Positions 1 to 64,000 of a stretch of 64,000 nucleotides of DNA are shown piece by piece; within the stretch, counting starts at the first letter, position 1, and each line of letters begins with the position of its first letter. The DNA lies in assembly GCA_009993635.1 (NCBI GenBank), contig JAACTC010000009.1, forward strand, positions 1-64,000. Direction: 5' to 3'. Below the pieces are notes generated by a model that made no database searches, had not been told where the DNA came from, and worked only from the letters and a program-made list of their open reading frames with translations. The position numbers and the translations under genes were made by a program. This DNA comes from Erythrobacter sp. (GTDB lineage Bacteria > Pseudomonadota > Alphaproteobacteria > Sphingomonadales > Sphingomonadaceae).

Positions 1-190
1 AATGAACGAGTTTTGGCGCGAAGCGGATGTCATCGGCTCAGCAGAGCCGAAATCTCCCAATGGTTACAGTGCCCACCATTACCATGTCGGGCGCGCCAGT
101 TTCTTCCAACGATCCGAAATCGGTCGTCGTCGGCCCGGCCGTCTTGCCGGGGTTGCATATCCAGCGATTTGCGAACCCCGACCGCGAGGA

Positions 191-709
191 TCAGTCCTTG
201 TAGCGCATCTTGATGGTGAGGTTGGTCACGCCCGGCCCGGCGTAGAAGCCCGCCTTGTCGACCGAAGGCGGCCGCGGGATGCCGAGGAAGCTGCCGATCG
301 TCGGGTTGTTCGACATGCCTGCGCCATCGGTAGAGAAATCGGTTTCGCGGTTGCCGTTGATGTCGTGCTGCACCGCAATCGCGTAGTTTCCGGCGCTGGG
401 CACGGGAATGCACACGGTCATCGATCCGGCGCGCGGAGATGCGTCGAGGCGCGAAAGGTAGCGTTTCGATTTCAGCCAGTCGGAGCGCGAGGCACGATAG
501 GTCCGCACGAACAGGTTGCCACTGCCCGACCTCAGCCCGTCGATCCTGACGCGCACGGCCGGGCCTGCGCCGCTGCCGCACTTGCTCATGTCGTTGCCGA
601 TCACCTGGCCGTAGCGATCCGCCTGGGCCGAGGCCGGCGCTAGCGAGAGGCCGCAAAGCGCGGCGATCGCGGCGGCGCGGGCGCCGTTCGAGAGAAGGTT
701 CTTCGTCAT
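191..709 (-). CDS. exported DUF2141-family protein
   Basis: The 172-aa product starts MTKNLLSNGARAAAIAALCG, a signal peptide ending near a SAQA cleavage site, so it is exported. The mature part carries the DUF2141 pattern: a short beta-rich domain with GSGNLFVRTYRASRS near the start, YAIAVQHDINGNRETDF in the middle and GAGMSNNP followed by a VTNLTIKMRY end. The biochemical role of DUF2141 is unknown; the DxNGN loop could bind metal, which is inference. An ATG at 709 is chosen because the signal peptide begins there and GGAT lies about 10 nt upstream; the open frame extends further upstream without coding character. It stands alone, divergent from rpe across 231 bp. Confidence 0.8.
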   Translation of the reverse strand: MTKNLLSNGARAAAIAALCGLSLAPASAQADRYGQVIGNDMSKCGSGAGPAVRVRIDGLRSGSGNLFVRTYRASRSDWLKSKRYLSRLDASPRAGSMTVCIPVPSAGNYAIAVQHDINGNRETDFSTDGAGMSNNPTIGSFLGIPRPPSVDKAGFYAGPGVTNLTIKMRYKD

Positions 710-940
710 TTCGATCATCCAAGAAAAGCATTCGGGCGCGCGGCAACCGCCAACGGGCACCCATGTTTGGCGTCTCTTGTGCGCTCCGCCCGCTGAATTG
801 GCCATGAATTGCCCCAAAACTGCGACAGGACGACGCCTTGCGGGGGAAAACGCGCCGCGCCGTGTCTCATTCCGATTCGCGATTCGCTAAGGGAGGCAAT
901 CCATCGCCGCGAGCCCTCGCCTGCAAAGTACCCCCGCGCA

Positions 941-1606
941 ATGACCACGCCGCTGATTGCCCCTTCCATCCTGTCCGCCGACTTTGCCCGGCTGGGGGAA
1001 GAGGTGCGCGCGATCGACGCGGCCGGGGCGGACTGGATCCATGTCGACGTGATGGACGGGCATTTCGTGCCCAACCTCACCATCGGCCCCGCCGTGGTGA
1101 AGGCGCTGCGCCCGCATAGCGACAAGCCGTTCGACGTCCACCTGATGGTTAGCCCGGTGGACCAGTGGCTGGAAGCCTTTGCCGATGCGGGCGCCGATCA
1201 CCTCACGATCCATCCCGAAGCGGGGCCGCATACGCACCGCACGCTGCAGACGATCCGCAAGCTGGGCAAGAAGGCGGGCATTGTCCTCAACCCCGGTACG
1301 CCCGAAAGCGTGCTCGAATACCTGATCGACATGGTCGACCTGGTGCTGGTGATGAGCGTCAATCCCGGTTTTGGCGGGCAGAGCTTCATCGACAGCCAGC
1401 TGCGCAAGATCGAGGCGATCCGCACCATGATCGACGAAACCGGGCGCGCGATCCATCTGCAGGTCGATGGCGGGGTGGATGCCGCCACCGCGCCCCGCTG
1501 CGTCGCGGCGGGGGCGGACGTTCTGGTGGCGGGTTCCGCCACCTTCAGGGGTGGGCCCGATTGCTACGCAGGCAATATTGCGGGCCTCAAGGGGAAGACG
1601 GAGTAA
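941..1606 (+). CDS. rpe: ribulose-phosphate 3-epimerase
   Basis: This 221-aa TIM-barrel enzyme interconverts ribulose 5-phosphate and xylulose 5-phosphate in the pentose phosphate pathway and the Calvin cycle. Family signatures are all present: APSILSADF at the N-terminus, the metal-binding [12 protein letters not shown] loop, [14 protein letters not shown] and the VDGGV phosphate-binding loop, with the GSATF end. Length is normal for Rpe. The start is the ATG immediately before [10 protein letters not shown]; the frame is open further upstream but has no Rpe homology. Its stop TAA overlaps the ATG of the heparinase-like gene by one base, so the two are probably cotranscribed. Confidence 0.97.
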
Positions 1607-3552
1607 TGGTCGATTCGATAGGGCACGATCCGGTGCGGGACGAGACAGACGAGCTGCCCGACCGTGAAGAACGCGCCGCGCGCCAGCTGATCATGACGCT
1701 GGCCAACACGCCCGAGCCGACCGCGCTTTCCGCACCCGAGGTATCCGTCGCCAAGCCGCCCGAAACCGCCACCGTAAAGTCTGCCGCGCCCGCCGCGCCC
1801 GACGCGAAGCGCAAGCCCGAGATTGAGGTCCCTGCCGCCTCGCGGGCGCTGGTGCCGCAGGAAATCGGTGCGCCGCGCGTCGGCCCGGGGGAGCGGCTGG
1901 TGCGGATCGCCTACGCCGCCGGAATTCGCGGTCGATTCCTGACCTCACCGCTGTCCAAGCCGGAAAAGCGCCGTGTGCTGTCGACGGTGAACCCGCCCCT
2001 TGCGGGGGATCGCGCCGCCGGCATGGCGCTGCGTGCGGGCCATTTTCTGGTTCACGGGGTGAAGCTGCCGATCGCGCAGCTCGAATTCGGGCCGGGCACC
2101 CGGCAGCAAGCCCCTCTGATCGAACGGCACATCCATTCCTATGCCTGGCTGCGCGACCTTGCCGGTTCCGGCGCCCGCCCGCAGGTGGAGGCGACCGCGC
2201 TGCGCATTCACCGCCTGTGGCTCGACGCGCACCCGCTGCCCGCCAAGGGGCCTGCCTGGGAAATCGAGGCGACCGCACGGCGCACGCTGGCCTGGCTGGT
2301 TCACGCGCCGCTGATCCTTTCCAACAAGGCGGTGCGCGGGCGCACGCTGGCGGCGCTGGACAAGACGGCGGACTGGCTCGACGCGATGGCCACGAAGGCG
2401 CCCGACAAGCAGGGCGAAATCCATGCCTGGGCCGCGCTGGTCGCTGCCGGGCTGCTGCTGCCCGAAGGCAAGCCCCGCCGCCTGTTCGCCGAAGCCGGTC
2501 TGGCCCGCGCGCTGGGCGATTACGTGGGCGAGGATGGCGGCGTCCAGTCGCGCAGCCCACTGGGGCAGATCGAGCTGCTCGACCTGCTGACCGAGCTCGC
2601 CGCGTGCTATGCCAGCGTGAAGAAGGATCCGCCCAAGTTCATCGCTGCCGTGTCGGAACTGATCGTGCCGCCCCTGCTGGCGGTGGTGCACGGTGAAGGC
2701 GGCCTCGGCAACTGGCAGGGCGCGGGCGCGGTGTCTTCCGACAAGGTCGCGGAAATCGTGAGCGCGAGCGGGGTGCGCACCCGCCCGCTCAAGGAACCGC
2801 GCGGCTGGGGCTACCACCGCGCCAGTGCCGGCAAGACCATCCTGCAGTTCGACGCGGCGCCGCCGCCGCTGGCGCGATACGCGCGCTCCGGCTGTGCCTC
2901 TACGCTCGCCTTCGAGCTGTCGTCGCACGGCCAGCGCATCGTGGTGAACTGCGGCGGGGCCGCGTGGGCCGGCGGGCAGGTGCCCGCGCGCATCGAACAG
3001 GGATTGCGCGCAACCGCCGCGCATTCGACGCTGGTGCTGGAAGACGTCAATTCCACCGCGATCCTGATCAAGGGCAAGCTGGGCGCAGGCGTGGGCGAGG
3101 TCGAGGTTGACCGCCGGACGATGGGCGGCGCGCGCGGCGGTGCCACTCGGATAGAGGCTTCGCACGATGGCTATGCCAGCCGCTTCGGTCTGGTCCACCG
3201 CCGGGCGCTGGTGCTGCGCGAAGACGGCACCGAACTGGCGGGCGAGGATGTGCTGTTGCCCGCGAGCAAGCGCGGCAAGCGCGGCAAGGTGGGCTACGCG
3301 ATCCGGTTCCACCTCGGCGTGGGCATCGCCGCCCGGCTTTCGGAAGATCGCAAGGGCGTGGCGCTTGCACTGGCCGACGGTTCGCACTGGCAATTCCGCG
3401 TCGCCGGTGAATATACGGGCACGCTGTCGATCGAAGACAGCCTGTTCGTCGACGGGCACGGGCGGCCGCAGCCGATCCAGCAAATCGTCCTGCAAGGCCT
3501 GACGCCCCGCAGTGGCGGCAGCTTTGCCTGGCTCTTCAAGAAGATGGGATAA
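1606..3552 (+). CDS. heparinase II/III family protein
   Basis: The 648-aa product begins with an acidic, proline/alanine-rich stretch (residues 1-95), then an alpha-helical region like the alginate-lyase toroid of heparinase II/III proteins, and a beta-rich C-terminal half (about 400-640) matching the heparinase II/III-like domain: [17 protein letters not shown], a substrate-site [12 protein letters not shown] and a [14 protein letters not shown] stretch. These proteins usually cleave acidic polysaccharides, but the substrate here cannot be told. No signal peptide is visible, unlike typical lyases, so it may act in the cytoplasm or be a non-catalytic relative. It overlaps rpe by one base and is followed 5 nt later by purH; the rpe/heparinase-like/purH order is, from memory, common in sphingomonads. 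Confidence 0.85.
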
Positions 3553-3557
3553 AAGTT

Positions 3558-5147
3558 TTGACCGACATGCCGATCCGCAGGGCCCTCCTTTCGGTTTCCG
3601 ACAAGGCGGGGCTGGCGCAGCTTGGCCGTGCTCTGGCCGATCGCGGGGTCGAACTGGTTTCCACCGGCGGCACCGCGAAGGCGCTGCGCGAGGCCGGGCT
3701 CGAAGTGCGCGACGTCTCCGACCTCACCGGTTTTCCCGAAATGATGGACGGCCGGGTGAAGACGCTGCACCCCAAGGTGCACGGCGGCCTGCTGGCGCTG
3801 CGCGACAACGACGATCACGTCGCGTCGATGGAACGGCATGACATCGGCGCGATCGATCTGGTGGTGGTCAACCTCTATCCGTTCGAGGCAACCGTCGCGA
3901 AGGGCGCGGAGCGCGACGAGATCATCGAGAATATCGATATCGGCGGGCCGAGCATGGTCCGCTCCGCCGCCAAGAACCACCAGTTCGTCACCATCGTCAC
4001 CGATCCGGAGGATTATTCCACGCTGATGGAAGAGCTGGACAGGGGCGATGGCGCGACCGGCCTCGATTTCCGCAAAGCCATGGCGGCCAAGGCATTCGCT
4101 GCCACCGCCGCGTATGATTCGATGATCAGCCAGTGGTTCGCGCTGTCCGATCAGCAGCAGCAGTTTCCCGATTATCTCTCGGTCGGCGGCAAGGCGCCCA
4201 CCGTGCTGCGCTATGGTGAGAACCCGCACCAGCAAGCGGCTCTCTACATGCCGGCAGGGCCACACGCGCAGGGCATCGCGCAGGCCGAACAGCTGCAGGG
4301 CAAGGACCTGAGCTACAACAATTACAACGATGCCGACGCCGCGCTGGAGCTGTGCGCCGAATTTGCCGGGCAGGACCCGGCGGTTGTGATCGTGAAGCAC
4401 GCCAACCCCTGCGGTGTGGCGCAGCGCGGATCGCTGATCGATGCCTGGAACGAGGCGCTGGCCTGCGATTCGGTGTCGGCCTTCGGCGGGATCGTGGCAG
4501 TGAACCGCGAACTCGATGGGGAAACCGCGCGCGCGATCTGCGAGATTTTCACCGAAGTGGTCATTGCGCCGAGCGTGAGCGACGAGGCGCGCGAGGTCTT
4601 CGCGAGCAAGAAGAACCTGCGCCTGCTGACCGTGGGCGAGCTGCCCGATCCGCGCCGCGACGGGCTGAGCGTCAAGCCGATCACCGGCGGCCTGCTGGTG
4701 CAGACGCGCGACAACGCGACGATCTCTGCCGATGATCTGAAGGTCGTCACCCAGCGCGCGCCGAGCGAGCAGGAGCTGAAAGACTGCCTGTTCGCGTGGA
4801 CCGTGGCGCGCCACGTCAAATCCAACGCGATCGTCTACGCGAAAGACGGCGCGACCGCCGGGATCGGCGCAGGCCAGATGAACCGCCGCGATTCGAGCCG
4901 GATTGCCGCACTCAAGGCGGCGGAAGCTGCAGAGAAGTACGGTTGGCCGCAGTCGCGCACGGTGGGCAGCGCGGTCGCATCCGATGCGTTCTTCCCCTTC
5001 GCGGATGGCCTGCTGGCCGCAGCGGAGGCGGGCGCGAGCGCGATCATCCAGCCGGGTGGCTCGATCCGCGACGAAGAGGTGATCGCCGCCGCCGACGAGG
5101 CCGGACTGGCGATGGTATTCACCGGAATGCGCCACTTCCGCCATTGA
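3558..5147 (+). CDS. purH: bifunctional AICAR formyltransferase / IMP cyclohydrolase
   Basis: PurH catalyses the last two steps of de novo IMP synthesis. The 529-aa length is standard. The N-terminal MGS-like cyclohydrolase domain (about 1-195) shows [40 protein letters not shown] and [16 protein letters not shown]. The C-terminal formyltransferase domain shows [41 protein letters not shown] and [12 protein letters not shown], ending in GMRHFRH. The frame opens at a TTG (3558), 5 nt after the preceding stop; an in-frame ATG at 3567 (MPIRRALLS) is an equally acceptable start. It is probably the last gene of the unit that begins with rpe. Confidence 0.97.
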
Positions 5148-5151
5148 TCGC

Positions 5152-5210
5152 CCTGTCAGGCTGGGCAGTAACCGACCGCGACGGTCGCTCCCTTGGTCGT
5201 ATCTGACAGG
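5152..5210. repeat. nested inverted repeats after purH
   Basis: An 8-bp perfect inverted repeat (CCTGTCAG at 5152-5159, CTGACAGG at 5203-5210) encloses a short 6-bp stem CGACCG-cga-CGGTCG at 5173-5187. This sits between the purH stop and the next small gene. No run of T follows, so it is not a clear intrinsic terminator. It could be an RNA structure or a protein site; the role is unknown. Confidence 0.35.
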
Positions 5211-5284
5211 CAAGTTCACTTTAAGGAAAGCGTTGCCACTCCATATAGGGCGCAAGAAAGACGCCATACCTTTTGGAAATCCCC

Positions 5285-5404
5285 ATGAAAATGTTCCGCT
5301 CAGACCTGTTTCGCAATTTCGGCATCGGCTTCGGCATCGTCGCCGTGACGATGGTGATGACCCGTTTCGACGGTGCCCAGGGCGTGGTCGCGATCCTTTC
5401 GTGA
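5285..5404 (+). CDS. 39-aa single-span membrane protein upstream of msrA
   Basis: A complete small ORF begins at ATG 5285 with GGAAAT 5 nt upstream. It encodes 39 residues: a charged, amphipathic start (MKMFRSDLFRNFGIGFG), one hydrophobic segment (about residues 12-25) and a short tail ending AILS. Its TGA overlaps the msrA ATG (TGATG), which argues for translation and coupling. I do not recognise the family. The context suggests a small inner-membrane protein made together with the exported MsrA; any role in methionine sulfoxide repair is inference. Confidence 0.6.
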   Translation: MKMFRSDLFRNFGIGFGIVAVTMVMTRFDGAQGVVAILS

Positions 5405-6087
5405 TGCGGCGTTTTGCCCCCACCACGCTGAGCCTGCTGGTCGCCGGTGCGCTGGCGCTCGCGGGTTGTCAGCAGGCCATGGCGGCCGAAAATCACGTCC
5501 GCGCGCCGGTCGCGCAGACGCAGGCCAAGGAACGCGGGCTGAAAACCGCGATCTTCGCCGGCGGCTGCTTCTGGGGCGTCGAGGCGGTGTTCAGCCATGT
5601 GAAGGGCGTGAAAAGCGCGGTTTCGGGCTATCACGGCGGGACCAAACGGCAGGCCGACTACAAGCTGGTTTCCAGCGGTGTGACCGATCATGCCGAAGCG
5701 GTGAAGATCACCTACGATCCTTCGCAGATCCGTTACGACCAGTTGCTGCGCATTTTCTTCTCGGTGGTCGCCGACCCGACCCTGCGCAATCGCCAGGGGC
5801 CGGACCGCGGATCGCAGTATAATGCGGAACTGGTGCCGCTTTCGGCCGAACAGACGCGTGTGGCGCGGGCCTATCTGGCACAGATGAAGCGCAGCGGCGT
5901 GTGGAACGGGCCGATCGTCACCGACGTGGTCAAGGCGCGCACGTTCTATCCGGCGGAAGACTACCACCAGAACTTCGCGCTCAAGAATCCGCAGCATGGC
6001 TATATCCAGCGGTGGGATGCGCCCAAGGTCGCCGCGCTCAAGGAATTCTACCCCGGAGTCTACCGCGCCAGCTTCCTGCGGGATTGA
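5404..6087 (+). CDS. msrA: peptide-methionine (S)-S-oxide reductase, exported lipoprotein
   Basis: MsrA reduces the S-epimer of methionine sulfoxide in proteins. The 227-aa product has the catalytic GGCFWG motif (Cys about residue 55), then GVKSAVSGYHGG, the VSSGVTDHAEAVKI segment, FFSVVADPTLRNRQGPDRG and YHQNFALKNP. The N-terminus MRRFAPTTLSLLVAGALALAGC is a lipoprotein signal with lipidated Cys at 22, so the enzyme probably works in the periplasm, bound to a membrane. The start ATG overlaps the stop of the upstream 39-aa ORF. A matching exported MsrB is encoded about 17 kb away (22964-23458), not in the same operon. Confidence 0.95.
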   Translation: MRRFAPTTLSLLVAGALALAGCQQAMAAENHVRAPVAQTQAKERGLKTAIFAGGCFWGVEAVFSHVKGVKSAVSGYHGGTKRQADYKLVSSGVTDHAEAVKITYDPSQIRYDQLLRIFFSVVADPTLRNRQGPDRGSQYNAELVPLSAEQTRVARAYLAQMKRSGVWNGPIVTDVVKARTFYPAEDYHQNFALKNPQHGYIQRWDAPKVAALKEFYPGVYRASFLRD

Positions 6088-6154
6088 CCGACCGCCGCAG
6101 GGCTCTGCCTCACCGGTCTGGAAACCGTTAGCGGGGCACGCTATCTCTGCCCGC

Positions 6155-6625
6155 ATGGCAACCGCACACACGCATTCGCACGCCGAGCATGAAGGCGACG
6201 CACTGATCGCAGAAGCCCGGCGCTCGCTCGAAAACCAGGGCGAACGCTGGACCGGGATGCGCGCCGAAGTGTTCGAGGAACTGGCGAAGCATTCGCGCCC
6301 GGTTTCGGCCTACGACATCGCGGAAAACCTCAGCAACCAGCGCGGCAGCCGCGTGGCGCCCAACAGCGTCTATCGCATCCTCGACATCTTCGTGCGCAAG
6401 AACCTGGCCAACCGGATCGAGAGCGCGAACGCGTTCCTGGTCAATTCGCACCCCGGTTGCCGGCACGATTGCATTTTCCTGATCTGCGACGATTGCGGCG
6501 GTGCGGACCATGTCGACGACGACCGGCTGACCGGCGCGCTGCGCAGCGCGGGACAGCAGGCGGGCTATTCCGACGTCCGCCCGGTGATCGAATTGCGCGG
6601 CCTGTGTGCAGAGTGCAGCAAATAG
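6155..6625 (+). CDS. zur: Fur-family zinc uptake regulator (Zur-like)
   Basis: The 156-aa protein is a Fur-family metal-dependent repressor. It has a histidine-rich start ([11 protein letters not shown]), a winged-helix domain (about 20-95, with [11 protein letters not shown] and [13 protein letters not shown]) and a C-terminal metal/dimerisation domain. Two CxxC pairs, CDDC and the terminal CAEC, form a structural zinc site, and the [19 protein letters not shown] layout resembles Zur more than Fur. Zur normally represses zinc import genes when zinc is plentiful; no znu genes lie in this window. The ATG at 6155 is preceded by msrA with a 67-bp gap. Assignment to Zur rather than another Fur relative is by motif only. 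Confidence 0.85.
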
Positions 6626-6680
6626 CCACGCTGACTCGCTTTATCGACAGGTGCGTTTCGGCGCTGTAGGACTGCAAAGC

Positions 6681-8603
6681 ATGAACGAACGCCCCAAGAC
6701 GCCGCTGCTCGACACAATTAACCTGCCGTCGGATCTCAGAAAGCTCGAACGCGAGAAATTGCGCCAGCTGGCCGACGAATTGCGCGCCGAAATGATCGAC
6801 GCCGTCGGCACCACCGGCGGTCATCTGGGCTCGGGGCTTGGCGTGGTCGAGCTGACCGTGGCGATCCACTACATCTTCAACACGCCCGACGACCGGCTGA
6901 TCTGGGACGTCGGCCACCAGTGCTATCCGCACAAGATCCTGACCGGGCGGCGTGATCGCATCCGCACGCTGCGCCAGGGCGGTGGCTTGTCGGGCTTCAC
7001 CAAGCGCAGCGAAAGCGAATACGACCCCTTCGGCGCGGCGCATTCCTCCACCTCGATCAGCGCGGGCATCGGTTTCGCGATGGCCAACTTGCTGCAGGAC
7101 AAGCCCGGCCGCGCGATCGCGGTGATCGGCGACGGCGCGATGAGCGCAGGGATGGCCTACGAGGCGATGAACAATGCCGAACAGGCGGGTAACCGGCTGG
7201 TCGTGATCCTGAACGATAACGACATGAGCATCGCGCCGCCGGTGGGCGGGCTTTCCGCCTATCTCGCGCGCGTCGTGTCCAGCGGCGAATATCTTGGCCT
7301 GCGCAGCCTTGCGTCCAAGGTCGCAAAGAAGATGCACCGCCGCCTGCACTCCTCGCTCGGCAAGGCGGAGGAGTTTACCCGCGGCATGGTGACCGGCGGG
7401 ACCCTGTTCGAAGAACTGGGTTTCTACTATGTCGGCCCGATCGACGGCCATAATCTCGACCACCTGATCCCGGTGCTTGAGAATGTGCGCGATAGCGATC
7501 AGGGCCCGGTGCTGATCCATGTCGTGACCGAGAAGGGCAAGGGCTACAAGTTCGCCGAGGAGAGCGCGGACAAGTACCACGGCGTCTCCAAGTTCGACGT
7601 GATCACCGGCGAACAGAAGAAATCGAAGGGCGGCCCGCCCAACTACCAGAACGTGTTTGGCGAAACGCTGGCCAAGCTGGCCGAGAGCGACAAGCGCATC
7701 TGTGCGATCACCGCCGCCATGCCCAGCGGCACGGGGGTGGACAAATTCGCCCAGGCGCACCCGGAGCGCAGCTTCGATGTCGGCATTGCCGAACAGCACG
7801 GCGTGACCTTCGCCGCGGGGCTGGCCGCGCAGGGCATGCGACCCTTCGCTGCGATCTATTCGACCTTCCTCCAGCGCGCCTACGACCAGGTGGTCCACGA
7901 CGTCGCGATCCAGAACCTGCCGGTCCGCTTTGCGATCGACCGCGCCGGGCTGGTCGGCGCGGATGGCGCGACCCATGCGGGATCGTTCGACGTCACCTAC
8001 CTCGCCACGCTGCCCAATTTCGTGGTCATGGCCGCCGCCGACGAGGCCGAGTTGGCGCACATGACCTACACCGCCGCCGAATACGACGACGGCCCCATCG
8101 CCTTCCGCTATCCGCGAGGGAGCGGCACGGGCGTGGAAATGCCCGTAAAGCTCGAAAAGCTGGAGATCGGCAAGGGCCGCATCGTGAAGGAAGGCAGCAA
8201 GGTCGCCATCCTCTCGCTCGGCACGCGGCTGGGCGAGGCGCTGGAAGCCGCCGAACAGCTGGACGCCAAGGGCCTCTCCACCACGGTGGCCGACATGCGC
8301 TTCGCCAAGCCGCTCGACACCGCGCTGATCGAAAAGGCCATGCGCGAGCACGAGGTGGTGCTGACGATCGAGGAAGCCGCCATCGGCGGGCTGGGCGCGC
8401 ACGTGCTGACCTATGCCAGCGACACGGGCCTGCTCGATGAAGGCCTGAAGGTGCGCACGATGCGCCTGCCCGATATCTTCCAGGATCAGGACGACCCGAA
8501 GAAGCAGTACGACGAGGCCAGGCTTAACGCGCCCGATATCGTGGATACCGTGCTGGCCGCGCTGCGGCATAATAGCGCGGGGGTCGAAGAGGCGCGGGCG
8601 TGA
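6681..8603 (+). CDS. dxs: 1-deoxy-D-xylulose-5-phosphate synthase
   Basis: Dxs is the thiamine-diphosphate enzyme that joins pyruvate and glyceraldehyde 3-phosphate, the first step of the MEP isoprenoid pathway. The 640-aa length is typical. Visible motifs are [36 protein letters not shown], the ThDP-binding [16 protein letters not shown] with [15 protein letters not shown], then the transketolase pyrimidine domain ([29 protein letters not shown]) and a C-terminal domain with GGLGAHVL. The ATG at 6681 opens [16 protein letters not shown], the usual Dxs start. The stop overlaps the next gene's GTG. Confidence 0.98.
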
Positions 8604-9088
8604 CAAAGCTCCGAAGCATTGCCGTCCTGATGGCAACGCTTCTTCTCATCGACGCGTCGGTTTCGGCTCGAGATGTCGAAGCTTCATCCGGCGACGAGAT
8701 CATTATGAATGCCTGGTCCGATCCGACGGAGTGCAACCGGGCTAACGCCGATACTGTCTCGTTCGAGGTTCTGATGCGGAACGCCGATGCAAGAATCGGC
8801 GATTGCGTTGCGGTCGATGGGTACTGGAAAGGGCGCGCGCTGTTTGGCTCGGCTCGAAGTGCGCGTTCGGACGGTGCCCTCGTTTCCGACCGGCTTAGCG
8901 GTAAGCGGTTGGGTCTCTATGCTCAATGGGAGCTGATCGGCGATCCGCCCGGCCAACCTGAGGGCATGCGGTTCATTGGACGCGTTGGCCAATGTGAGAC
9001 GCAATGGCCGGAAGCGATAATGGTGATGGGATATTGCCATTATACCGGCGGCCCGATCCTTCTCGTTTCGGAAGCTGTCGCGACATGA
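8600..9088 (+). CDS. small exported protein of unknown function
   Basis: A 162-aa product starts at a GTG that overlaps the dxs stop (GTGA), so it is probably translated by coupling to dxs. Residues 1-23 form a signal peptide ([15 protein letters not shown]). The mature part has four cysteines ([26 protein letters not shown]) that could form two disulfides. The [16 protein letters not shown] stretch followed by GLYAQWEL resembles small OB-fold-like exported domains, but I cannot name the family. Its base composition looks less GC-rich and less codon-biased than dxs, so it may be a recent addition. Confidence 0.7.
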
Positions 9089-9242
9089 GTTCCGCAGTCT
9101 AGCACTAGCTACTTCGCCGCTCCGGACCTGATCGGGGGCCCCGCTTTTCTCCGTGGCGCGCAGACTGGCAGCGGCACCCCCGCTTGCGCCCCTCCGCGCC
9201 CTTCGCAGGGAACAATGCTGTTCGAAAGCGGTATCCCTCAGG

Positions 9243-11354
9243 ATGGCGGGGCAGGATCAACCGGGCGGCGATAGCAAACTTTCGAAGAGCATCGGGCTGT
9301 TCGACGTCTATGCCATCGCAACCGGTGCGATGTTCTCCTCCGGCCTTTTCCTGCTCCCCGGCCTCGCCGCCGCGCAGACGGGCAGCTCGGTCTTCCTCGC
9401 CTATATGGTCGCAGGCCTGCTGATCCTGCCTGCCATGTACTGCATGGCGGAGCTTTCCACCGCCATGCCGCGATCGGGCGGCACCTATTTCTTCCTCGAC
9501 CGCAGTATGGGCCCGCTGATGGGCACGGTCGGCGGATTGGGATCGTGGATCGCGGTGGTGTTCAAGAGCGCCTTCGCGCTGGTGGGCATGGGCGCGTACC
9601 TGTCGCTCTACGTCGATCTGCCGGTCACCTGGACGGCCATCGGCCTGACCATCGCCTTCGGCGTCATCAACATTCTGGGCGCGAAAGAGACGACGATGCT
9701 GCAGCGCATCTTCGTATCGACGCTGGTGGTGATCCTGACCGCCTTCGTCATCACCGCCTTTGCCCGCCTCGGCGCGGCGGACATCCTGGAGCCCGACCCA
9801 TCCTACGGCGCCTTCTTCTCCGACGGGTTCGGCGGCTTCTTCGCGACCATCGGCCTCGTCTTCGTGTCCTACGCGGGCCTCACCAAGGTGGCGAGCGTGG
9901 CGGAGGAGGTCGAAAACCCGGACCGCAACATCCCGCTGGGCATGACGCTGTCGCTGCTGACCGCGACCATCATCTACACGCTGGGCACGCTGGTGATCGT
10001 CGCCGCGCTGCCACCCGACGACCTGTTCGGCAGCCTGACCCCCGTGGCCGATGCGGGCGAGCGGTTCCTCGGCTTCGTGCCCTACGATCTGGGCGTCACG
10101 CTGATCGTGGTGGCGGCGGTCGCGGCGTTCGCATCCACCGGCAATGCCGGGATCATGTCCGCCTCGCGCTATCCCTTCGCAATGGCGAAGGACAAGCTGC
10201 TGCCCGAAAAGCTGAGCCATGTGGGCAAGAGCGGCACACCGACACTGGCCATCATCGTGACGGTGATCGCCATGGTGCTGGTGCTCGCCATCTTCGATGT
10301 CCAGTCGGTCGCCAAGCTGGCCAGCGCCTTCCAGCTGCTGCTGTTCGGGCTGGTGTGCGTGGCGGTGGTGGTGATGCGCGAAAGCAAGATCGACACCTAT
10401 CGGCCCGGCTTCAAGACGCCGCTCTATCCGTGGGTGCCGATCGCGGGTTTCCTGATCGCCTTCTGGCTGATCATCGAAATGGGCGCGCTGCCGATCCTCT
10501 TCACCATCGCGCTCGCCGTGGTCTGCGGGCTGTATTACCAGTTCTACGCCTACAAGCGGGTCAAGCGGCGGGGCGCGATCTTTCATGTCCATCGCCAGCT
10601 GGGGCACAGCATCTACGAAGGGATCGAGGACGAGCTTGCCTCGATCGTCCACGAGCGGACCGAGCCGTCCAACCTTAAATACGAGGCCGTGATCGCGCGT
10701 TCGGCGCTGATGGATCGGCCCACTGGCCGCTACGACCGCGAAAAGCTGATCGAGGAAATGGTCGCGATGGGGCAGGATCGTTTCGATCTCGACAAGGACT
10801 TCATCGAAGGCGTGTTCCAGGGCGAGCGGATGGAGGTGCACGCCATCCGCCCGAGAATGTACCTCGCCTACAAGACCGTGGCCGAAGCCGACCAGTCCGA
10901 ACTGTTCATCTTCCGCTTCGGGGACGAGGCGGTGGTCGACATCTTGGGCGCAGAAAACGTCCATACGCTGATGTACATGGTCATGCCGCAGGAGCCTGCG
11001 GGCCTGGACCTGCGGGTGGTCGGCCACCTCGCCGAAATGGCGCAGGCCGACGATTTCGAGAAACGCTGGCTCTCCGCGCGTAACGAGCAGGAGATCAACC
11101 GCGTGCTGATGCGCGACGATCATTATCTGCACCAGCCGATCGGCGAAATTCCCGCGCTGCAAGATGCCGTCGGCACTTCGCTGGAGGAGATCGAACTGCC
11201 CGGTAGCTGCCAGATCGTGATGGTCGAGCGCGAAGGCCGGGCGATCCTCTCGCGGCCCGATCTCACGCTGCAGGCGGGCGATCGCGTCTCGATCCTGGGC
11301 GAGCCGGAGGATCTGCGCGCGCTGTTCGAAGATCGCACACCCGAAGCTGAGTAG
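9243..11354 (+). CDS. APC-superfamily amino acid permease with cytoplasmic regulatory tail
   Basis: The 703-aa protein begins with about twelve membrane spans (residues 15-440) of the amino acid/polyamine permease type: GLFDVYAIATGAMFSSGLFL, PRSGGTYFFLDRSMG, FVSYAGLTKVASVAEEVENP and ASTGNAGIMSASRYPFAMAKD. A cytoplasmic tail of about 250 residues follows. Its middle part (about 480-620) has the spacing of a PTS EIIA type-2 domain (HTLMYMVMP, VVGHLAEMAQ, LSARNEQEINRVL) without an obvious phospho-histidine context. Its end (LPGSCQIVMVEREG to LQAGDRVSILGEPEDL) is a TrkA-C-like ligand-binding domain. The substrate is unknown. The start is taken at the ATG before AGQDQPGGDSKLSKS; a GTG at 9153 is possible but less likely. 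Confidence 0.85.
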   Translation: MAGQDQPGGDSKLSKSIGLFDVYAIATGAMFSSGLFLLPGLAAAQTGSSVFLAYMVAGLLILPAMYCMAELSTAMPRSGGTYFFLDRSMGPLMGTVGGLGSWIAVVFKSAFALVGMGAYLSLYVDLPVTWTAIGLTIAFGVINILGAKETTMLQRIFVSTLVVILTAFVITAFARLGAADILEPDPSYGAFFSDGFGGFFATIGLVFVSYAGLTKVASVAEEVENPDRNIPLGMTLSLLTATIIYTLGTLVIVAALPPDDLFGSLTPVADAGERFLGFVPYDLGVTLIVVAAVAAFASTGNAGIMSASRYPFAMAKDKLLPEKLSHVGKSGTPTLAIIVTVIAMVLVLAIFDVQSVAKLASAFQLLLFGLVCVAVVVMRESKIDTYRPGFKTPLYPWVPIAGFLIAFWLIIEMGALPILFTIALAVVCGLYYQFYAYKRVKRRGAIFHVHRQLGHSIYEGIEDELASIVHERTEPSNLKYEAVIARSALMDRPTGRYDREKLIEEMVAMGQDRFDLDKDFIEGVFQGERMEVHAIRPRMYLAYKTVAEADQSELFIFRFGDEAVVDILGAENVHTLMYMVMPQEPAGLDLRVVGHLAEMAQADDFEKRWLSARNEQEINRVLMRDDHYLHQPIGEIPALQDAVGTSLEEIELPGSCQIVMVEREGRAILSRPDLTLQAGDRVSILGEPEDLRALFEDRTPEAE

Positions 11355-11395
11355 TCGCTCGACCTGAGGGAATGGGCGCGGTAGCCTCCCGCCCC

Positions 11396-12193
11396 ATGTC
11401 ATTGATCAGCTTTGCCACCGAAAATCACATCGCCACGCTCACGCTCAACCGGCCCGAGAGCATGAATGCGCTCGGCCAGGCAGGGGATGGCGAGGCCTTT
11501 GTCGAGGCCTGCGATATCATCAATGCCGACGCCGGTATCCGCTGCGCGATCCTGACCGGGGCGGGGCGGGCGTTTTCCGCGGGCGGCGACATCAAGGCGA
11601 TGCAGAACCGCACTGGCAACTTCGCCGGATCGCCCGCCGATATTGCCGACGGCTACCGCGACAACATCCACCGCATCCTGCGCGCGCTTTACACGCTGCG
11701 CGTGCCGCTGATCGCGGCGATCAACGGACCTGCGATCGGGCTGGGGTGCGATCTTGCCTGCCTTGCCGACATGCGCATCGCTAGCAGCAATGCGAAGTTC
11801 GGGGTGACCTTCCTGAAGCTCGGCCTCGTGCCCGGCGATGGCGGGACATGGATCCTGCCGCGCGTGATCGGCGATGCCCGCGCGGCGGAGCTATTCTTTA
11901 CCGGCGATGTGATCGACGCCGCCACTGCGCAGGAATGGGGCCTCGTCAGCCGTGTGACAGAACCCGATGCGCTGTTGGACGAGGCGCAGGCCCTTGCGCG
12001 CAAGGTCGCTGCCATGCCGCCCGCCGCGCTGCGCCAGACCAAGATGCTGCTGCGGCAGTCGCGCGGGTTGAGCTACGATGCCGCGCTCGAGCTTGCCGCC
12101 AATACGCAGGGGCTGATGCACCACACGGCGGACCATGAAGAGGGCGTCGCGGCACTGATCGAGAAGCGCGCGCCCGATTTCAGGCGCGACTAG
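11396..12193 (+). CDS. enoyl-CoA hydratase/isomerase family protein
   Basis: This 265-aa crotonase-fold protein contains the oxyanion-hole signatures GAGRAFSAGGDIKAM and NGPAIGLGCDLACLADMRIA, followed by LGLVPGDGGTWILPRVIG. The two catalytic glutamates of classical enoyl-CoA hydratase are not conserved: the first position reads GCDLA and the second is not Glu, while the VPGDGG loop is like PaaG-type isomerases that use an aspartate. An isomerase role in a ring or fatty-acid degradation path is therefore as likely as hydration. The start is ATG 11396, 41 nt after the permease gene. It ends one base before the convergent NnrU gene. Confidence 0.88.
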   Translation: MSLISFATENHIATLTLNRPESMNALGQAGDGEAFVEACDIINADAGIRCAILTGAGRAFSAGGDIKAMQNRTGNFAGSPADIADGYRDNIHRILRALYTLRVPLIAAINGPAIGLGCDLACLADMRIASSNAKFGVTFLKLGLVPGDGGTWILPRVIGDARAAELFFTGDVIDAATAQEWGLVSRVTEPDALLDEAQALARKVAAMPPAALRQTKMLLRQSRGLSYDAALELAANTQGLMHHTADHEEGVAALIEKRAPDFRRD

Positions 12194-12862
12194 CTAGACC
12201 CAGCGCCAGACCCCGGCATCCATCGTGTGCAGCCATGATGCGCCCAGCCAGATCGCGATGCCGCCGATCCACGGGAAGATGCCGACCGTGAAAATCCGCA
12301 GCGGCTGGGGCCAATAGCGCGTCTTCGCTTCCCATTGCTGCCACGCATCGCCCATCAGCGCGCGCTTCTTGCGGTCCTGCAGGTGCGCGCCGAGCAGCGC
12401 GAGCACGCCGATGGCCAGCGCGACGACTATGGTGCGCGGCGTGGGCGCGGCGATCAGGTGCGCCAGCGCCCACAGGGCAAAGGCCCACATCATCGGGTGG
12501 CGGGTGACCCTGAAGACGCCTGCGGGATCCCGCAGCGCCGCCTGTTCCGCGCCCGCTGCGGGCAGCGCGGGATTGCCGACCAGCGATCCGGCGAACAGCA
12601 CCAGAGCCAGTAGCGTGAGCATGCTTGCCACGATCCACACCGCATCGCCGAAGCCACCCCACAGCGGAGCCCCCGCAGGTGTCGCGACGAAGGCGAAATA
12701 CATCCACGCCATCGTGGCCGCGCTCACCAGCGAATAGGAAATCGTGAAGCCGACATCGCCCAGCATCCGCACCATGACCGGACGCAGCGGGTGGGACATT
12801 GCGAAATGGGTGCCGACGAAGGCGATGCTGGCGGCAATCAACGAGGCAAGCGGATCGACCAT
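12194..12862 (-). CDS. NnrU family membrane protein
   Basis: The 222-aa product has about six hydrophobic segments and the NnrU/NnuR-like features: THFAMSHPLRPVMVRMLGD near the N-terminus, GVFRVTRHPMMWAFALWALAHL in the centre and HLQDRKKRALMGDAWQQWE. NnrU was named for an association with nitrite/nitric oxide reduction genes; the fold is related to isoprenylcysteine methyltransferase-like membrane proteins, and the real function is not established. AGGAG lies 6-8 nt upstream of the ATG at 12862, which fixes the start. It is convergent with the crotonase gene and may follow the FKBP gene in one leftward unit. Confidence 0.85.
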   Translation of the reverse strand: MVDPLASLIAASIAFVGTHFAMSHPLRPVMVRMLGDVGFTISYSLVSAATMAWMYFAFVATPAGAPLWGGFGDAVWIVASMLTLLALVLFAGSLVGNPALPAAGAEQAALRDPAGVFRVTRHPMMWAFALWALAHLIAAPTPRTIVVALAIGVLALLGAHLQDRKKRALMGDAWQQWEAKTRYWPQPLRIFTVGIFPWIGGIAIWLGASWLHTMDAGVWRWV

Positions 12863-12891
12863 CTCATCACTCCTGCGAGGAACCGGCGGCG

Positions 12892-13371
12892 CTATTCGAT
12901 ACCCAGCAATTCCACCTTGAACACCAGCGTCGCGTTGCCGGGGATCGGCCCTTTGCCGACCGGGCCGTAGGCGAGGTCCGCCGGTGCGTAGAGTTCGATC
13001 GTGTCGCCCACGGCCATTTCGGGGATCGCAAGCTGCCACGCCTTGACCAGCCGGCCGAGCGGGAAGGTCGCTGGTTCGCCGCGATCGTAGGAGCTGTCGA
13101 ACTGCGTCCCGTCGAGCAGGCGGCCCGCGTAATGCACGGTCACCGTGTCTTCGACGGTCGGCTTCGGCCCGTTGCCGTCACCCGCGATGCGGCGCCATTT
13201 CAGCCCGCCGGGCAGGACGTGCCAGCCATCCTGCGCCTTCAGCTCGGCAATCGCGAGCTGCTGGTTGTTGTGCCAGGCAAGATCGTGCGGCGCTGCCTCA
13301 GCCGCATCGGCATCCTGCGCAAGGGCCGTAGCGGGCAGCGCGAGCGCGAGCGCGGCGAGGGCGGCCCTCAC
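12892..13371 (-). CDS. exported FKBP-type peptidyl-prolyl cis-trans isomerase
   Basis: The 159-aa protein begins with a signal peptide (LAALALALPATALAQDA), then a short linker, and one FKBP domain (about 68-159) with VTVHYAGRLLDGTQFDSSYDRGEP, VKAWQLAIPEMAVGDTIELYAPADLAYG and IPGNATLVFKVELLGI. It should speed proline isomerisation during periplasmic protein folding. The GTG start overlaps the stop of the amidohydrolase gene upstream (GTGA), so it is the third member of a translationally coupled set with the two amidohydrolases. Confidence 0.92.
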   Translation of the reverse strand: MRAALAALALALPATALAQDADAAEAAPHDLAWHNNQQLAIAELKAQDGWHVLPGGLKWRRIAGDGNGPKPTVEDTVTVHYAGRLLDGTQFDSSYDRGEPATFPLGRLVKAWQLAIPEMAVGDTIELYAPADLAYGPVGKGPIPGNATLVFKVELLGIE

Positions 13372-14758
13372 CAGGCGTACGCCTTGGGCAGGTCGCTTTC
13401 GTCGAGGTCGCGATAGCGTTCGCGCAGGCGGGTCTGGTGGTTGTCCCTCGGCTGGCGCACCCCATCGATGAACACAGCCTCGGCCGCGCTGCCGACTTCC
13501 AGCGGATCGCCATCCCAGATCACCAGATCGGCGGTCGCCCCGCTGGTCAGCGTTCCCAGACGCCCGCCGAAACCCGCAATGCGCGCGGGGATGGAGGTGA
13601 TCGTGGCCAGCGCCTCGCCCCAGCTCAGCCCGGTGGCACCGGGCAGCCTGCTGAGCGCCACGAGGTTGCCCGCATACTGGCGTGCGTTGCGCGGCTGTTC
13701 GCCCGTGCCGCCGCTCATGCGCCCGATGGCAACGGTGACCCCGGCTGCGCGCATCCGGCCGATATTGCTCTGCGTCGCGGCGAGCTGATCGAAGCCGGTG
13801 GGCAGATCGTCCAGCGGGTCCGCAATTACCGGCACGCCGGCGGCTGCGATGTCGCTGCCCACCAGCCAGCCCTCGCTCGCGCCGAGGATGACGAGATCGA
13901 GCTGCGGGAAATCGCGCGTCAGTTTCAGCACTTCGCGGATGTCGGCGGCCCTTTCCGCCACCACGTAGAGCGGCTGCTGTCCACGCACCACGGGCACCAG
14001 AGCCGCCGCGTCGAACCGCGTCAGCAGCACATCGCCGGCGCGTCCGCTGTCACGCCCGGAAAGGCGCGGGTCGAGCGGTATGTCGTCGCCGAAGCGCGCA
14101 TCGGCCGGGCGGGCGGTCGCCGCGCCAATGGCCGAGCGATCGCCATATTGCTGCGCCTCGCGCAGGGCGTTGCGCAGCAGCGCATGGGCGCTGGTGCGGC
14201 TGCCACCCGAAATCCGCGCGCCGGTTTCCCCCAGGTCGACGACCTGGAAGGCGCGCGTGCGGGTCACCATTTCGGGATCGGCCCCGAGGTCGATCACCGC
14301 GCCCTGCCCGCCGAAGATCGAGGCGGAGGGGCGGGAAATCACGCTGGCGCGTGTAATCCCGTCGGCCCGCGCGACAAGCACGTCCTGCGAGTTGGGATTG
14401 AGCGCGGTCGACACATCGAGAGCGGCGCTGAACGGCGAGTTGCCGGCCGATTCGTCGTTGCTGTCGCTGACCCCGTCGACATCGGACAGGCCAAGGCCGG
14501 TAACCGCCGAGAATATGCCCGGCGTCACCCATTTGCCCGTGCCGTCGATTGTTTCGACGCCTGCGGGTGCAGAGACCCCAGTGCCTGCTGCAAGGATGCG
14601 GCCATCGCGCACTACGACGGTGGCGTTTTCCAGCGGTTCGGAGCCATCGCCAAGCGCGACCGTGGCATTGGTGACGACGAAATCCTGGGCTGCGGCGGGC
14701 GCGGTGAGAGCCAGCGCGGCGGCTGCGCCCAGCAGAGCGGTGCGGATTGCGGGCAGCC

Positions 14759-14762
<4 letters not shown>
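13368..14762 (-). CDS. exported amidohydrolase-fold protein lacking metal ligands
   Basis: The 464-aa product has a signal peptide (residues 1-25, ending PAAAQ) and the amidohydrolase composite-domain layout: a beta-sandwich start (FVVTNATVALGDGSE, GRILAAGTG), a barrel, and a closing sandwich (GATADLVIWDGDPLEV). The HxH metal motif expected after GKWVTPG reads FSAVTGLGLSD, and the later His/Asp ligand positions are also replaced (AIGRMSGGTG where the partner has IHSDDANG). It is therefore probably a non-catalytic paralogue. The ATGA overlap with the intact amidohydrolase upstream suggests the two are made together and may form a heteromer. Confidence 0.88.
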
Positions 14763-16135
<1,373 letters not shown>

Positions 16136-16167
16136 TCGCGTCTCCCCCCTTCGATCCCTCGTCCGAC

Positions 16168-17826
16168 TTATGCGCCGGGCCGCGTGGTCGGGTGGATACC
16201 CGCACCCTGCGGTTCGCCCGGACCTTCGGCCTGGCCTTCGAGATCGTCGCCCACATCGTCGTCCTTCAGCGTGTCGAGATGCATCAGCTTCTTCACCAGC
16301 GGGCTGACGACCAGCACGACCACACCGGCACCGACTGCGAACCAGCCGATCTGGTTGTAGACCGTGAGCGTCAACTCGCGCGTCATCGTGCCTTCTTCGC
16401 CACCGGTGGCGGCACCGATCATGCCGGCCACGAAGTTGCCGCCTGCCGTCGCGAAGAACCATGCGCCCATCATGAGGCTGGCCAGCGTTGCAGGAGACAG
16501 CCGGTTCATGGCCGAAAGGCCGACCGGCGAAAGGCAAAGCTCGCCCGAGGTGTGCAGGAAGTAGATTGCGAAAACGAGGATCACCGGAACCAGTACGGCC
16601 GGGCCGACGGCATTGGCGCCCCACACGAACACCAGGAAGCCGAGGCCGACCTGAATGATCGCCAGACCGAACTTGAACGGAGTGGACGGTTCAAGTCCGC
16701 GCTTGCCCAGGAACACCCAGAGCGCCGCGAAGATCGGACCCAGCGTAAGGATGAAGATCGAGTTGATCGACTGGAACAGCGAAGCGGGCACGCCCTGGCG
16801 ATCGACGAAGCGATCGGTGAACAGGTTGAGCGAGCCGCCAGCCTGTTCGAACAGGCCCCAGAAAATCGGCTGCAGGATGATCAGGAAGATCGCAGCGAAA
16901 ATCCGGTCGCGGGCGTGCGGATCGAGCTTGAGCGCCTGCAGGACGACATAGATCAGCAGAATCGCTCCAGAGAGCAGCATCAGCCAGCCGACCACGGACT
17001 GGTACTGGATCAGCACCCACATGATGCCGATGGCGGCAATGCCGGTGGCGTAAAGCCACATTTCGAACGGCAGGCCCGCCACGCGGCGCTTGAGGCCCTC
17101 GGGCATCGGGCTCTCGCCCCGGCCCAGCAGCAGCGGTTTGCCCAGCACGAAGACGACGAGGCCCAGCAGCATGCCGATGCCAGCGGCGCCGAAGCCATAG
17201 GCCCAGCCAATCGTTTCACCCAGGTAACCGGCCAGGATCACGCCTGCCGCGGCGCCCAGGTTAATACCCATGTAGAAGATGGTGTAGGCACCATCGCGGC
17301 GGATGTCGGTGCGCGAATAGAGCTGGCCGACGATGACCGAAATGTTCGCCTTCAGAAAGCCCGAGCCAACGATCACGAAGCTCAGCGCGAGCCAGAAGAT
17401 GTTGATCGTGGGATCGTTCTGTCCGCCGGTCCCTTCGAACGCCATCAGGCCGTGGCCGCAGGTCAGCAGGATCGCGCCGAACAGCACGGCCTTGCGTTGC
17501 CCCAGATACCTGTCGGCCAGCCAGCCGCCCAGCACGGGAGTGATGTAAACCAGGCTGACATAGGCACCGTAGATGACGTTGGAATCGCCATCGTTGAACA
17601 GCCAGTGCTTGGTCAGGTAGAAAATCAGCAGGGCGCGCATGCCATAGTAGGAAAAACGCTCCCACATTTCGGCGAAGAACAGGATGTAGAGGCCTTTGGG
17701 ATGGCCGCCGACTTCAGGTTTGGGCCGCGTTACGGCGTATGCGCCCGCAAACAGGAACAGCACCAGGATGACGGAGGCGATGGCCGCGATCCAGTCGCCC
17801 TCGTTCCACAAAGCCAGATCTTTCAT
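16168..17826 (-). CDS. POT family proton-coupled peptide transporter
   Basis: This 552-aa major-facilitator protein has the POT/PTR signatures: the ExxERFxYYG motif (EMWERFSYYGMRALLIFYLT) in the first membrane helix, VYITPVLGGWLADRYLGQRK and the central IFYMGINLGAAAGVILAG, with about 14 hydrophobic segments. It should import di- and tripeptides with protons across the inner membrane. GGGAAG lies upstream of ATG 17826; the frame extends further but without homology. Two exported amidohydrolases follow in the same direction, which suggests one unit for breaking down and taking up peptides or peptide-like compounds. Confidence 0.94.
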   Translation of the reverse strand: MKDLALWNEGDWIAAIASVILVLFLFAGAYAVTRPKPEVGGHPKGLYILFFAEMWERFSYYGMRALLIFYLTKHWLFNDGDSNVIYGAYVSLVYITPVLGGWLADRYLGQRKAVLFGAILLTCGHGLMAFEGTGGQNDPTINIFWLALSFVIVGSGFLKANISVIVGQLYSRTDIRRDGAYTIFYMGINLGAAAGVILAGYLGETIGWAYGFGAAGIGMLLGLVVFVLGKPLLLGRGESPMPEGLKRRVAGLPFEMWLYATGIAAIGIMWVLIQYQSVVGWLMLLSGAILLIYVVLQALKLDPHARDRIFAAIFLIILQPIFWGLFEQAGGSLNLFTDRFVDRQGVPASLFQSINSIFILTLGPIFAALWVFLGKRGLEPSTPFKFGLAIIQVGLGFLVFVWGANAVGPAVLVPVILVFAIYFLHTSGELCLSPVGLSAMNRLSPATLASLMMGAWFFATAGGNFVAGMIGAATGGEEGTMTRELTLTVYNQIGWFAVGAGVVVLVVSPLVKKLMHLDTLKDDDVGDDLEGQAEGPGEPQGAGIHPTTRPGA

Positions 17827-18015
17827 GTATTCACTTCCCTGAACTATTGATCGGGCCCCTCTTCCCGGCCCGTTTATGGCGGGCACACTAGCGTTCAAAA
17901 TTGCTGTGTGAAGCCCAAGAGACGCGCAAGCCCCTGATTCTCCGCTGAACGGGCGACGGACCCGGCGCGAAGCGGGAACCTTGCCTGCCCCGCTGTGTTA
18001 TGTCACTGAAGCACC

Positions 18016-18402
18016 ATGCACGACTCCCGGTCCCCCTCCAGCGCGCGCCCCATCTACCTGCGGCTGCGCGATCTCATCGCCGCCGCGATCCTCGATGGCG
18101 AATTCGCGGAAGGCGAGATGCTGCCCTCGGTCCGCGCCTTTGCGAGCGCGCAGGGTGCCAACCCGCTGACCGTGGCGAAGGCCTTCCAGCAGTTTCAGGA
18201 TGACGGACTGGTCGCGGTAAAGCGCGGCGTGGGCATGTACGTTGTCGAAGGGGCGGCGGAGCGTTTGCGCGCCGCGGAACGCGCCAGTTTCCTGAAAGAG
18301 GAATGGCCCGAAATCCGCGCCCGGCTCCACCGGCTCGGCCTGTCCCCGCGCGAACTGCTGGAACAAGAAAACCCGAATGCGGTGCCGCTCGACGTCGACT
18401 GA
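18016..18402 (+). CDS. short GntR-family (YtrA-type) transcriptional regulator
   Basis: The 128-aa protein holds a GntR winged-helix domain (residues 10-80) with [45 protein letters not shown] and [15 protein letters not shown], followed by only about 45 helical residues. Lack of a large effector domain places it in the YtrA subgroup, which often controls adjacent ABC transporters. Here none is adjacent; the divergent POT/amidohydrolase unit across a 189-bp gap is the nearest candidate target. ATG 18016 is the start; no strong ribosome site precedes it. Confidence 0.88.
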
Positions 18403-18548
18403 CGTCTAAATTAACAATTATTGGATCGGTCCATTGCGAAAATCGGCCACTTCTGGCAGGCACCGCAACGGGATCGGGTCGCACCGATGAAGGGCCGGGC
18501 TGCATTCGCAGAGAACCGGACGACAGCGCGCTACGGGAGGCGCACGAC

Positions 18549-18830
18549 ATGATCAGGTCCGAGCTGCTGCAGAAGCTTGCGCAAGACAATCCGGAATTGC
18601 GGGCGCAGGAAGTCGAGCAGGTGGTGGATATCTTCTTCGACGAGATCGCGCAGCGGCTCGCCGAAGGCGGCCGGGTTGAATTGCGCGGCTTCGGCGCGTT
18701 CTCCACGCGGGAACGCGAAGCGCGCACCGGGCGCAATCCGCGCACCGGGGAGCCGGTGGACGTGCCCGCCAAACGGGTGCCCTATTTCAAGCCGGGCAAG
18801 GAAATGCGCAACGCCCTCAACAACGATTGA
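18549..18830 (+). CDS. ihfB: integration host factor subunit beta
   Basis: The 93-aa protein is a HU/IHF-family DNA-bending protein. [20 protein letters not shown], the [26 protein letters not shown] stretch, [28 protein letters not shown] and the acidic end match IhfB rather than HU (ELR at the N-terminus and [14 protein letters not shown] are typical). A strong GGGAGG ribosome site sits 7 nt before the ATG. The 146-bp upstream gap begins with an AT-rich patch (18405-18424), unusual for this genome, that could hold the promoter. Confidence 0.95.
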
Positions 18831-18916
18831 GCGCGCACCCCTTTCAAAACCTCGCCAAAGTCGAACACGCAGGCTATCCGCCCGAGGCATGGGCCGCGCC
18901 ATAGTCGCGCGCCTTC

Positions 18917-19001
18917 GCGGGTGTGGCGGAATGGTAGACGCCGGGGACTTAAAATCCCCTGTCCTCTGGACGTGTGGGTTCGAGTCCCACCACCCGCACC
19001 A
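18917..19001 (+). tRNA. tRNA-Leu(UAA)
   Basis: An 85-nt class II tRNA. The acceptor stem pairs GCGGGTG (18917-18923) with CACCCGC (18991-18997), followed by an encoded ACCA end. The anticodon loop CTTAAAA is flanked by GGGGA/TCCCC, giving anticodon TAA at 18950-18952. A long variable arm (GTCCTCTGGAC) and the T-arm GTGGG-TTCGAGT-CCCAC are clear. It decodes UUA leucine codons, which are very rare in this GC-rich genome. It stands alone between ihfB and the flavoprotein gene. Confidence 0.97.
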
Positions 19002-19139
19002 TACGGGTTCCAATCCCCTTCGGAACCGAGGCTTCTGCCGCAGATCGAGTTAGCCGAGCGTGGTCCGGTCCGCCTGCGTTTACCTCTCCCTAACCAATTT
19101 CCTTCACTTCCGGTTCTCGAAAGGAAACCGGGGGCTCCT

Positions 19140-20735
19140 ATGACCGAAGCGAAGGCACAAACTCTCAACGTCGATGTGGCGATCATCGGGGCGGGGCCGG
19201 CCGGCCTCACCGCAGGGTACCTGCTGACCAAGGCGGGCAAGACTGTCGCGATCATCGAGAAGGACGAGACTTACGTGGGCGGCATCAGCCGCACGGTCGA
19301 ACACGAGGGCTACCGCTTCGACATCGGCGGGCACCGCTTCTTCTCCAAATCGCAGCAGGTCGTGGACCTGTGGAACGAGATCCTGCCCGACGATTTCATC
19401 GAACGCCCGCGGATGAGCCGCATCTATTACGAGGGCAAGTTCTACTCCTACCCGCTGCGCGCATTCGAGGCGCTGCGCAATCTGGGCCTGTGGCGCTCCA
19501 CGCAATGCATGGCGAGCTACCTGTGGGTGCGCGCTTTCCCGAACAGGAACGTGAAAAGCTTCGAGGACTGGACTACCAACCAGTTCGGCAAGAAGCTCTA
19601 CTCGATCTTCTTCAAGACCTACACCGAGAAGGTGTGGGGCATGCCCTGCGACGAAATGAGCGCGGACTGGGCGGCGCAGCGGATCAAGGGCCTCAGCCTG
19701 ATGGGCGCGGTGGTCGACGGGCTGAAGCGCAGCCTTGGCCTGAACAGGAAACCCAATGACGGGATGCAGGCCAAGACCCTGCTCGAAAACTTCCGTTATC
19801 CGCGAAAGGGCCCCGGCATGATGTGGGAGGCCGCGCGCGACAAGATCGTGGCAAGCGGCAAGGGGCAGGTCATCATGGGCCACGCGCTCGACCAGCTTGC
19901 CAGCGATGGCCGTGGTGGCTGGCGGATGACAGCCAAGGGCAAGACCGGCATGCTCACCATCAAGGCGCGGCACGCGATCAGTTCTGCCCCGATGCGCGAG
20001 CTGGCGAAGCGGATGCATCCGCTGCCGCAATCGACCTTCCAGGCGAACGATCTGAAGTACCGCGACTTCCTGACCGTGGCGCTGATGGTGGAAGGCGAAG
20101 ATCTGTTTCCCGACAACTGGATCTACATCCACGACAGCAAGGTGAAGGTTGGCCGCGTGCAGAACTTCCGCAGCTGGTCGCCCGAGATGATCCCCGATCC
20201 GGCGATGGCCTGTGTGGGGCTGGAATATTTCTGCTTCGAAGGCGATGGCCTGTGGTCGATGGAGGACGCGGATCTCGTCGATCTGGCAACCAGGGAAATG
20301 CAGATCCTCGGCCTGCTCGACCCGGCGCGGGTGCGCGGCGGCGCGGTGGTGCGGCAGGAAAAGGCCTATCCGGTGTATGACGAGGATTACGCCGCCAATG
20401 TCGCCGCGATGCGCGACGAGCTGGAGGCGAGCCATCCCACGCTGCACATGGTCGGGCGCAACGGAATGCACCGCTACAACAATCAGGACCACGCGATGAT
20501 GACCGCGATGCTGACGGTGGAAAATATCCTCGCCGGACGGCGCGTGTACGACATCTGGTGCGTCAACGAGGATGCCGAATATCACGAGGCGGGCGACGAG
20601 GGCGCCGAGGCTTCGCTCCCTGCACGCGAGAGCGTGAGCGAAGATCAGGCCGCCGCGCTCAACTCCATGCGCGATGTGCCGACCCGGATCGTCGCCGATG
20701 GCGACAGCGACGCCGACAAGCGCCGCGCCGCCTGA
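19140..20735 (+). CDS. FAD-dependent oxidoreductase related to UDP-galactopyranose mutase
   Basis: The 531-aa protein opens with a dinucleotide-binding fold (VDVAIIGAGPAGLTAGYLL, about 10-40) followed by GGISRTVEHEGYRFDIGGHRFFSK, the hallmark of Glf-like and protoporphyrinogen-oxidase-like flavoproteins. Further on are EKVWGMPCDEMSADWAAQRIKG and a C-terminal GLEYFCFEGD and GRNGMHRYNNQDHAMMTAM flavin-site region. It probably acts on a nucleotide sugar or lipid-linked sugar. It is followed by gtrA-like and GT-C-like genes with gaps of 25 nt and an overlap, so the three form an operon for a surface glycan or glycolipid. Start ATG 19140 follows tRNA-Leu by 138 nt. Confidence 0.85.
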   Translation: MTEAKAQTLNVDVAIIGAGPAGLTAGYLLTKAGKTVAIIEKDETYVGGISRTVEHEGYRFDIGGHRFFSKSQQVVDLWNEILPDDFIERPRMSRIYYEGKFYSYPLRAFEALRNLGLWRSTQCMASYLWVRAFPNRNVKSFEDWTTNQFGKKLYSIFFKTYTEKVWGMPCDEMSADWAAQRIKGLSLMGAVVDGLKRSLGLNRKPNDGMQAKTLLENFRYPRKGPGMMWEAARDKIVASGKGQVIMGHALDQLASDGRGGWRMTAKGKTGMLTIKARHAISSAPMRELAKRMHPLPQSTFQANDLKYRDFLTVALMVEGEDLFPDNWIYIHDSKVKVGRVQNFRSWSPEMIPDPAMACVGLEYFCFEGDGLWSMEDADLVDLATREMQILGLLDPARVRGGAVVRQEKAYPVYDEDYAANVAAMRDELEASHPTLHMVGRNGMHRYNNQDHAMMTAMLTVENILAGRRVYDIWCVNEDAEYHEAGDEGAEASLPARESVSEDQAAALNSMRDVPTRIVADGDSDADKRRAA

Positions 20736-20760
20736 CACCCGCTTCCAAGGAGACGCGACC

Positions 20761-21171
20761 ATGCAGGCCGTGCTGCAACGCCTGGGCGATCTGGTGATCC
20801 TGCGCTACCTGCTGGCCAGCATCGGCGCGCTGGCGGTCGACATGGGTTCGTTTCTTGGCCTGATGGCTGTCGGCATGGCACCGACGCCTGCCTCCGCCAT
20901 AGGCTATGTCGCCGGGATCGCCGCGCACTGGCTCTTGTCGAGCCGCGCCGTATTCGTCGGCCGCGTCGCCGAAAAGGGGATCGCGCGCACCCGCCAGAAG
21001 GGCCTGTTCGTGGCTTCCGCGCTTGCCGGGCTGGTGCTCACCACTGTGATCGTCGCGGGCAGCGATGCTGCCGGGCTCGATCCGCGCGGCGGCAAGCTGA
21101 TCGCCATCGCGCTCAGCTTTGCGGTGACATGGTGGCTGCGCAATAGCGTGGTGTTTCGTGCCGCCCACTGA
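20761..21171 (+). CDS. GtrA family membrane protein
   Basis: The 136-aa protein has four membrane segments and the GtrA pattern: FLRYLLxSxGA-like start (VILRYLLASIGALAVDMGSF), GYVAGIAAHWLLSSRAVF and the closing SFAVTWWLRNSVVFR. GtrA proteins are thought to flip undecaprenyl- or other polyprenyl-phosphate-sugars, or to partner glycosyltransferases of the GtrB type. AAGGAG stands 8 nt ahead of the ATG. It lies between the Glf-like flavoprotein and a GT-C-like protein and overlaps the latter, supporting a shared role in sugar transfer across the inner membrane. Confidence 0.9.
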   Translation: MQAVLQRLGDLVILRYLLASIGALAVDMGSFLGLMAVGMAPTPASAIGYVAGIAAHWLLSSRAVFVGRVAEKGIARTRQKGLFVASALAGLVLTTVIVAGSDAAGLDPRGGKLIAIALSFAVTWWLRNSVVFRAAH

Positions 21172-22942
21172 TTTTTTCACGCCCCCGCCGGGGCATTCCG
21201 GCTCGACCGGTGCGATGCCTCACATCCTGAAGATGTGGGGCCTGCTGGCACTGATCGTGCTGCTGGCGTCCGCCTCGCGGCTAATGCAATGGCAATATCC
21301 CGATCCGGACGACGTCTTGCGGCTGGTGCAAGTGCGCGATCTGCTGGCCGGGCAGGGGTGGTTCGATCTCGACCAGCACCGGATCGATCCGCTGCGCGAT
21401 GTGCCGATGCACTGGTCGCGGCTGGTCGACCTGCCGCTGGCGATTGCGATCGGCGGGCTTACCCCGATTTTCGGCCAGGCGACGGCAGAGGCTATCGCGC
21501 TCATCGCGATCCCGCTGCTCACCCTGCTGGTGGCGATGGGCTTCGTCGGGCTGGTCGCAATCCGCGTGCTGGGCCGTGAAGAGGGCGGCTGGGCGGTGCT
21601 GGTCGCGGGCATCCTGCCGCTGCTGATGAACCAGTTCCAGCCGCTGCGGATCGACCATCACGGCTGGCAGATCGCCTGTTTCGCCGCGGCGCTATGGGGA
21701 TTGTCGCAGGAGCGGCGACGCGGCGCGATCCTGGCCGGGGTCGCGATGGCCTGCGGGCTGATGATTTCCATCGAGACGCTGCCGCTGGCCGGGCTGGGCG
21801 GCGCGATCTTCGCGCTTCGCTGGCTGCGCGATTGCCACGCGCGCCAACCGCTGACCGATTACCTGCAGGCGCTCGCCGCCGCGCTGATCGCGCTCTACCT
21901 CGCAACGCGCGGATGGCCGGGCGCCTCGGCGTTCTGTGACGCGATCACGCCTGCGCATCTCGGGTTTTTCCTGGCTGTCGCGCTGGGCGTCACCGTTCTG
22001 CGCCTTGCGCCTCCGCTGCCCTTGCCGGCGACCGCCGGGGCGCTCGCTGCCATCGGCGCGGGCGGGCTGGCGATCTTCGCCTCCGCCGCGCCGGGATGCG
22101 TCGGCACGCCGTTCGGCACGCTCGACCCGGTGGTACGCGATTTCTGGTACGTCAACGTGAGCGAGGGCCGCCCGATATGGGAACAGCAAAGCGCGATCCT
22201 GGTGCCCTTCGCGCAGGTGGTTTTCGCCTTCGCGCTCAGTATTGTGCTGTGGGCCAGAGCGTCCCGCGACACGCGCGGCTGGTGGCTGGAGTTCGTGCTG
22301 CTGTTCGCGGGCACACTCGCGCTGGGCATTCTGGTGGCGCGCTCGCTCGCGTTCGCCTCGCTGCTCGCCACGATCCCGTTCGCATGGCTGCTGGGCCGGG
22401 CGCTGGAACGCCTGCGCACAGGCGGCGCGGCGTTGACCAAGGCGGGCATTTCGCTAGCCACACTGCTGGTGATGCTGCCCGCCGCGCCGGTTGCGCTGGC
22501 GCAGAACTTCACGCGCGCCGATCCGGGGGATCGCCCCGTGGCCGTTATTAACAAGAGCTCCTGCGATCTGCAGAACAGCGCCGCGAAACTGGCCGCCCTG
22601 CCAACCGGGACGGTGTTCGCGCCGCTCGACATCGGGCCGACCATCCTGCTGGAGACCGATCATCGCGTTATCGCCACCGGCCATCACCGGGCGGAATCCG
22701 CGATGCGCGATGTCATCGGCGGCTTCGTGGCGCCCGAAGACACTTCGCGCGCGATCGTGGATGCCTATGGGGCGGATTATCTGGTGCTGTGCAGCGACCT
22801 GTTCGAACCGGCGGTCTACGCCAGGCGCGGCGGCAAGAGCAGCCTGGCCGCACGGTTGATCGCTGGCGATGCGCCCGGCTGGCTGGAGCCGGTTTCGGTC
22901 GGTGGACCGGACACCTTCAGGGTGTGGCGCGTCGCCCGCTAG
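21158..22942 (+). CDS. polytopic GT-C-like membrane glycosyltransferase (STT3/PMT-like)
   Basis: The 594-aa protein has about 11 hydrophobic spans and a soluble C-terminal domain. In the first periplasmic loop is YPDPDDVLRLVQVRDL (acidic residues about 49-52), and further along LRIDHHGWQ (about 163-171). These resemble the DxD and DHH motifs of GT-C enzymes such as the oligosaccharyltransferase STT3/PglB, which use polyprenyl-phosphate sugars. No WWDYG motif is seen, so protein N-glycosylation is not supported. The frame opens at a GTG overlapping gtrA by 14 nt; an ATG at 21215 (MPHILKMWGLL) is an alternative start. Acceptor and donor are unknown. Confidence 0.75.
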   Translation: MPPTDFFTPPPGHSGSTGAMPHILKMWGLLALIVLLASASRLMQWQYPDPDDVLRLVQVRDLLAGQGWFDLDQHRIDPLRDVPMHWSRLVDLPLAIAIGGLTPIFGQATAEAIALIAIPLLTLLVAMGFVGLVAIRVLGREEGGWAVLVAGILPLLMNQFQPLRIDHHGWQIACFAAALWGLSQERRRGAILAGVAMACGLMISIETLPLAGLGGAIFALRWLRDCHARQPLTDYLQALAAALIALYLATRGWPGASAFCDAITPAHLGFFLAVALGVTVLRLAPPLPLPATAGALAAIGAGGLAIFASAAPGCVGTPFGTLDPVVRDFWYVNVSEGRPIWEQQSAILVPFAQVVFAFALSIVLWARASRDTRGWWLEFVLLFAGTLALGILVARSLAFASLLATIPFAWLLGRALERLRTGGAALTKAGISLATLLVMLPAAPVALAQNFTRADPGDRPVAVINKSSCDLQNSAAKLAALPTGTVFAPLDIGPTILLETDHRVIATGHHRAESAMRDVIGGFVAPEDTSRAIVDAYGADYLVLCSDLFEPAVYARRGGKSSLAARLIAGDAPGWLEPVSVGGPDTFRVWRVAR

Positions 22943-22963
22943 ATGCGCGCGAAGCGGCGCTGC

Positions 22964-23458
22964 CTAGGCCGGTTTGAAATCCATCGCCACGCCGTTGATG
23001 CAGTGCCGCTTGCCGGTCGGTTGGGGGCCATCGTTGAAGATATGCCCCAGATGCCCGCCGCAGCGCGCGCAATGCACTTCGGTGCGCGGATAGCCGAGCT
23101 TGAGATCGCGCGAGGTGCCGACCGCGCTGGACCGGATCGGCTGCCAGAAGCTGGGCCAGCCAGTGCCGCTGTCGTACTTGGCCTTTGACGAATAGACAGG
23201 GTTCGCGCAGCCTGCGCACACGAAGGTGCCGGCGCGTTTTTCCTTGTTGAGCGGCGAGCTGTAGGCGCGCTCGGTCCCTTCTTCGCGCAAGACGTAGAAT
23301 TCCGCCTTGGTGAGTTTCTTTCGCCATTCCGCTTCGCTGTGGCTGACGGGGAAGCTCTTGGCTTCGGCGCTGCGCCCGCACGAGGCGAGGGCGAGCGTGG
23401 CAACGCCCCCACCGAGCATGGCGAAAAGGGAACGGCGACTGGTGTTGGGCTGGGTCAT
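22964..23458 (-). CDS. msrB: peptide-methionine (R)-S-oxide reductase, exported
   Basis: MsrB reduces the R-epimer of methionine sulfoxide. The 164-aa product has two zinc-binding CxxC pairs (CAGC and CARC), YDSGTGWPSFWQPI, HLGHIFNDGP and the catalytic RHCINGVAMDF. The N-terminus has a twin-arginine-type start (NTSRRSLFAMLGGGVATLALASCG) that also ends in a lipobox-like LASC, so it is exported and possibly lipidated. The start is ATG 23458; an upstream extension has no support. It lies 73 nt downstream of the P450 gene on the same strand. Confidence 0.94.
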   Translation of the reverse strand: MTQPNTSRRSLFAMLGGGVATLALASCGRSAEAKSFPVSHSEAEWRKKLTKAEFYVLREEGTERAYSSPLNKEKRAGTFVCAGCANPVYSSKAKYDSGTGWPSFWQPIRSSAVGTSRDLKLGYPRTEVHCARCGGHLGHIFNDGPQPTGKRHCINGVAMDFKPA

Positions 23459-23531
23459 GGCTTCATTCTCTCGCATACCCTCCATTTAGGGAGGCTGAAG
23501 GAGATACGAAGGCCGCAGCCCTTTGGATGCA

Positions 23532-24893
23532 CTAAGGCTGGAACTCGGTCACTTCGACCGGCAGCTTGCGGAACCCTTCGACGAAATTCGCGCGCACCCG
23601 CTGGACCTCGCCCGCCACGTTCACGCGCAGGCGGCGCCGGTGCATTTCTTCCATCAGCACCCGCAATTGCAGTTCGGCCAGCCGTGCGCCCACGCAGCGG
23701 TGGATGCCGTAGCCAAAGGCGATGTGCCGACGCGCGTTCTCGCGCGTGATTTCCAGCTTTTCGGCGTCCTCGAACACGGATTCGTCGCGGTTGGCCGAAT
23801 TGTACCACAGCACCACCTTGTCGCCCGCCGCGATCTGCTGCCCGAACAGCTCGGTATCCTGCGTGCAGGTGCGGCGCATGTGCTTGAGCGGGGTCTGGTA
23901 GCGGATGCATTCCTGCACCGCGTTGGGGATCAGGCTGGCGTCGTTTTCGAACAATGTGCGCTGGTCGGGGAAGCGGTCCAGCGCGTGGACGATCCCGCTC
24001 ATGGTGTCGCGCGTGGTATCGTTGCCGCCGACGATCAGCAGCACCAGATTGCCCATGAATTCCTCGGGCTCCATCCGGTTCATCGCCGGGCTGTGGATCA
24101 TCCGGCTGATGAGGTCGGGCGCTTCGCCCTTCTGCGCGCGGTCGGCCCACAATAGCTGGAAGTAGGCGAGCATCTCGTGCAGCATTCCGCGCCGGGTTTC
24201 GTCCAGTTCGCGGATCGTCGCCAGATCGGTGTCGCCCGCCCAGTCCGACCAGTGGGTCAACAGGTCGCGATCGGCCCACGGGAAGTCGAACAGGATCGCG
24301 AGCATTCCCGTGGTGAGCGGGACGGAGACGTTCTCCACCCAGTCGAACACTTCGCCACGCGGCAGCGCGTCCAGGCATTCGCCCGTGCGCTGGCGGATAT
24401 CGTCTTCGAGCCGGGTCATCTCCGAAGGCGTGAAAGCGGGCGACACGGTCTTGCGCTGGCCGGTATGCTTGGGCCGGTCGGCGGCGATGAACATCGGCAG
24501 TTTGAGGCGCTGTGTGCCCGGCTCTTCGGGCGGCGGATCGAGGATGGTGATCCCGCCCAGCTCGGTGCTCGACGAAAAGATATCGGGCAGGGCTTCGGTA
24601 TGCTGGATCGCCTTGTGGCTCACCACCGACCAATAGGCGCCGAACGGGCTGTCGGGGATGTAATGCAGCGGCCCTTCGGCGCGCATTTCCCTGAAGATCG
24701 GCTCCCAGCTATTGTTCGCGTAGATATCGCTGCGGCTGGTGTCCCACTTGTGCGAATGCTTCGGATTGATGCCGGGATTGGCGGCGTAATGCGCATCCTT
24801 GGCCTCGTCCGCGCTGGGCGATCGGGTCCAAGCCCGCGCGAGTGCGGCTTGCGGGGGCGGAGTCTGGGCGAAATAATCAGGTGCGGTCGCCAT
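23532..24893 (-). CDS. cytochrome P450, CYP153-like
   Basis: The 453-aa P450 has the I-helix LIVGGNDTTRDTMSG, the ExxR region and the heme loop FGYGIHRCVGARLAELQ with the axial Cys near residue 400. HRCVG(A/N)RLAE(L/M)Q and GGNDTTR are features of CYP153 enzymes, which hydroxylate the terminal carbon of medium-chain alkanes, and of their close relatives. Such enzymes need a ferredoxin and ferredoxin reductase; a reductase-like gene lies at 28441-29670 but no ferredoxin gene is in the window. The ATG at 24893 has GAGGA 7 nt upstream. Substrate is inferred only from family resemblance. Confidence 0.9.
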   Translation of the reverse strand: MATAPDYFAQTPPPQAALARAWTRSPSADEAKDAHYAANPGINPKHSHKWDTSRSDIYANNSWEPIFREMRAEGPLHYIPDSPFGAYWSVVSHKAIQHTEALPDIFSSSTELGGITILDPPPEEPGTQRLKLPMFIAADRPKHTGQRKTVSPAFTPSEMTRLEDDIRQRTGECLDALPRGEVFDWVENVSVPLTTGMLAILFDFPWADRDLLTHWSDWAGDTDLATIRELDETRRGMLHEMLAYFQLLWADRAQKGEAPDLISRMIHSPAMNRMEPEEFMGNLVLLIVGGNDTTRDTMSGIVHALDRFPDQRTLFENDASLIPNAVQECIRYQTPLKHMRRTCTQDTELFGQQIAAGDKVVLWYNSANRDESVFEDAEKLEITRENARRHIAFGYGIHRCVGARLAELQLRVLMEEMHRRRLRVNVAGEVQRVRANFVEGFRKLPVEVTEFQP

Positions 24894-24959
24894 GGTCGTC
24901 CTCTCACAATCCAGCGCCTGAGCACCGGGGCGCGCAGCATTATCTGCCCGCGTCGTGTG

Positions 24960-24974
24960 CTTGGATTACCCAAG
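24960..24974. promoter_or_regulatory. short palindrome upstream of the P450 gene
   Basis: CTTGG-attac-CCAAG is a 5-bp-arm inverted repeat, followed by an AT-rich stretch (24979-24994) in the 130-bp gap between the P450 start and the ABC permease stop. It sits about 67 bp upstream of the P450 ATG, a place where an operator or promoter would be expected. No regulator is encoded next to it. The arm length is short enough to occur by chance. Confidence 0.25.
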
Positions 24975-25023
24975 TCGAGTTAAGTAGTAATTAAGGACGT
25001 TCCGATTGGCAAACGCACGCCGG

Positions 25024-26229
25024 TCAGGCGGGTGACTTGCGCCGTTTCGACTTTTTCTCGCGCCCCGCGCTGCCGGATTTGAGCACCTGCCTGCGGAATA
25101 GCCCGGCACCGACCTTCACGAAGATCGCCACCCACAGAACCTGCCAGGCGATTGCGGCGAGGTGCCACCACAAGACCCCGTCCTGTGCCGCGCGGGCGAG
25201 CATCATGTACGGGCTCGAAAGCGGGAAGAGTGCGGCGGCGATCTCTATCGCAGAGCCGGGCCGCGACAGTGCGAACATCGACACGAAGAAGACCATCAGG
25301 TTCATGATGGTCGCCGGGAGCGAAATGGTCTGCACCTCGCGCACCGTCGGCGCCATCGATCCGATGGTGATGAACACCGATCCGATCAGCAGGTACGACA
25401 TCGAGAAATAGATCACGAACAGGCCGAAGAACAGCGGCCAGCCGACCGCCGGTGGCGGGATGGGGGGGAGCGCACTTGCGCCGAGATACAGGATCGCACC
25501 CGCGGCCGCGCCCCACACGGTCAGCCCTACGAGGCTGACGCCCAGCATCGCGAACAGCTTGCCCACGAACACCGCATCCATCGGGATCGCGGCAGCCAGA
25601 ATCTCGATGATCTTGTTGCCCTTCTCCTCCACCAGATTGGACAGGATCATCCCGGCGAGAAACATGGTGAGCATGAACAATAGCAGGATGCCGGCGCGCG
25701 CGGTTGCGTCCTGCGCGGTCTGCCGGGTGATGATCCCGCCATCGGTCAGCCGGGTCGTGATCGCGGCCTGCGGGATCGCCTCGCCGCGTGCGGCACCCAC
25801 CATCATGGCGACTTCGCCTTCCCACCGCTCGATCTCGTTCTCCGGCCCGGTCAGCACGGGATCCTGAAGCGTGCCGGTGAGCACGGCGAACAGATCCCGG
25901 TCTTCATCGTCGAGCAGGGTCTGCGGCGCCGTTGTGTCCTCGCCGTCGATGATGGTGAGATCGGGCATACCGACCAGCGGATCGAGCGTGCCCGCCGCCC
26001 GCCCGACGGCGGCATTGTCCTGCCTCGACATCGCGACGCCCAGCGTGGGCTCGGAAATGCCGCTGGCCGCCATTCCCCCGATCGCGCCGCCCCCTGCCAT
26101 GATGGCGAGGAAGAACAGCGGGCCGATCAGGAACAGCAGGAACACCTTGCTGAACACGATGGCGGAAAAGTCGCGCCGCGCGATGACGTAGGCGGCCTGC
26201 CACAGCGAAAGGCGGGAAGTGTCGCTCAT
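25024..26229 (-). CDS. ABC-2 type transporter permease (NatB/YhaP-like)
   Basis: The 401-aa membrane protein starts with WQAAYVIARRDFSAIVFSKVF and a first membrane span, then a large extracytoplasmic region (about 60-215), then five or six spans containing NLVEEKGNKIIEILAAAIPMDAVFVGKLFA. This is the NatB/YhaP layout of ABC-2 permeases, which export sodium or unknown small molecules. Its ATG overlaps the stop of the ATPase gene upstream (ATGA), so the pair forms one exporter. The C-terminus is strongly basic (Lys/Arg-rich). The exported substrate is not known. Confidence 0.9.
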   Translation of the reverse strand: MSDTSRLSLWQAAYVIARRDFSAIVFSKVFLLFLIGPLFFLAIMAGGGAIGGMAASGISEPTLGVAMSRQDNAAVGRAAGTLDPLVGMPDLTIIDGEDTTAPQTLLDDEDRDLFAVLTGTLQDPVLTGPENEIERWEGEVAMMVGAARGEAIPQAAITTRLTDGGIITRQTAQDATARAGILLLFMLTMFLAGMILSNLVEEKGNKIIEILAAAIPMDAVFVGKLFAMLGVSLVGLTVWGAAAGAILYLGASALPPIPPPAVGWPLFFGLFVIYFSMSYLLIGSVFITIGSMAPTVREVQTISLPATIMNLMVFFVSMFALSRPGSAIEIAAALFPLSSPYMMLARAAQDGVLWWHLAAIAWQVLWVAIFVKVGAGLFRRQVLKSGSAGREKKSKRRKSPA

Positions 26230-27230
26230 GCCAGGGTCTCCTGCGCGGGTGCGTTGGCTTCCATCGCCTTTGCCGCCGCCTCGCCCGCAATCGTGACGAA
26301 GGCATCGTGCAGCCCGGCGCGTTCGATCGACAGCGAGCGGATGCCCGCATTGCCTTCGATCAGGCTGCGCAGCAGCGGTTCGATGCCGCTTTCGGGCAGT
26401 TCGAACACCCATGCCTCGCCATCGCGCGTCGCGCTGGTGGGCAGGGCGGCACGCCACGGGCCGTCCTCGTTACGGGTTTCCAGCCGCACCTGCGGCGGCA
26501 GGCGATCGCGCGCCACCTCGACCGATCCGGCGTAGGGCACCTTGCCGCCCGCGATGATCGCGACATCGCTGCACAGGCGTTCGGCATGGTGGATCACGTG
26601 GGTGGAGAAGATCACCGTCGTGCCGTCAGCCGCCAGCTGGCGGATCAGCCCTTCGAGCTTGCCCTGGTTGATCGCGTCGAGGCCCGAGAACGGCTCGTCC
26701 AGGATCACCAGTTCGGGCCGGTGCACCAGCGTGCCGAGCAGTTGCACGGTCTGCGCCATGCCCTTGCTCAGTTCCTTGATCTTCTTGTCGACCGCATGGC
26801 CGAGGCCGTATTCCTCCATCAGCTCGGCGCCGCGCCTGCGCCCCTCGGCCTGCGGCAGTCCGCGCAAAGACCCCATGAAGGCGATGGCTTCGGTCGCTTT
26901 CATCGCCGGGTAGAGCCCGCGTTCCTCGGGCAGGTAACCGATACGCCGCGCGATTCGCTGCGGGCGGTCTTCGCCGAAGATGCGGCGTATGCCCTCGTCG
27001 GGGTCGATAATGCCCAGGATCATGCGCAGCGTGGTGGTCTTGCCCGCGCCGTTGGGGCCGAGAATGCCGTAGATCGCGCCGCGCGGCACGGTGATGTCCA
27101 CCCCGTTCACCGCCAGAGTGCCGCCGAACCGCTTCACCAGCCCGCGCGCCTCGATCGCGTAGTCGGTTGATCCTGCGGGCCTGCCACCCGATTTGTCGCC
27201 ATGCGGCGCTTGCTCTAGCACGTCGTCCAT
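26226..27230 (-). CDS. ABC transporter ATP-binding protein (NatA-like)
   Basis: The 334-aa ATPase has Walker A GPNGAGKTTTLRM, Q-loop region IGYLPEERGLYPAM, the signature LSKGMAQTVQLL and Walker B LVILDEPFSGLD with the H-loop IFSTHVIHHAE. The YLPEERGLY Q-loop and LSKG signature are typical of the NatA/YhaQ group. A C-terminal domain of about 100 residues follows the ATPase core. It is coupled to the permease gene by an ATGA overlap. The start ATG at 27230 is divergent from queG across 40 bp, so both promoters must lie in or near each other's 5' ends. Confidence 0.93.
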   Translation of the reverse strand: MDDVLEQAPHGDKSGGRPAGSTDYAIEARGLVKRFGGTLAVNGVDITVPRGAIYGILGPNGAGKTTTLRMILGIIDPDEGIRRIFGEDRPQRIARRIGYLPEERGLYPAMKATEAIAFMGSLRGLPQAEGRRRGAELMEEYGLGHAVDKKIKELSKGMAQTVQLLGTLVHRPELVILDEPFSGLDAINQGKLEGLIRQLAADGTTVIFSTHVIHHAERLCSDVAIIAGGKVPYAGSVEVARDRLPPQVRLETRNEDGPWRAALPTSATRDGEAWVFELPESGIEPLLRSLIEGNAGIRSLSIERAGLHDAFVTIAGEAAAKAMEANAPAQETLA

Positions 27231-27270
27231 TACCCAGCAGCGTGCCGTGCCGCGCGCCTTGGAGCAAGCC

Positions 27271-28353
27271 TTGTCCATTCCCGACCGCGCGCAAATCGAC
27301 AGACTGCAGGCCGACCTCGTCGAACGGGCGCGCGAACTCGGCTTTGCCAGCGTGGGCTTTGCCGATGCGCATGACGATCCGGCGATGGCGCAGCGGCTGA
27401 AGGAATGGCTGGAGGCGGGCTATCACGGCAGCATGGGGTGGATGGAGCGCGAGCCTGCGGTGCGGTCCGGCCCGCAGAGCATGTGGCCGGACGCGCGCAG
27501 CGTGATCGCGCTGGGGGCAAGCTACGCGCCCGCTGCCGATCCGCTGGACCATGCGCAGCCTGCCGACCGCGCGCGAATATCGGTCTATGCGCAGGGGCAG
27601 GACTATCACGACACGGTGAAAAAGGCGCTCAAGGCGCTGGCCCGCTGGCTGGTCGCGGAGGCGGAAGCACGGGGGCTGGGCGATGCGCGGCTGAAGCTGT
27701 TCGTCGATACCGCGCCGGTGATGGAAAAGCCGCTCGCCCAGCGTGCAGGCATCGGCTGGCAGGGCAAGCACACCAACCTCGTCAGCATGGAGCATGGCAG
27801 CTGGCTGTTCCTGGGAGCGATGTACGTCACGCTGCCATTCACCCCCGATGGCCCGCACGAGGACCGCTGCGGATCGTGCCGCGCGTGCCAGGATGCGTGC
27901 CCGACGGATGCGTTTCCGCAGGCCTACCGCCTCGATGCGCGGCGCTGCATCTCGTATCTCACGATCGAGCATGACGGGGCAATTCCCCACGAATTTCGCG
28001 AGGCGATGGGCAACCGCATCTATGGCTGCGACGATTGCCTGGCGGTGTGCCCGTGGAACAAGTTCGCGCAAAGCGCCGCGGCGAACCGGGCTTTCCTGCC
28101 CCGCGCCGAGCTCGCGCGGCCCCGGCTGGCGGACCTGTTGCAGCTCGACGATGCGGGCTTCCGCGCGTTGTTCAGCAAGTCCCCGATCAAGCGGATCGGG
28201 CGCGACAGGTTCGTGAGGAACTGCCTGATCGCGGCGGGCAATAGCGGCGATGTGGCGCTGATGGCGCAGGTTCAGCCGTTGCTGCGCGATCCGGACCCGG
28301 TAGTGGCGGAGGCGGCGCACTGGGCCAGCGCGAAGCTTGTACGGCAGACGTAG
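27271..28353 (+). CDS. queG: epoxyqueuosine reductase
   Basis: QueG carries out the last step of queuosine synthesis, reducing epoxyqueuosine in tRNA with cobalamin and two 4Fe-4S clusters. The 360-aa frame shows FVDTAPVMEKPLAQRAGIGWQGKHTN, then the ferredoxin-like clusters CGSCRACQDACPTDAF and CDDCLAVCPWN, and a C-terminal HEAT-like end (PVVAEAAHWASA). The frame is open upstream to a TTG at 27193, but TTG 27271 has GGAG at the right distance and gives the normal N-terminus (RAQIDRLQADLVERARELGF). GTG 27247 is another possibility. Confidence 0.93.
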   Translation: MSIPDRAQIDRLQADLVERARELGFASVGFADAHDDPAMAQRLKEWLEAGYHGSMGWMEREPAVRSGPQSMWPDARSVIALGASYAPAADPLDHAQPADRARISVYAQGQDYHDTVKKALKALARWLVAEAEARGLGDARLKLFVDTAPVMEKPLAQRAGIGWQGKHTNLVSMEHGSWLFLGAMYVTLPFTPDGPHEDRCGSCRACQDACPTDAFPQAYRLDARRCISYLTIEHDGAIPHEFREAMGNRIYGCDDCLAVCPWNKFAQSAAANRAFLPRAELARPRLADLLQLDDAGFRALFSKSPIKRIGRDRFVRNCLIAAGNSGDVALMAQVQPLLRDPDPVVAEAAHWASAKLVRQT

Positions 28354-28354
28354 G

Positions 28355-28427
28355 CCGTTCGTCCTGAGCTTGTCGAAGGGCGAGCGTCGCGCCTGTGTTT
28401 GCGGTTCGACAGGCTCACCACGAACGG
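28355..28427. repeat. REP-like palindromic element
   Basis: Two 23-bp arms, CCGTTCGTCCTGAGCTTGTC(GAA) at 28355-28377 and its imperfect complement TTCGACAGGCTCACCACGAA(CGG) at 28405-28427, are separated by 27 bp; 20 of 23 positions pair. It begins 2 nt after the queG stop codon and fills the gap to the next gene. From memory, the CGTTCGTCCTGAGCTTGTCGAAGG core is a widespread intergenic palindrome in sphingomonad genomes. It may act as a bidirectional transcription stop or mRNA stabiliser between the convergent genes. Confidence 0.85.
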
Positions 28428-28440
28428 GTGAGAGGCTGGC

Positions 28441-29670
28441 CTACAACAGCGTCTTCAGCGGAACCTCGGGATCGGCCAGCGCATCCAGATCGGGTTCGCT
28501 GCGCGCTTCGATCAGCCGGCGCCCCTGCGCATAGTCGCGCGTGGAATTGACGCAGTCGAGCGCGGCCACCCGGCCATCGCGCAGATAGACGACCGAGAAC
28601 TTGCGGCTTTCCGGGTCGCCCCGGATTACCGTATCGTCGTCCTCGTTCGAAAAGCCGACCGTCTGCAGGCGCAAGTCGTACTGGTTGGACCAGAACCACG
28701 GGATCGTCGCGTAGGGTTCGCGCTCGCCGGTCAGGTGCCGCGCCACGGTGTTGGCCATGTCGGTCGCGTTCTGCACCGACTCGAGCCGGATCACATCATT
28801 ATCGGCGTAAGGGTTGGAATGCGCCGCGCAGTCTCCGATTGCGTAGGTATCGTCCAGGCTGGTGCGGCAGAAATCGTCCACATCCACCCCGTTGGTGCCC
28901 GCAGCCCCCGCGGCCAGCAGCGGGCCGACCGCAGGGACGATGCCGATGCCCACGATCACCAGATCGGCCTCGATCTCGCGGCCATCGTCCATCGCCACGG
29001 CGCGCACGTGGCCTTCGTCGTCGCCCAGCAGCGCCTCGACCGTCTGGCCGAACATCAGCTCCACGCCCTGCCGCCGGTGCTCGGCCGCGTAGAAATCGGA
29101 AAGCTCCGGCCCGGCGACGCGGGCCAGCACGCGGTCGAGCCGCTCGATCACGGTCACCGGCAGGCCAAGCGTGCGGAACACCGCCGCCGCCTCCAGCCCG
29201 ATATAGCCGCCGCCGATCACCACCACGCGCTTCACGCCGCCGTCCATCTGCGCGCGGATGCGGTCTGCATCGCCGCGCGTGCGGATGGAGTGCACCCCAT
29301 TGAGGTCGCCGCCCGGGCAGGGCAATCGTCGCGGGTCACCGCCCGCCGCCCAGATCAGCGAGTGATAGTCGATCCGGCTGCCATCGCCCAGTTCCACGCT
29401 GCGCATCTGCGGCTCGATCCCCACCACCGCGCTGCGGGTGCGGATGTCGATATTGCGCTCCGCCCAGAAGCCTTCCGGGCGGATCAGGATCTTCTCGAAA
29501 GGGCGCTGCCCTGCGAGGTAATCCTTCGACAGCGGCGGGCGTTCGTAGGGCAGGAAGGGTTCGCGCGTCACCATTACCACGCGGCCTTCGAACCCGCGCT
29601 GCCGCAGCGCCAGGGCGGCCTGCGCGCCCCCGTGCCCGCCACCCACGATCAAGACATCGGCAAAGCTCAA
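28441..29670 (-). CDS. FAD-dependent ferredoxin/rubredoxin reductase
   Basis: The 409-aa flavoprotein has an N-terminal FAD fold (VLIVGGGHGGAQAALALRQRG), FLPYERPPLSKDYL, an NAD fold (VVVIGGGYIGLEAAAVFRTLG), and TYAIGDCAAH before a reductase C-terminal domain (FWSNQYDLRLQTVG). This is the type that passes electrons from NAD(P)H to a ferredoxin serving P450s or ring oxygenases. The CYP153-like P450 is about 3.5 kb away and is a plausible end user. The start is a TTG, 12 nt after the glutamate dehydrogenase stop, so the gene is likely cotranscribed with it. Confidence 0.9.
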   Translation of the reverse strand: MSFADVLIVGGGHGGAQAALALRQRGFEGRVVMVTREPFLPYERPPLSKDYLAGQRPFEKILIRPEGFWAERNIDIRTRSAVVGIEPQMRSVELGDGSRIDYHSLIWAAGGDPRRLPCPGGDLNGVHSIRTRGDADRIRAQMDGGVKRVVVIGGGYIGLEAAAVFRTLGLPVTVIERLDRVLARVAGPELSDFYAAEHRRQGVELMFGQTVEALLGDDEGHVRAVAMDDGREIEADLVIVGIGIVPAVGPLLAAGAAGTNGVDVDDFCRTSLDDTYAIGDCAAHSNPYADNDVIRLESVQNATDMANTVARHLTGEREPYATIPWFWSNQYDLRLQTVGFSNEDDDTVIRGDPESRKFSVVYLRDGRVAALDCVNSTRDYAQGRRLIEARSEPDLDALADPEVPLKTLL

Positions 29671-29682
29671 GCGCGCACCATC

Positions 29683-32600
29683 CTATCGGCCCAGCAGGTT
29701 GCGCGCCTGGCTGGCGATCTGCGCCAGCGTGGCGGGCGCCACCGGGTTCTGCGCCTGCGCGCGGCGAACCATCGAACGGAACTGCTTGACCGCAGGCTCG
29801 TTCGCGGCGGCCCATGCCTCCACCTTGCTGCACGGGCTGCCTTCGTTGCTCCCGCGCTCGTAGATCCGGCGCAGGAACTCGAGCCGCATCTGCTGGAAAT
29901 CGCGTGCCAGCCCGGCGACCAGCAGGCGATCCCATACATCGGAAGGAGACATCAGCGCGGCCGTGCCCTGCGCCCAGTCCAGCCCCAGCGTGCCCCCCAG
30001 GTCGGTGAACGCCTTGGCGAGGGCGCGCGGGTCGATGTCGAGGTCGCTCGCCAGCCGGGCGATGCCGATTCCGCCATCGAGATCGAACAGGTGGGCGACC
30101 TGCGCCGCGATGTGTTCCGGCGCGCCGCCCTTGGCGAACTCGGCGCGCATTCGTGCCGAACGCTGCCGCGTTTCGGAGGCCAGCAGGTCGACCGTGGCTT
30201 CCTTCAGGCTGTCGAGCGCGGGGCGCAGGTCGGCCACGATCTCGCTGGGCGAGGACATGCCGCACACGCGGATGGTGTCGGCCATCTGGATACGCATCGC
30301 GGTCGCCACGTGATCGAACAGGACGAGGCGCGTCTTTTCGGGCATCTCGCTTTCGTCCAGCGCATCCCAGATCTTCTGGATGTCGAGCAGGCGGTCGGCA
30401 GAGACGAAGGCGCTCGCCACGTCGTGCAGGCTGACGCCCTCTTCCTCGGCCAGTTCGAACGGGTGGACCATGCCCATGCGGTTGACGATCCGGTTGGCGA
30501 GGTCGGTCGCGATGATTTCCGAACGCAGCCGGTGCTGGCGGATCTGCTCGCCGTACTTCTCCCGCAGGGGTGCCGGGAAATAGTGGAACAGCGTGGTTTC
30601 CAGCGTCGGATCGCGCGTCAGGCTGCCCGCCTCGATGGCATCCTGCAGCGTCAGCTTGGCGCTCGACAGCAGCACCGCCAGTTCGGGCCGGGTCAGGCCG
30701 ACGCCCTCGCCCGCGCGGCGGGTGAAGGTCTCGTTATCGGCAATGCCCTCCGTCCGCCGGTCGAGCATTCCTGCATCTTCCAGCGTTTCGATCAGGCGGA
30801 TGGTCGATGCGGTGGCCGCATCGCCGCCCTGTTCGGCGATCGAAATGGCGAGCGCCTGCAACCGGTTGTCTTCCAGCACGATCGCCGCGACCTCTTCGGT
30901 CATCGAGGCGAGCAGGGCGTTGCGCTGCTCCTCGCTCAGCAGGTCGGCGCGGCGCGCGGCGGCGAGCGCGATCTTGATGTTGACCTCGTTGTCCGAGCAG
31001 TCGACCCCGGCCGAGTTGTCGATGAAATCGGTGTTGAGCCGCCCGCCATTAAGCGCAAATTCGATGCGCCCGGCCTGCGTCAGGCCCAGGTTCGCGCCTT
31101 CGCCCACCACCTTGACCTGCAGATCCTCCCCGTTGACGCGCAGCGCGTCGTTCGCGGGGTCGCCGACCTGGATGTTGTTCTCCCTCTCGGCCTTTACATA
31201 GGTGCCGATGCCGCCGAACCACAGCAGGTCGGCAGGCGCCTTGAGGATTGCGGAGATCAGCGAATCCGGATCGAATTCTTCCTGATCGGTGCCCAGCGCC
31301 TGACGCGCCTGCCTGGACAGCGAAATGCTCTTCGCGGTGCGCGGGAAGACGCCGCCGCCTTTCGAGATCAGGCCCTTGTCGTAATCGTCCCAGCTTGATG
31401 TGGGCAGATCGAACAGGCGCTTGCGCTCGTCCCAGCTTTTGGCGGGGTCGGGATCGGGGTCGATGAAGATGTGGCGGTGGTCGAACGCGGCAACCAGGCG
31501 GATCGCCTTGGACAGCAGCATGCCGTTGCCGAACACGTCGCCCGACATGTCGCCGCAGCCCACCACCTTGGTCGGCTCGGTCTGTACGTCGATGCCCATT
31601 TCGCGGAAGTGGCGCTGGACCGAAACCCACGCGCCGCGCGCGGTGATGCCCATCGCCTTGTGGTCGTACCCATTGCTGCCGCCGCTGGCGAACGCATCGT
31701 CGAGCCAGAAGTCCTGCGATTCGGCGATGGCGTTGGCGACGTCGGAAAAGCGCGCCGTGCCCTTGTCCGCCGCGACCACGAAATAGGGATCGGGATTGTC
31801 GAGGATGCGCACGCCTTCGGGGTGGACGAAGTCGTCGCCCACGATGTTGTCGGTGATCGACAGCAGCGACCGGATGAAGATCTCGTAGCTGGCCTGGCCT
31901 TCGGCGGCCCAGCCTGCCCGGTCGAGCGCGGGGCTGGGCAGCTGCTTGGGATAGAACCCGCCCTTCGCGCCCGTCGGCACGATCACTGCGTTCTTGACCC
32001 GCTGGGCCTTCATCAGGCCGAGCACTTCGGTGCGGAAGTCGTCGCGCCGGTCGGACCAGCGCAGGCCGCCGCGCGCGACCGGGCCAGCGCGCAGATGGAT
32101 GCCTTCGACGCGGCGCGAATAGACGAAGATCTCGCGGTAGGGGATCGGCTTGGGCAGGCCGGGAACCTGCGAGGAGTCGAACTTGTACGACAGCGCGATG
32201 CCCGGGTGCAGCGCGAAGGCGTTGGTCCGCAGCATGGCCTCGATCACGCTGCGATAGAGGCGCAGCAGGCGATCGTCGTTGATCGCCGCGACATGGTGCA
32301 GCCCGTCCTTGATCGCGGCCTGCGCGTCTTCTTCGGCCTGGTTGCGGTCGCCTTCGAAGGCAGGATCGTGCCGCGCCACGAACAGCGCGATCAGCGCGGC
32401 GGTAACCTGCGGTGCGGCCGACAGCGCGTCGACCACGGTGTAGATGGTGAAGCCCATCCCGGTCTGCCGCAGGTAGCGATAGATCGAGCGCATCCATTCC
32501 GCCTCGCGCGCGGCGAGGCCGACATTGAGCACCAGCCGGTTGAAGGAATCGTCCTCCGCCTGCCCGTTGAGCACGGCTGCGATCGCCGCCTCGATGGCGG

Positions 32601-34392
32601 GCGCGCGTTCCACCAGCCCCGCCGGATCGACGCCGGGGGCCAGCTCGCAGCGGAAATCGTGGATCGTGCCGAGCGTACCGTCGGCCAGCGGCGTGGGCAG
32701 TTCGCTGATCGTCTTCAGCCCGAAATTCTCCAGCGCGGGCACCGCTTCGGACAGCGGCAGGTGGTCCTTGTGCTGATAGATCTTGAGGCGCAGCGTGCCT
32801 TCGGCTTCCCCCGGTCCGCTGCGCAGGCGCACGGCGCGCTGCACGTGGCCGCCGCCTTCTGCATCGTCGCCAGCCTGCGCCGCCGCGCGGCTGGCCAGTT
32901 CGTCCAGCCGCAGGATGTCGATCGCGGCTTCTTCCGCGCCGTCGCTCGCGCGGTAGAACGAGGGGATGTGGTCGGCATAGCGCCGCGTCAGGCTGGCGGC
33001 GGCATCGTGATCGGTGCGGGCGCGCAGCTCGGTTTCCACCGCTTCGGACCAGCCGCGCAGCATTTCCTGCAGGCGCGCTTCCAGATCGGCTTCGCTGAAG
33101 CGGCTGCGGCTGTCGCGGAAATCGAGCACGAAGCGCAGCAGGGCGAGCGCCCCGCCTTCGATCTCGAGGCTCCAGTCGAGCAGGGTCGAGCCGCTGCTTT
33201 CTTCCAGCAGGGACTGGATCTGGCGGCGCACATCGGTCGACATGGTATCGCGCGGCAGCCACACGAAGGCGAACAGGTGGCGCGCCAGCGGCGCCTCGAC
33301 CAGCGCAAGGCGCGGGCGGGGCCGGTCAGTCAGGCTCATGGTGGTGGTCGCGACCCGGCGTACGTCCTCGTCGCGGAAGCCGATCAGCAGATCGTGCGGC
33401 AGCGCGGTGAGCGCGTGGACCAGCGCCTTGCCCGCATGGCCATCGGGATCGAAAGCGAGCTGGTCCATCAGCTCGCTTAGCTGGCGGCGCAGGCGGGGGA
33501 CGGCGTAGGGATCGGTCGCCAGTGCGGCGCTGGTCCAGATCCCGGCATGGATCGAGATCGCGACGATCTCTCCACCCTCGCGCACGGGCACCAGAAACAG
33601 GTCCAGCGGAACGCGGCGGTGGACGTTCGAGACGCGGTTTGCCTTGACGATCAGCGGCATCCGCGCGGTCGCGTTGGCCGGATCGTCGAACCATTCGAAC
33701 GCGCGCCTGTAGGACTGTTCGGCCAGGATATCGCGCGTGCTGGAGCGGCAGATGCCCAGCGCGTTTTCCTCGTGCCCGTCGCGGTAGTGCACCAGATGGC
33801 CCAGCTGGGTCAGCATCCCGCCGCTGAGCCATTCGAGCAGGCTGGTGCCTTCCCTGTCGTCGAGCGCCTGCCCGTCGTGCTGCATCGCCTTGCGCAGCGC
33901 CGCCCAATCGGTGACCGCGGCGCGTACGTCGAACAGCGTGTCGCGCAGATCGCGTTCGAGTTCGCTGCGCGCGGCTGCATCGGCGTGCTCGGTTTCCAGA
34001 TAGATCATCGACTCGCGCGGCGCATCGCTATCCTTGCCCGGCAGGTCTTGCAGCACGCCCTCGTCATCGCGCTGCGCGCGCATCACGGGGTGAACCAGCC
34101 GGAAGATCGAAAGGCCGAAATCGGCAACCTGCGCCGATACCGAGTCGACCAGGAACGGCATGTCGTCGTTGATCAGCACGATCCGCAGCTTGCGCGGCGA
34201 TCCGCTGGCTTCGGCGATGGCGATTGCCGGTTCGCCCGCCGGGCGCCGGGCGGCGGTTTCGAGGACGAAGGCGGCCGCTTCTTCGAGGTCGCCATTGTCG
34301 AATGGCTGATCGACCGGCAGCAGGGACTCGCGCATCCGCGTGGTCAGCTGTTCCAGCAATGCGGCGTCCGACTGCCTGTGATCGCCTGCCAT
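29683..34392 (-). CDS. gdhB: NAD-specific glutamate dehydrogenase, large 180-kDa class
   Basis: A 1569-aa enzyme that converts glutamate to 2-oxoglutarate and ammonia with NAD. The N-terminal 700 residues are the ACT-like regulatory region of this class (NDDMPFLVDSVSAQVADFGL); the catalytic core (about 750-1250) has GGLRWSDRRDDFRTEVLGLM, the VPTGAKGGFYPKQLP lysine loop, GCGDMSGDVFGNGML and GGRLNTDFIDNSAGVDCSDNEVN. The class is typical of alphaproteobacteria and actinobacteria. ATG 34392 is preferred because AAGG stands 5 nt before it, while ATG 34410 lies 2 nt after a GC-rich hairpin and lacks a ribosome site. Confidence 0.96.
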   Translation of the reverse strand: MAGDHRQSDAALLEQLTTRMRESLLPVDQPFDNGDLEEAAAFVLETAARRPAGEPAIAIAEASGSPRKLRIVLINDDMPFLVDSVSAQVADFGLSIFRLVHPVMRAQRDDEGVLQDLPGKDSDAPRESMIYLETEHADAAARSELERDLRDTLFDVRAAVTDWAALRKAMQHDGQALDDREGTSLLEWLSGGMLTQLGHLVHYRDGHEENALGICRSSTRDILAEQSYRRAFEWFDDPANATARMPLIVKANRVSNVHRRVPLDLFLVPVREGGEIVAISIHAGIWTSAALATDPYAVPRLRRQLSELMDQLAFDPDGHAGKALVHALTALPHDLLIGFRDEDVRRVATTTMSLTDRPRPRLALVEAPLARHLFAFVWLPRDTMSTDVRRQIQSLLEESSGSTLLDWSLEIEGGALALLRFVLDFRDSRSRFSEADLEARLQEMLRGWSEAVETELRARTDHDAAASLTRRYADHIPSFYRASDGAEEAAIDILRLDELASRAAAQAGDDAEGGGHVQRAVRLRSGPGEAEGTLRLKIYQHKDHLPLSEAVPALENFGLKTISELPTPLADGTLGTIHDFRCELAPGVDPAGLVERAPAIEAAIAAVLNGQAEDDSFNRLVLNVGLAAREAEWMRSIYRYLRQTGMGFTIYTVVDALSAAPQVTAALIALFVARHDPAFEGDRNQAEEDAQAAIKDGLHHVAAINDDRLLRLYRSVIEAMLRTNAFALHPGIALSYKFDSSQVPGLPKPIPYREIFVYSRRVEGIHLRAGPVARGGLRWSDRRDDFRTEVLGLMKAQRVKNAVIVPTGAKGGFYPKQLPSPALDRAGWAAEGQASYEIFIRSLLSITDNIVGDDFVHPEGVRILDNPDPYFVVAADKGTARFSDVANAIAESQDFWLDDAFASGGSNGYDHKAMGITARGAWVSVQRHFREMGIDVQTEPTKVVGCGDMSGDVFGNGMLLSKAIRLVAAFDHRHIFIDPDPDPAKSWDERKRLFDLPTSSWDDYDKGLISKGGGVFPRTAKSISLSRQARQALGTDQEEFDPDSLISAILKAPADLLWFGGIGTYVKAERENNIQVGDPANDALRVNGEDLQVKVVGEGANLGLTQAGRIEFALNGGRLNTDFIDNSAGVDCSDNEVNIKIALAAARRADLLSEEQRNALLASMTEEVAAIVLEDNRLQALAISIAEQGGDAATASTIRLIETLEDAGMLDRRTEGIADNETFTRRAGEGVGLTRPELAVLLSSAKLTLQDAIEAGSLTRDPTLETTLFHYFPAPLREKYGEQIRQHRLRSEIIATDLANRIVNRMGMVHPFELAEEEGVSLHDVASAFVSADRLLDIQKIWDALDESEMPEKTRLVLFDHVATAMRIQMADTIRVCGMSSPSEIVADLRPALDSLKEATVDLLASETRQRSARMRAEFAKGGAPEHIAAQVAHLFDLDGGIGIARLASDLDIDPRALAKAFTDLGGTLGLDWAQGTAALMSPSDVWDRLLVAGLARDFQQMRLEFLRRIYERGSNEGSPCSKVEAWAAANEPAVKQFRSMVRRAQAQNPVAPATLAQIASQARNLLGR

Positions 34393-34412
34393 ACTCGCCT
34401 TGTCTCCCATGC

Positions 34413-34430
34413 GGGGGCTTCGTGGCCCCC
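34413..34430 (-). promoter_or_regulatory. GC hairpin at the glutamate dehydrogenase start
   Basis: In the mRNA sense GGGGGC-cacgaa-GCCCCC forms a perfect 6-bp stem that ends 2 nt before the first possible ATG (34410). It would cover the place of a ribosome site for that ATG and leave the site for ATG 34392 exposed. It might simply force the downstream start, or modulate translation. Confidence 0.5.
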
Positions 34431-34513
34431 TGCTGCAATTCGTATCGGCGCGCCGTTACGGCAACGCCCGTTCCTTCCGCGCCGTTAGAAGCTTCGCCGA
34501 AGCCCCGCAAGGA

Positions 34514-35296
34514 TCACGCGGGCGTAAGGTGCCGCTCTACCGAGGCGATCAGCCGCGCAATATCGCCTGCCGTGGACAGGCGATGGTCGCCGATTTTGCT
34601 CAACTGAATCAGTACGGTGTCCGAAGCGAGCCGTTCCGCCAGGCGGACGCTGACCTGCCACGGCACATCCCGGTCCGCCTGCCCGTGCAGCAGCGTGACC
34701 GGGCAGGCAATTGCGATCGGCGCGTCCAGCACGCGGAGCGCCTGCGCATCGGCCCAGAATGCGGCGTGCGTCGGCGTGGGTTCGGGGCCGTAGGGGTTTT
34801 CCTCCAGCACGGTCTCGCCGCGCGCCAGCTGCGCCTTCTGCGCCTCGTCGTAACCCCAGTCGGAAAAATCGGGCGCGGCGGCGATGCCGATCATGCCGAC
34901 CAGCCGGGCCGAATCTTTCGCGGCCAGTTCCAGCGCAACCAGCAGCATCAGCCAGCCGCCCATCGACGATCCGATCAGCACCACCGGCCCGGCCACCTTT
35001 GCCTCGATCAGCGCGAGCACCTCGTCGCGCCAGCGCGACAGCGTGCCGTCGGCGAAGTCTCCGCTGCTCTCGCCGCAGCCCGAATAGTCGAGCAGCAGGC
35101 AGGCGTGCCCGTTCGCCTGTGCCCAGTCGAACAGCGCGCTCGCCTTCGATCCCGCCATGTCCGACATGTAGCCGGGCAGGAAGACGATGGTCGGTGCTGC
35201 GGTGGTCCCTGCGCCGCCGTCGGTGTGCCGAAAGGCGATCCGGCGGCCGTCGGGCATGGCAAAATGCTGCGCGGGTGTATCTGGGGCGTGGTCCAT
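34514..35296 (-). CDS. alpha/beta hydrolase (ABHD10/palmitoyl-thioesterase-like)
   Basis: The 260-aa protein has no signal peptide. It shows the alpha/beta hydrolase order: oxyanion loop VFLPGYMSDMAGSKA, YSGCGESSGDF, nucleophile elbow GSSMGG, an acid in HGQADRDVPW and the catalytic His in GDHRLST near the C-terminus. The GYxSDMxGxKA and DYSGxGxSxG motifs match the group of mammalian ABHD10 and many alphaproteobacterial carboxylesterases. The substrate is unknown. It lies upstream of nothing on its strand except gdhB after a 121-nt gap, so it is probably a separate unit. Confidence 0.9.
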   Translation of the reverse strand: MDHAPDTPAQHFAMPDGRRIAFRHTDGGAGTTAAPTIVFLPGYMSDMAGSKASALFDWAQANGHACLLLDYSGCGESSGDFADGTLSRWRDEVLALIEAKVAGPVVLIGSSMGGWLMLLVALELAAKDSARLVGMIGIAAAPDFSDWGYDEAQKAQLARGETVLEENPYGPEPTPTHAAFWADAQALRVLDAPIAIACPVTLLHGQADRDVPWQVSVRLAERLASDTVLIQLSKIGDHRLSTAGDIARLIASVERHLTPA

Positions 35297-35458
35297 GAAG
35301 CGGGCCTAGGAGAGTGCCCGCTGGCTGTCCACGACCGGCAGATTTTCCTACTTCGCAAAGCCCAGCTAGGTTTTGCGGATGGCTTCGATATCTCCTCGCC
35401 CGCCCTTGTCGCCGCTGCCCTTGCGCGCCTTTTCCGGTGGGAAGCCTTTTGACGCCAG

Positions 35459-35481
35459 GACACTGTGTCAGGTGTGTCAGG
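35459..35481. promoter_or_regulatory. palindrome plus 9-bp tandem repeat upstream of the PhoD gene
   Basis: GACAC-t-GTGTC (35459-35469) overlaps two adjacent copies of TGTGTCAGG (35464-35472 and 35473-35481), 55 bp before the phosphatase ATG. A tandem TGTCA repeat recalls a Pho box, but Pho boxes repeat every 11 bp and this repeats every 9 bp, so that identity is not supported. It is a candidate operator. The rest of the 240-bp gap (35297-35536) shows nothing else recognisable. Confidence 0.35.
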
Positions 35482-35536
35482 CTGCAAGCCGCCAGAGCGT
35501 CTTCGATCTTTCACGCATGCGGTTTAGGGGAGCTGC

Positions 35537-37228
35537 ATGAGCAACCTTCTCGCCCCTCCGCCCGCCCCGGAAACCCGTGCCGACCAGCGGTCGACAGGCC
35601 CCTTCTCGCTCAACCGCCGTTCGCTGCTGGCGGGCGGGTTGCTGGGCGCCGGCCTTGCCGCGATGCCGCTGTCCGCGCAGATCGCCGCCAAGGGCTTCAC
35701 CCACGGCATTGCCAGCGGCGAACCCCATGCAAACGGCGTGCTGCTGTGGACGCGCTTCGTCGGGTCGGGCGACGCGCGGCTTGCCTGGCAAGTGAGCGAC
35801 AGCGAAGACTTCGGGCGCGTCATCGCCGAGGGCGAGACGCTCGCCACGCCGGATCGCGACTGGTGCGCCAAGGCCGAGGTCACCGGGCTGGAGCCGGATC
35901 GCTGGTACTACTACCGCTTCACCGGCCCCGACGGCTCGCACTCCGCCACCGGGCGGACCCGCACCCTGCCGCAGGGGCCGACCGGCCGGTTCCGGCTCGG
36001 CGTGTTCTCCTGCTCCAACCTCGGCTTCGGCTGGTTCAACGCCTATGCCCATGCAGCGCAGGCGGGCGATCTGGACCTGCTGGTGCACCTGGGCGACTAT
36101 TACTACGAATATGGCGTCGGCACCTATCCCGACGAACAGCAGCTGATCGCCGGGCGCATACTCTCCCCGCAAAGCGAGACGGTGGAGCTGGCGGATTACC
36201 GCCTGCGCCATGCGACCTATCGTGCGGACACCGACCTGCAGCGGCTGACGCAGCTGTATCCCATGATCCTTGTGGCGGACGATCACGAGAGCGCGAACGA
36301 CAGCTGGCAGGGCGGCGCGCAGAACCACCAGCCTGGCAGCGAGGGATCGTGGGATGCGCGCAAGGCGGCGTCGCTGCGCGCCTATCGCGAATGGCTGCCG
36401 GTGTCGGACGATCCGTGGAAGGCGTATCAGGTGGGCGATCTGGCCACGCTGTTCCGGCTGGAAACGCGGCTTACCGCCCGGTCCGAGCAGCTCGACATCG
36501 CGCGCGTGCTGGCGGGCAAATCCACTCCGGACGAAATGGTGGCCGCGCTGACCGCATTTCGCGACGGGGCATGGGTCGATCCCGCGCGCCAGATGATGGG
36601 TGCGGCGCAGGAGGCATGGCTGGCCGACGGGCTGAAGGCCTCGACGCGGGGCGGTACGCGCTGGCAGGTGCTGGTGCAGCAGGTGCTGATGGGAAATCTC
36701 AACACGCCGACCGCGCTTGCCGGTGCTCTGCCCGCAGACACGCCCGCTGCGCTGCGCCAGCGACTGATGGCGGGTGCGATGGCCTCCGAACTCGGCATAC
36801 CGTTCAACATGGATGCCTGGGATGGCTATCCCGCCGCGCGCCGCCGGGTGTTCGAGGCCGCGCTCGCCGCCGATGCCAATCTGGTGGTGCTGGCGGGCGA
36901 TACGCATAACGGCTGGGCGTTCGATCTGGCGCAGGACGGGGCCAATGTCGGCGTCGAGTTCGGCGTGTCCTCGGTCACCTCGCCCGGGTTCGAAGGCTAT
37001 CTGCCGCAGGTGCCGACCGCGCTGCTGGAGCGCGCGCTGGTCGATGCCAATCCGCAGCTGCAATGGGCGGACACCTCGCGGCGCGGCTACATGGCGGTGG
37101 AGCTGACCCCGCAGGCGGCGACCTGCGAATGGCGCTTCATGTCGGGCGTGCGCCAGCGCGGGACGCAGCTGGGCGGGACGCACGCGATGACGAGCGCGCT
37201 CGGATCGAACGCGCTCGCCATGGGGTAG
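35537..37228 (+). CDS. phoD: PhoD-family alkaline phosphatase D, Tat-exported
   Basis: The 563-aa protein carries a Tat signal (SLNRRSLLAGGLLGAGLAAMPL, about 24-45), a small beta-sandwich (FTHGIASGEPHANGVLLWTRF, PhoD N-terminal domain) and the metallophosphatase core: GVFSCSNLGFGWFNAYAHA, HLGDYYYEYG, VADDHESANDSW and VVLAGDTHNGW, which supply the Fe/Ca ligands. PhoD enzymes release phosphate from di- and monoesters outside the cytoplasm. The ATG at 35537 follows GGGGAGCTGC. It ends 8 nt before the convergent hydrolase gene. The direct repeats upstream could control it. Confidence 0.93.
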   Translation: MSNLLAPPPAPETRADQRSTGPFSLNRRSLLAGGLLGAGLAAMPLSAQIAAKGFTHGIASGEPHANGVLLWTRFVGSGDARLAWQVSDSEDFGRVIAEGETLATPDRDWCAKAEVTGLEPDRWYYYRFTGPDGSHSATGRTRTLPQGPTGRFRLGVFSCSNLGFGWFNAYAHAAQAGDLDLLVHLGDYYYEYGVGTYPDEQQLIAGRILSPQSETVELADYRLRHATYRADTDLQRLTQLYPMILVADDHESANDSWQGGAQNHQPGSEGSWDARKAASLRAYREWLPVSDDPWKAYQVGDLATLFRLETRLTARSEQLDIARVLAGKSTPDEMVAALTAFRDGAWVDPARQMMGAAQEAWLADGLKASTRGGTRWQVLVQQVLMGNLNTPTALAGALPADTPAALRQRLMAGAMASELGIPFNMDAWDGYPAARRRVFEAALAADANLVVLAGDTHNGWAFDLAQDGANVGVEFGVSSVTSPGFEGYLPQVPTALLERALVDANPQLQWADTSRRGYMAVELTPQAATCEWRFMSGVRQRGTQLGGTHAMTSALGSNALAMG

Positions 37229-37236
37229 GGGCCGGG

Positions 37237-38154
37237 CTATTCGGCTGCGAATGCGGCCAACGCCGCGTTCATCGCGTCGGGCTGGTCGAGCATGATGAAG
37301 TGGCGAGAGCCTTCGACCGGCACGAAGGTGACGTCGGGCGCGGCGGCGTATTGCACCGGGTAGATGCCCTGCGCCATCTCGGCGGAGACCATCGGCGGAT
37401 CGACCGGGTAGAGCATGGTGACCGGCACCTTCAGCGTGCTCAGGCGCGGGCGCAGATCGGTGGTCATGATCTCGTACATCAGCTGAGCGCCCACCTTCAG
37501 GTCGGCCTGAGCGGAGTACTGGTCGACCTTGCATTGCGCTGCGGGCGTCTTGGCCATGCCTTGCGCCTGCATCGAGGGGTGCTCGCAATCGGGCGCGGGC
37601 ATGTCCATCCCGGCCTGCGCCACCATCATGGAGCGCATCTGGTTGGCCTGCGGTTCGGCAGCGTCCGCGCTGTCCATGCCCATCAGGACGGAGAAGAAGG
37701 GCAGCGAATCGACGATCATGATCTCGTCGACGATCTCGGGATGGTCGAGCGCGAGGTTGAGCGCGGTGAACCCACCCATCGAGTGTCCGACCACGTGGAC
37801 ATCGGTGAGGCCATTGTCCTCGATGTAACTGGCGAGTCCGTCGACCAGCAAAGGCAGCACCGGGCCTTGCGCGTTGGCACCCGCGTCGGTGCCGCCGAAG
37901 CCGTTCACCTGCACCAGATGGACGCGGTAGCCCGCGCCGGTCAGCGTCTCGATCTGCCCGTCCCACACGCTGCGCGGCGACAGCAGGCCGGGGATCAGGA
38001 TGGCATCGCGCGCACCCTCGCCGACCACTTCGACGCTGAAGCGCGCGGGCGCTTCGGCTTCGGCTGCAGAGGTCTGCGGCTGGGCCTGTGCCGGGGCATA
38101 GAGGGGTACGGTCAGCGCAGCGAATGCGACGGCGGTGGCGAGCAGCTTGGTCAT
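37237..38154 (-). CDS. exported alpha/beta hydrolase
   Basis: The 305-aa protein has a signal peptide (MTKLLATAVAFAALTVPLYA, cleavage near AQAQ). The hydrolase fold shows AILIPGLLSPRSVW, the nucleophile elbow GHSMGG, MLYPVDPP near the acid position and a C-terminal SRHFIMLDQPDAM with the catalytic His. A methionine-rich insert (about 150-190, with two Cys, PDCEHPS and AAQCKVD) may form a lid. GGAT lies in GAGAAGGAT 8-12 nt upstream of the ATG, inside the end of the XRE gene, so it is the fourth gene of the operon starting at 39134. Confidence 0.9.
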   Translation of the reverse strand: MTKLLATAVAFAALTVPLYAPAQAQPQTSAAEAEAPARFSVEVVGEGARDAILIPGLLSPRSVWDGQIETLTGAGYRVHLVQVNGFGGTDAGANAQGPVLPLLVDGLASYIEDNGLTDVHVVGHSMGGFTALNLALDHPEIVDEIMIVDSLPFFSVLMGMDSADAAEPQANQMRSMMVAQAGMDMPAPDCEHPSMQAQGMAKTPAAQCKVDQYSAQADLKVGAQLMYEIMTTDLRPRLSTLKVPVTMLYPVDPPMVSAEMAQGIYPVQYAAAPDVTFVPVEGSRHFIMLDQPDAMNAALAAFAAE

Positions 38155-38158
38155 GGGA

Positions 38159-38356
38159 TCAATCCTTCTCGTGGATGAAGATGTCTTCGATGGTCAGGCC
38201 AAACACGTCGGCTATCTGGAAGGCGAGGGGGAGCGAGGGGTCGTAGCGGCCGGTCTCGATCGCGTTGACGCTCTGGCGGCTGACGCCGAGTTCCTCGGCC
38301 AGCGCCTGCTGGCTCCAGTTGCGCTCGGCGCGCAGGACCTTGAGGCGGTTCTTCAT
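38159..38356 (-). CDS. small XRE-family transcriptional regulator
   Basis: The 65-aa protein is a single helix-turn-helix domain: MKNRLKVLRAERNWSQQALA, then ELGVSRQSVNAIETGRYDPS and LPLAFQIADVFGLTIEDIF. This compact type is usually found beside small membrane proteins and represses its own operon. Its ATG overlaps the stop of the 206-aa membrane protein gene (ATGA). Two matching palindromes ahead of the operon at 39146-39162 and 39199-39215 are the probable binding sites. It is far too short to hold a ligand domain, so a signal may reach it through the membrane proteins. Confidence 0.93.
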   Translation of the reverse strand: MKNRLKVLRAERNWSQQALAEELGVSRQSVNAIETGRYDPSLPLAFQIADVFGLTIEDIFIHEKD

Positions 38357-38973
38357 GCCTCGTCGCCTGACGGGTCGCTCGCCCGCCGGTCGGCCAGACC
38401 CATCCAGCACTGGCCCAGGCCCATGCCCATCGCCCAGACGGGGAAGACCCACCAGGCCCAGACGTGCGGCACGACCTCGAAGGTTTCGAGAAAGCCCCAG
38501 AACGTGCCCAGCGTCAGCACCGCGCCCAGCCCGAACAGGCTCGCCATGATCGCGCGATGACGCAGGAACTCGTCCTCCTCCTCGATCAGGTAGCGCGCCA
38601 TCGTCCAGATCATGCCCAGCACCGGGATCACCGGCAGCAGCGCGATCAGGAAGCTTTCGCCCTGGCTCAGCTCCACCCGGTTCGCGATGGTGACCGCGAT
38701 GCCAAGGCCCAGCACGTAACCGAAGGTGGCGAACAGGAAACGGCGCGTGTAGCGGGCGACCGCCGCGCTGAGATGCCCGGTAGAGCGTTGCTTGGCGAGG
38801 CTGGCGCGGGTCAGCGGAATGATCTGCAACATTGCGACGACCATCAAAATGAAGCCGGTCGTGCTGTCGATCGCATCGGAAATGCGCAGCGCGGAGATGA
38901 CGGCGAAGGCCGCGAACAGGCCGCCCGCCCAGAACCCCGGGCGCCGGTGCAGGGGAAGCCGAGCCGTGCTCAC
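38353..38973 (-). CDS. 206-aa membrane protein, XRE operon
   Basis: The protein has about six hydrophobic segments (for example FWAGGLFAAFAVISALRI, ILMVVAMLQIIPL, FLFATFGYVLGLGIAV, FLIALLPVIPVLGMIW) and a cytoplasmic IEEEDEFLRHRAIMASLFG loop. I do not recognise a named family beyond the membrane proteins that commonly accompany small XRE regulators. The GTG at 38973 is chosen because GAGGAAGG lies 5 nt before it and it overlaps the stop of the upstream 54-aa ORF (GTGA). An ATG far upstream in frame (39174) would run over the operator and is rejected. Confidence 0.85.
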   Translation of the reverse strand: MSTARLPLHRRPGFWAGGLFAAFAVISALRISDAIDSTTGFILMVVAMLQIIPLTRASLAKQRSTGHLSAAVARYTRRFLFATFGYVLGLGIAVTIANRVELSQGESFLIALLPVIPVLGMIWTMARYLIEEEDEFLRHRAIMASLFGLGAVLTLGTFWGFLETFEVVPHVWAWWVFPVWAMGMGLGQCWMGLADRRASDPSGDEA

Positions 38974-39134
38974 GATGCCTTCCTCATGCGGCAACGCATA
39001 CCCGTAGCCGCGGCGACGAAGGGCAGCGTGAGGATCGCGGCGATGGTCGTCCAGTCGGGTAGGACATCGGCGATATTGAGCAGCGCGACGAGGATGATGG
39101 CAGCGCCCCAGAGGAAGGGTGAGATCTTTGTCAT
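38970..39134 (-). CDS. 54-aa two-span membrane protein, first gene of XRE operon
   Basis: The ORF starts at ATG 39134 with AGGA 10 nt upstream and encodes two hydrophobic spans (FLWGAAIILVALLNIADVL and TIAAILTLPFVAAATGM) ending in a basic tail RCRMRKAS. Its TGA overlaps the GTG start of the 206-aa membrane protein, and the ribosome site of that gene lies within its last codons, which supports real translation and coupling. I do not recognise the family. It is the first product of the operon controlled by the palindromes at 39146-39215. Confidence 0.7.
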   Translation of the reverse strand: MTKISPFLWGAAIILVALLNIADVLPDWTTIAAILTLPFVAAATGMRCRMRKAS

Positions 39135-39145
39135 GGTCAAGTGTC

Positions 39146-39162
39146 CTTTCTTCTATGGAAAG
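39146..39162. promoter_or_regulatory. operator copy 1 of the XRE operon
   Basis: CTTTCTTCTATGGAAAG is an imperfect palindrome 12 bp upstream of the ATG of the 54-aa gene. It matches the reverse complement of copy 2 at 14 of 17 positions. Its place between promoter and start codon is typical for repressor binding. Confidence 0.65.
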
Positions 39163-39198
39163 GGTACTTGTCACGATTCGACGGCCCAGTCAAGGGTG

Positions 39199-39215
39199 CT
39201 TTCCATTATAGAAAG
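39199..39215 (-). promoter_or_regulatory. operator copy 2 with embedded -10 box (TATAAT)
   Basis: On the minus strand CTTTCTATAATGGAAAG is a 17-bp palindrome with CTTTC/GAAAG arms whose centre holds a perfect TATAAT (39205-39210). No strong -35 stands 17 bp upstream (ATCTTT), so the promoter may be of the weak or activated kind. Centre-to-centre distance to copy 1 is 53 bp, almost exactly five helical turns, which places both sites on one face of the DNA. The 65-aa XRE protein is the natural candidate to bind here and shut off its own operon. Confidence 0.7.
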
Positions 39216-39272
39216 CGCCCTTTGCACAAAGATGGGGTGGACCCCAGCACGAAGCGGCCTATATTTGCGCCC

Positions 39273-39344
39273 ATGGCTCACAGCATCGCCACGTCTACGA
39301 CCACTACGACCTCGGGAAACCGGGGGCGGATGGTCGTGGCCTGA
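39273..39344 (+). CDS. threonine-rich leader peptide (23 aa), putative attenuator of exonuclease-thrS
   Basis: ATG 39273 opens a 23-codon ORF reading MAHSIATSTTTTTSGNRGRM and three more residues, stop TGA 39342-39344. Six of residues 7-13 are threonine and five in a row (39297-39311) use ACG, ACC, ACT, ACG, ACC, so all but ACA occur. The pattern and the SGNRGR tail recall the enterobacterial thrL leader. No Shine-Dalgarno is visible; TATATT at 39260-39265 with a weak GTGGAC 17 bp upstream would start RNA at about 39272, that is a leaderless message. The next genes are an exonuclease and threonyl-tRNA synthetase, which fits Thr-tRNA sensing. Confidence 0.65.
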   Translation: MAHSIATSTTTTTSGNRGRMVVA

Positions 39345-39397
39345 CACGCGATCGCCGCCACCCGGGTTCGGGTGGCGCTGCGCCGGCTTCCCGAACC
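39301..39397 (+). promoter_or_regulatory. alternating hairpins after the Thr leader (attenuator-like)
   Basis: Four pairings compete. 1:2 joins the Thr codons (39301-39311) to 39332-39339 with a 3-nt bulge. 2:3 joins 39332-39340 to 39354-39362 (8 of 9 positions, one wobble). 3:4 is a perfect 9-bp stem CGCCACCCG-ggtt-CGGGTGGCG (39356-39377). A further 8-bp pairing joins GGTTCGGG (39365-39372) to CCCGAACC (39390-39397) and excludes 3:4. A ribosome stalled on Thr codons would cover segment 1, allow 2:3 and block 3:4, as in classical attenuation. No U-run follows 3:4, so it may terminate weakly or hide the exonuclease ribosome site instead. Confidence 0.6.
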
Positions 39398-39431
39398 TGC
39401 ACCAGTCTGGCGGCGCAACGGGAATGCGAAG

Positions 39432-39938
39432 ATGCGCTATTACATCGATACCGAATTTAACGGCACCGGCGGCCAGCTGCTGAGCATTGCGCTGGTACGG
39501 CAGGATGGTGCTTCATTCTACGAAGTGCTGCACGCGCACGAACTGATCGTGCCGTGGGTGCGCGAACACGTGGTGCCGCATTACGGCCAGGAGCCGGTCG
39601 AGCGGTTGCAGGCGGTCAAGAAAATGCAGAAATTCCTGCGCAAGGATTCCGGGCCGCACGTGTTTATTGCGGACTGGCCCGAAGACCTTGTGCATTTCAA
39701 CACCATGCTGCTGCGCGATCACGGCAAGCGCAACGATCCGTTTCGCTTTGCCTGCCTGTTGCTGAACCTGCCCGAATTCGACACCGCCCGGGCGAGCGAA
39801 TTGCCGCATAATGCGCTCGCCGATGCCCGCGCGCTCGCCAGCTATGTGGAAGGCAATCTGTCCGCCACTAAGCCGGTGATGGACCCCGCCGACCTTTCGC
39901 TGGTGCAAAAGGCTTGCGCCGACAGCGATCTTGCCTAG
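39432..39938 (+). CDS. DEDDh-type 3'-5' exoribonuclease (Rv2179c-like)
   Basis: The 168-aa protein has the RNase T-fold signature residues: MRYYIDTEFNGTGGQLLSIA with Asp and Glu of motif I, an aspartate in FIADWPEDLVHFN (motif II) and HNALADARALASY (His and Asp of motif III). MRYYIDTEF is the hallmark of the Rv2179c-like family, which trims 3' overhangs of RNA. The ATG at 39432 has GGGA 9 nt upstream. It is preceded by the Thr leader and hairpins and followed 54 nt later by thrS, so it may share the threonine control and act on tRNA or rRNA; that role is inference. Confidence 0.9.
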   Translation: MRYYIDTEFNGTGGQLLSIALVRQDGASFYEVLHAHELIVPWVREHVVPHYGQEPVERLQAVKKMQKFLRKDSGPHVFIADWPEDLVHFNTMLLRDHGKRNDPFRFACLLLNLPEFDTARASELPHNALADARALASYVEGNLSATKPVMDPADLSLVQKACADSDLA

Positions 39939-39992
39939 GCACCGCGGCCAAAGGCATACCCCTTCCATACCAAATTCCGATGGACTGAACCG

Positions 39993-42002
39993 ATGACGGA
40001 ACTGCTCAAGATCAGCCTGCCCGATGGCTCCGTGCGCGAAATGCCGCAGGGGAGCACCCCGGCGGACGTCGCCGCCCAGATCGGCCCCGGCCTCGCCAAG
40101 GCGGCGCTCGCCGCGCGGGTCGACGGCGAACTGCGCGACATCACGCGGCCCTTCGAAGGCGATGCCGAGCTTGCGCTGGTGACCAGCAAGGATGTGGACG
40201 AGGCGCTGGAACTGGCGCGGCACGACTATGCCCACGTGCTCGCCGAAGCGGTGCAGAACCTGTTCCCCGGCACGCAGATCACCTTCGGCCCGGCGACGGA
40301 CGACGGCTTCTACTACGATTTCGCCCCCCCGGCGGATCGAGGGGCCTTCACCGAGGAAGACCTGCCGGCGATCGAGCAGGAGATGCGCCGGATCATCGCG
40401 GCGGATACCCCGCTGGAGCGCGAGGTCTGGACGCGCCAGCAGCTGATCCAGTGGTTCAAGGACCATGGCGAGAGCTTCAAGGCCGAATGGGCCGCCGAGC
40501 TTCCCGAGGGCGAGGAACTGACGATCTACCGCCAGGGCGACTGGCTGGACATGTGCCGCGGGCCGCACCTTGCCAGCACGGGCAAGCTCGATCCGCAGGC
40601 CTTCAAGCTGACGCGCGTCAGCGGCGCTTACTGGCGCGGCGACCAGAAGAACGCGATGCTCAGCCGGATCTACGGCACCGGCTGGCTCAACAAGAAGCAG
40701 CTCAACGAGCACCTCCACCGTATGGAAGAAGCCGCCAAGCGCGACCATCGCAAGCTCGGCCGCGAAATGGACCTGTTCCACCTGCAGGAAGAGGCGCACG
40801 GCAGCGTGTTCTGGCACCCGCAGGGCTACAAGATCTGGCGCGGCCTTGAATCCTACATGCGCCGCAAGATGGACGGCGCAGGCTATCGCGAGATCAAGAC
40901 GCCGCAGGTAATGGACGCGCGCCAGTGGGAACGCTCCGGCCACTGGGGCAAGTATCGCGAGAACATGTTCGTCATCCCCGACGAGGTGCCCAATACCGAA
41001 GACGAGGGCGAGCTGGTGTCCAAGGACGCCGACTGGATGGCCCTGAAGCCGATGAACTGCCCCGCGCACGTGCTCGTCTTCAAGCAGGGCATCACGTCCT
41101 ATCGCGAACTGCCGATCCGGCTGGGCGAGATGGGCTGCTGCCACCGTAACGAGCCGCACGGCGCGCTGCACGGGCTGATGCGCGTGCGCCAGTTCACACA
41201 GGACGATGCGCATATCTTCTGCACCGAGGCGCAGGTGGTCGAAGAGGTCCGCGCCTTCTGCAAGCTGGCGGATAGCGTCTACAAGGATTTCGGCTTCACA
41301 TACGCGATCAAGCTGGCGCTGCGGCCCGAGCAGCGGCTGGGCTCCGACGCCGACTGGGACCGCGCCGAACAGGAACTGCGCGACGCGGTGCGCGACGCGG
41401 GCATGATGAACGACGAATACGGCTGGGAAGAACTGCCGGGCGAGGGCGCGTTTTACGCTCCCAAGCTCGAATGGCACCTGACCGACGCGATCGGGCGGAC
41501 GTGGCAGGTCGGCACGATCCAGGGCGACCGTGTGCTGCCCGAAAGGCTCGACGCGAGCTATATTGGCGAGGATGGCGAGAAGCACCGCCCGGTGATGCTC
41601 CACCGCGCGATCTTCGGTTCCTACGAACGCTTCATCGGCATTCTGATCGAGCATTTCGCTGGCAAGCTACCGCTGTGGCTCGCCCCCACGCAGGCGGTGG
41701 TCGCCACCATCGTTTCGGATGCGGACGATTATGCCAACGATGCGCTGGCCAAGCTGCGCGCGGCGGGCATTCGCGCCGAAGCGGATCTTCGCAACGAGAA
41801 GATCAACTACAAGGTGCGCGAGCACAGCCTTGCCAAGGTTCCGCACCTACTGGTGGTCGGCAAGCGCGAGGCCGAGGAGGGCACGGTCGCGGTGCGCACG
41901 CTCGGCGAGAAGGAACAGCGGGTGATGAGCCTCGACGAAGCGATCGCGATGCTGCGCGAAGGCGCCACGCCGCCCGATCTGCTGGCCGATCTGCGCGACT
42001 GA
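39993..42002 (+). CDS. thrS: threonyl-tRNA synthetase
   Basis: The 669-aa class II synthetase has a TGS domain (residues 1-65, [16 protein letters not shown]), an editing domain with the HxxxH motif ([17 protein letters not shown]), a catalytic core with [13 protein letters not shown] (zinc Cys), [23 protein letters not shown] (motif 2 region), [19 protein letters not shown] (motif 3) and a C-terminal anticodon domain ([20 protein letters not shown]). The ATG at 39993 is preceded by GGAC. It lies downstream of the Thr leader and exonuclease gene in one direction. ThrS of E. coli is controlled at the operator by tRNA mimicry; here a leader peptide device seems to be used. Confidence 0.98.
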
Positions 42003-42006
42003 CAGG

Positions 42007-42753
42007 TTGGAGCTTCTGGCAGGATTCAGCGCGCTGCAACTGGCGGTTGCGCTTCTTACCGGGCTGGTCGCGGCGTTCATCCGCGGGCTGGCGGGTTTCG
42101 GCCTGGCGATCCTGCTGGTGCCGGTCCTCGCCCTGACGCTGAGCCCGGTTGAGGCGGTGCTGACCACCAACGTGGTCGCGCTGCTGATCGGCGCGCTGGA
42201 GCTGCCGCGCCTGCTGCGCGAGGCGGAGCGCAGCGTGTGGGCGATCATCGGACTGGTGCTGCTGACCACGCTGCCGGGGCTCGCGCTGCTGGCGGCCACG
42301 CCGCCGAATATTGCCCGCCTGCTGATCGCGCTGGTCGCGCTGTCGGCCTTTGCCGCGATCCTGTTTCCAGTGCGCGAACCCGAACGCCCGGGGCCGATTA
42401 CGACCGCGCTGACCGGCGCAGCGACCGGGATCCTGACCGGATTTGCCGGAATGCCGGGCCCGCCGGTGGTGCCCTACTATGTGGGCCGGGCAATTCCCCG
42501 GCAGGTCGCCAAAAGCTCGATGATCCTGATCTTCACCTTTGCCGCGCTGATCGGCATCGGATCGGGCGTCGCGCTGGGGCGGATGGAATGGCGGCTGGCG
42601 CTGCTGGGCGCGATGCTGCTGCCGGTCGTGCTGCTGGGCACCTGGCTTGGCCGCAGGGCCGACGGATATGTGTCGGACCGCGCGTGGCGCATTTTCGTGG
42701 GCGTGGTGCTGGCAGCGGCGGCGCTGGCCGCGCTCGCCAAGCTGGTCGTCTAG
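42007..42753 (+). CDS. TauE/SafE family membrane permease
   Basis: The 248-aa protein has about seven or eight hydrophobic spans and the TauE/SafE pattern: FIRGLAGFGLAILLVPVLALTL near the start with the conserved GxGG-like turn, and a second repeat TGILTGFAGMPGPPVVPYYVG followed by AALIGIGSGVALG. Members move sulfite, sulfoacetate or other organic anions; the substrate here is unknown. It begins with TTG 4 nt after the thrS stop, so it is probably cotranscribed with thrS. The context gives no sulfur genes. Confidence 0.88.
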   Translation: MELLAGFSALQLAVALLTGLVAAFIRGLAGFGLAILLVPVLALTLSPVEAVLTTNVVALLIGALELPRLLREAERSVWAIIGLVLLTTLPGLALLAATPPNIARLLIALVALSAFAAILFPVREPERPGPITTALTGAATGILTGFAGMPGPPVVPYYVGRAIPRQVAKSSMILIFTFAALIGIGSGVALGRMEWRLALLGAMLLPVVLLGTWLGRRADGYVSDRAWRIFVGVVLAAAALAALAKLVV

Positions 42754-42869
42754 CCGAAAGGCACGAAGCGCCCGGCGAGGATCAACGCGCTGGCGCAGGC
42801 GGATACGATCACGGTGCGCGCGGCGGCGAATGCTTCGATGCGGCGGATCAGGGCGATGGGTCGGGCCAT
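42750..42869 (-). CDS. possible 39-aa single-span membrane protein
   Basis: ATG 42869 to TAG 42750 encodes MARPIALIRRIEAFAAARTV and a hydrophobic segment VIVSACASALILAGRFVPF. It lies in the 150-bp space between the convergent tauE and agmatine deiminase genes, 34 nt downstream of the latter on the same strand, and its stop overlaps the tauE stop. No ribosome site is seen, so it may not be a gene. Positive-inside charge and one span fit a small membrane protein. Confidence 0.3.
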   Translation of the reverse strand: MARPIALIRRIEAFAAARTVIVSACASALILAGRFVPFG

Positions 42870-42903
42870 GGGCCCAGTGTCGCGGGTGCGGGTAAAGAAA
42901 ACC

Positions 42904-43896
42904 CTAACGCGCGGCGGGCATCTGCATGCTGGCGCAGTGGAACCCGCCGCCGCCAGCCAGAACGCCGAGCATGGGCAGGCCGACCGCGCTGCGGGCAGGG
43001 AACAGCGCGTCGATCGCGGCGACCGCCGCCGCGTCCTGCGGCACGCCGAAGGTCGGCACTGCGACGATCGAATTGCCGATGAAGAAATTGGCGTAGCTGG
43101 CAGGCTCCACCCAGTCCCCGCGCGATATCAATCCGGGCGAAGGAATCGGCGCGACCGTCAAGCCCGCAGCTTCGAGCCGCGCCCGGGCGTCGGCATAGAC
43201 CTGCGCGTTGGGATCGTCACTGCCGGTCGGCTCCGCCAGCGCGACCATACCGGGTGCAACGAACCGTGCGAGGTTGTCGACATGGCCGTCCGTATGATCG
43301 TTCAGCAGCCCGTCGCCCAGCCAGACGACTTTCGAAAGGCCGAGATCGCGCGCCAGCCGCGCCTCGATCTCTTCGCGCGACAGTGCGGGGTTGCGGTTGG
43401 GGTTGAGCAGGCATTGCTCGGTGGTCAGGACCGTGCCCTGCCCATCGGTATCGATCGCGCCGCCTTCCAGCACCCAGTCGGGTCGATCGAGTGGCAGGCC
43501 TTCGCCGGTAGCCAGCTCGGCCCCGATGGTCTGGTCGCCCGCCATCAGGTACTTGCCGCCCCAGCCGTTGAAGCCGGGGCGCACGGCGGCACGCGTTTCA
43601 TCGCGCTCGACCACTATGGGGCCGGTATCGCGCAGCCAGACATCGCCATATGTCCGCCGTTCGAGCGTGACCGCGCCAGAGACAAGAGCCTTCGCCCGTG
43701 CCTCGTTCGCCGCATCGCGGACCAGCAGGCGAACGCCCTGTCCGCTCTCGGCCACGGCATTGGCGAAACCGGCGATCTCTTCCTGCGCGCGCGCGAAGGC
43801 GTCGCCCCATTCGTCCGGATCGTGCGGGAAGCCGATCCAGACCCATTCCTGCGGCTCCCATTCGGCGGGAAGCCGCATCGCGCCCATCCGGGTCAT
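42904..43896 (-). CDS. aguA: agmatine deiminase
   Basis: This 330-aa peptidyl-arginine-deiminase-fold enzyme converts agmatine to N-carbamoylputrescine and ammonia. Visible are MRLPAEWEPQEWVWIGFPHD, YGDVWLRDTGPI (substrate Asp), VLEGGAIDTDGQGT, GLLNDHTDGHVDNLARF (catalytic His/Asp) and the C-terminal nucleophile in GGGGFHCASMQMPAA. The start is ATG 43896 (MTRMGAMRLPAEW) with GGACAGG upstream; the frame is open further upstream without homology. The usual partner N-carbamoylputrescine amidase is not adjacent. It starts 20 nt after the M28 peptidase stop and may be cotranscribed with it. Confidence 0.93.
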   Translation of the reverse strand: MTRMGAMRLPAEWEPQEWVWIGFPHDPDEWGDAFARAQEEIAGFANAVAESGQGVRLLVRDAANEARAKALVSGAVTLERRTYGDVWLRDTGPIVVERDETRAAVRPGFNGWGGKYLMAGDQTIGAELATGEGLPLDRPDWVLEGGAIDTDGQGTVLTTEQCLLNPNRNPALSREEIEARLARDLGLSKVVWLGDGLLNDHTDGHVDNLARFVAPGMVALAEPTGSDDPNAQVYADARARLEAAGLTVAPIPSPGLISRGDWVEPASYANFFIGNSIVAVPTFGVPQDAAAVAAIDALFPARSAVGLPMLGVLAGGGGFHCASMQMPAAR

Positions 43897-43915
43897 GCGC
43901 CTGTCCTTTCGAGAC

Positions 43916-45616
43916 TCAGCAACCCTTGTTGGTCGCGGCGCAGCTCTCGTCGCGGATGCCGCGGAACTCATCGCCCTCGACCCAGTTGGGCCAGCTGGTC
44001 GACATCGCCATCATCCGGCCGAGGCGGTAGTAGAGCTGCAGGTCCGCCATCACGCCCGACCAGTCCCAGTTCTCGTCGAACTCGTCCTTCGGGCCGTGAT
44101 AGCGATTGTCGCGATAGTCGGCCGAAATGGCTTCGCCCGCCTCGCGCCCGCCTTCGATCAGATCCTCGCCGCCATCGATATAGAGCATGGGAACGCCCTG
44201 CTTGGCGAAGGCGAAATGGTCGGAGCGGTAGTAATACCCGGCCTCCGGCGCGGGGTTGGGCGTGGCGACACGGCCATCGGCCTTCAGCGCGGCGTCGAGG
44301 AACTGGTCGAGCTGCGATTTGCCGGGGCCGACCACCGTCACATCGCGCGCGGGGCCTGCGATCAGGAAGGCATCCATGTTGACCCCGCCCACCGTCTGGT
44401 CGAGCGGGAAGACCGGGTTTGCAGCGTAGTAATAGGAACCCAGCAACCCCTGTTCCTCGGCCGTCACCGCCAGGAACACGATGCTGCGATCAGCCGCGCC
44501 CGCCTTGGCCTGTGCCTGCGCGAGTGCGACCAGCGCGGCGGTGCCGGTGGCGTTGTCGACCGCGCCGTTGCAGATGTCGTCGCCATCCTCGGCAGGCGTG
44601 CAGCGGCCCAGATGGTCCCAGTGTGCGGTGTAGAACACGTATTCGTCCGGACGCTTGGTACCCGGCAGGATGCCGATCACGTTCTGCGACATGTACTCGC
44701 GGCTCGTATTGTCGAAGCTGGTGGACGCCTTCACGCCCAGCGGCACCGCTTCGAAATCCTGCTCCCTCGCCGCGTCCTTCAGCTTGGCGAGATCCTGGCC
44801 CGCGGCCTGGAAGATCTTTTGCGCGGCGGCATTCTGGATCCAGCCGTTCATCCTGGTGGGCAGGGGCGCATCCTCGCCGCGCTGCGGATAGGCCTGCGGG
44901 CCGGACCAGCTGCTTTCCACGACGTTCCAGCCGTAAGATGCAGGCTCCGTCTCGTGGATGATGATCGCCGCGGCGGCACCCTGGCGCGCGGCTTCTTCGT
45001 ACTTGTAGGTCCAGCGCCCGTAATAGGTCATCGCCTTGCCGTTGAACGGCCCTTCGAGATCCTCGGCACCGAAGTCGGGATCATTGACGAGGATGACGGC
45101 GGTCTTCCCCTTCATGTCGACGCCCTCGTAGTCGTTCCATCCCTTCTCGGGCGCGTTGATGCCGTAGCCGACGAATACCAGTTCGCTGTCCGCCAGCGTG
45201 GTCCGTTCGGTTTCGCGATAGCTGACGCCGACCCAGTCCTTGCCATATTCAAACGACATCGCCTTGCCGTCGCCGCCGGTGACCTTGAGCGGGGCGAAAT
45301 TGCTGCCGGTGATCTCCACCAGCGGCACATCCTGCGTCCACGAACCCTCATTGCCGGGTTGGAGGCCAGCCTCTTCGAACTGCGTCTTGAGGTACTCCAC
45401 GGTCATCGCGCCGCCTTCGGTGCCGGGCATGCGGCCATCGAACTCGTCGCTCGAAAGCTCGCGCGTGACGTCGATCATCGTCGCTTCGGAAATGTCGCCA
45501 TCGGCAACTTCCGGAATGTCGAGCGCACTATCGCTCTCGCCACCGCCGGACAGGACGGCGGCATCGCAACCGGCAAGGGCAAGGGCGAGAGCCGCCACGG
45601 CAGACAAGCGTTTCAT
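43916..45616 (-). CDS. M28-family zinc peptidase, lipoprotein
   Basis: The 566-aa protein has a lipoprotein signal (MKRLSAVAALALALAGCDAA), a PA (protease-associated) insert in the middle (about 130-270) and the M28 zinc-aminopeptidase core: YTAHWDHLGRC (His), NGAVDNATGTAALVALA (bridging Asp), LAVTAEEQGLLGSYYYA (catalytic Glu pair), GGVNMDAFL (Asp) and YRSDHFAFAKQGVPML (His). It probably removes N-terminal amino acids from peptides at the cell surface. GGAGAAA precedes the ATG at 45616. It is divergent from glnE across 143 bp. Confidence 0.93.
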   Translation of the reverse strand: MKRLSAVAALALALAGCDAAVLSGGGESDSALDIPEVADGDISEATMIDVTRELSSDEFDGRMPGTEGGAMTVEYLKTQFEEAGLQPGNEGSWTQDVPLVEITGSNFAPLKVTGGDGKAMSFEYGKDWVGVSYRETERTTLADSELVFVGYGINAPEKGWNDYEGVDMKGKTAVILVNDPDFGAEDLEGPFNGKAMTYYGRWTYKYEEAARQGAAAAIIIHETEPASYGWNVVESSWSGPQAYPQRGEDAPLPTRMNGWIQNAAAQKIFQAAGQDLAKLKDAAREQDFEAVPLGVKASTSFDNTSREYMSQNVIGILPGTKRPDEYVFYTAHWDHLGRCTPAEDGDDICNGAVDNATGTAALVALAQAQAKAGAADRSIVFLAVTAEEQGLLGSYYYAANPVFPLDQTVGGVNMDAFLIAGPARDVTVVGPGKSQLDQFLDAALKADGRVATPNPAPEAGYYYRSDHFAFAKQGVPMLYIDGGEDLIEGGREAGEAISADYRDNRYHGPKDEFDENWDWSGVMADLQLYYRLGRMMAMSTSWPNWVEGDEFRGIRDESCAATNKGC

Positions 45617-45759
45617 TTCAGGTTTCTCCGGGGAATTCGCTGTGCGACGCTTGTTGCAAACCCGAAGCTTAAGGGCAAGTGACCGGGCGGGCCGGTACGC
45701 CAACCGTCCTTCCGGGAAGCATGCTTGCCAGCGCGGCGGACAGCGGGCAGGGCGGCGCA

Positions 45760-48441
45760 ATGGCTGGCGAGTGGACCGATGCGATTGAACGGGCGCGGGC
45801 GAACGCGCCGTTCCTCGCGCGCAGCCTCGATCGGCTGCCCGATCTGGCCGCGCTGCTGGCGGCGGGCGATGCCGAGGCGGCCCTTGCCTATTGCGCTGCG
45901 GCAGGCGACGGCGCCGCGCCCGATGTGGCCATGCGGCGCGAACGGCTGGCGCTGGCGCTGACGCTGGCCATCGGCGACCTGGCAGGTGCATTCACGCTCG
46001 ATCAGGTTATGGTGCGCCTTTCGCAATTCGCCGACGACACGCTGGGCCGCGCGATCGCCGAAACGGCGCGCAACCGCACGGGCGGCGGCGATGCCTCCGG
46101 CTTTTTCGCGCTGGCTCTGGGCAAGCACGGGGCGTGCGAGCTCAATTACAGTTCGGACATCGACCCGATCCTGCTGTTCGACCCGGAAACGCTGGCGCAC
46201 GGCGAACGCTCGTCTCCGGCAGAAACCGCGCAGCGCATGGCGCGCGATATCGTGCGCCTGCTCTCCGACCATACGGAAGAAGGTTATGTCTTCCGGGTCG
46301 ACCTCAGGCTGCGCCCGGCGGCGGAGGTTACCCCGCTGGCGGTATCGGTCAACGCGGCGGCTTCTCATTATGAAAGCGCGGCGCTGCCGTGGGAGCGCGC
46401 GGCATTCATCCGCGCGCGGTCGGCGGCGGGCGATGTGGAGCGTGGCGAGCGGTTTCTGGCCAGCATCCGCTCCTTCGTCTGGCGTCGCAGCGTGGATTTC
46501 GGCGCGATCGACGAGATCGCCCAGCTGCGCGTGCGAATTCGCGAGGCCTATGGCGGCGAGCCGCAGCTTGGCCCCCGATTCGATCTGAAACGCGGGCGCG
46601 GCGGTATTCGCGAAATCGAGTTTTTCGCCCAGACCCATCAGCTGATCCATGGCGGCCGCGATCCGCGCCTGCGCAGCAGCGATACGCGCGCCGCCCTGCT
46701 GGCGCTGGCCCGGGCGGGTCTGATCGAAGAGCAGCTGGCCGTGCAGCTGGGCGCCGCCTACGCACGGCTGCGCGTGGTGGAACACCGCATCCAGATGCTG
46801 GAAGACCGGCAGACGCACGAGGTGCCCGAGGGCGAGGCGCTGGATCGGCTGGCCCGGCTCGACGGGTTTGCCGATGGCGCGGCCCTGCTGGCGGATCTCG
46901 ATCCGCACCTGACGGTCGCGGCTGAGGCTTTCGACCGCTTGCTGGAGGCGAGCGATACCGGTGCGGCGGCGGATCGCCCGGTGCGCGAACTGGTTGCCGA
47001 AAGCACGCTGGCGGACGAGGACGATGTGTCGGAGCGGGTTGCAGGCTGGCTCGACGGGCGTTTTCGCGCGCTGCGCGGAGCCGATGCGCAGAACGCCTTC
47101 CGCCGGCTGCTGCCTCCACTGCTCGACGCACTGGCGCAATCGGCGGAGCCGGACCGCGCGATCGTGAGGCTGGAGCGGCTGCTGGAGGCCTTGCCCAGCG
47201 GGATCAACCTGTTCCGCCTGCTGGAGGCGCGACCCGCTCTGCTCGACCAGTTTCTCTCCATCATCACCCTCGCGCCGCCGCTGGCGAATGATCTGGCGCT
47301 GCGGCCCGCGCTGTTCGACGCACTGATCGATCGTTCCGCGCTCGATTTGCCCGAAAGCGTGCCTGGCCTGCGTGCCAGCATGATGCGCGCCGAACCCCAG
47401 GGGAATTACGAGGCCCTGCTCGACCGGATCAGGGTGGTGACAGGGGAACAGCGTTTCGCGCTCGGCGTGCAGCTTATCGGCGGCACCCACGATCCGCTGG
47501 ACATCGCACGCGGCTTCGCCACCGTGGCGGAGGCCGCCCTGCAGGCGGCGCTTGCTGGGACCGTGGCCGAATTTGCGACCGATCACGGCACGGTCGAGAA
47601 TAGCGAGATGGTGATCCTGGGTCTCGGACGGCTGGGCGGCGAGGCGCTGACCCACGCATCCGATCTCGACATCGTATACCTGTTCACCGGCGACCACCGC
47701 GCGGAAAGCGACGGCGAGCGCCCCACCAGCGCCACGCGTTATTACAACCGGCTGGCCCAGCGGGTGAGCGTCGCGATGAGCGTGCCCACCGCCGAGGGAC
47801 CGCTTTACGAAGTGGATACCAGGCTGCGGCCGCAGGGCGCGCAGGGGCCGCTGGCGGTCAGCCTGGAAAGCTTTGCCCGCTATCAACGCGAATCGGCGTG
47901 GACGTGGGAGCACATGGCGCTGGCGCGCGCGCGCGTGGTCGCGGGCAGCTTTGCGGCGCGCAGCGATGTCGACGAGGTTGTCCGCGAGGTGCTGCGTACG
48001 CCGCGCGACCCCGTGACCTTGCGCGAAGACGTGCTGCGGATGCGGGCGGACATGTCTGCCCACAAGCCGCCCAAGGGCCCGCTCGATGCAAAGCTGCTGC
48101 GCGGCGGTCTGGTCGATATCGAGTTCATTCTCCACTTCGTGCAGCTGCGCGATCGCGTCGCGCTCGATCCCCGGCTGGCGAAGGTGTGCGAAACGATGGT
48201 GCACGCGGGATACTTGCGGCCCGAATTCGCCCGGGCGCACGATTTCCTCACCCGGCTGATCGTCGCCGCGCGGCTGCTGGCACCGGATCTGGCGGTGCCG
48301 CCGGGCGCTGCGGGAGAGGCGCTGGCGCAGGCTTGCAGGTGCGCCGACACCGATGCGCTGCAGCGCGCCCTGCGCGAAGCGCGGCACGAGGTCGCCCGTG
48401 GATGGTGCGATATTTTCGACGAAGAACTGGAGATCGAGTGA
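45760..48441 (+). CDS. glnE: glutamine synthetase adenylyltransferase/deadenylylase
   Basis: GlnE adds and removes AMP on glutamine synthetase in response to PII. The 893-aa protein has both nucleotidyltransferase domains: FALALGKHGACELNYSSDID (deadenylylase) in the first half and LGLGRLGGEALTHASDLDIVYLF (adenylylase) in the second, each followed by the helical GlnD PII-uridylyl-like domain, and PTAEGPLYEVDTRLRPQG. The ATG at 45760 gives the normal start (WTDAIERARANAPFLARSL); in-frame ATG 45721 and GTG 45679 are alternatives. The stop overlaps the ATG of the peroxiredoxin gene (TGATG). Confidence 0.95.
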   Translation: MAGEWTDAIERARANAPFLARSLDRLPDLAALLAAGDAEAALAYCAAAGDGAAPDVAMRRERLALALTLAIGDLAGAFTLDQVMVRLSQFADDTLGRAIAETARNRTGGGDASGFFALALGKHGACELNYSSDIDPILLFDPETLAHGERSSPAETAQRMARDIVRLLSDHTEEGYVFRVDLRLRPAAEVTPLAVSVNAAASHYESAALPWERAAFIRARSAAGDVERGERFLASIRSFVWRRSVDFGAIDEIAQLRVRIREAYGGEPQLGPRFDLKRGRGGIREIEFFAQTHQLIHGGRDPRLRSSDTRAALLALARAGLIEEQLAVQLGAAYARLRVVEHRIQMLEDRQTHEVPEGEALDRLARLDGFADGAALLADLDPHLTVAAEAFDRLLEASDTGAAADRPVRELVAESTLADEDDVSERVAGWLDGRFRALRGADAQNAFRRLLPPLLDALAQSAEPDRAIVRLERLLEALPSGINLFRLLEARPALLDQFLSIITLAPPLANDLALRPALFDALIDRSALDLPESVPGLRASMMRAEPQGNYEALLDRIRVVTGEQRFALGVQLIGGTHDPLDIARGFATVAEAALQAALAGTVAEFATDHGTVENSEMVILGLGRLGGEALTHASDLDIVYLFTGDHRAESDGERPTSATRYYNRLAQRVSVAMSVPTAEGPLYEVDTRLRPQGAQGPLAVSLESFARYQRESAWTWEHMALARARVVAGSFAARSDVDEVVREVLRTPRDPVTLREDVLRMRADMSAHKPPKGPLDAKLLRGGLVDIEFILHFVQLRDRVALDPRLAKVCETMVHAGYLRPEFARAHDFLTRLIVAARLLAPDLAVPPGAAGEALAQACRCADTDALQRALREARHEVARGWCDIFDEELEIE

Positions 48442-48908
48442 TGAGCGTGAGCGAAGGAAGCGCAATGCCCGATGTCGCGATGGTGCGGCACGATGGCGAA
48501 CAGGTGAAACCGTCCGATTATCGCGGGCGCAAGCTGGTGCTGTTCTTCTACCCCAAGGACAACACGCCCGGCTGCACCACCGAGGCGAAGGACTTTTCTG
48601 CCCTGAAGGCCGAGTTCGAAGCCGCGGGCTGCGCGCTGCTGGGGGTGAGCAAGGATTCGAGCAAGAAGCACCAGAACTTCATCGCCAAGCACGATCTCAC
48701 GGTCGAGCTCGCTACCGACGCGGAGGAAGGCGGCCTGTCGGACATGCTGGGCGTATGGACCGAAAAGCAGATGTACGGGAAAACCTTCATGGGCATGGTT
48801 CGCAGCACCTATCTGCTCGATGCCGAGGGGACGGTCGCGCGCATCTGGCCCAAGGTGAAGGTGAAGGATCACGCACAGGAAGTGCTCGCCGCCGCACAGC
48901 AATTGTGA
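48441..48908 (+). CDS. bcp: thioredoxin-dependent thiol peroxidase
   Basis: The 155-aa Bcp/PrxQ-type peroxiredoxin has VLFFYPKDNTPGCTTEAKDF with the peroxidatic Cys, VSKDSSKKHQNFIAKHDL, and RSTYLLDAEGTVARIWPKVK. The resolving Cys of the classical atypical 2-Cys Bcp (5 residues after) is absent, so it is a 1-Cys form or uses another thiol. It removes peroxides in the cytoplasm. It overlaps glnE at its start and the DUF455 gene at its stop (GTGA), so the three are translationally linked. Confidence 0.95.
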   Translation: MSVSEGSAMPDVAMVRHDGEQVKPSDYRGRKLVLFFYPKDNTPGCTTEAKDFSALKAEFEAAGCALLGVSKDSSKKHQNFIAKHDLTVELATDAEEGGLSDMLGVWTEKQMYGKTFMGMVRSTYLLDAEGTVARIWPKVKVKDHAQEVLAAAQQL

Positions 48909-49717
48909 GCGACAACGACCCGCCGACACTCGCCCGCGCGGTTCGCGCGGCGCTGTTGACCGGCCCGGCACGCGCGAAGGTGTTCGCCGCGCGGCAGGTG
49001 GCGCGGGACTGGCGGCTCGGGCGGCTGGCGCCGGTGTTCGATGTCGCCATGCCCGACGCGCCCGCGCGCCCGGCGCGGCCCGAATTGCTGCCGCCCGGCA
49101 AGATGCCCAAGCGCGGCAGGGGTGGCTCGATCCGTGGCCGAATCGCCTTCTGGCACGCGCTGGCGCACATTGAATTCGTGGCGATCGACCTCGCGCTCGA
49201 CATTGTCGGTCGGTTCGGCGGGCAGATGCCGCGCAGCTTCGTCGATGATTTCCTGAGCGTTGCGGCGGACGAGGCGATGCATTTCGCGCTGCTGGAGCGC
49301 AGGCTGGCGGCACTCGGCTCGTCCTACGGCGCGCTGCCCGCCCATGCGGGCCTGTGGGAATCGGCACAGGACACTCGGCACGATGTCGTCGCGCGGCTCG
49401 CTGTGGTGCCGATGGTGCTGGAAGCGCGCGGTCTGGATGTGACCCCCGCCATGCTCGCGCGGGTGCGCGCGCAGGGCGACGAGATGGGCGCGCGCATCCT
49501 CACACGCATCCTTGACGATGAAATCCGGCATGTCGCGATCGGCACAAGGCATTTCGTCGAACGGTGTGAAACGCAGGGATTCGCCGCGCCGAAACGCTGG
49601 CAAAACCTCGTTAACCGCCATTTTAGGGGATCGATTAAGCCACCCTTCAACGACTCAGCGCGTTACGCAGCCGGTCTGTCGCGGGACTTCTACGGCGCTC
49701 TTGCCGGATTAACCTGA
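48905..49717 (+). CDS. DUF455 family ferritin-like protein
   Basis: The 270-aa protein has a helical ferritin-like core with metal-binding carboxylates and histidines: FWHALAHIEFVAIDLALDIVG, AADEAMHFALLERRLAALG, VVPMVLEARGLDVTP and LDDEIRHVAIGTRHF. The two ExxH pairs (EAMH, EIRH) and the single Glu fit a di-iron site. DUF455 members are related to the tRNA hydroxylase MiaE fold; the reaction is not known. The GTG at 48905 overlaps the bcp stop. Grouping with a peroxidase gene would suit an iron or oxygen chemistry role. Confidence 0.9.
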   Translation: MSDNDPPTLARAVRAALLTGPARAKVFAARQVARDWRLGRLAPVFDVAMPDAPARPARPELLPPGKMPKRGRGGSIRGRIAFWHALAHIEFVAIDLALDIVGRFGGQMPRSFVDDFLSVAADEAMHFALLERRLAALGSSYGALPAHAGLWESAQDTRHDVVARLAVVPMVLEARGLDVTPAMLARVRAQGDEMGARILTRILDDEIRHVAIGTRHFVERCETQGFAAPKRWQNLVNRHFRGSIKPPFNDSARYAAGLSRDFYGALAGLT

Positions 49718-49719
49718 GC

Positions 49720-49838
49720 CCGGATAACCCTTTGAACACAGACGGACGGGGATTGTTCCCGTAAATTTCTTGGGGGTCTCGGCGCTGGTTTTTTATCCGG
49801 CGCGTCAGGGATCGGAACGGGCGGAGCAAGGCTTCGCC
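49720..49838 (+). promoter_or_regulatory. structured leader upstream of the M23 peptidase gene
   Basis: Three inverted repeats follow each other in this 140-bp gap: CCGGATAA (49720-49727) with TTATCCGG (49793-49800); a nested stem ACGGGGA-ttg-TTCCCGT (49746-49762, one wobble); and GGCGGAGC-aag-GCTTCGCC (49820-49838, one wobble). A T-run (49789-49794) lies before the outer arm. The whole could be a 5' UTR fold or an unannotated small RNA. The function is unknown. Confidence 0.45.
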
Positions 49839-49858
49839 ACCGACAGAGGGACGGACTT

Positions 49859-50557
49859 TTGCTGACCACTGATCGACTTTTTGGCCGTGCGACCATTTTG
49901 CTGGGCGCGGCGCTTACCATCGCGGCGGTCCCCGCCAATGCCAACACCAGCACCGCAGCGGCGGTCGATGTTTCGGACGCCGTGCCGGAAACCCAGAGCC
50001 CGCTGGGCAATGGCGACGCGCAGTTCCGCCAGCTCTTCGCTAGCTGGCAGACGCTGGATATCGAACGCAGCGAACCGGTGGCCATGCCCACGGTTTCGGT
50101 CCCTTCGCGGATGCCGGTCGACAATGCGGTGCTCACCAGCGGTTACGGGATGCGTGACCACCCGGTGCTGCGCAAGCGTGCGAATCACAACGGCGTCGAT
50201 CTTGCAGCGCCCACCGGCACCCCGATCTACGCGACCGCCGACGGCAAGATCGAGCGTGCGAACTATTTCGGCAGCTACGGCAACTACATCCAGATCGGCC
50301 ACGGCAACGCGATCGAAACGCGCTTCGCCCACCTGTCACGGATTGTCGTTTCCGACGGGCAGGACGTCCGCAAGGGCGACCTGATCGGCTATGTCGGCTC
50401 CACCGGCCGCTCGACCGGCCCGCACCTCCACTACGAAGTGCGTATCGACGGCAAGCCGGTCGATCCCCGCCCGTTCATGGTCGAAACCGAGGCGCAGGAA
50501 GAATTCCGCCTCGCGATGGGCCCCGGCGGCATGGGTGGCGGTGAAGAGGAAGAATAG
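49859..50557 (+). CDS. M23-family metallopeptidase (LytM-like), exported
   Basis: The 232-aa protein has a signal peptide (MLTTDRLFGRATILLGAALT, cleavage near NAN) and a LytM domain (about 90-210): SGYGMRDHPVLRKRANHNGVD with the first zinc His and Asp, FAHLS, and STGRSTGPHLHYEVRIDGKPVDP with the HxH zinc/catalytic pair. It should cut peptidoglycan peptide bonds or activate amidases in the periplasm. Residues are complete, so it is likely catalytic. The start is a TTG (49859) with GAGGGA upstream. A Glu-rich tail (GGGEEEE) ends the protein, followed by a strong terminator. Confidence 0.93.
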   Translation: MLTTDRLFGRATILLGAALTIAAVPANANTSTAAAVDVSDAVPETQSPLGNGDAQFRQLFASWQTLDIERSEPVAMPTVSVPSRMPVDNAVLTSGYGMRDHPVLRKRANHNGVDLAAPTGTPIYATADGKIERANYFGSYGNYIQIGHGNAIETRFAHLSRIVVSDGQDVRKGDLIGYVGSTGRSTGPHLHYEVRIDGKPVDPRPFMVETEAQEEFRLAMGPGGMGGGEEEE

Positions 50558-50583
50558 GTTCCCTCACACCTGCGCGTTACGGC

Positions 50584-50623
50584 GCAACAAGAGGCGGTGC
50601 TGCGGCGCCGCCTTTTTTGTTGC
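50584..50623 (+). terminator. intrinsic terminator after the M23 gene
   Basis: GGCGGTGC-tgcg-GCGCCGCC (50593-50612, one G-T wobble) is followed directly by six T (50613-50618). Outer arms GCAACAA (50584-50590) and TTGTTGC (50617-50623) extend the fold. It begins 27 nt after the M23 stop and is the clearest intrinsic terminator in the window. Confidence 0.92.
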
Positions 50624-50666
50624 GTGAATCTCTTCCATTCGTGACACTGCGAAGCGGGAGAGAACA

Positions 50667-52199
50667 ATGCATCCGATAACGCACGCCGCATCGCGGCCAG
50701 ACCATCCGGCCATCATCAACGCCTCGACGGGCGACCGGGTCAGCTATGGCGAGCTGGACGCCTTCGCCAACCGCCTCGCGCGGTGGTTGCGTGCCCGTGG
50801 GATCGCCGCCGACTCCAGCGTGGCCCTGCTGCTGGAAAACCGGCTGGAATATCTTCAGATCGTCTGGGCGAACCAGCGGATCGGGTCCATGCTGGTCCCC
50901 GTCTCCACCCGGCTGACTGCCCCGGAGATCGCCTATATTCTGGACGATGCGGACTGTTCGCTGCTGCTGACCTCCGGCGCGTTCGCCGGCGTCGCGGGGC
51001 AATTGGCGCAGGACGTACCGGGCCTCGACATCGTCGATATCGACAGCAGCGAATTCAGCGGGGCGCTCGCCGAGCAGCCGTCCGCGATGATCGACGATCC
51101 GTCTCCGGGCCGCCACATGCTCTACTCGTCCGGTACCACGGGGCGACCGAAAGGGATCATGCCCCCGCCGCCGCCGAGCGAGGATATCACCGCGCCCAAC
51201 CCGCTGGTGGGCCTCGCGACGATGGGGGTGGGCATGCCGAGCGATGGCAGCATGGTCTATCTGTCGCCCGCGCCGCTCTATCATGCCGCGCCGCTCGGCT
51301 GGTGCACCACGGTGCACCGCCTCGGCGGCACGGTGGTGATCATGGACAAGTTCACCCCCGATGGCGCGCTTGCGGCGATCGAGAAGTATGGCGTGACGGA
51401 CAGCCAATGGGTGCCGACCCACTTCGTGCGGATGCTCAAACTGCCCGAGGAAGAGCGTACGCGCTACGACCTTTCCAGCCATCGGCGCGCGATCCATGCT
51501 GCGGCGCCGTGTCCGGTGCCGATCAAGGCGGCGATGATCGACTGGTGGGGGCCGATCATCCAGGAATACTACGCCGGGTCCGAGGGGATCGGAATGTCGC
51601 TGGTGAAGAGCGAGGACTGGCTTGCGAAGCCGGGTACGGTCGGCCGGATGATCTACGGCAAGGCGCACGTGTGCGGGCCGGAGGGCGAAGAACTGCCGCC
51701 GGGCGAGACGGGGCTGTTGTTCTTCGAGCTGGAGACCCTGCCGACCTATCACAAGGATGCGGACAAGACCGCCGAAGCGATGAACGATCGCGGCTGGATG
51801 ACGCTGGGCGACATCGGCCACATCGACCAGGACGGGTTCCTGTTCCTGACCGACCGCAAGAGCCACATGATCATCTCGGGGGGCGTGAACATCTACCCGC
51901 AGGAGATCGAGAACCTGCTGGTCGCGCACCCGCAGGTGCTCGACGCTGCGGTCATCGGCGCGCCGGACCCCGATCTGGGCGAGCGGGTGGTCGCGGTGAT
52001 CCAGCCTGTGGAGATGGAGCAGGCGGGCGAGGCCTTCGAGCAGGTGCTGCGCGACTATCTCGAACCCCAGCTCAGCCGGGTCAAAATGCCGCGTCAGTTC
52101 GATTTCCGGCCCGAGCTTCCGCGCGAGGCGAATGGCAAGCTCTACAAGCGCGAACTGCGCGAGGAATATGCCCGGATGGCCGACCCGCAGTCGGCCTGA
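50667..52199 (+). CDS. AMP-binding acyl-CoA synthetase
   Basis: The 510-aa ANL-superfamily enzyme activates a carboxylic acid to its acyl-CoA through an acyl-AMP. Motifs: HMLYSSGTTGRPKGIM (P-loop), EYYAGSEG, GWMTLGDIGHIDQDGFLF, DRKSHMIISGGVNIYPQEIE and the C-terminal catalytic Lys in GKLYKREL. A run of five prolines follows the P-loop (GIMPPPPPSED), an EF-P-type translation stall site. Chain-length preference is not readable. GGGAGAG lies 5 nt ahead of the ATG. The gene stands alone, with a terminator upstream and galU converging on it. Confidence 0.92.
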   Translation: MHPITHAASRPDHPAIINASTGDRVSYGELDAFANRLARWLRARGIAADSSVALLLENRLEYLQIVWANQRIGSMLVPVSTRLTAPEIAYILDDADCSLLLTSGAFAGVAGQLAQDVPGLDIVDIDSSEFSGALAEQPSAMIDDPSPGRHMLYSSGTTGRPKGIMPPPPPSEDITAPNPLVGLATMGVGMPSDGSMVYLSPAPLYHAAPLGWCTTVHRLGGTVVIMDKFTPDGALAAIEKYGVTDSQWVPTHFVRMLKLPEEERTRYDLSSHRRAIHAAAPCPVPIKAAMIDWWGPIIQEYYAGSEGIGMSLVKSEDWLAKPGTVGRMIYGKAHVCGPEGEELPPGETGLLFFELETLPTYHKDADKTAEAMNDRGWMTLGDIGHIDQDGFLFLTDRKSHMIISGGVNIYPQEIENLLVAHPQVLDAAVIGAPDPDLGERVVAVIQPVEMEQAGEAFEQVLRDYLEPQLSRVKMPRQFDFRPELPREANGKLYKRELREEYARMADPQSA

Positions 52200-52205
52200 C
52201 GCAGG

Positions 52206-53087
52206 CTACTCCGCCAGCAGCCGCTTCGCCATCGCGCGGACTTCGTCGGCCATGTCCGGGCGTTGCATCGCCAGCGCAAGGGTCGCTTCGACGAAGCCCG
52301 TCTTGCTGCCGCAATCGTAGCGCGCGCCGTCGAAAGTGACCGCGTGGAACGGCTGGTTGCCGATCATCTTGGCCATCGCGTCGGTCAGCTGGATCTCGCC
52401 GCCCGCGCCCTTGCCCTGGTTCTCCAGCACCCGCATCACTTCGGGTTGCAGGATGTAACGGCCGGAGATGATCTTGTTCGACGGTGCCTCGGCCACCGGA
52501 GGTTTCTCGACCAGCCCCTTCACCTCGGTCAGCTTGCCCTGCTCTTCGCCGGGATCGATCACGCCGTAGCTGGAAACCGTTTCCTGCGGCACTTCGAGGA
52601 CGCTGATCACGTTGCCGCCGACCTGTTCGTAGGCATCGACCATCTGCTTCATGCAGCCCACGCCGTCCGCTTTGCCGATCATCAGCTCGTCGGGCAGGAA
52701 GATCGCGAAGGGATCGTCGCCCACGATGGCGCGCGCGCACCAGATAGCGTGGCCGAGGCCCAGCGGCACCTGCTGGCGCACGGTGATGATGTCGCCGGGC
52801 ACCGCGCGGGTCGAATCGAGGATCGAGAGATCCTTGCCGCGCTCCTCCATGGTCTGTTCCAGCTCGAAGGCGACGTCGAAATGTTCGACGATCGCGGTCT
52901 TGCCGCGACCGGTGACGAAGATCATCTGCTCAATCCCCGCTTCGCGTGCTTCGTCCACCGCGTACTGGATCAGCGGGCGATCGACGATGGCCAGCATTTC
53001 CTTCGGGATAGCCTTGGTTGCGGGAAGGAAGCGGGTGCCAAGCCCCGCGACGGGGAAAACGGCCTTGCGGATCGGTTTATGCGCCAT
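52206..53087 (-). CDS. galU: UTP-glucose-1-phosphate uridylyltransferase
   Basis: GalU makes UDP-glucose for surface polysaccharides. The 293-aa protein has the nucleotidyltransferase motif [40 protein letters not shown]-like binding region (here [12 protein letters not shown]), ILPDE-type FLPDELMIG and GRYILQPEV, with VEKP in [14 protein letters not shown]. The ATG at 53087 is used; a TTG two codons upstream is the only extension. It is divergent from murA by 122 bp. No polysaccharide cluster is adjacent, so it serves the cell in general. Confidence 0.96.
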
Positions 53088-53209
53088 GGGCAACAGGTAT
53101 GCGGGTGCAGCCGGGGGCCGTCAATGCCGCGTCCCTTGCCGCACGACCCGGCACAAGGATGCACGCGCCAAGCTTGTTTTGCTGCGTATGCTCGCTAAAC
53201 GCCCGTGGG

Positions 53210-54493
53210 ATGGAAAAACTACGCATTATCGGCGGCAACACGCTGTCCGGCACGATCCCGATCTCGGGCGCGAAAAACTCCGCGCTTACCCTGATCCCCT
53301 GCGCCTTGCTCACCGACGAGCCGCTGACCTTGCGCAACCTGCCGCGGCTGGCGGACATCGACAGTTTCCAGCACCTGATGACGCAGTTCGGCGTGGCGGT
53401 GAACATCGCGGGCACCCGGCCCGAAGATTTCGGCCGCGTGGTGACCTTCGAGGCCACCCGGCTCACCTCCACCACCGCACCTTATGATCTGGTGCGCAGG
53501 ATGCGTGCATCCATCCTCGTACTCGGCCCGATGCTGGCGCGCGCCGGTGTCGCCACCGTCTCGCAGCCGGGCGGGTGCGCCATCGGCAACCGCCCGATCG
53601 ACCTGCACCTTGCCGTGCTGGAAGCCCTGGGGGCGAGGATCGAACTGGCGCAGGGCTATGTCCGCGCGCACGCGCCCGATGGCGGCCTGCCGGGGGGCGA
53701 ATACGATTTCCCATCGGTGTCGGTCGGCGCGACCGAGAATGCGCTGATGGCCGCCGTGCTCGCCAACGGCACCTCGACCTTGCGCAATTCGGCGCGCGAG
53801 CCGGAGATCATCGACCTGTGCAACCTGCTGGTCGCGATGGGCGCGGAGATCGAGAATATCGGCCAGTCCGACCTCGTGATCCACGGGGTCAATCGTCTCA
53901 ACGGGGCGACCTACAAGGTGATGGCCGACCGGATCGAGGCAGGCTCCTATGCCTGCGCAGCGGCGATCACCGGCGGCAATGCCCGGCTGGAAGGTGCCAA
54001 TGCGGACGATATGTCGGCCACGCTCCATGCGCTGCGCAATATTGGCATCGAAGTGGAAACTGATGCCAAGGGCGTGAGCATCGCGGCCAATGGCAGGCTG
54101 AAGGCCGCCAACCTCTCGACCGCGCCGTACCCCGCACTGGCGACCGACATGCAGGCGCAGCTGATGGCTCTGCTGACGGTGGCGCAGGGCACCAGCGTGC
54201 TGACCGAAACGATCTTCGAGAACCGTTACATGCACGTGCCCGAGCTCAACCGCATGGGCGCGAATATCGAGGTTTCGGGCCGCACCGCCATCGTGCACGG
54301 GCAGGATGGGCTGACCGGGGCCGATGTAATGGCGACCGATCTGCGCGCCTCGATGAGCCTGGTGATCGCCGCCTTGGCCGCCAAGGGCGAAACCAATATC
54401 CGGCGGATCTACCACCTCGATCGCGGCTACGAACGGCTGGAAGAGAAGCTGAGCGCAATCGGCGCGGAGATCGAACGGGTCGGCGACGAATAG
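53210..54493 (+). CDS. murA: UDP-N-acetylglucosamine 1-carboxyvinyltransferase
   Basis: MurA transfers enolpyruvate to UDP-GlcNAc, the first committed step of peptidoglycan synthesis. The 427-aa protein has [19 protein letters not shown] (Lys and Asn of the active site), [34 protein letters not shown] with the catalytic Cys that fosfomycin attacks, [21 protein letters not shown] and [12 protein letters not shown]. The start is ATG 53210 ([14 protein letters not shown]); the frame is open upstream in non-coding sequence. The end of the gene is followed by the small 75-aa ORF. Confidence 0.97.
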
Positions 54494-54561
54494 CAGAGCA
54501 TTACTGGACCCAAAGCCCGCCTCCAACGTTCGGCCAGTACAAAGAACAATGGAGACGTAAC

Positions 54562-54789
54562 ATGGGTTTGATTCGAACCGCTATTCTGGGTGGCCTCGGC
54601 TATCTCGGCTACAAGGCCTACAAGGACCGCAAGGATGAGAACGGCGTAGCCTTCGCCAAGGGGCAGCCCGAAGGCAGCGTGCGTGACGCTGGCGCCGCTG
54701 CGACGGCGACCAAGGGCGACACGATGAGCAACACCGACGAGGCTCTCGACGAGACCTTCCCGGCAAGCGACGCAACCGCCAAGTACTAG
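54562..54789 (+). CDS. 75-aa protein with DETFPASD motif
   Basis: An ATG at 54562 with GGAG 7 nt upstream opens a 75-aa product: a short hydrophobic N-terminus (GLIRTAILGGLGYLGYKAYK) of the YtxH-like kind, then a charged, low-complexity part, and the tail TDEALDETFPASDATAKY. The ALDETFPASD box is, from memory, shared by many small proteobacterial stress-related proteins of unknown function. The protein is probably anchored in or near the inner membrane. It is convergent with the RHH gene, whose stop codon lies 2 nt beyond its own. Confidence 0.85.
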   Translation: MGLIRTAILGGLGYLGYKAYKDRKDENGVAFAKGQPEGSVRDAGAAATATKGDTMSNTDEALDETFPASDATAKY

Positions 54790-54790
54790 A

Positions 54791-55057
54791 TCACGTTTCG
54801 GGCCGCGGGGATGCGCCATCTGCTGCATCCCCGCGCCTCAACTGTTCCACCAGATATTGCCGGATTGCGCTGGCGAGCCCCGTCGTCTCCGCCGCACCCA
54901 GCCTTGCCGCGTCCACCCGCGCGACGATGGCGTTGATCGGCACGCCCTGCGCGCGGGCCTGATCGCGCAGCAGATCCCAGAACACCGGTTCCAGCGTGAT
55001 GCTGGTCTTGTGCCCGGCGATCTCGACCGATCGTTTGACGGGCGAGTGATAGGTCAT
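54791..55057 (-). CDS. ribbon-helix-helix DNA-binding protein (RHH_4)
   Basis: The 88-aa protein matches the RHH_4 family: KRSVEIAGHKTSITLEPVFW is the strand that enters the DNA groove, and the following LLRDQARAQGVPINAIVARVDAAR holds the two helices. These are MetJ/Arc-fold dimeric regulators, common in alphaproteobacteria and mostly unstudied. The ATG at 55057 overlaps the stop of the hydrolase gene upstream (ATGA), so the two are made together. It has no toxin partner nearby, so it is not obviously an antitoxin. Confidence 0.88.
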   Translation of the reverse strand: MTYHSPVKRSVEIAGHKTSITLEPVFWDLLRDQARAQGVPINAIVARVDAARLGAAETTGLASAIRQYLVEQLRRGDAADGASPRPET

Positions 55058-55890
55058 GGCGTCTCCGGTTCGCCTTCCGGCTCAGGCTCCTGCGACGGCG
55101 CGGCGGACCCGGCCTGTTCCCATTGCTGCCAGATCCGCGCGGCTAGGCTGTCGAGCGGCACCCAGTGTCCGCCGCCCGTCAGGTTGATGCGGATGACATT
55201 GGGGCCGCCCACAGCCTCCAGCCGTTCGGCGAAGGCGGGGTCGGCCACATCGTCTTTCGTGCCATGCATCAGCAGAAGCGGCTCCGTGACCAGCGGAACC
55301 GCTGCGAGATTGTCGTACCGATCTTTCACGAAGGCGCGGCCCAGGCGCGGCACCATATCGCGCAGGCGGGTGAACGCACCCAGCGTCGCGACCCCGGAGA
55401 ATTCGTCCCGTGCGGCCATTTGCAGCGCGACCGCTCCGCCCAGGGAGAATCCGAAAAGGTATAGCCGCGCGCCGGGTTCGAGCGCGCGTGCCTTGGCAAT
55501 CCATGCCTCGGCATCGCGATACAGCCCGTCTTCGGATGGCTTTCCGGGGTTGTTGCCATAGCCGCGATACGAGGCGATCAGCACCCCGCGCCCGCCGATC
55601 CGCAGGGGTTCGGCGCGATAAGCCGAGACGAGGTGGTTGTAGCTGTTGCCGTGAAACACGATCACGATCTGGTCAACGCCTTCGTCGGGCGGCCAGTAGG
55701 CGCCCTCCAGTTCCAGCCCGTCCTCGGTCGTGGTGCGGATGACGCCCGGTGCCTCGCCTCGAAATTCGACCCGCGTGTCGGCGAGCGGGGTCGGCTCGTA
55801 AACTTGCGACGCGACCGGCCCGGCGTACGCCAGCGCCCCGGCGACACAACACAGGAGCAGAACCCGGGGCGGTAAGAAAACTCTCGACAT
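55054..55890 (-). CDS. exported alpha/beta hydrolase (BEM46/ABHD13-like)
   Basis: The 278-aa protein has an N-terminal signal or anchor (PPRVLLLCCVAGALAYAGPV) and the hydrolase order QIVIVFHGNSYNHLVSAYRA (oxyanion), LIASYRGYGNNPGKPSEDGL, nucleophile elbow GFSLGG, LLLMHGTKDDVADP and TGGGHWVPLDS with the catalytic His. This is the pattern of ABHD12/13 and Bem46-type proteins. The C-terminus is a Glu/Pro repeat (EPEPEGEPETP). The ATG at 55890 is used. It is translationally coupled to the RHH gene downstream. Confidence 0.9.
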   Translation of the reverse strand: MSRVFLPPRVLLLCCVAGALAYAGPVASQVYEPTPLADTRVEFRGEAPGVIRTTTEDGLELEGAYWPPDEGVDQIVIVFHGNSYNHLVSAYRAEPLRIGGRGVLIASYRGYGNNPGKPSEDGLYRDAEAWIAKARALEPGARLYLFGFSLGGAVALQMAARDEFSGVATLGAFTRLRDMVPRLGRAFVKDRYDNLAAVPLVTEPLLLMHGTKDDVADPAFAERLEAVGGPNVIRINLTGGGHWVPLDSLAARIWQQWEQAGSAAPSQEPEPEGEPETP

Positions 55891-55920
55891 CGTAGGTGCT
55901 CCAGATCGGCCGGGCGCGAC

Positions 55921-56802
55921 TCAGAGGCCCTGCTGCTCGATCCAATCGGACTTTAGGGTTCTGGTCACGGTCTGGACAGACCACCGCGTCTCGTCACACT
56001 GCTCGCGGCCGGTCACGACCATGTCGCTGGTCTCGGTGCGCCTCCAGACGAGCCCAGTATCGTCGATCGCGAATTCGACGGTCACGGTCCCTGTGGCATC
56101 GATCCCGGCGGCCTGCGCGTCTGCGGCTTCTGGTGACAGGTTTTCGCCCGAAATCTCCGCGACAATCAGCGCCGTCTGGACTTCCTGTTCGCGCACGAAA
56201 TGGGGATCGACCGGGCCGCTGGCCACTAGCAGATGATGGCCGTCACGCGTGCCCGCCCCCGTCAGGACCACCGGCTCAGCCACGCCGACAAGCGCGATCT
56301 CCTCCCCTTCCGCCACTCGCCCCGGGCGCATCCCGTAGGCTTCCACCGATTCGATCGCAGCCTGCGGGTCGCACTGCACCTGAATGGCAGTCCAGGTGAA
56401 CAGCCAGCGCGAACAGACGTCCCGCGACCATCCCGCCTCGCCGAGCCAGGCGTCGAGCCGCGTCGACAGCTCGCCTTCGTCGAGGACCGTCTTGGTGCCA
56501 TCGGGCGCGACGAGTATGCGCACCGGGAACATCCATTCGGCGGTGCCGCGGATGTCGTCGCGTGGCCCGGGGATCGCATATTCGATTTCGCTCCCGGTCG
56601 GCGTTTCGGCGATGACGCGCTCGGCCAGAGCCTGCCGGCCGCCGCTGGAGCTTCGGCTTGCATACTCGCCAAGCCCTTCGGTCTTCGTTTCGTATTCCAG
56701 CGACAGGACGTAATCCTGTGCCCCTGCCGGCACCGCGACAAGCGCGGCGGCGAGGGCGAGCAGGCACCGCGCGGGGCGAACGCAGCCAATCATCGGTGCC
56801 AT
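55921..56802 (-). CDS. exported protein of unknown function
   Basis: The 293-aa product has a signal peptide (CLLALAAALVAVPAGAQD). The mature part is largely beta-strand and holds a QDYVLSLEYETKTEGLG start, MFPVRILVAPDGTKTVLD, several Cys (CSRW, QVQCDP, REQCDETRW) and a C-terminal TGTVTVEFAIDDTGLVWRRTE. I cannot name a family. It is encoded between the hydrolase gene and phaB on the same strand with gaps of 30 and 13 nt, so the leftward unit phaB - this gene - hydrolase - RHH is likely. ATG 56802 is chosen because GGCGGGG precedes it. Confidence 0.8.
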   Translation of the reverse strand: MAPMIGCVRPARCLLALAAALVAVPAGAQDYVLSLEYETKTEGLGEYASRSSSGGRQALAERVIAETPTGSEIEYAIPGPRDDIRGTAEWMFPVRILVAPDGTKTVLDEGELSTRLDAWLGEAGWSRDVCSRWLFTWTAIQVQCDPQAAIESVEAYGMRPGRVAEGEEIALVGVAEPVVLTGAGTRDGHHLLVASGPVDPHFVREQEVQTALIVAEISGENLSPEAADAQAAGIDATGTVTVEFAIDDTGLVWRRTETSDMVVTGREQCDETRWSVQTVTRTLKSDWIEQQGL

Positions 56803-56815
56803 CGCCCCGCCTGGC

Positions 56816-57541
56816 TCAATACATGTGCTGGCCGCCATTGATGCTCATGGTCGATCCGGTCACGAAGGCTCCGTCGTCGGCGGTCAGGAAGGCCACGCCG
56901 CGCGCGATCTCTTCCGCCTGGCCCAGCCGCCCGACCGGGATCTTGGCGACGATCTTGCCCAGCACTTCTTCGGGCACCGCAGCCACCATGTCGGTGTCGA
57001 TATAGCCGGGTGCGATCGCGTTCACGGTGATGCCGAAACGCGCGCCTTCCTGCGCCAGCGCCTTGGTGAAGCCGTGAATGCCCGATTTGGCCGCAGCGTA
57101 GTTCACCTGTCCGTACTGGCCCGCCTGCCCGTTGATCGAACCGATATTGACGATCCGGCCCCATTTGCCCTCGCGCATGCCGGGAAAGCACGCCTTGGCC
57201 ATGTTGAAACAACCGCCCAGATTGACGCGCATGACCTCGTTCCAGTCGTCGAAGCTCATCTTGGCGAGCGTGCCGTCGCGGGTGATCCCGGCATTGTTGA
57301 CCAGGATTTCGATATGGCCGTGCTCTTCGGTGATGCGCGAACAGTTTTCGAGACAGGCCTCGTGGTCGCCCACGTCCCACTTCATCGCGGCGATGCCGGT
57401 GCGGGCGGTAAATTCGCGCGCGCGCTCTTCATTGCCCGCGTAGTTGGCGATCACGGTGCGTCCCTGTTCCTTGAGCGCCAGGCTGATCGCTTCCCCGATA
57501 CCGCGCGTTCCACCCGTCACCACTGCGACACGTGCCATCAT
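56816..57541 (-). CDS. phaB: acetoacetyl-CoA reductase (PhaB-like SDR)
   Basis: The 241-aa short-chain dehydrogenase has the cofactor turn VTGGTRGIGEAISLALKEQG, NNAGITRDGTLAKM, catalytic NIGSINGQAGQYGQVNYAAAKSG (Ser, Tyr, Lys) and the PhaB-specific MKWDVGD and NGGQHMY end. It reduces acetoacetyl-CoA to (R)-3-hydroxybutyryl-CoA with NADPH for polyhydroxybutyrate. No phaA or phaC is in the window. Two ATG codons lie in tandem at 57541 and 57538; GAGGGAGAG suits either. Confidence 0.93.
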   Translation of the reverse strand: MMARVAVVTGGTRGIGEAISLALKEQGRTVIANYAGNEERAREFTARTGIAAMKWDVGDHEACLENCSRITEEHGHIEILVNNAGITRDGTLAKMSFDDWNEVMRVNLGGCFNMAKACFPGMREGKWGRIVNIGSINGQAGQYGQVNYAAAKSGIHGFTKALAQEGARFGITVNAIAPGYIDTDMVAAVPEEVLGKIVAKIPVGRLGQAEEIARGVAFLTADDGAFVTGSTMSINGGQHMY

Positions 57542-57664
57542 CTCTCTCCCTCTAAGTCTTTTGAATTTAGAGAAGACGTAGCGTCGCGCGCGCGCGCGGG
57601 CAAAGCAAAAGACGGGCGTGGGGCGAATTTACGGGAAGCCGGGGCGGCGTGTGCGCCCGGACGG

Positions 57665-58426
57665 TCAGAAGCGCAGTTGCGTTCCGATATAGACCGACTG
57701 GCTGTCTTCCGCGCTGTCGGTCAGCGGGGTAAGGCGGTCCTGCTCTTCCGACAGGCGAACGCCTGCGGTCACGTCCAGATTGCGCGAGACGCGGTATGCG
57801 CCGCCCAGATCGAGCTGACGATCGCCGCGCCCTTCGAGCGTGCGCGGTGCGCGGCCCGGCGTGCGTTCCTGATCGACCGAGATGCGCGGCTGGAACCGGC
57901 TCGGCTTATCCTTCGCGCCCTGCGAGGGGCGGAATTCGGAAAGATCGGGCATCGCGATGCGCGAAACCGTTTTCGGAAGTCCGGCCGCGGGCTTGGTGAA
58001 GCTCTGATATCCGCGGGCCATGCCCAGATCGAACGCCGAGGGTGCGACCGCGACATCGCGATCGCGGCGACCGGGTTCGCTACGGGCCGAATCGATGGCC
58101 GAACGGATCGAGATCGCGCGGGCCGAGCCATCGTCCACCCGAACCGCGACGGTTACCGTGCGGTCCGCGATCGACTTGCCGGTGGCGGGCGTGAAGGGCA
58201 GCGCCTCGCGCCGGGCGGCATAGCGTTCGGTCACGCGGCGCGCGAGATCGGGATCGACCGTGGCGGGCGTGAAGCGCGCATTGCTGCTGGCGGCGGCGGA
58301 CACGAGCGAAGGGGTGGTGGCTTCCGCCAGGGCCACGCCGGCTACCGGAATCGCGACGAGGGCCAGCGCACCACCGATGACGGGGGTGAGCAGCCTGCGC
58401 ATTCCAATAGCGGTCTTCTTGCCCAT
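57665..58426 (-). CDS. exported, probable outer-membrane beta-barrel protein
   Basis: The 253-aa protein has a signal-like N-terminus (LLTPVIGGALALVAIPVAGVALAEA). The middle part is polar, rich in Arg/Ala and low complexity. The C-terminus alternates hydrophobic and polar residues and ends DSQSVYIGTQLRF with a terminal Phe, the outer-membrane insertion signature; RQLDLGGAYRVSRNLDVTAGVRL is a second strand pair. With only a few visible strands it could be a small barrel or a secreted protein. Function unknown. The ATG at 58426 is the start; a 49-codon Cys-rich ORF lies just upstream. Confidence 0.75.
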   Translation of the reverse strand: MGKKTAIGMRRLLTPVIGGALALVAIPVAGVALAEATTPSLVSAAASSNARFTPATVDPDLARRVTERYAARREALPFTPATGKSIADRTVTVAVRVDDGSARAISIRSAIDSARSEPGRRDRDVAVAPSAFDLGMARGYQSFTKPAAGLPKTVSRIAMPDLSEFRPSQGAKDKPSRFQPRISVDQERTPGRAPRTLEGRGDRQLDLGGAYRVSRNLDVTAGVRLSEEQDRLTPLTDSAEDSQSVYIGTQLRF

Positions 58427-58451
58427 ACCACTTTCCTATTCGCCGCATTCC

Positions 58452-58601
58452 TTACGGCCGGTGAACGTCCCCAAGGGGGCATTCGATCCGGGACATTATG
58501 CATTCCGTGCAGCGCATGCCAGCTTTTCCACAAGCTGGGGCCGCGCTTGTCGCGCAGGTGTTGCAACTGGCACACAACCCGTGGCCGGGTTCATCATGCA
58601 T
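58452..58601 (-). CDS. possible 49-aa cysteine-rich protein
   Basis: ATG 58601 to TAA 58452 encodes 49 residues with eight cysteines in an ordered pattern: CASCNTC, then C in PACGKAG, then CTEC and a last Cys in IECPLG. CxxCxxC and CxxC clusters suggest zinc or iron-sulfur binding. It ends 25 nt before the outer-membrane-type gene on the same strand. No ribosome site is visible upstream, and the frame could be chance in a GC-rich gap, so confidence is low. The 309-bp space 58427-58735 holds nothing else recognisable except the hairpin at 58519-58538. Confidence 0.3.
   Translation of the reverse strand: MHDEPGHGLCASCNTCATSAAPACGKAGMRCTECIMSRIECPLGDVHRP
58519..58538. repeat. hairpin in the divergent intergenic region
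   Basis: CCAGCTT-ttccac-AAGCTGG is a perfect 7-bp inverted repeat in the gap between the divergent outer-membrane-type and DUF3576 genes. The loop carries TTTTCCACA, one mismatch from a DnaA box, but a single site is weak evidence. No T-run follows on either strand, so it is not an intrinsic terminator. Confidence 0.4.
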
Positions 58602-58735
58602 ACAGCGGCGGGAGGCTGGTTTGCCAATTCGAGGCAGGCGCGCCCTTGCTGCGTTCGATTCGCGGCGATACAGGCTTTGCGTTGCGCGGTCTGCCGACCG
58701 GTCCATTTGCATCTTCCATTGGAAAGCCAGCTACG

Positions 58736-59179
58736 ATGATCAAGCGCCGCCTCTCGATATTCTCCGCCAGCCTTCTGGGCGCGTGTGCCACGCTGTCGGC
58801 CTGTGCCGGGGGTGGCAATCTGCCCGCGGCCGATGTCGCCGCCAGCCAGGTGACCACCATCGGCGTCAATTCCTATCTCTGGCGCGCCAGCCTGGAGGCG
58901 GTGAGCTTCGCACCGCTGCTGCAGGCCGACAGTGCGGGCGGCGTGATCGTGACCGACTGGTACGCCAATCCGCAGAACCCGGGCGAACGCGTGAAGCTGA
59001 CGGTTTCGATCCTCGACCAGGATCTGCGCGCCGATGCGCTGCGCGTCGCCGCCAGCCGCCAAGTCAACCAGGGCGGCAACTGGGTCGATGCGCCGGTCCA
59101 GGCGGCAACCGTGCAGAAGCTGGAAGACATCATCCTGACCAAGGCGCGCGAGCTGCGGCGCCAGGCGATTGCCGGCTAG
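58736..59179 (+). CDS. DUF3576 lipoprotein
   Basis: The 147-aa protein has a lipoprotein signal ([23 protein letters not shown], lipidated Cys near 18 or 23). The mature domain is DUF3576: [43 protein letters not shown]-type strand pair and the helix [16 protein letters not shown]. The domain is confined largely to alphaproteobacteria and its function is unknown. It stands 28 nt ahead of leuS and is followed by lptE, as is often seen in the class. The ATG at 58736 is the start; the longer open frame upstream is not coding. Confidence 0.9.
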
Positions 59180-59207
59180 GACTGCCGATCCCACGGGAAA
59201 CCTTGTA

Positions 59208-61724
59208 ATGAGTGATACGCGTTTCGACCCGTCCAATGCCGACGGGCGCTGGCAGGCTGCCTGGGACGAGGCGCAGTGTTTTCGCGCCGACAGCGGTAGC
59301 GACAAGCCCAAGAGCTACGTGCTCGAAATGTTTCCCTATCCCTCGGGCCGGATCCACATCGGGCACGTGCGCAATTACACGATGGGCGATGTGCTGGCGC
59401 GCTACAAGAAGATGCGCGGGCACGAAGTTCTGCACCCGATGGGCTGGGATGCGTTCGGGATGCCGGCGGAAAACGCCGCGATGGAAAAGGGCGTCCATCC
59501 CGGCAAGTGGACGCGCGAAAACATCGAATCAATGAAGGCGCAGTTGAAGCGCCTCGGCTTCGCGCTCGACTGGAGCCGAGAGATCGCGACGTGCGAGCCC
59601 GACTACTACGGCCACGAACAGGCGCTGTTCATCGACCTGTACGAGGCGGGCCTCGTCTATCGCAAGGAAAGCGAGGTCAACTGGGATCCGGTCGACCAGA
59701 CCGTGCTCGCCAATGAGCAGGTGATCGACGGCAAGGGCTGGCGCAGCGGTGCAGAGGTCGAGAAGCGCAAGCTCGCCCAGTGGTTCCTCAAGATCACCGA
59801 CTTCGCCGAAGAGCTGCTCGACGGGCTGGGCAGCCTCGAAGACTGGCCCGACAAGGTCCGGCTGATGCAGGAAAACTGGATCGGCAAGTCGACCGGCCTC
59901 GAATTCAGCTTCGACCTGTCGAATGGCGAGAAACTGCCCGTGTACACCACGCGGCCCGATACGATCTTCGGCGCGAGCTTCGTTGCGGTGGCGGCGGATC
60001 ACCCGGTTGCGCAGTCTATCGACAGCGACGCGGCGCGCGATTTCATCTCCCGGTGCAAACGCGGCGGGACGACCGCGGCCGAGCTGGAGACGGCGGAGAA
60101 GCTGGGCTTCGACACCGGTATCACCGCGAAACACCCGTTTACCGGTGCGGACCTGCCGGTCTACATCGCGAACTTCGTGCTGATGGATTACGGCACCGGC
60201 GCGATCATGGCCGTGCCCGGCCACGACCAGCGCGACTTCGAATTCGCCACCAAGTACGGCCTGCCGATCCCGCGCGTCGTCGCGCCCAGCGCCGATGCCG
60301 CCGACAAGCCTTTCGATGGCGAGGCGGAAAGCGGCGAGGGCGTGCTGGTCAATTCCGACTTCCTCGACGGCATGGCGGTCGAAGACGCCAAGCGCGAAAT
60401 CATCCGTCGCATCGAGGAACAGGGCCGGGGCGAGGGCAAGACCGTGTGGCGCCTGCGCGACTGGGGCGTTTCGCGCCAGCGGTACTGGGGCACGCCGATC
60501 CCCTTCATCCATTGCGAAAGCTGCGGCGTGGTACCCGCATCCAAGGACAGCCTGCCGATTACGTTGCCCGAGGATGTCGACTTCAAGACGCCGGGCAATC
60601 CGCTGGTCCGCCACCCGACCTGGAAGCACGTCGACTGCCCGAAATGCGGCGGCAAGGCAGAGCGGGAGACCGACACGCTGGATACCTTCGTGGATTCCAG
60701 CTGGTATTTCCTGCGCTTCGCCAGCCAGCCTGCGGACAAGCCGTTCGACCGCGATGAAATCGCCAAATGGCTGCCGGTGGAGCAGTATATCGGCGGGATC
60801 GAACACGCGATCCTGCACCTGCTCTACGCCCGCTTCTGGACCCGCGCACTCGCCCGGATCGGCCAGATCGATGTGACCGAGCCGTTCGCCTCGCTGTTCA
60901 CGCAGGGCATGGTGACGCATGAGACTTACAGCCGGAAGGAAGGCGGCAAGACCGTCTACTACGCGCCCGACGAGATCAGCCGCGAAGCCGAGCGTGCGCT
61001 GCTGAAGGACGATGGCGGCGAGGTCGAAATCGGCCGCGTCATCAAGATGTCCAAGTCGAAGAAGAACGTCGTCGATCCGGACACGATCATCGCGCAGTAT
61101 GGCGCGGACGCAGTGCGCTGGTTCATGCTGTCCGACAGCCCGCCGGAGCGTGACCTGCCGTGGTCCGAGGCGGGAATCGAAGGCTGTGCGCGCTTCGTCC
61201 AGCGCGTGTGGCGGCTGGTGTCCGACGAGGCCACGCGCACGCTGGAAGGCGAAGACATCGACCTGCGCCGCAAGACGCACAAGACCATCGCCGCCGTGGC
61301 CGAAGATATCGAGGCGCTGAGCTTCAACAAGGCGGTCGCGCGGCTCTACGAGCTGACCGGCGCGATCGAGAAGGCCGACATCACCGCCGACCGGCGCGAC
61401 GCGACCTTCGCACTGATGAAGCTGGTTTCGCCGATGATGCCGCATCTTGCCGAAGAGGCATGGCATCGCGCGGGCGGCGAAGGCCTGATCGCCGCAGCGG
61501 CGTGGCCCGAAGTCGATCCCGCCATGCTGGTGGAAGACGAGGTGACCATCGCCGTGCAGCACAAGGGCAAGCTGCGCGATACGCTGACCGCGCCCAAGGG
61601 TGCTTCGAAGGAAATGCTGGAGGAAATGGCACTGGCGAGCGAGAAGGTGCAGCGCAGCCTCGATGGGGCCGAGGTGCGCAAGATCATTGTGGTGCCCGAC
61701 AGGCTGGTCAATATCGTCACCTGA
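59208..61724 (+). CDS. leuS: leucyl-tRNA synthetase
   Basis: The 838-aa class I synthetase shows the HIGH motif in [30 protein letters not shown], the editing domain ([30 protein letters not shown]), a leucine-specific zinc-like insert with CESCG and CPKCGG, the KMSKSKKN loop and the anticodon-binding domain. The C-terminal domain is normal. ATG 59208 follows GGGA. The gene is followed directly by lptE with a 1-nt overlap (TGATG). Zinc Cys pairs are intact. Confidence 0.98.
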
Positions 61725-62215
61725 TGCGATTCGTTTTCACCCTTCTCGCGGCGCTCGCGCTGTCTGCCTGCGGGCTCCAGCCGATCTATGCCGGAGCGAA
61801 CGGCAAGGGCGTGGTCGCGGATCTTTCGGCGGTCCAGATCGCCCCGATCGAGGGGCGCACCGGCTGGCTGCTGGCGACCGCGCTGGAAGACCGCGTCGAC
61901 CTGAACAGGACGGCACCGGCCCCGCGCTACCGGCTCGACGTCCAGCTCGACGAAAGCCTCGAAAGCCTCGGCCTGCTGAGCGATGAGCGGGTGACGCGCG
62001 AACGCCGGATTTTGCGCGCGCGCTATCAGCTGGTCGATCTGGAAAGTGGCACCATCCTGCTGGATGCGAGTGCGGGATCGGACAGCGGGATCGACGTCGT
62101 CTCCAGCGATTATGCCACTATCGCCGCGGAACGCGCGGCGGCAGAGCGGCTGGCGCAGACCGTCGCGGACCAGATCGTCACCCGCGTGTCCGTGGCGCTG
62201 CGCAAGCGCAACTGA
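61724..62215 (+). CDS. lptE: LPS assembly lipoprotein LptE
   Basis: LptE plugs the LptD barrel in the outer membrane during lipopolysaccharide export. The 163-aa protein starts [20 protein letters not shown] with the lipid attachment Cys at 16, and the LptE-type core follows with YRLDVQLDESLESLG and RRILRARYQLVDLESGTIL. ATG overlaps the leuS stop, and holA follows 4 nt later. The leuS-lptE-holA order is conserved in alphaproteobacteria and many other proteobacteria, which strengthens the assignment despite weak sequence conservation. Confidence 0.93.
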   Translation: MRFVFTLLAALALSACGLQPIYAGANGKGVVADLSAVQIAPIEGRTGWLLATALEDRVDLNRTAPAPRYRLDVQLDESLESLGLLSDERVTRERRILRARYQLVDLESGTILLDASAGSDSGIDVVSSDYATIAAERAAAERLAQTVADQIVTRVSVALRKRN

Positions 62216-62219
62216 TCGC

Positions 62220-63263
62220 ATGGCGCGCGGCCAGTCGTTCAAGGCAACCCAGAACACTTTCGGGCGGATGGCCGCGCAGGCCGCACGCGAATGCCACACG
62301 TTCTTCTTCTGCGGGCCTGACGAAAGCGCGGCATCCGCTGCGGCAAAGACGATTGCGGACGGCCTCGCGGATGCAGGCGAGCGGGTCGACATCTCGGGTT
62401 CGGACCTGCGCCGCGATCCGGTGCGGCTGGCGGACGAGGCGCGATCGTCCTCCCTGTTCGGCGATGCGCGCCATATCCTGGTGCGCGCGACCGGCGAGGA
62501 AGCGCACGATGCGCTGAAGCTGCATCTGGAGGCAGAGGGCGAGGCATGCCCCGTGCTGGTGGTGGCGACTTCTGCGACCGACAAGTCGCGCACCGCCAAG
62601 CTGATCGCAGGCGCGAAAGGCACGCTGGTGGCGATGTTCTATCCGCCCAACCTGGTCGATATGGCGAACACGGTGCGCGATCTGGCAGGGCCTGCGGGTC
62701 TGCGACTGGATGGCGACCTTGCGCAAAGGATCGCGCGGGCGTCCGGTCTCGACCGCAGGCTGGCCGAAGCCGAACTGGAAAAGCTGGTGCTGTTCCTCGA
62801 TGCGGCGCCCGATTCGCCCAAGACGGCAGACCTTGCCGCGTGGGACGCGATCGGCGCGTCGAGCGAGGAAGACGGCTTCATGCCGTTGGTGAACGCGGCG
62901 CTCAGCGGCCACGCCAGGCGCCTGCCTGGCGAGCTGGCGCGGCTGCATACGCTGTCGCTCAACCCCGTGGGGGTGGCGCTGGCGTTCGAACGGCGCGCCG
63001 CGCAGCTCGCGCAACTATCCGCACGGATGCGGCCGGGCGAGGATGTCGGCAGTTTCGTCGAGGCACAGAAGCGCGCGCGCAGGGTCTTCTTCAAGGACGA
63101 GCGCGATCTGGCGGAGCAGCTGCGCATCTGGCGCGGGCGCAGGCTGGACCGGCTGGTTTCACGGCTGACCGCACTGCATCAGGCGCTGCTGGCCAACAGC
63201 CAGCAGGCTGAGCTGCTGCTCAGCCAGGAAATTGCGTGGATTGCGCGCGTCGCGGCGCGGTAG
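62220..63263 (+). CDS. holA: DNA polymerase III subunit delta
   Basis: HolA is the clamp-loader wrench that opens the beta sliding clamp. The 347-aa protein has a P-loop-like but degenerate AAA+ region (HTFFFCGPDESAASAAAKT), ATGEEAHDALKLHL, LVVATSATDKSRTAKLI and the C-terminal collar domain (DGFMPLVNAALSGHARRLPGELARL). The Walker A Lys is replaced in line with the non-hydrolysing delta subunit. The ATG at 62220 follows lptE by 4 nt. It ends 19 nt before the convergent lptA. Confidence 0.95.
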   Translation: MARGQSFKATQNTFGRMAAQAARECHTFFFCGPDESAASAAAKTIADGLADAGERVDISGSDLRRDPVRLADEARSSSLFGDARHILVRATGEEAHDALKLHLEAEGEACPVLVVATSATDKSRTAKLIAGAKGTLVAMFYPPNLVDMANTVRDLAGPAGLRLDGDLAQRIARASGLDRRLAEAELEKLVLFLDAAPDSPKTADLAAWDAIGASSEEDGFMPLVNAALSGHARRLPGELARLHTLSLNPVGVALAFERRAAQLAQLSARMRPGEDVGSFVEAQKRARRVFFKDERDLAEQLRIWRGRRLDRLVSRLTALHQALLANSQQAELLLSQEIAWIARVAAR

Positions 63264-63282
63264 GGCAGAACCCCCGGCCGGC

Positions 63283-63834
63283 TCAGTTTTCGGGGACGGA
63301 GAACGATCCGGTCACTCGGCCCGCATCGCCGCCACCTTCAGCACCGTCGATGCTGGAAAGCCCGCTGCGAAGGTCGATCGTCAGGCGGCCGCCGTTCAGC
63401 GTATCGCCGCCCCTGCGCAGCCGCACGTCGCCGGTCATGGTGATCACCCGCCGGTTGAAATCGTAAACCGCCACATCGCCGCGTGCGCTCTCGTTCCCGC
63501 GGGTCACGGTGACCCCGCCCGTCGCGGAGATGCGCTGGATGCTGAGCGATCCGGTATCGCTGTAATCCACGATGGTGCGCGCCGCAGTCATCCGCAGGTT
63601 CGCCTGATCGATCTGCACATTGCCCGAAAGAACCACGCGGTCCTGCCGATCCTGCAGCTCGATCCGGTTGGCGGCATAGTTGACCGGTGCATTCGAATTG
63701 TGCCCGGCGATGGCCTGCGCGTGCAATTGCAGCCCGGCGATGCTGCACGATGCAAGCACGAAGCCGACCATGCCCGAACGCAGCACAGTGCGTACGAGCG
63801 GGCTTCTGATTTCGCGGGGTTTGTAGGGCATCAT
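63283..63834 (-). CDS. lptA: LPS transport periplasmic protein LptA
   Basis: LptA is the periplasmic bridge of lipopolysaccharide transport. The 183-aa protein has a signal peptide (VRTVLRSGMVGFVLASCSIAG) and an OstA/LptA beta-jellyroll: VNYAANRIELQDRQDRVVLSGNVQI, ARTIVDYSDTGSLSIQRISATGGVTVTRGN and RRVITMTGDVRLRRGGDTLNG. The start is ATG 63834, which overlaps the lptC stop (ATGA); a second ATG follows at once at 63831. It is the second gene of an lptC-lptA unit that runs off the window edge. Confidence 0.94.
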   Translation of the reverse strand: MMPYKPREIRSPLVRTVLRSGMVGFVLASCSIAGLQLHAQAIAGHNSNAPVNYAANRIELQDRQDRVVLSGNVQIDQANLRMTAARTIVDYSDTGSLSIQRISATGGVTVTRGNESARGDVAVYDFNRRVITMTGDVRLRRGGDTLNGGRLTIDLRSGLSSIDGAEGGGDAGRVTGSFSVPEN

Positions 63835-64000
63835 TGCATGGTCTCCAGCGCGCCGGGCACCATGCGCAGGCGCGCATTCCCGTCAAGCGTTATCGTGCGC
63901 TCATCGAGATCAACCCTCAGGCTGTCGGCCGAGAAGGTGCCCGCGGGTACCGCGCCCGATACGCCTTCGCTCCCGACCAGGGTCTGGTCGCGCAGGTTCA
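63831..64000 (-). CDS. lptC: LPS export protein LptC (3' end, partial)
   Basis: The last 55 codons or so lie in the window; the 5' part is beyond base 64000. The C-terminal sequence contains NLRDQTLVGSEGVSGAVPAG, then TFSADSLRVDLDERTITLDG and NARLRMVPGALETMQ before the stop, matching the end of sphingomonad LptC. LptC is the inner-membrane-anchored component that passes LPS to LptA. The stop overlaps the lptA ATG (ATGA). The frame is too short here for motif-level proof, but the neighbour supports it. Confidence 0.85.
   Translation of the reverse strand, partial: NLRDQTLVGSEGVSGAVPAGTFSADSLRVDLDERTITLDGNARLRMVPGALETMQ

Follow-up and report, generated by a model that had tools for sequence, protein, structure and literature searches.

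A Thr-codon leader and mutually exclusive RNA helices upstream of thrS in Erythrobacter and relatives: a probable ribosome-mediated attenuator

The window, a stretch of 64,000 nucleotides from an Erythrobacter sp. contig, carries on its + strand a short open reading frame (ORF), an exonuclease gene and thrS. The leader ORF (39273–39344) begins with ATG at 39273, ends with TGA at 39342–39344 and comprises 23 codons (MAHSIATSTTTTTSGNRGRMVVA); orthologues of it were found. Its five consecutive Thr codons, ACG ACC ACT ACG ACC, occupy 39297–39311 as the preliminary description had stated, a sixth Thr codon lies at 39291, and the peptide tail reads SGNRGRMVVA. Among the 262 ATG-started ORFs of 15–30 codons on both strands of the window, this ORF alone contains at least 5 Thr within 8 residues. 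The gene at 39993–42002 was identified as thrS, threonine--tRNA ligase, by TIGR00418 (635.9 bits) and by the Pfam domains TGS, tRNA_SAD, tRNA-synt_2b and HGTP_anticodon. As described, an exonuclease gene and thrS lie downstream of the leader on the same strand. The exonuclease gene (39432–39938, + strand) encodes a DEDDh-like protein of 168 amino acids. Its earlier assignment as an Rv2179c-type exonuclease stands as a remote relationship to Rv2179c/RNase AS, based on similarity of residues 1–82 to PDB entry 4oke (E = 1.1e-4), but the score against the NCBIfam model RNase_AS (NF033638) was 25.9 bits, below the cut-off of 200, and no match was obtained in Pfam.

The leader is preceded by a promoter, P1 (39238–39265, + strand), consisting of the −35 hexamer TGGACC (39238–39243), a 16-nt spacer and the −10 hexamer TATATT (39260–39265). 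A consensus scan of 12 kb (34001–46000) gave P1 as the sole promoter-like match. The TATATT noted earlier was thus present, though it ends 7 nt before the ATG and not 8. A TA-type −10 hexamer ended 6–8 nt before the leader ATG in 43 of 46 leaders and in 68 of 71 held-out ones, i.e., in 111/117 altogether, as compared with 5.7% of the other ATGs in the same regions. Leaderless translation, as first suggested for the window only, is hence probable across the leaders, since this spacing is conserved, and the 5′ end is predicted accordingly: transcription most likely begins at the leader ATG or within 1–2 nt of it.

In a first sample of the family, the Thr-run leader was located at 46 thrS loci, and it was found at none of 16 thrS loci that belong to the order's other families. 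A model of the leader region was then used, which was built from sequence only and applied with a family search threshold of E ≤ 3e-7. It matched 143 of 398 family genomes with a single strong copy per genome, while matches in 289 genomes of the class outside the family were at chance level only. Seventy-six new matches that had not been used in building the model served as a held-out set, of which 71 possessed a Thr-run leader and 67 were located directly before thrS. A blind pattern scan across GTDB contigs gave the leader together with thrS in Erythrobacter, Qipengyuania, Aurantiacibacter, Altererythrobacter, Tsuneonella, Croceibacterium, Novosphingobium, Sphingopyxis, Parasphingopyxis and a few Sphingomonas. 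The majority of the matches in Sphingomonadales were leaders before thrS, and a short Thr ORF of the leader type was not found at the matches in unrelated phyla. The leader and its chain of competing hairpins stand before thrS in well over 100 species of erythrobacters and relatives. The leader is absent from one member of the genus and from many members of the family; at the thrS locus of that genus member (G004), neither leader nor exonuclease was observed, and only the thrS-proximal element described below is present. The preliminary description had staked the idea on the occurrence of Thr-rich ORFs in related genera. Such leaders were found there, with the Thr run conserved under synonymous drift and linked to thrS, and the idea survived this comparison.

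The partner of the leader required revision. The leader does lie ahead of an exonuclease-thrS unit here, but thrS is the partner that is conserved as its target; outside the genus, the leader is located about 200 nt before thrS with no gene between. Within the genus, the exonuclease was present in 8 of 10 genomes and the leader in 9 of 10. One of these genomes (G005) retains only the first codons of the exonuclease gene as a stub, and has leader, switch and the proximal promoter-like element intact before thrS; by its sequence, this stub is a natural deletion. Judged from these gene orders, the exonuclease is a later insertion between the switch and thrS, in the genus of the window and a few others. 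A link between exonuclease and leader was considered as the main subject and rejected, as no gene separates the leader from thrS in the majority of genera and the exonuclease has largely disappeared from one species. Four loci from other genera also carry the same exonuclease between leader and thrS, and their close relatives have the leader directly before thrS, so that the exonuclease was gained or lost at one site.

A second putative promoter, P2, was located by eye at 39931–39960 (+ strand; TTGCCT, 18 nt, CATACC), where it overlaps the stop codon of the exonuclease gene; it was not detected by the consensus scan of 34001–46000. All exonuclease-type genomes exhibited, also by eye, TTGCCTAG followed after approximately 17–18 nt by a CATA-type hexamer such as CATAGG. 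Elsewhere, CTTCCGG, a spacer of about 17 nt and GCCATGGC precede thrS at most loci of the family, in genomes with and without the leader. From its position and conservation, the P2-like element may contribute basal thrS expression, and probably does so.

Across 109 leaders with thrS downstream, the number of Thr codons per leader averaged 6.9 with a minimum of 4. Threonine was kept while the codon varied, as exemplified by the third-last position (ACC in 57, ACT in 38, ACG in 6 and ACA in 2 leaders). ACT accounted for 22% of the Thr codons in leaders versus 1.7% in six genes of the window, where it is rare; in the leader of the window it occupies 39303–39305. The last four control codons were nearly all ACC or ACT across leaders, and both are decoded by tRNA-Thr(GGU) according to established decoding rules.

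The RNA that includes and follows these codons comprises segments in the order Thr codons, A, B, stop codon, C, D, F, E and F′, all on the + strand. Strand A (CCTCGG, 39310–39315) pairs with B and exhibits compensatory changes. Strand B (CCGGGGGCGGATG, 39320–39332) encodes the RGR tail and pairs with either A or C, and strand C (CGCCGCCACCCGG, 39353–39365) pairs with either B or D. The C-D loop together with strand D (GGGTTCGGGTGGCG, 39364–39377) has C or E as its partner, the loop covarying with E. Strand E (CCCGAACC, 39390–39397) pairs with GGTTCGGG (39365–39372) of the C-D loop and D. Strand F (TGCGCC, 39379–39384) pairs with F′ (GGCGCA, 39412–39417), and this helix crosses D:E, with which it is mutually exclusive.

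Covariation was evaluated by comparing strand pairing within a species to that across species, using 37 species (approximately one per genus) and 2000 permutations. The self-versus-cross z-scores were −5.2 for A:B, −5.2 for B:C, −4.6 for C:D, −9.1 for D:E and −7.8 for F:F′ (0/2000 for each), whereas the control pairs B:E (+0.3), A:C (−0.2), D:F′ (+0.7) and E:F′ (+1.5) exhibited no covariation. On a map of all 105 segment pairs, the five helices alone stood out. For the 71 held-out leaders, the values were −3.0, −6.0, −6.8, −5.0 and −10.9 in the same order; two unrelated segment pairs reached −5.0 and −3.7 in this set, which indicates that relatedness inflates some of these z-scores. Compensatory cells were also counted on a plain MAFFT alignment with 500 shuffles, giving 44 versus 14.2 expected for the set A:B, C:D and F:F′, and 41 versus 13.9 expected for the exclusive set B:C and D:E (0/500 shuffles in both cases). 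Sliding of the partner strands destroyed the pairing. Bases of the C:D loop, which can be constrained by D:E alone, covaried with E through UA, AU, CG and GC pairs, and RNAalifold selected B:C unaided. On this covariation, A:B, B:C, C:D, D:E and F:F′ are five mutually exclusive helices that recur in held-out sequences. Folded as a single sequence, the window region had no unusual stability (z −1.6), so that the switch would be missed if this measure were relied on alone.

The nature of strand B also accounts for the tail of the leader peptide. Third codon positions are conserved in the RGR tail because the tail is the RNA strand B, and the peptide differs in leaders where the RNA motif stays, as in TGSPGERSVAI, TTGDCRRLPVA and PGGLGMRVTLT. 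The GNRGR-like tail, which had been read as a resemblance to E. coli thrL, can hence not be taken as a sign of kinship.

Only the RNA beyond a masked ribosome footprint was folded, and the distance between the first A-site base and the 3′ edge of the footprint was assumed to be 13 nt. A ribosome placed on the last four Thr codons gave B:C in 75–92%, D:E in 38–52% and F:F′ in 15–39% of species; D:E thus appeared in about half of the species only. When it was placed on the stop codon, the folds contained C:D in 90%, F:F′ in 80–87% and D:E in 2–6% of species. In the window itself, the B:C stem is exceptionally long and D:E was obtained at some stall positions only; for a ribosome that has reached the stop codon, C:D formed and the minimum-energy fold paired E with the exonuclease ribosome-binding site (RBS) instead of forming F:F′. 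In these model folds, the choice of helix depended on ribosome position; covariation and folding together demonstrate the alternating helices and this dependence.

A U-run does not follow the hairpins: at least 5 T within 10 nt occurred after F′ in 7/111 leaders and after D in 1/111, and no terminator-like site was found on the + strand at the switch. The loop of F:F′ is approximately 25–35 nt, and together with the lack of a U-tract this makes a classical intrinsic terminator unlikely. Extension of C:D by F as an intrinsic terminator was rejected, as C0:F exhibited no covariation and no U-run comes after it. Segment E and the loop following it contain 40% C and 15% G. The E segment may be a Rho site that would be accessible under Thr-replete conditions and partly covered when D:E forms.

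These features are likely those of a ribosome-mediated attenuator of thrS, here together with the exonuclease, by which the level of charged tRNA-Thr is sensed. We infer stalling, the direction of the response and the output step as follows. Transcription would start at the leader ATG (±1–2 nt), and the 23-codon leader would be translated as a leaderless mRNA. When Thr-tRNA is short, the ribosome would stall at the last Thr codons and cover strand A, leading to B:C pairing; D would then be free to form D:E, which would block F:F′ and allow read-through and more ThrRS. When Thr-tRNA is plentiful, the ribosome would reach the stop codon and cover strand B, so that C:D would form, E would be released, and F:F′ would form and reduce the expression from P1. 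The output would be a non-classical premature termination of transcription, either Rho-dependent through the exposed C-rich E or at a U-less GC-rich hairpin. The promoter-like element near thrS would probably supply the basal level; such a proximal promoter would bypass the switch, which is a point against the model.

That the Thr codons are a chance run without function was weighed, as simple ACN repeats readily yield runs of Thr. The run is nevertheless far beyond chance because many genera have it at the orthologous position, with its codons drifting synonymously; together with the fixed promoter spacing and the covarying helices, the comparative sequences already refute this reading, to which we assign almost no probability. 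It is also very improbable that the ORF encodes a small protein acting by itself or in trans, with the RNA helices being secondary: the coincidence of the tail with strand B, its third-position conservation and its change where the RNA motif is kept all speak against it, and the N-terminal half of the leader peptide is without conservation. The recurrent RGRxVA tail would agree with such a protein, as would the trp leader peptide of Sinorhizobium meliloti, which is active in trans (PMC7298713).

Two further readings were weighed. The sensor described above could act on translation, so that free E pairs with a downstream RBS in the Thr-replete state and D:E releases this RBS in starvation. When the ribosome was placed at the stop codon of the window's leader, UUCCCG paired with CGGGAA of the exonuclease RBS in the fold, and similar complementarity between E and RBS was found in several exonuclease-type genomes with duplexes of −8 to −13 kcal/mol. 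In the direct type, which makes up the great majority, no covariation between E and the thrS RBS was detected (z −1.1), about 60 nt separate F′ from thrS, and pairing of F′ with the RBS and other downstream pairings were null, so this output is rather unlikely, and control of thrS by E:RBS pairing was discarded for the direct type. An operator as in E. coli thrS, where ThrRS represses the translation of its own mRNA by binding to a hairpin that resembles tRNA-Thr close to the thrS start, is slightly less probable still than the small protein. A conserved (C)TTGTGCCATGGCGC does precede thrS in leader and non-leader genomes, and its UGU recalls the tRNA-Thr anticodon, but several genomes have UCU or UAU in place of UGU, there is hardly any covariation between the arms (z −2.0), and the Thr codons and the five helices would be left unexplained. 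The fixed distance of this element to the upstream CTT element suggests a promoter rather than an operator. Pairings of F′ with G5, G3 and the thrS RBS were tested for covariation and found unsupported.

A stretch of E at 39388–39395 (CTTCCCG) is complementary to the exonuclease RBS at 39419–39424 (CGGGAA), and this was observed in several exonuclease-type genomes. Translational control of the exonuclease by E is possible, and E:RBS pairing together with F:F′ could generate a pseudoknot.

The E. coli thr leader (thrL/Thr_leader), located before thrABC, is a Thr-rich short ORF with alternating hairpins that senses charged tRNA-Thr through ribosome position, and the attenuator proposed here resembles it in these three respects. 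It differs in being located before thrS, in its probably leaderless start, in lacking a U-run terminator, in its Thr-only run, in the additional D:E/F:F′ relay and in the lack of an Rfam match: no Rfam family, including Thr leader and T-box, matched 39200–39500 at E ≤ 10, and none reached the gathering score in 11 related loci. A synthetase operon under ribosome-mediated attenuation is also known in E. coli pheST, in which the pheM leader uses Phe codons, an intrinsic terminator and a canonical translation start. In the literature searched, which consisted mostly of papers outside subscription, no thrS leader peptide was found for this group, and an earlier prediction is possible; the earlier statement that no Thr leader was known for thrS in this group agrees with this, and a precedent exists elsewhere, in Streptomyces lividans (PMC8079986). 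S. lividans thrL is reported as a leaderless leader with two Thr before thrS and as an attenuator that lacks a uridine-rich terminator (PMC8079986); the present leader is similar in position and termination and probably in its start. The S. lividans leader is actinobacterial and unrelated in sequence (MKRVRPFLETTPGFVPAR), and comparative support for its alternating structures is not presented in the available part of that report, unlike here (PMC8079986). S. meliloti trpL (rnTrpL) is likewise an alphaproteobacterial leader ORF with mutually exclusive structures; it is leaderless, with a transcript that begins at the ATG (PMC7298713), as is predicted here. It differs in sensing Trp, controlling trpE(G) and possessing a transcription terminator. 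A leader ORF before trpS was detected by ribosome profiling in Caulobacter crescentus (PMC4117421), again an alphaproteobacterial leader before an aminoacyl-tRNA synthetase, though of another amino acid and gene and with no RNA switch described in the available part of the paper. Leader peptides of actinobacterial cys and leuA have no obvious terminators, and Rho-dependent termination was proposed for them; the cys leader has no conserved hairpins, in contrast to the covarying switch here (PMC1262725). For amino-acid and aminoacyl-tRNA operons, attenuation was surveyed comparatively by Lopatovskaya et al. (2010), as cited in PMC4833913.

The idea of attenuation is classical, and the distinctive features here are the probably leaderless ORF, the two-step helix relay and the lack of a classical terminator. 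Whether these leaders form a family of synthetase attenuators across the clade, which would combine a leaderless ORF, two coupled switches (A:B/B:C, and C:D/D:E crossing F:F′) and a conserved output without a U-run, Rho-dependent or non-classical in another way, under ribosome position, is evenly balanced in our judgment. For erythrobacters, Novosphingobium and relatives, the attenuator model offers a specific and testable control of thrS, and it provides a clear example, defined by comparison, of ribosome-mediated attenuation that lacks a U-run. Terminator-less leaders were noted in GC-rich Actinobacteria without explanation there; as the helices are defined here by covariation, the way in which transcription is ended by such attenuators can be put to a direct test. 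One more, probably leaderless, leader ORF is also added for Alphaproteobacteria, where few are known.

Between P1 and a minus-strand gene cluster, two palindromes were observed, CTTTCTTCTATGGAAAG (39146–39162) and CTTTCCATTATAGAAAG (39199–39215). The cluster near them encodes an XRE-type HTH regulator (38159–38452, HTH_3), of which the palindromes are likely operators, possibly also touching P1. Both are conserved in the genus, and similar TGTCAAG-rich spacers were observed at thrS of other genera.
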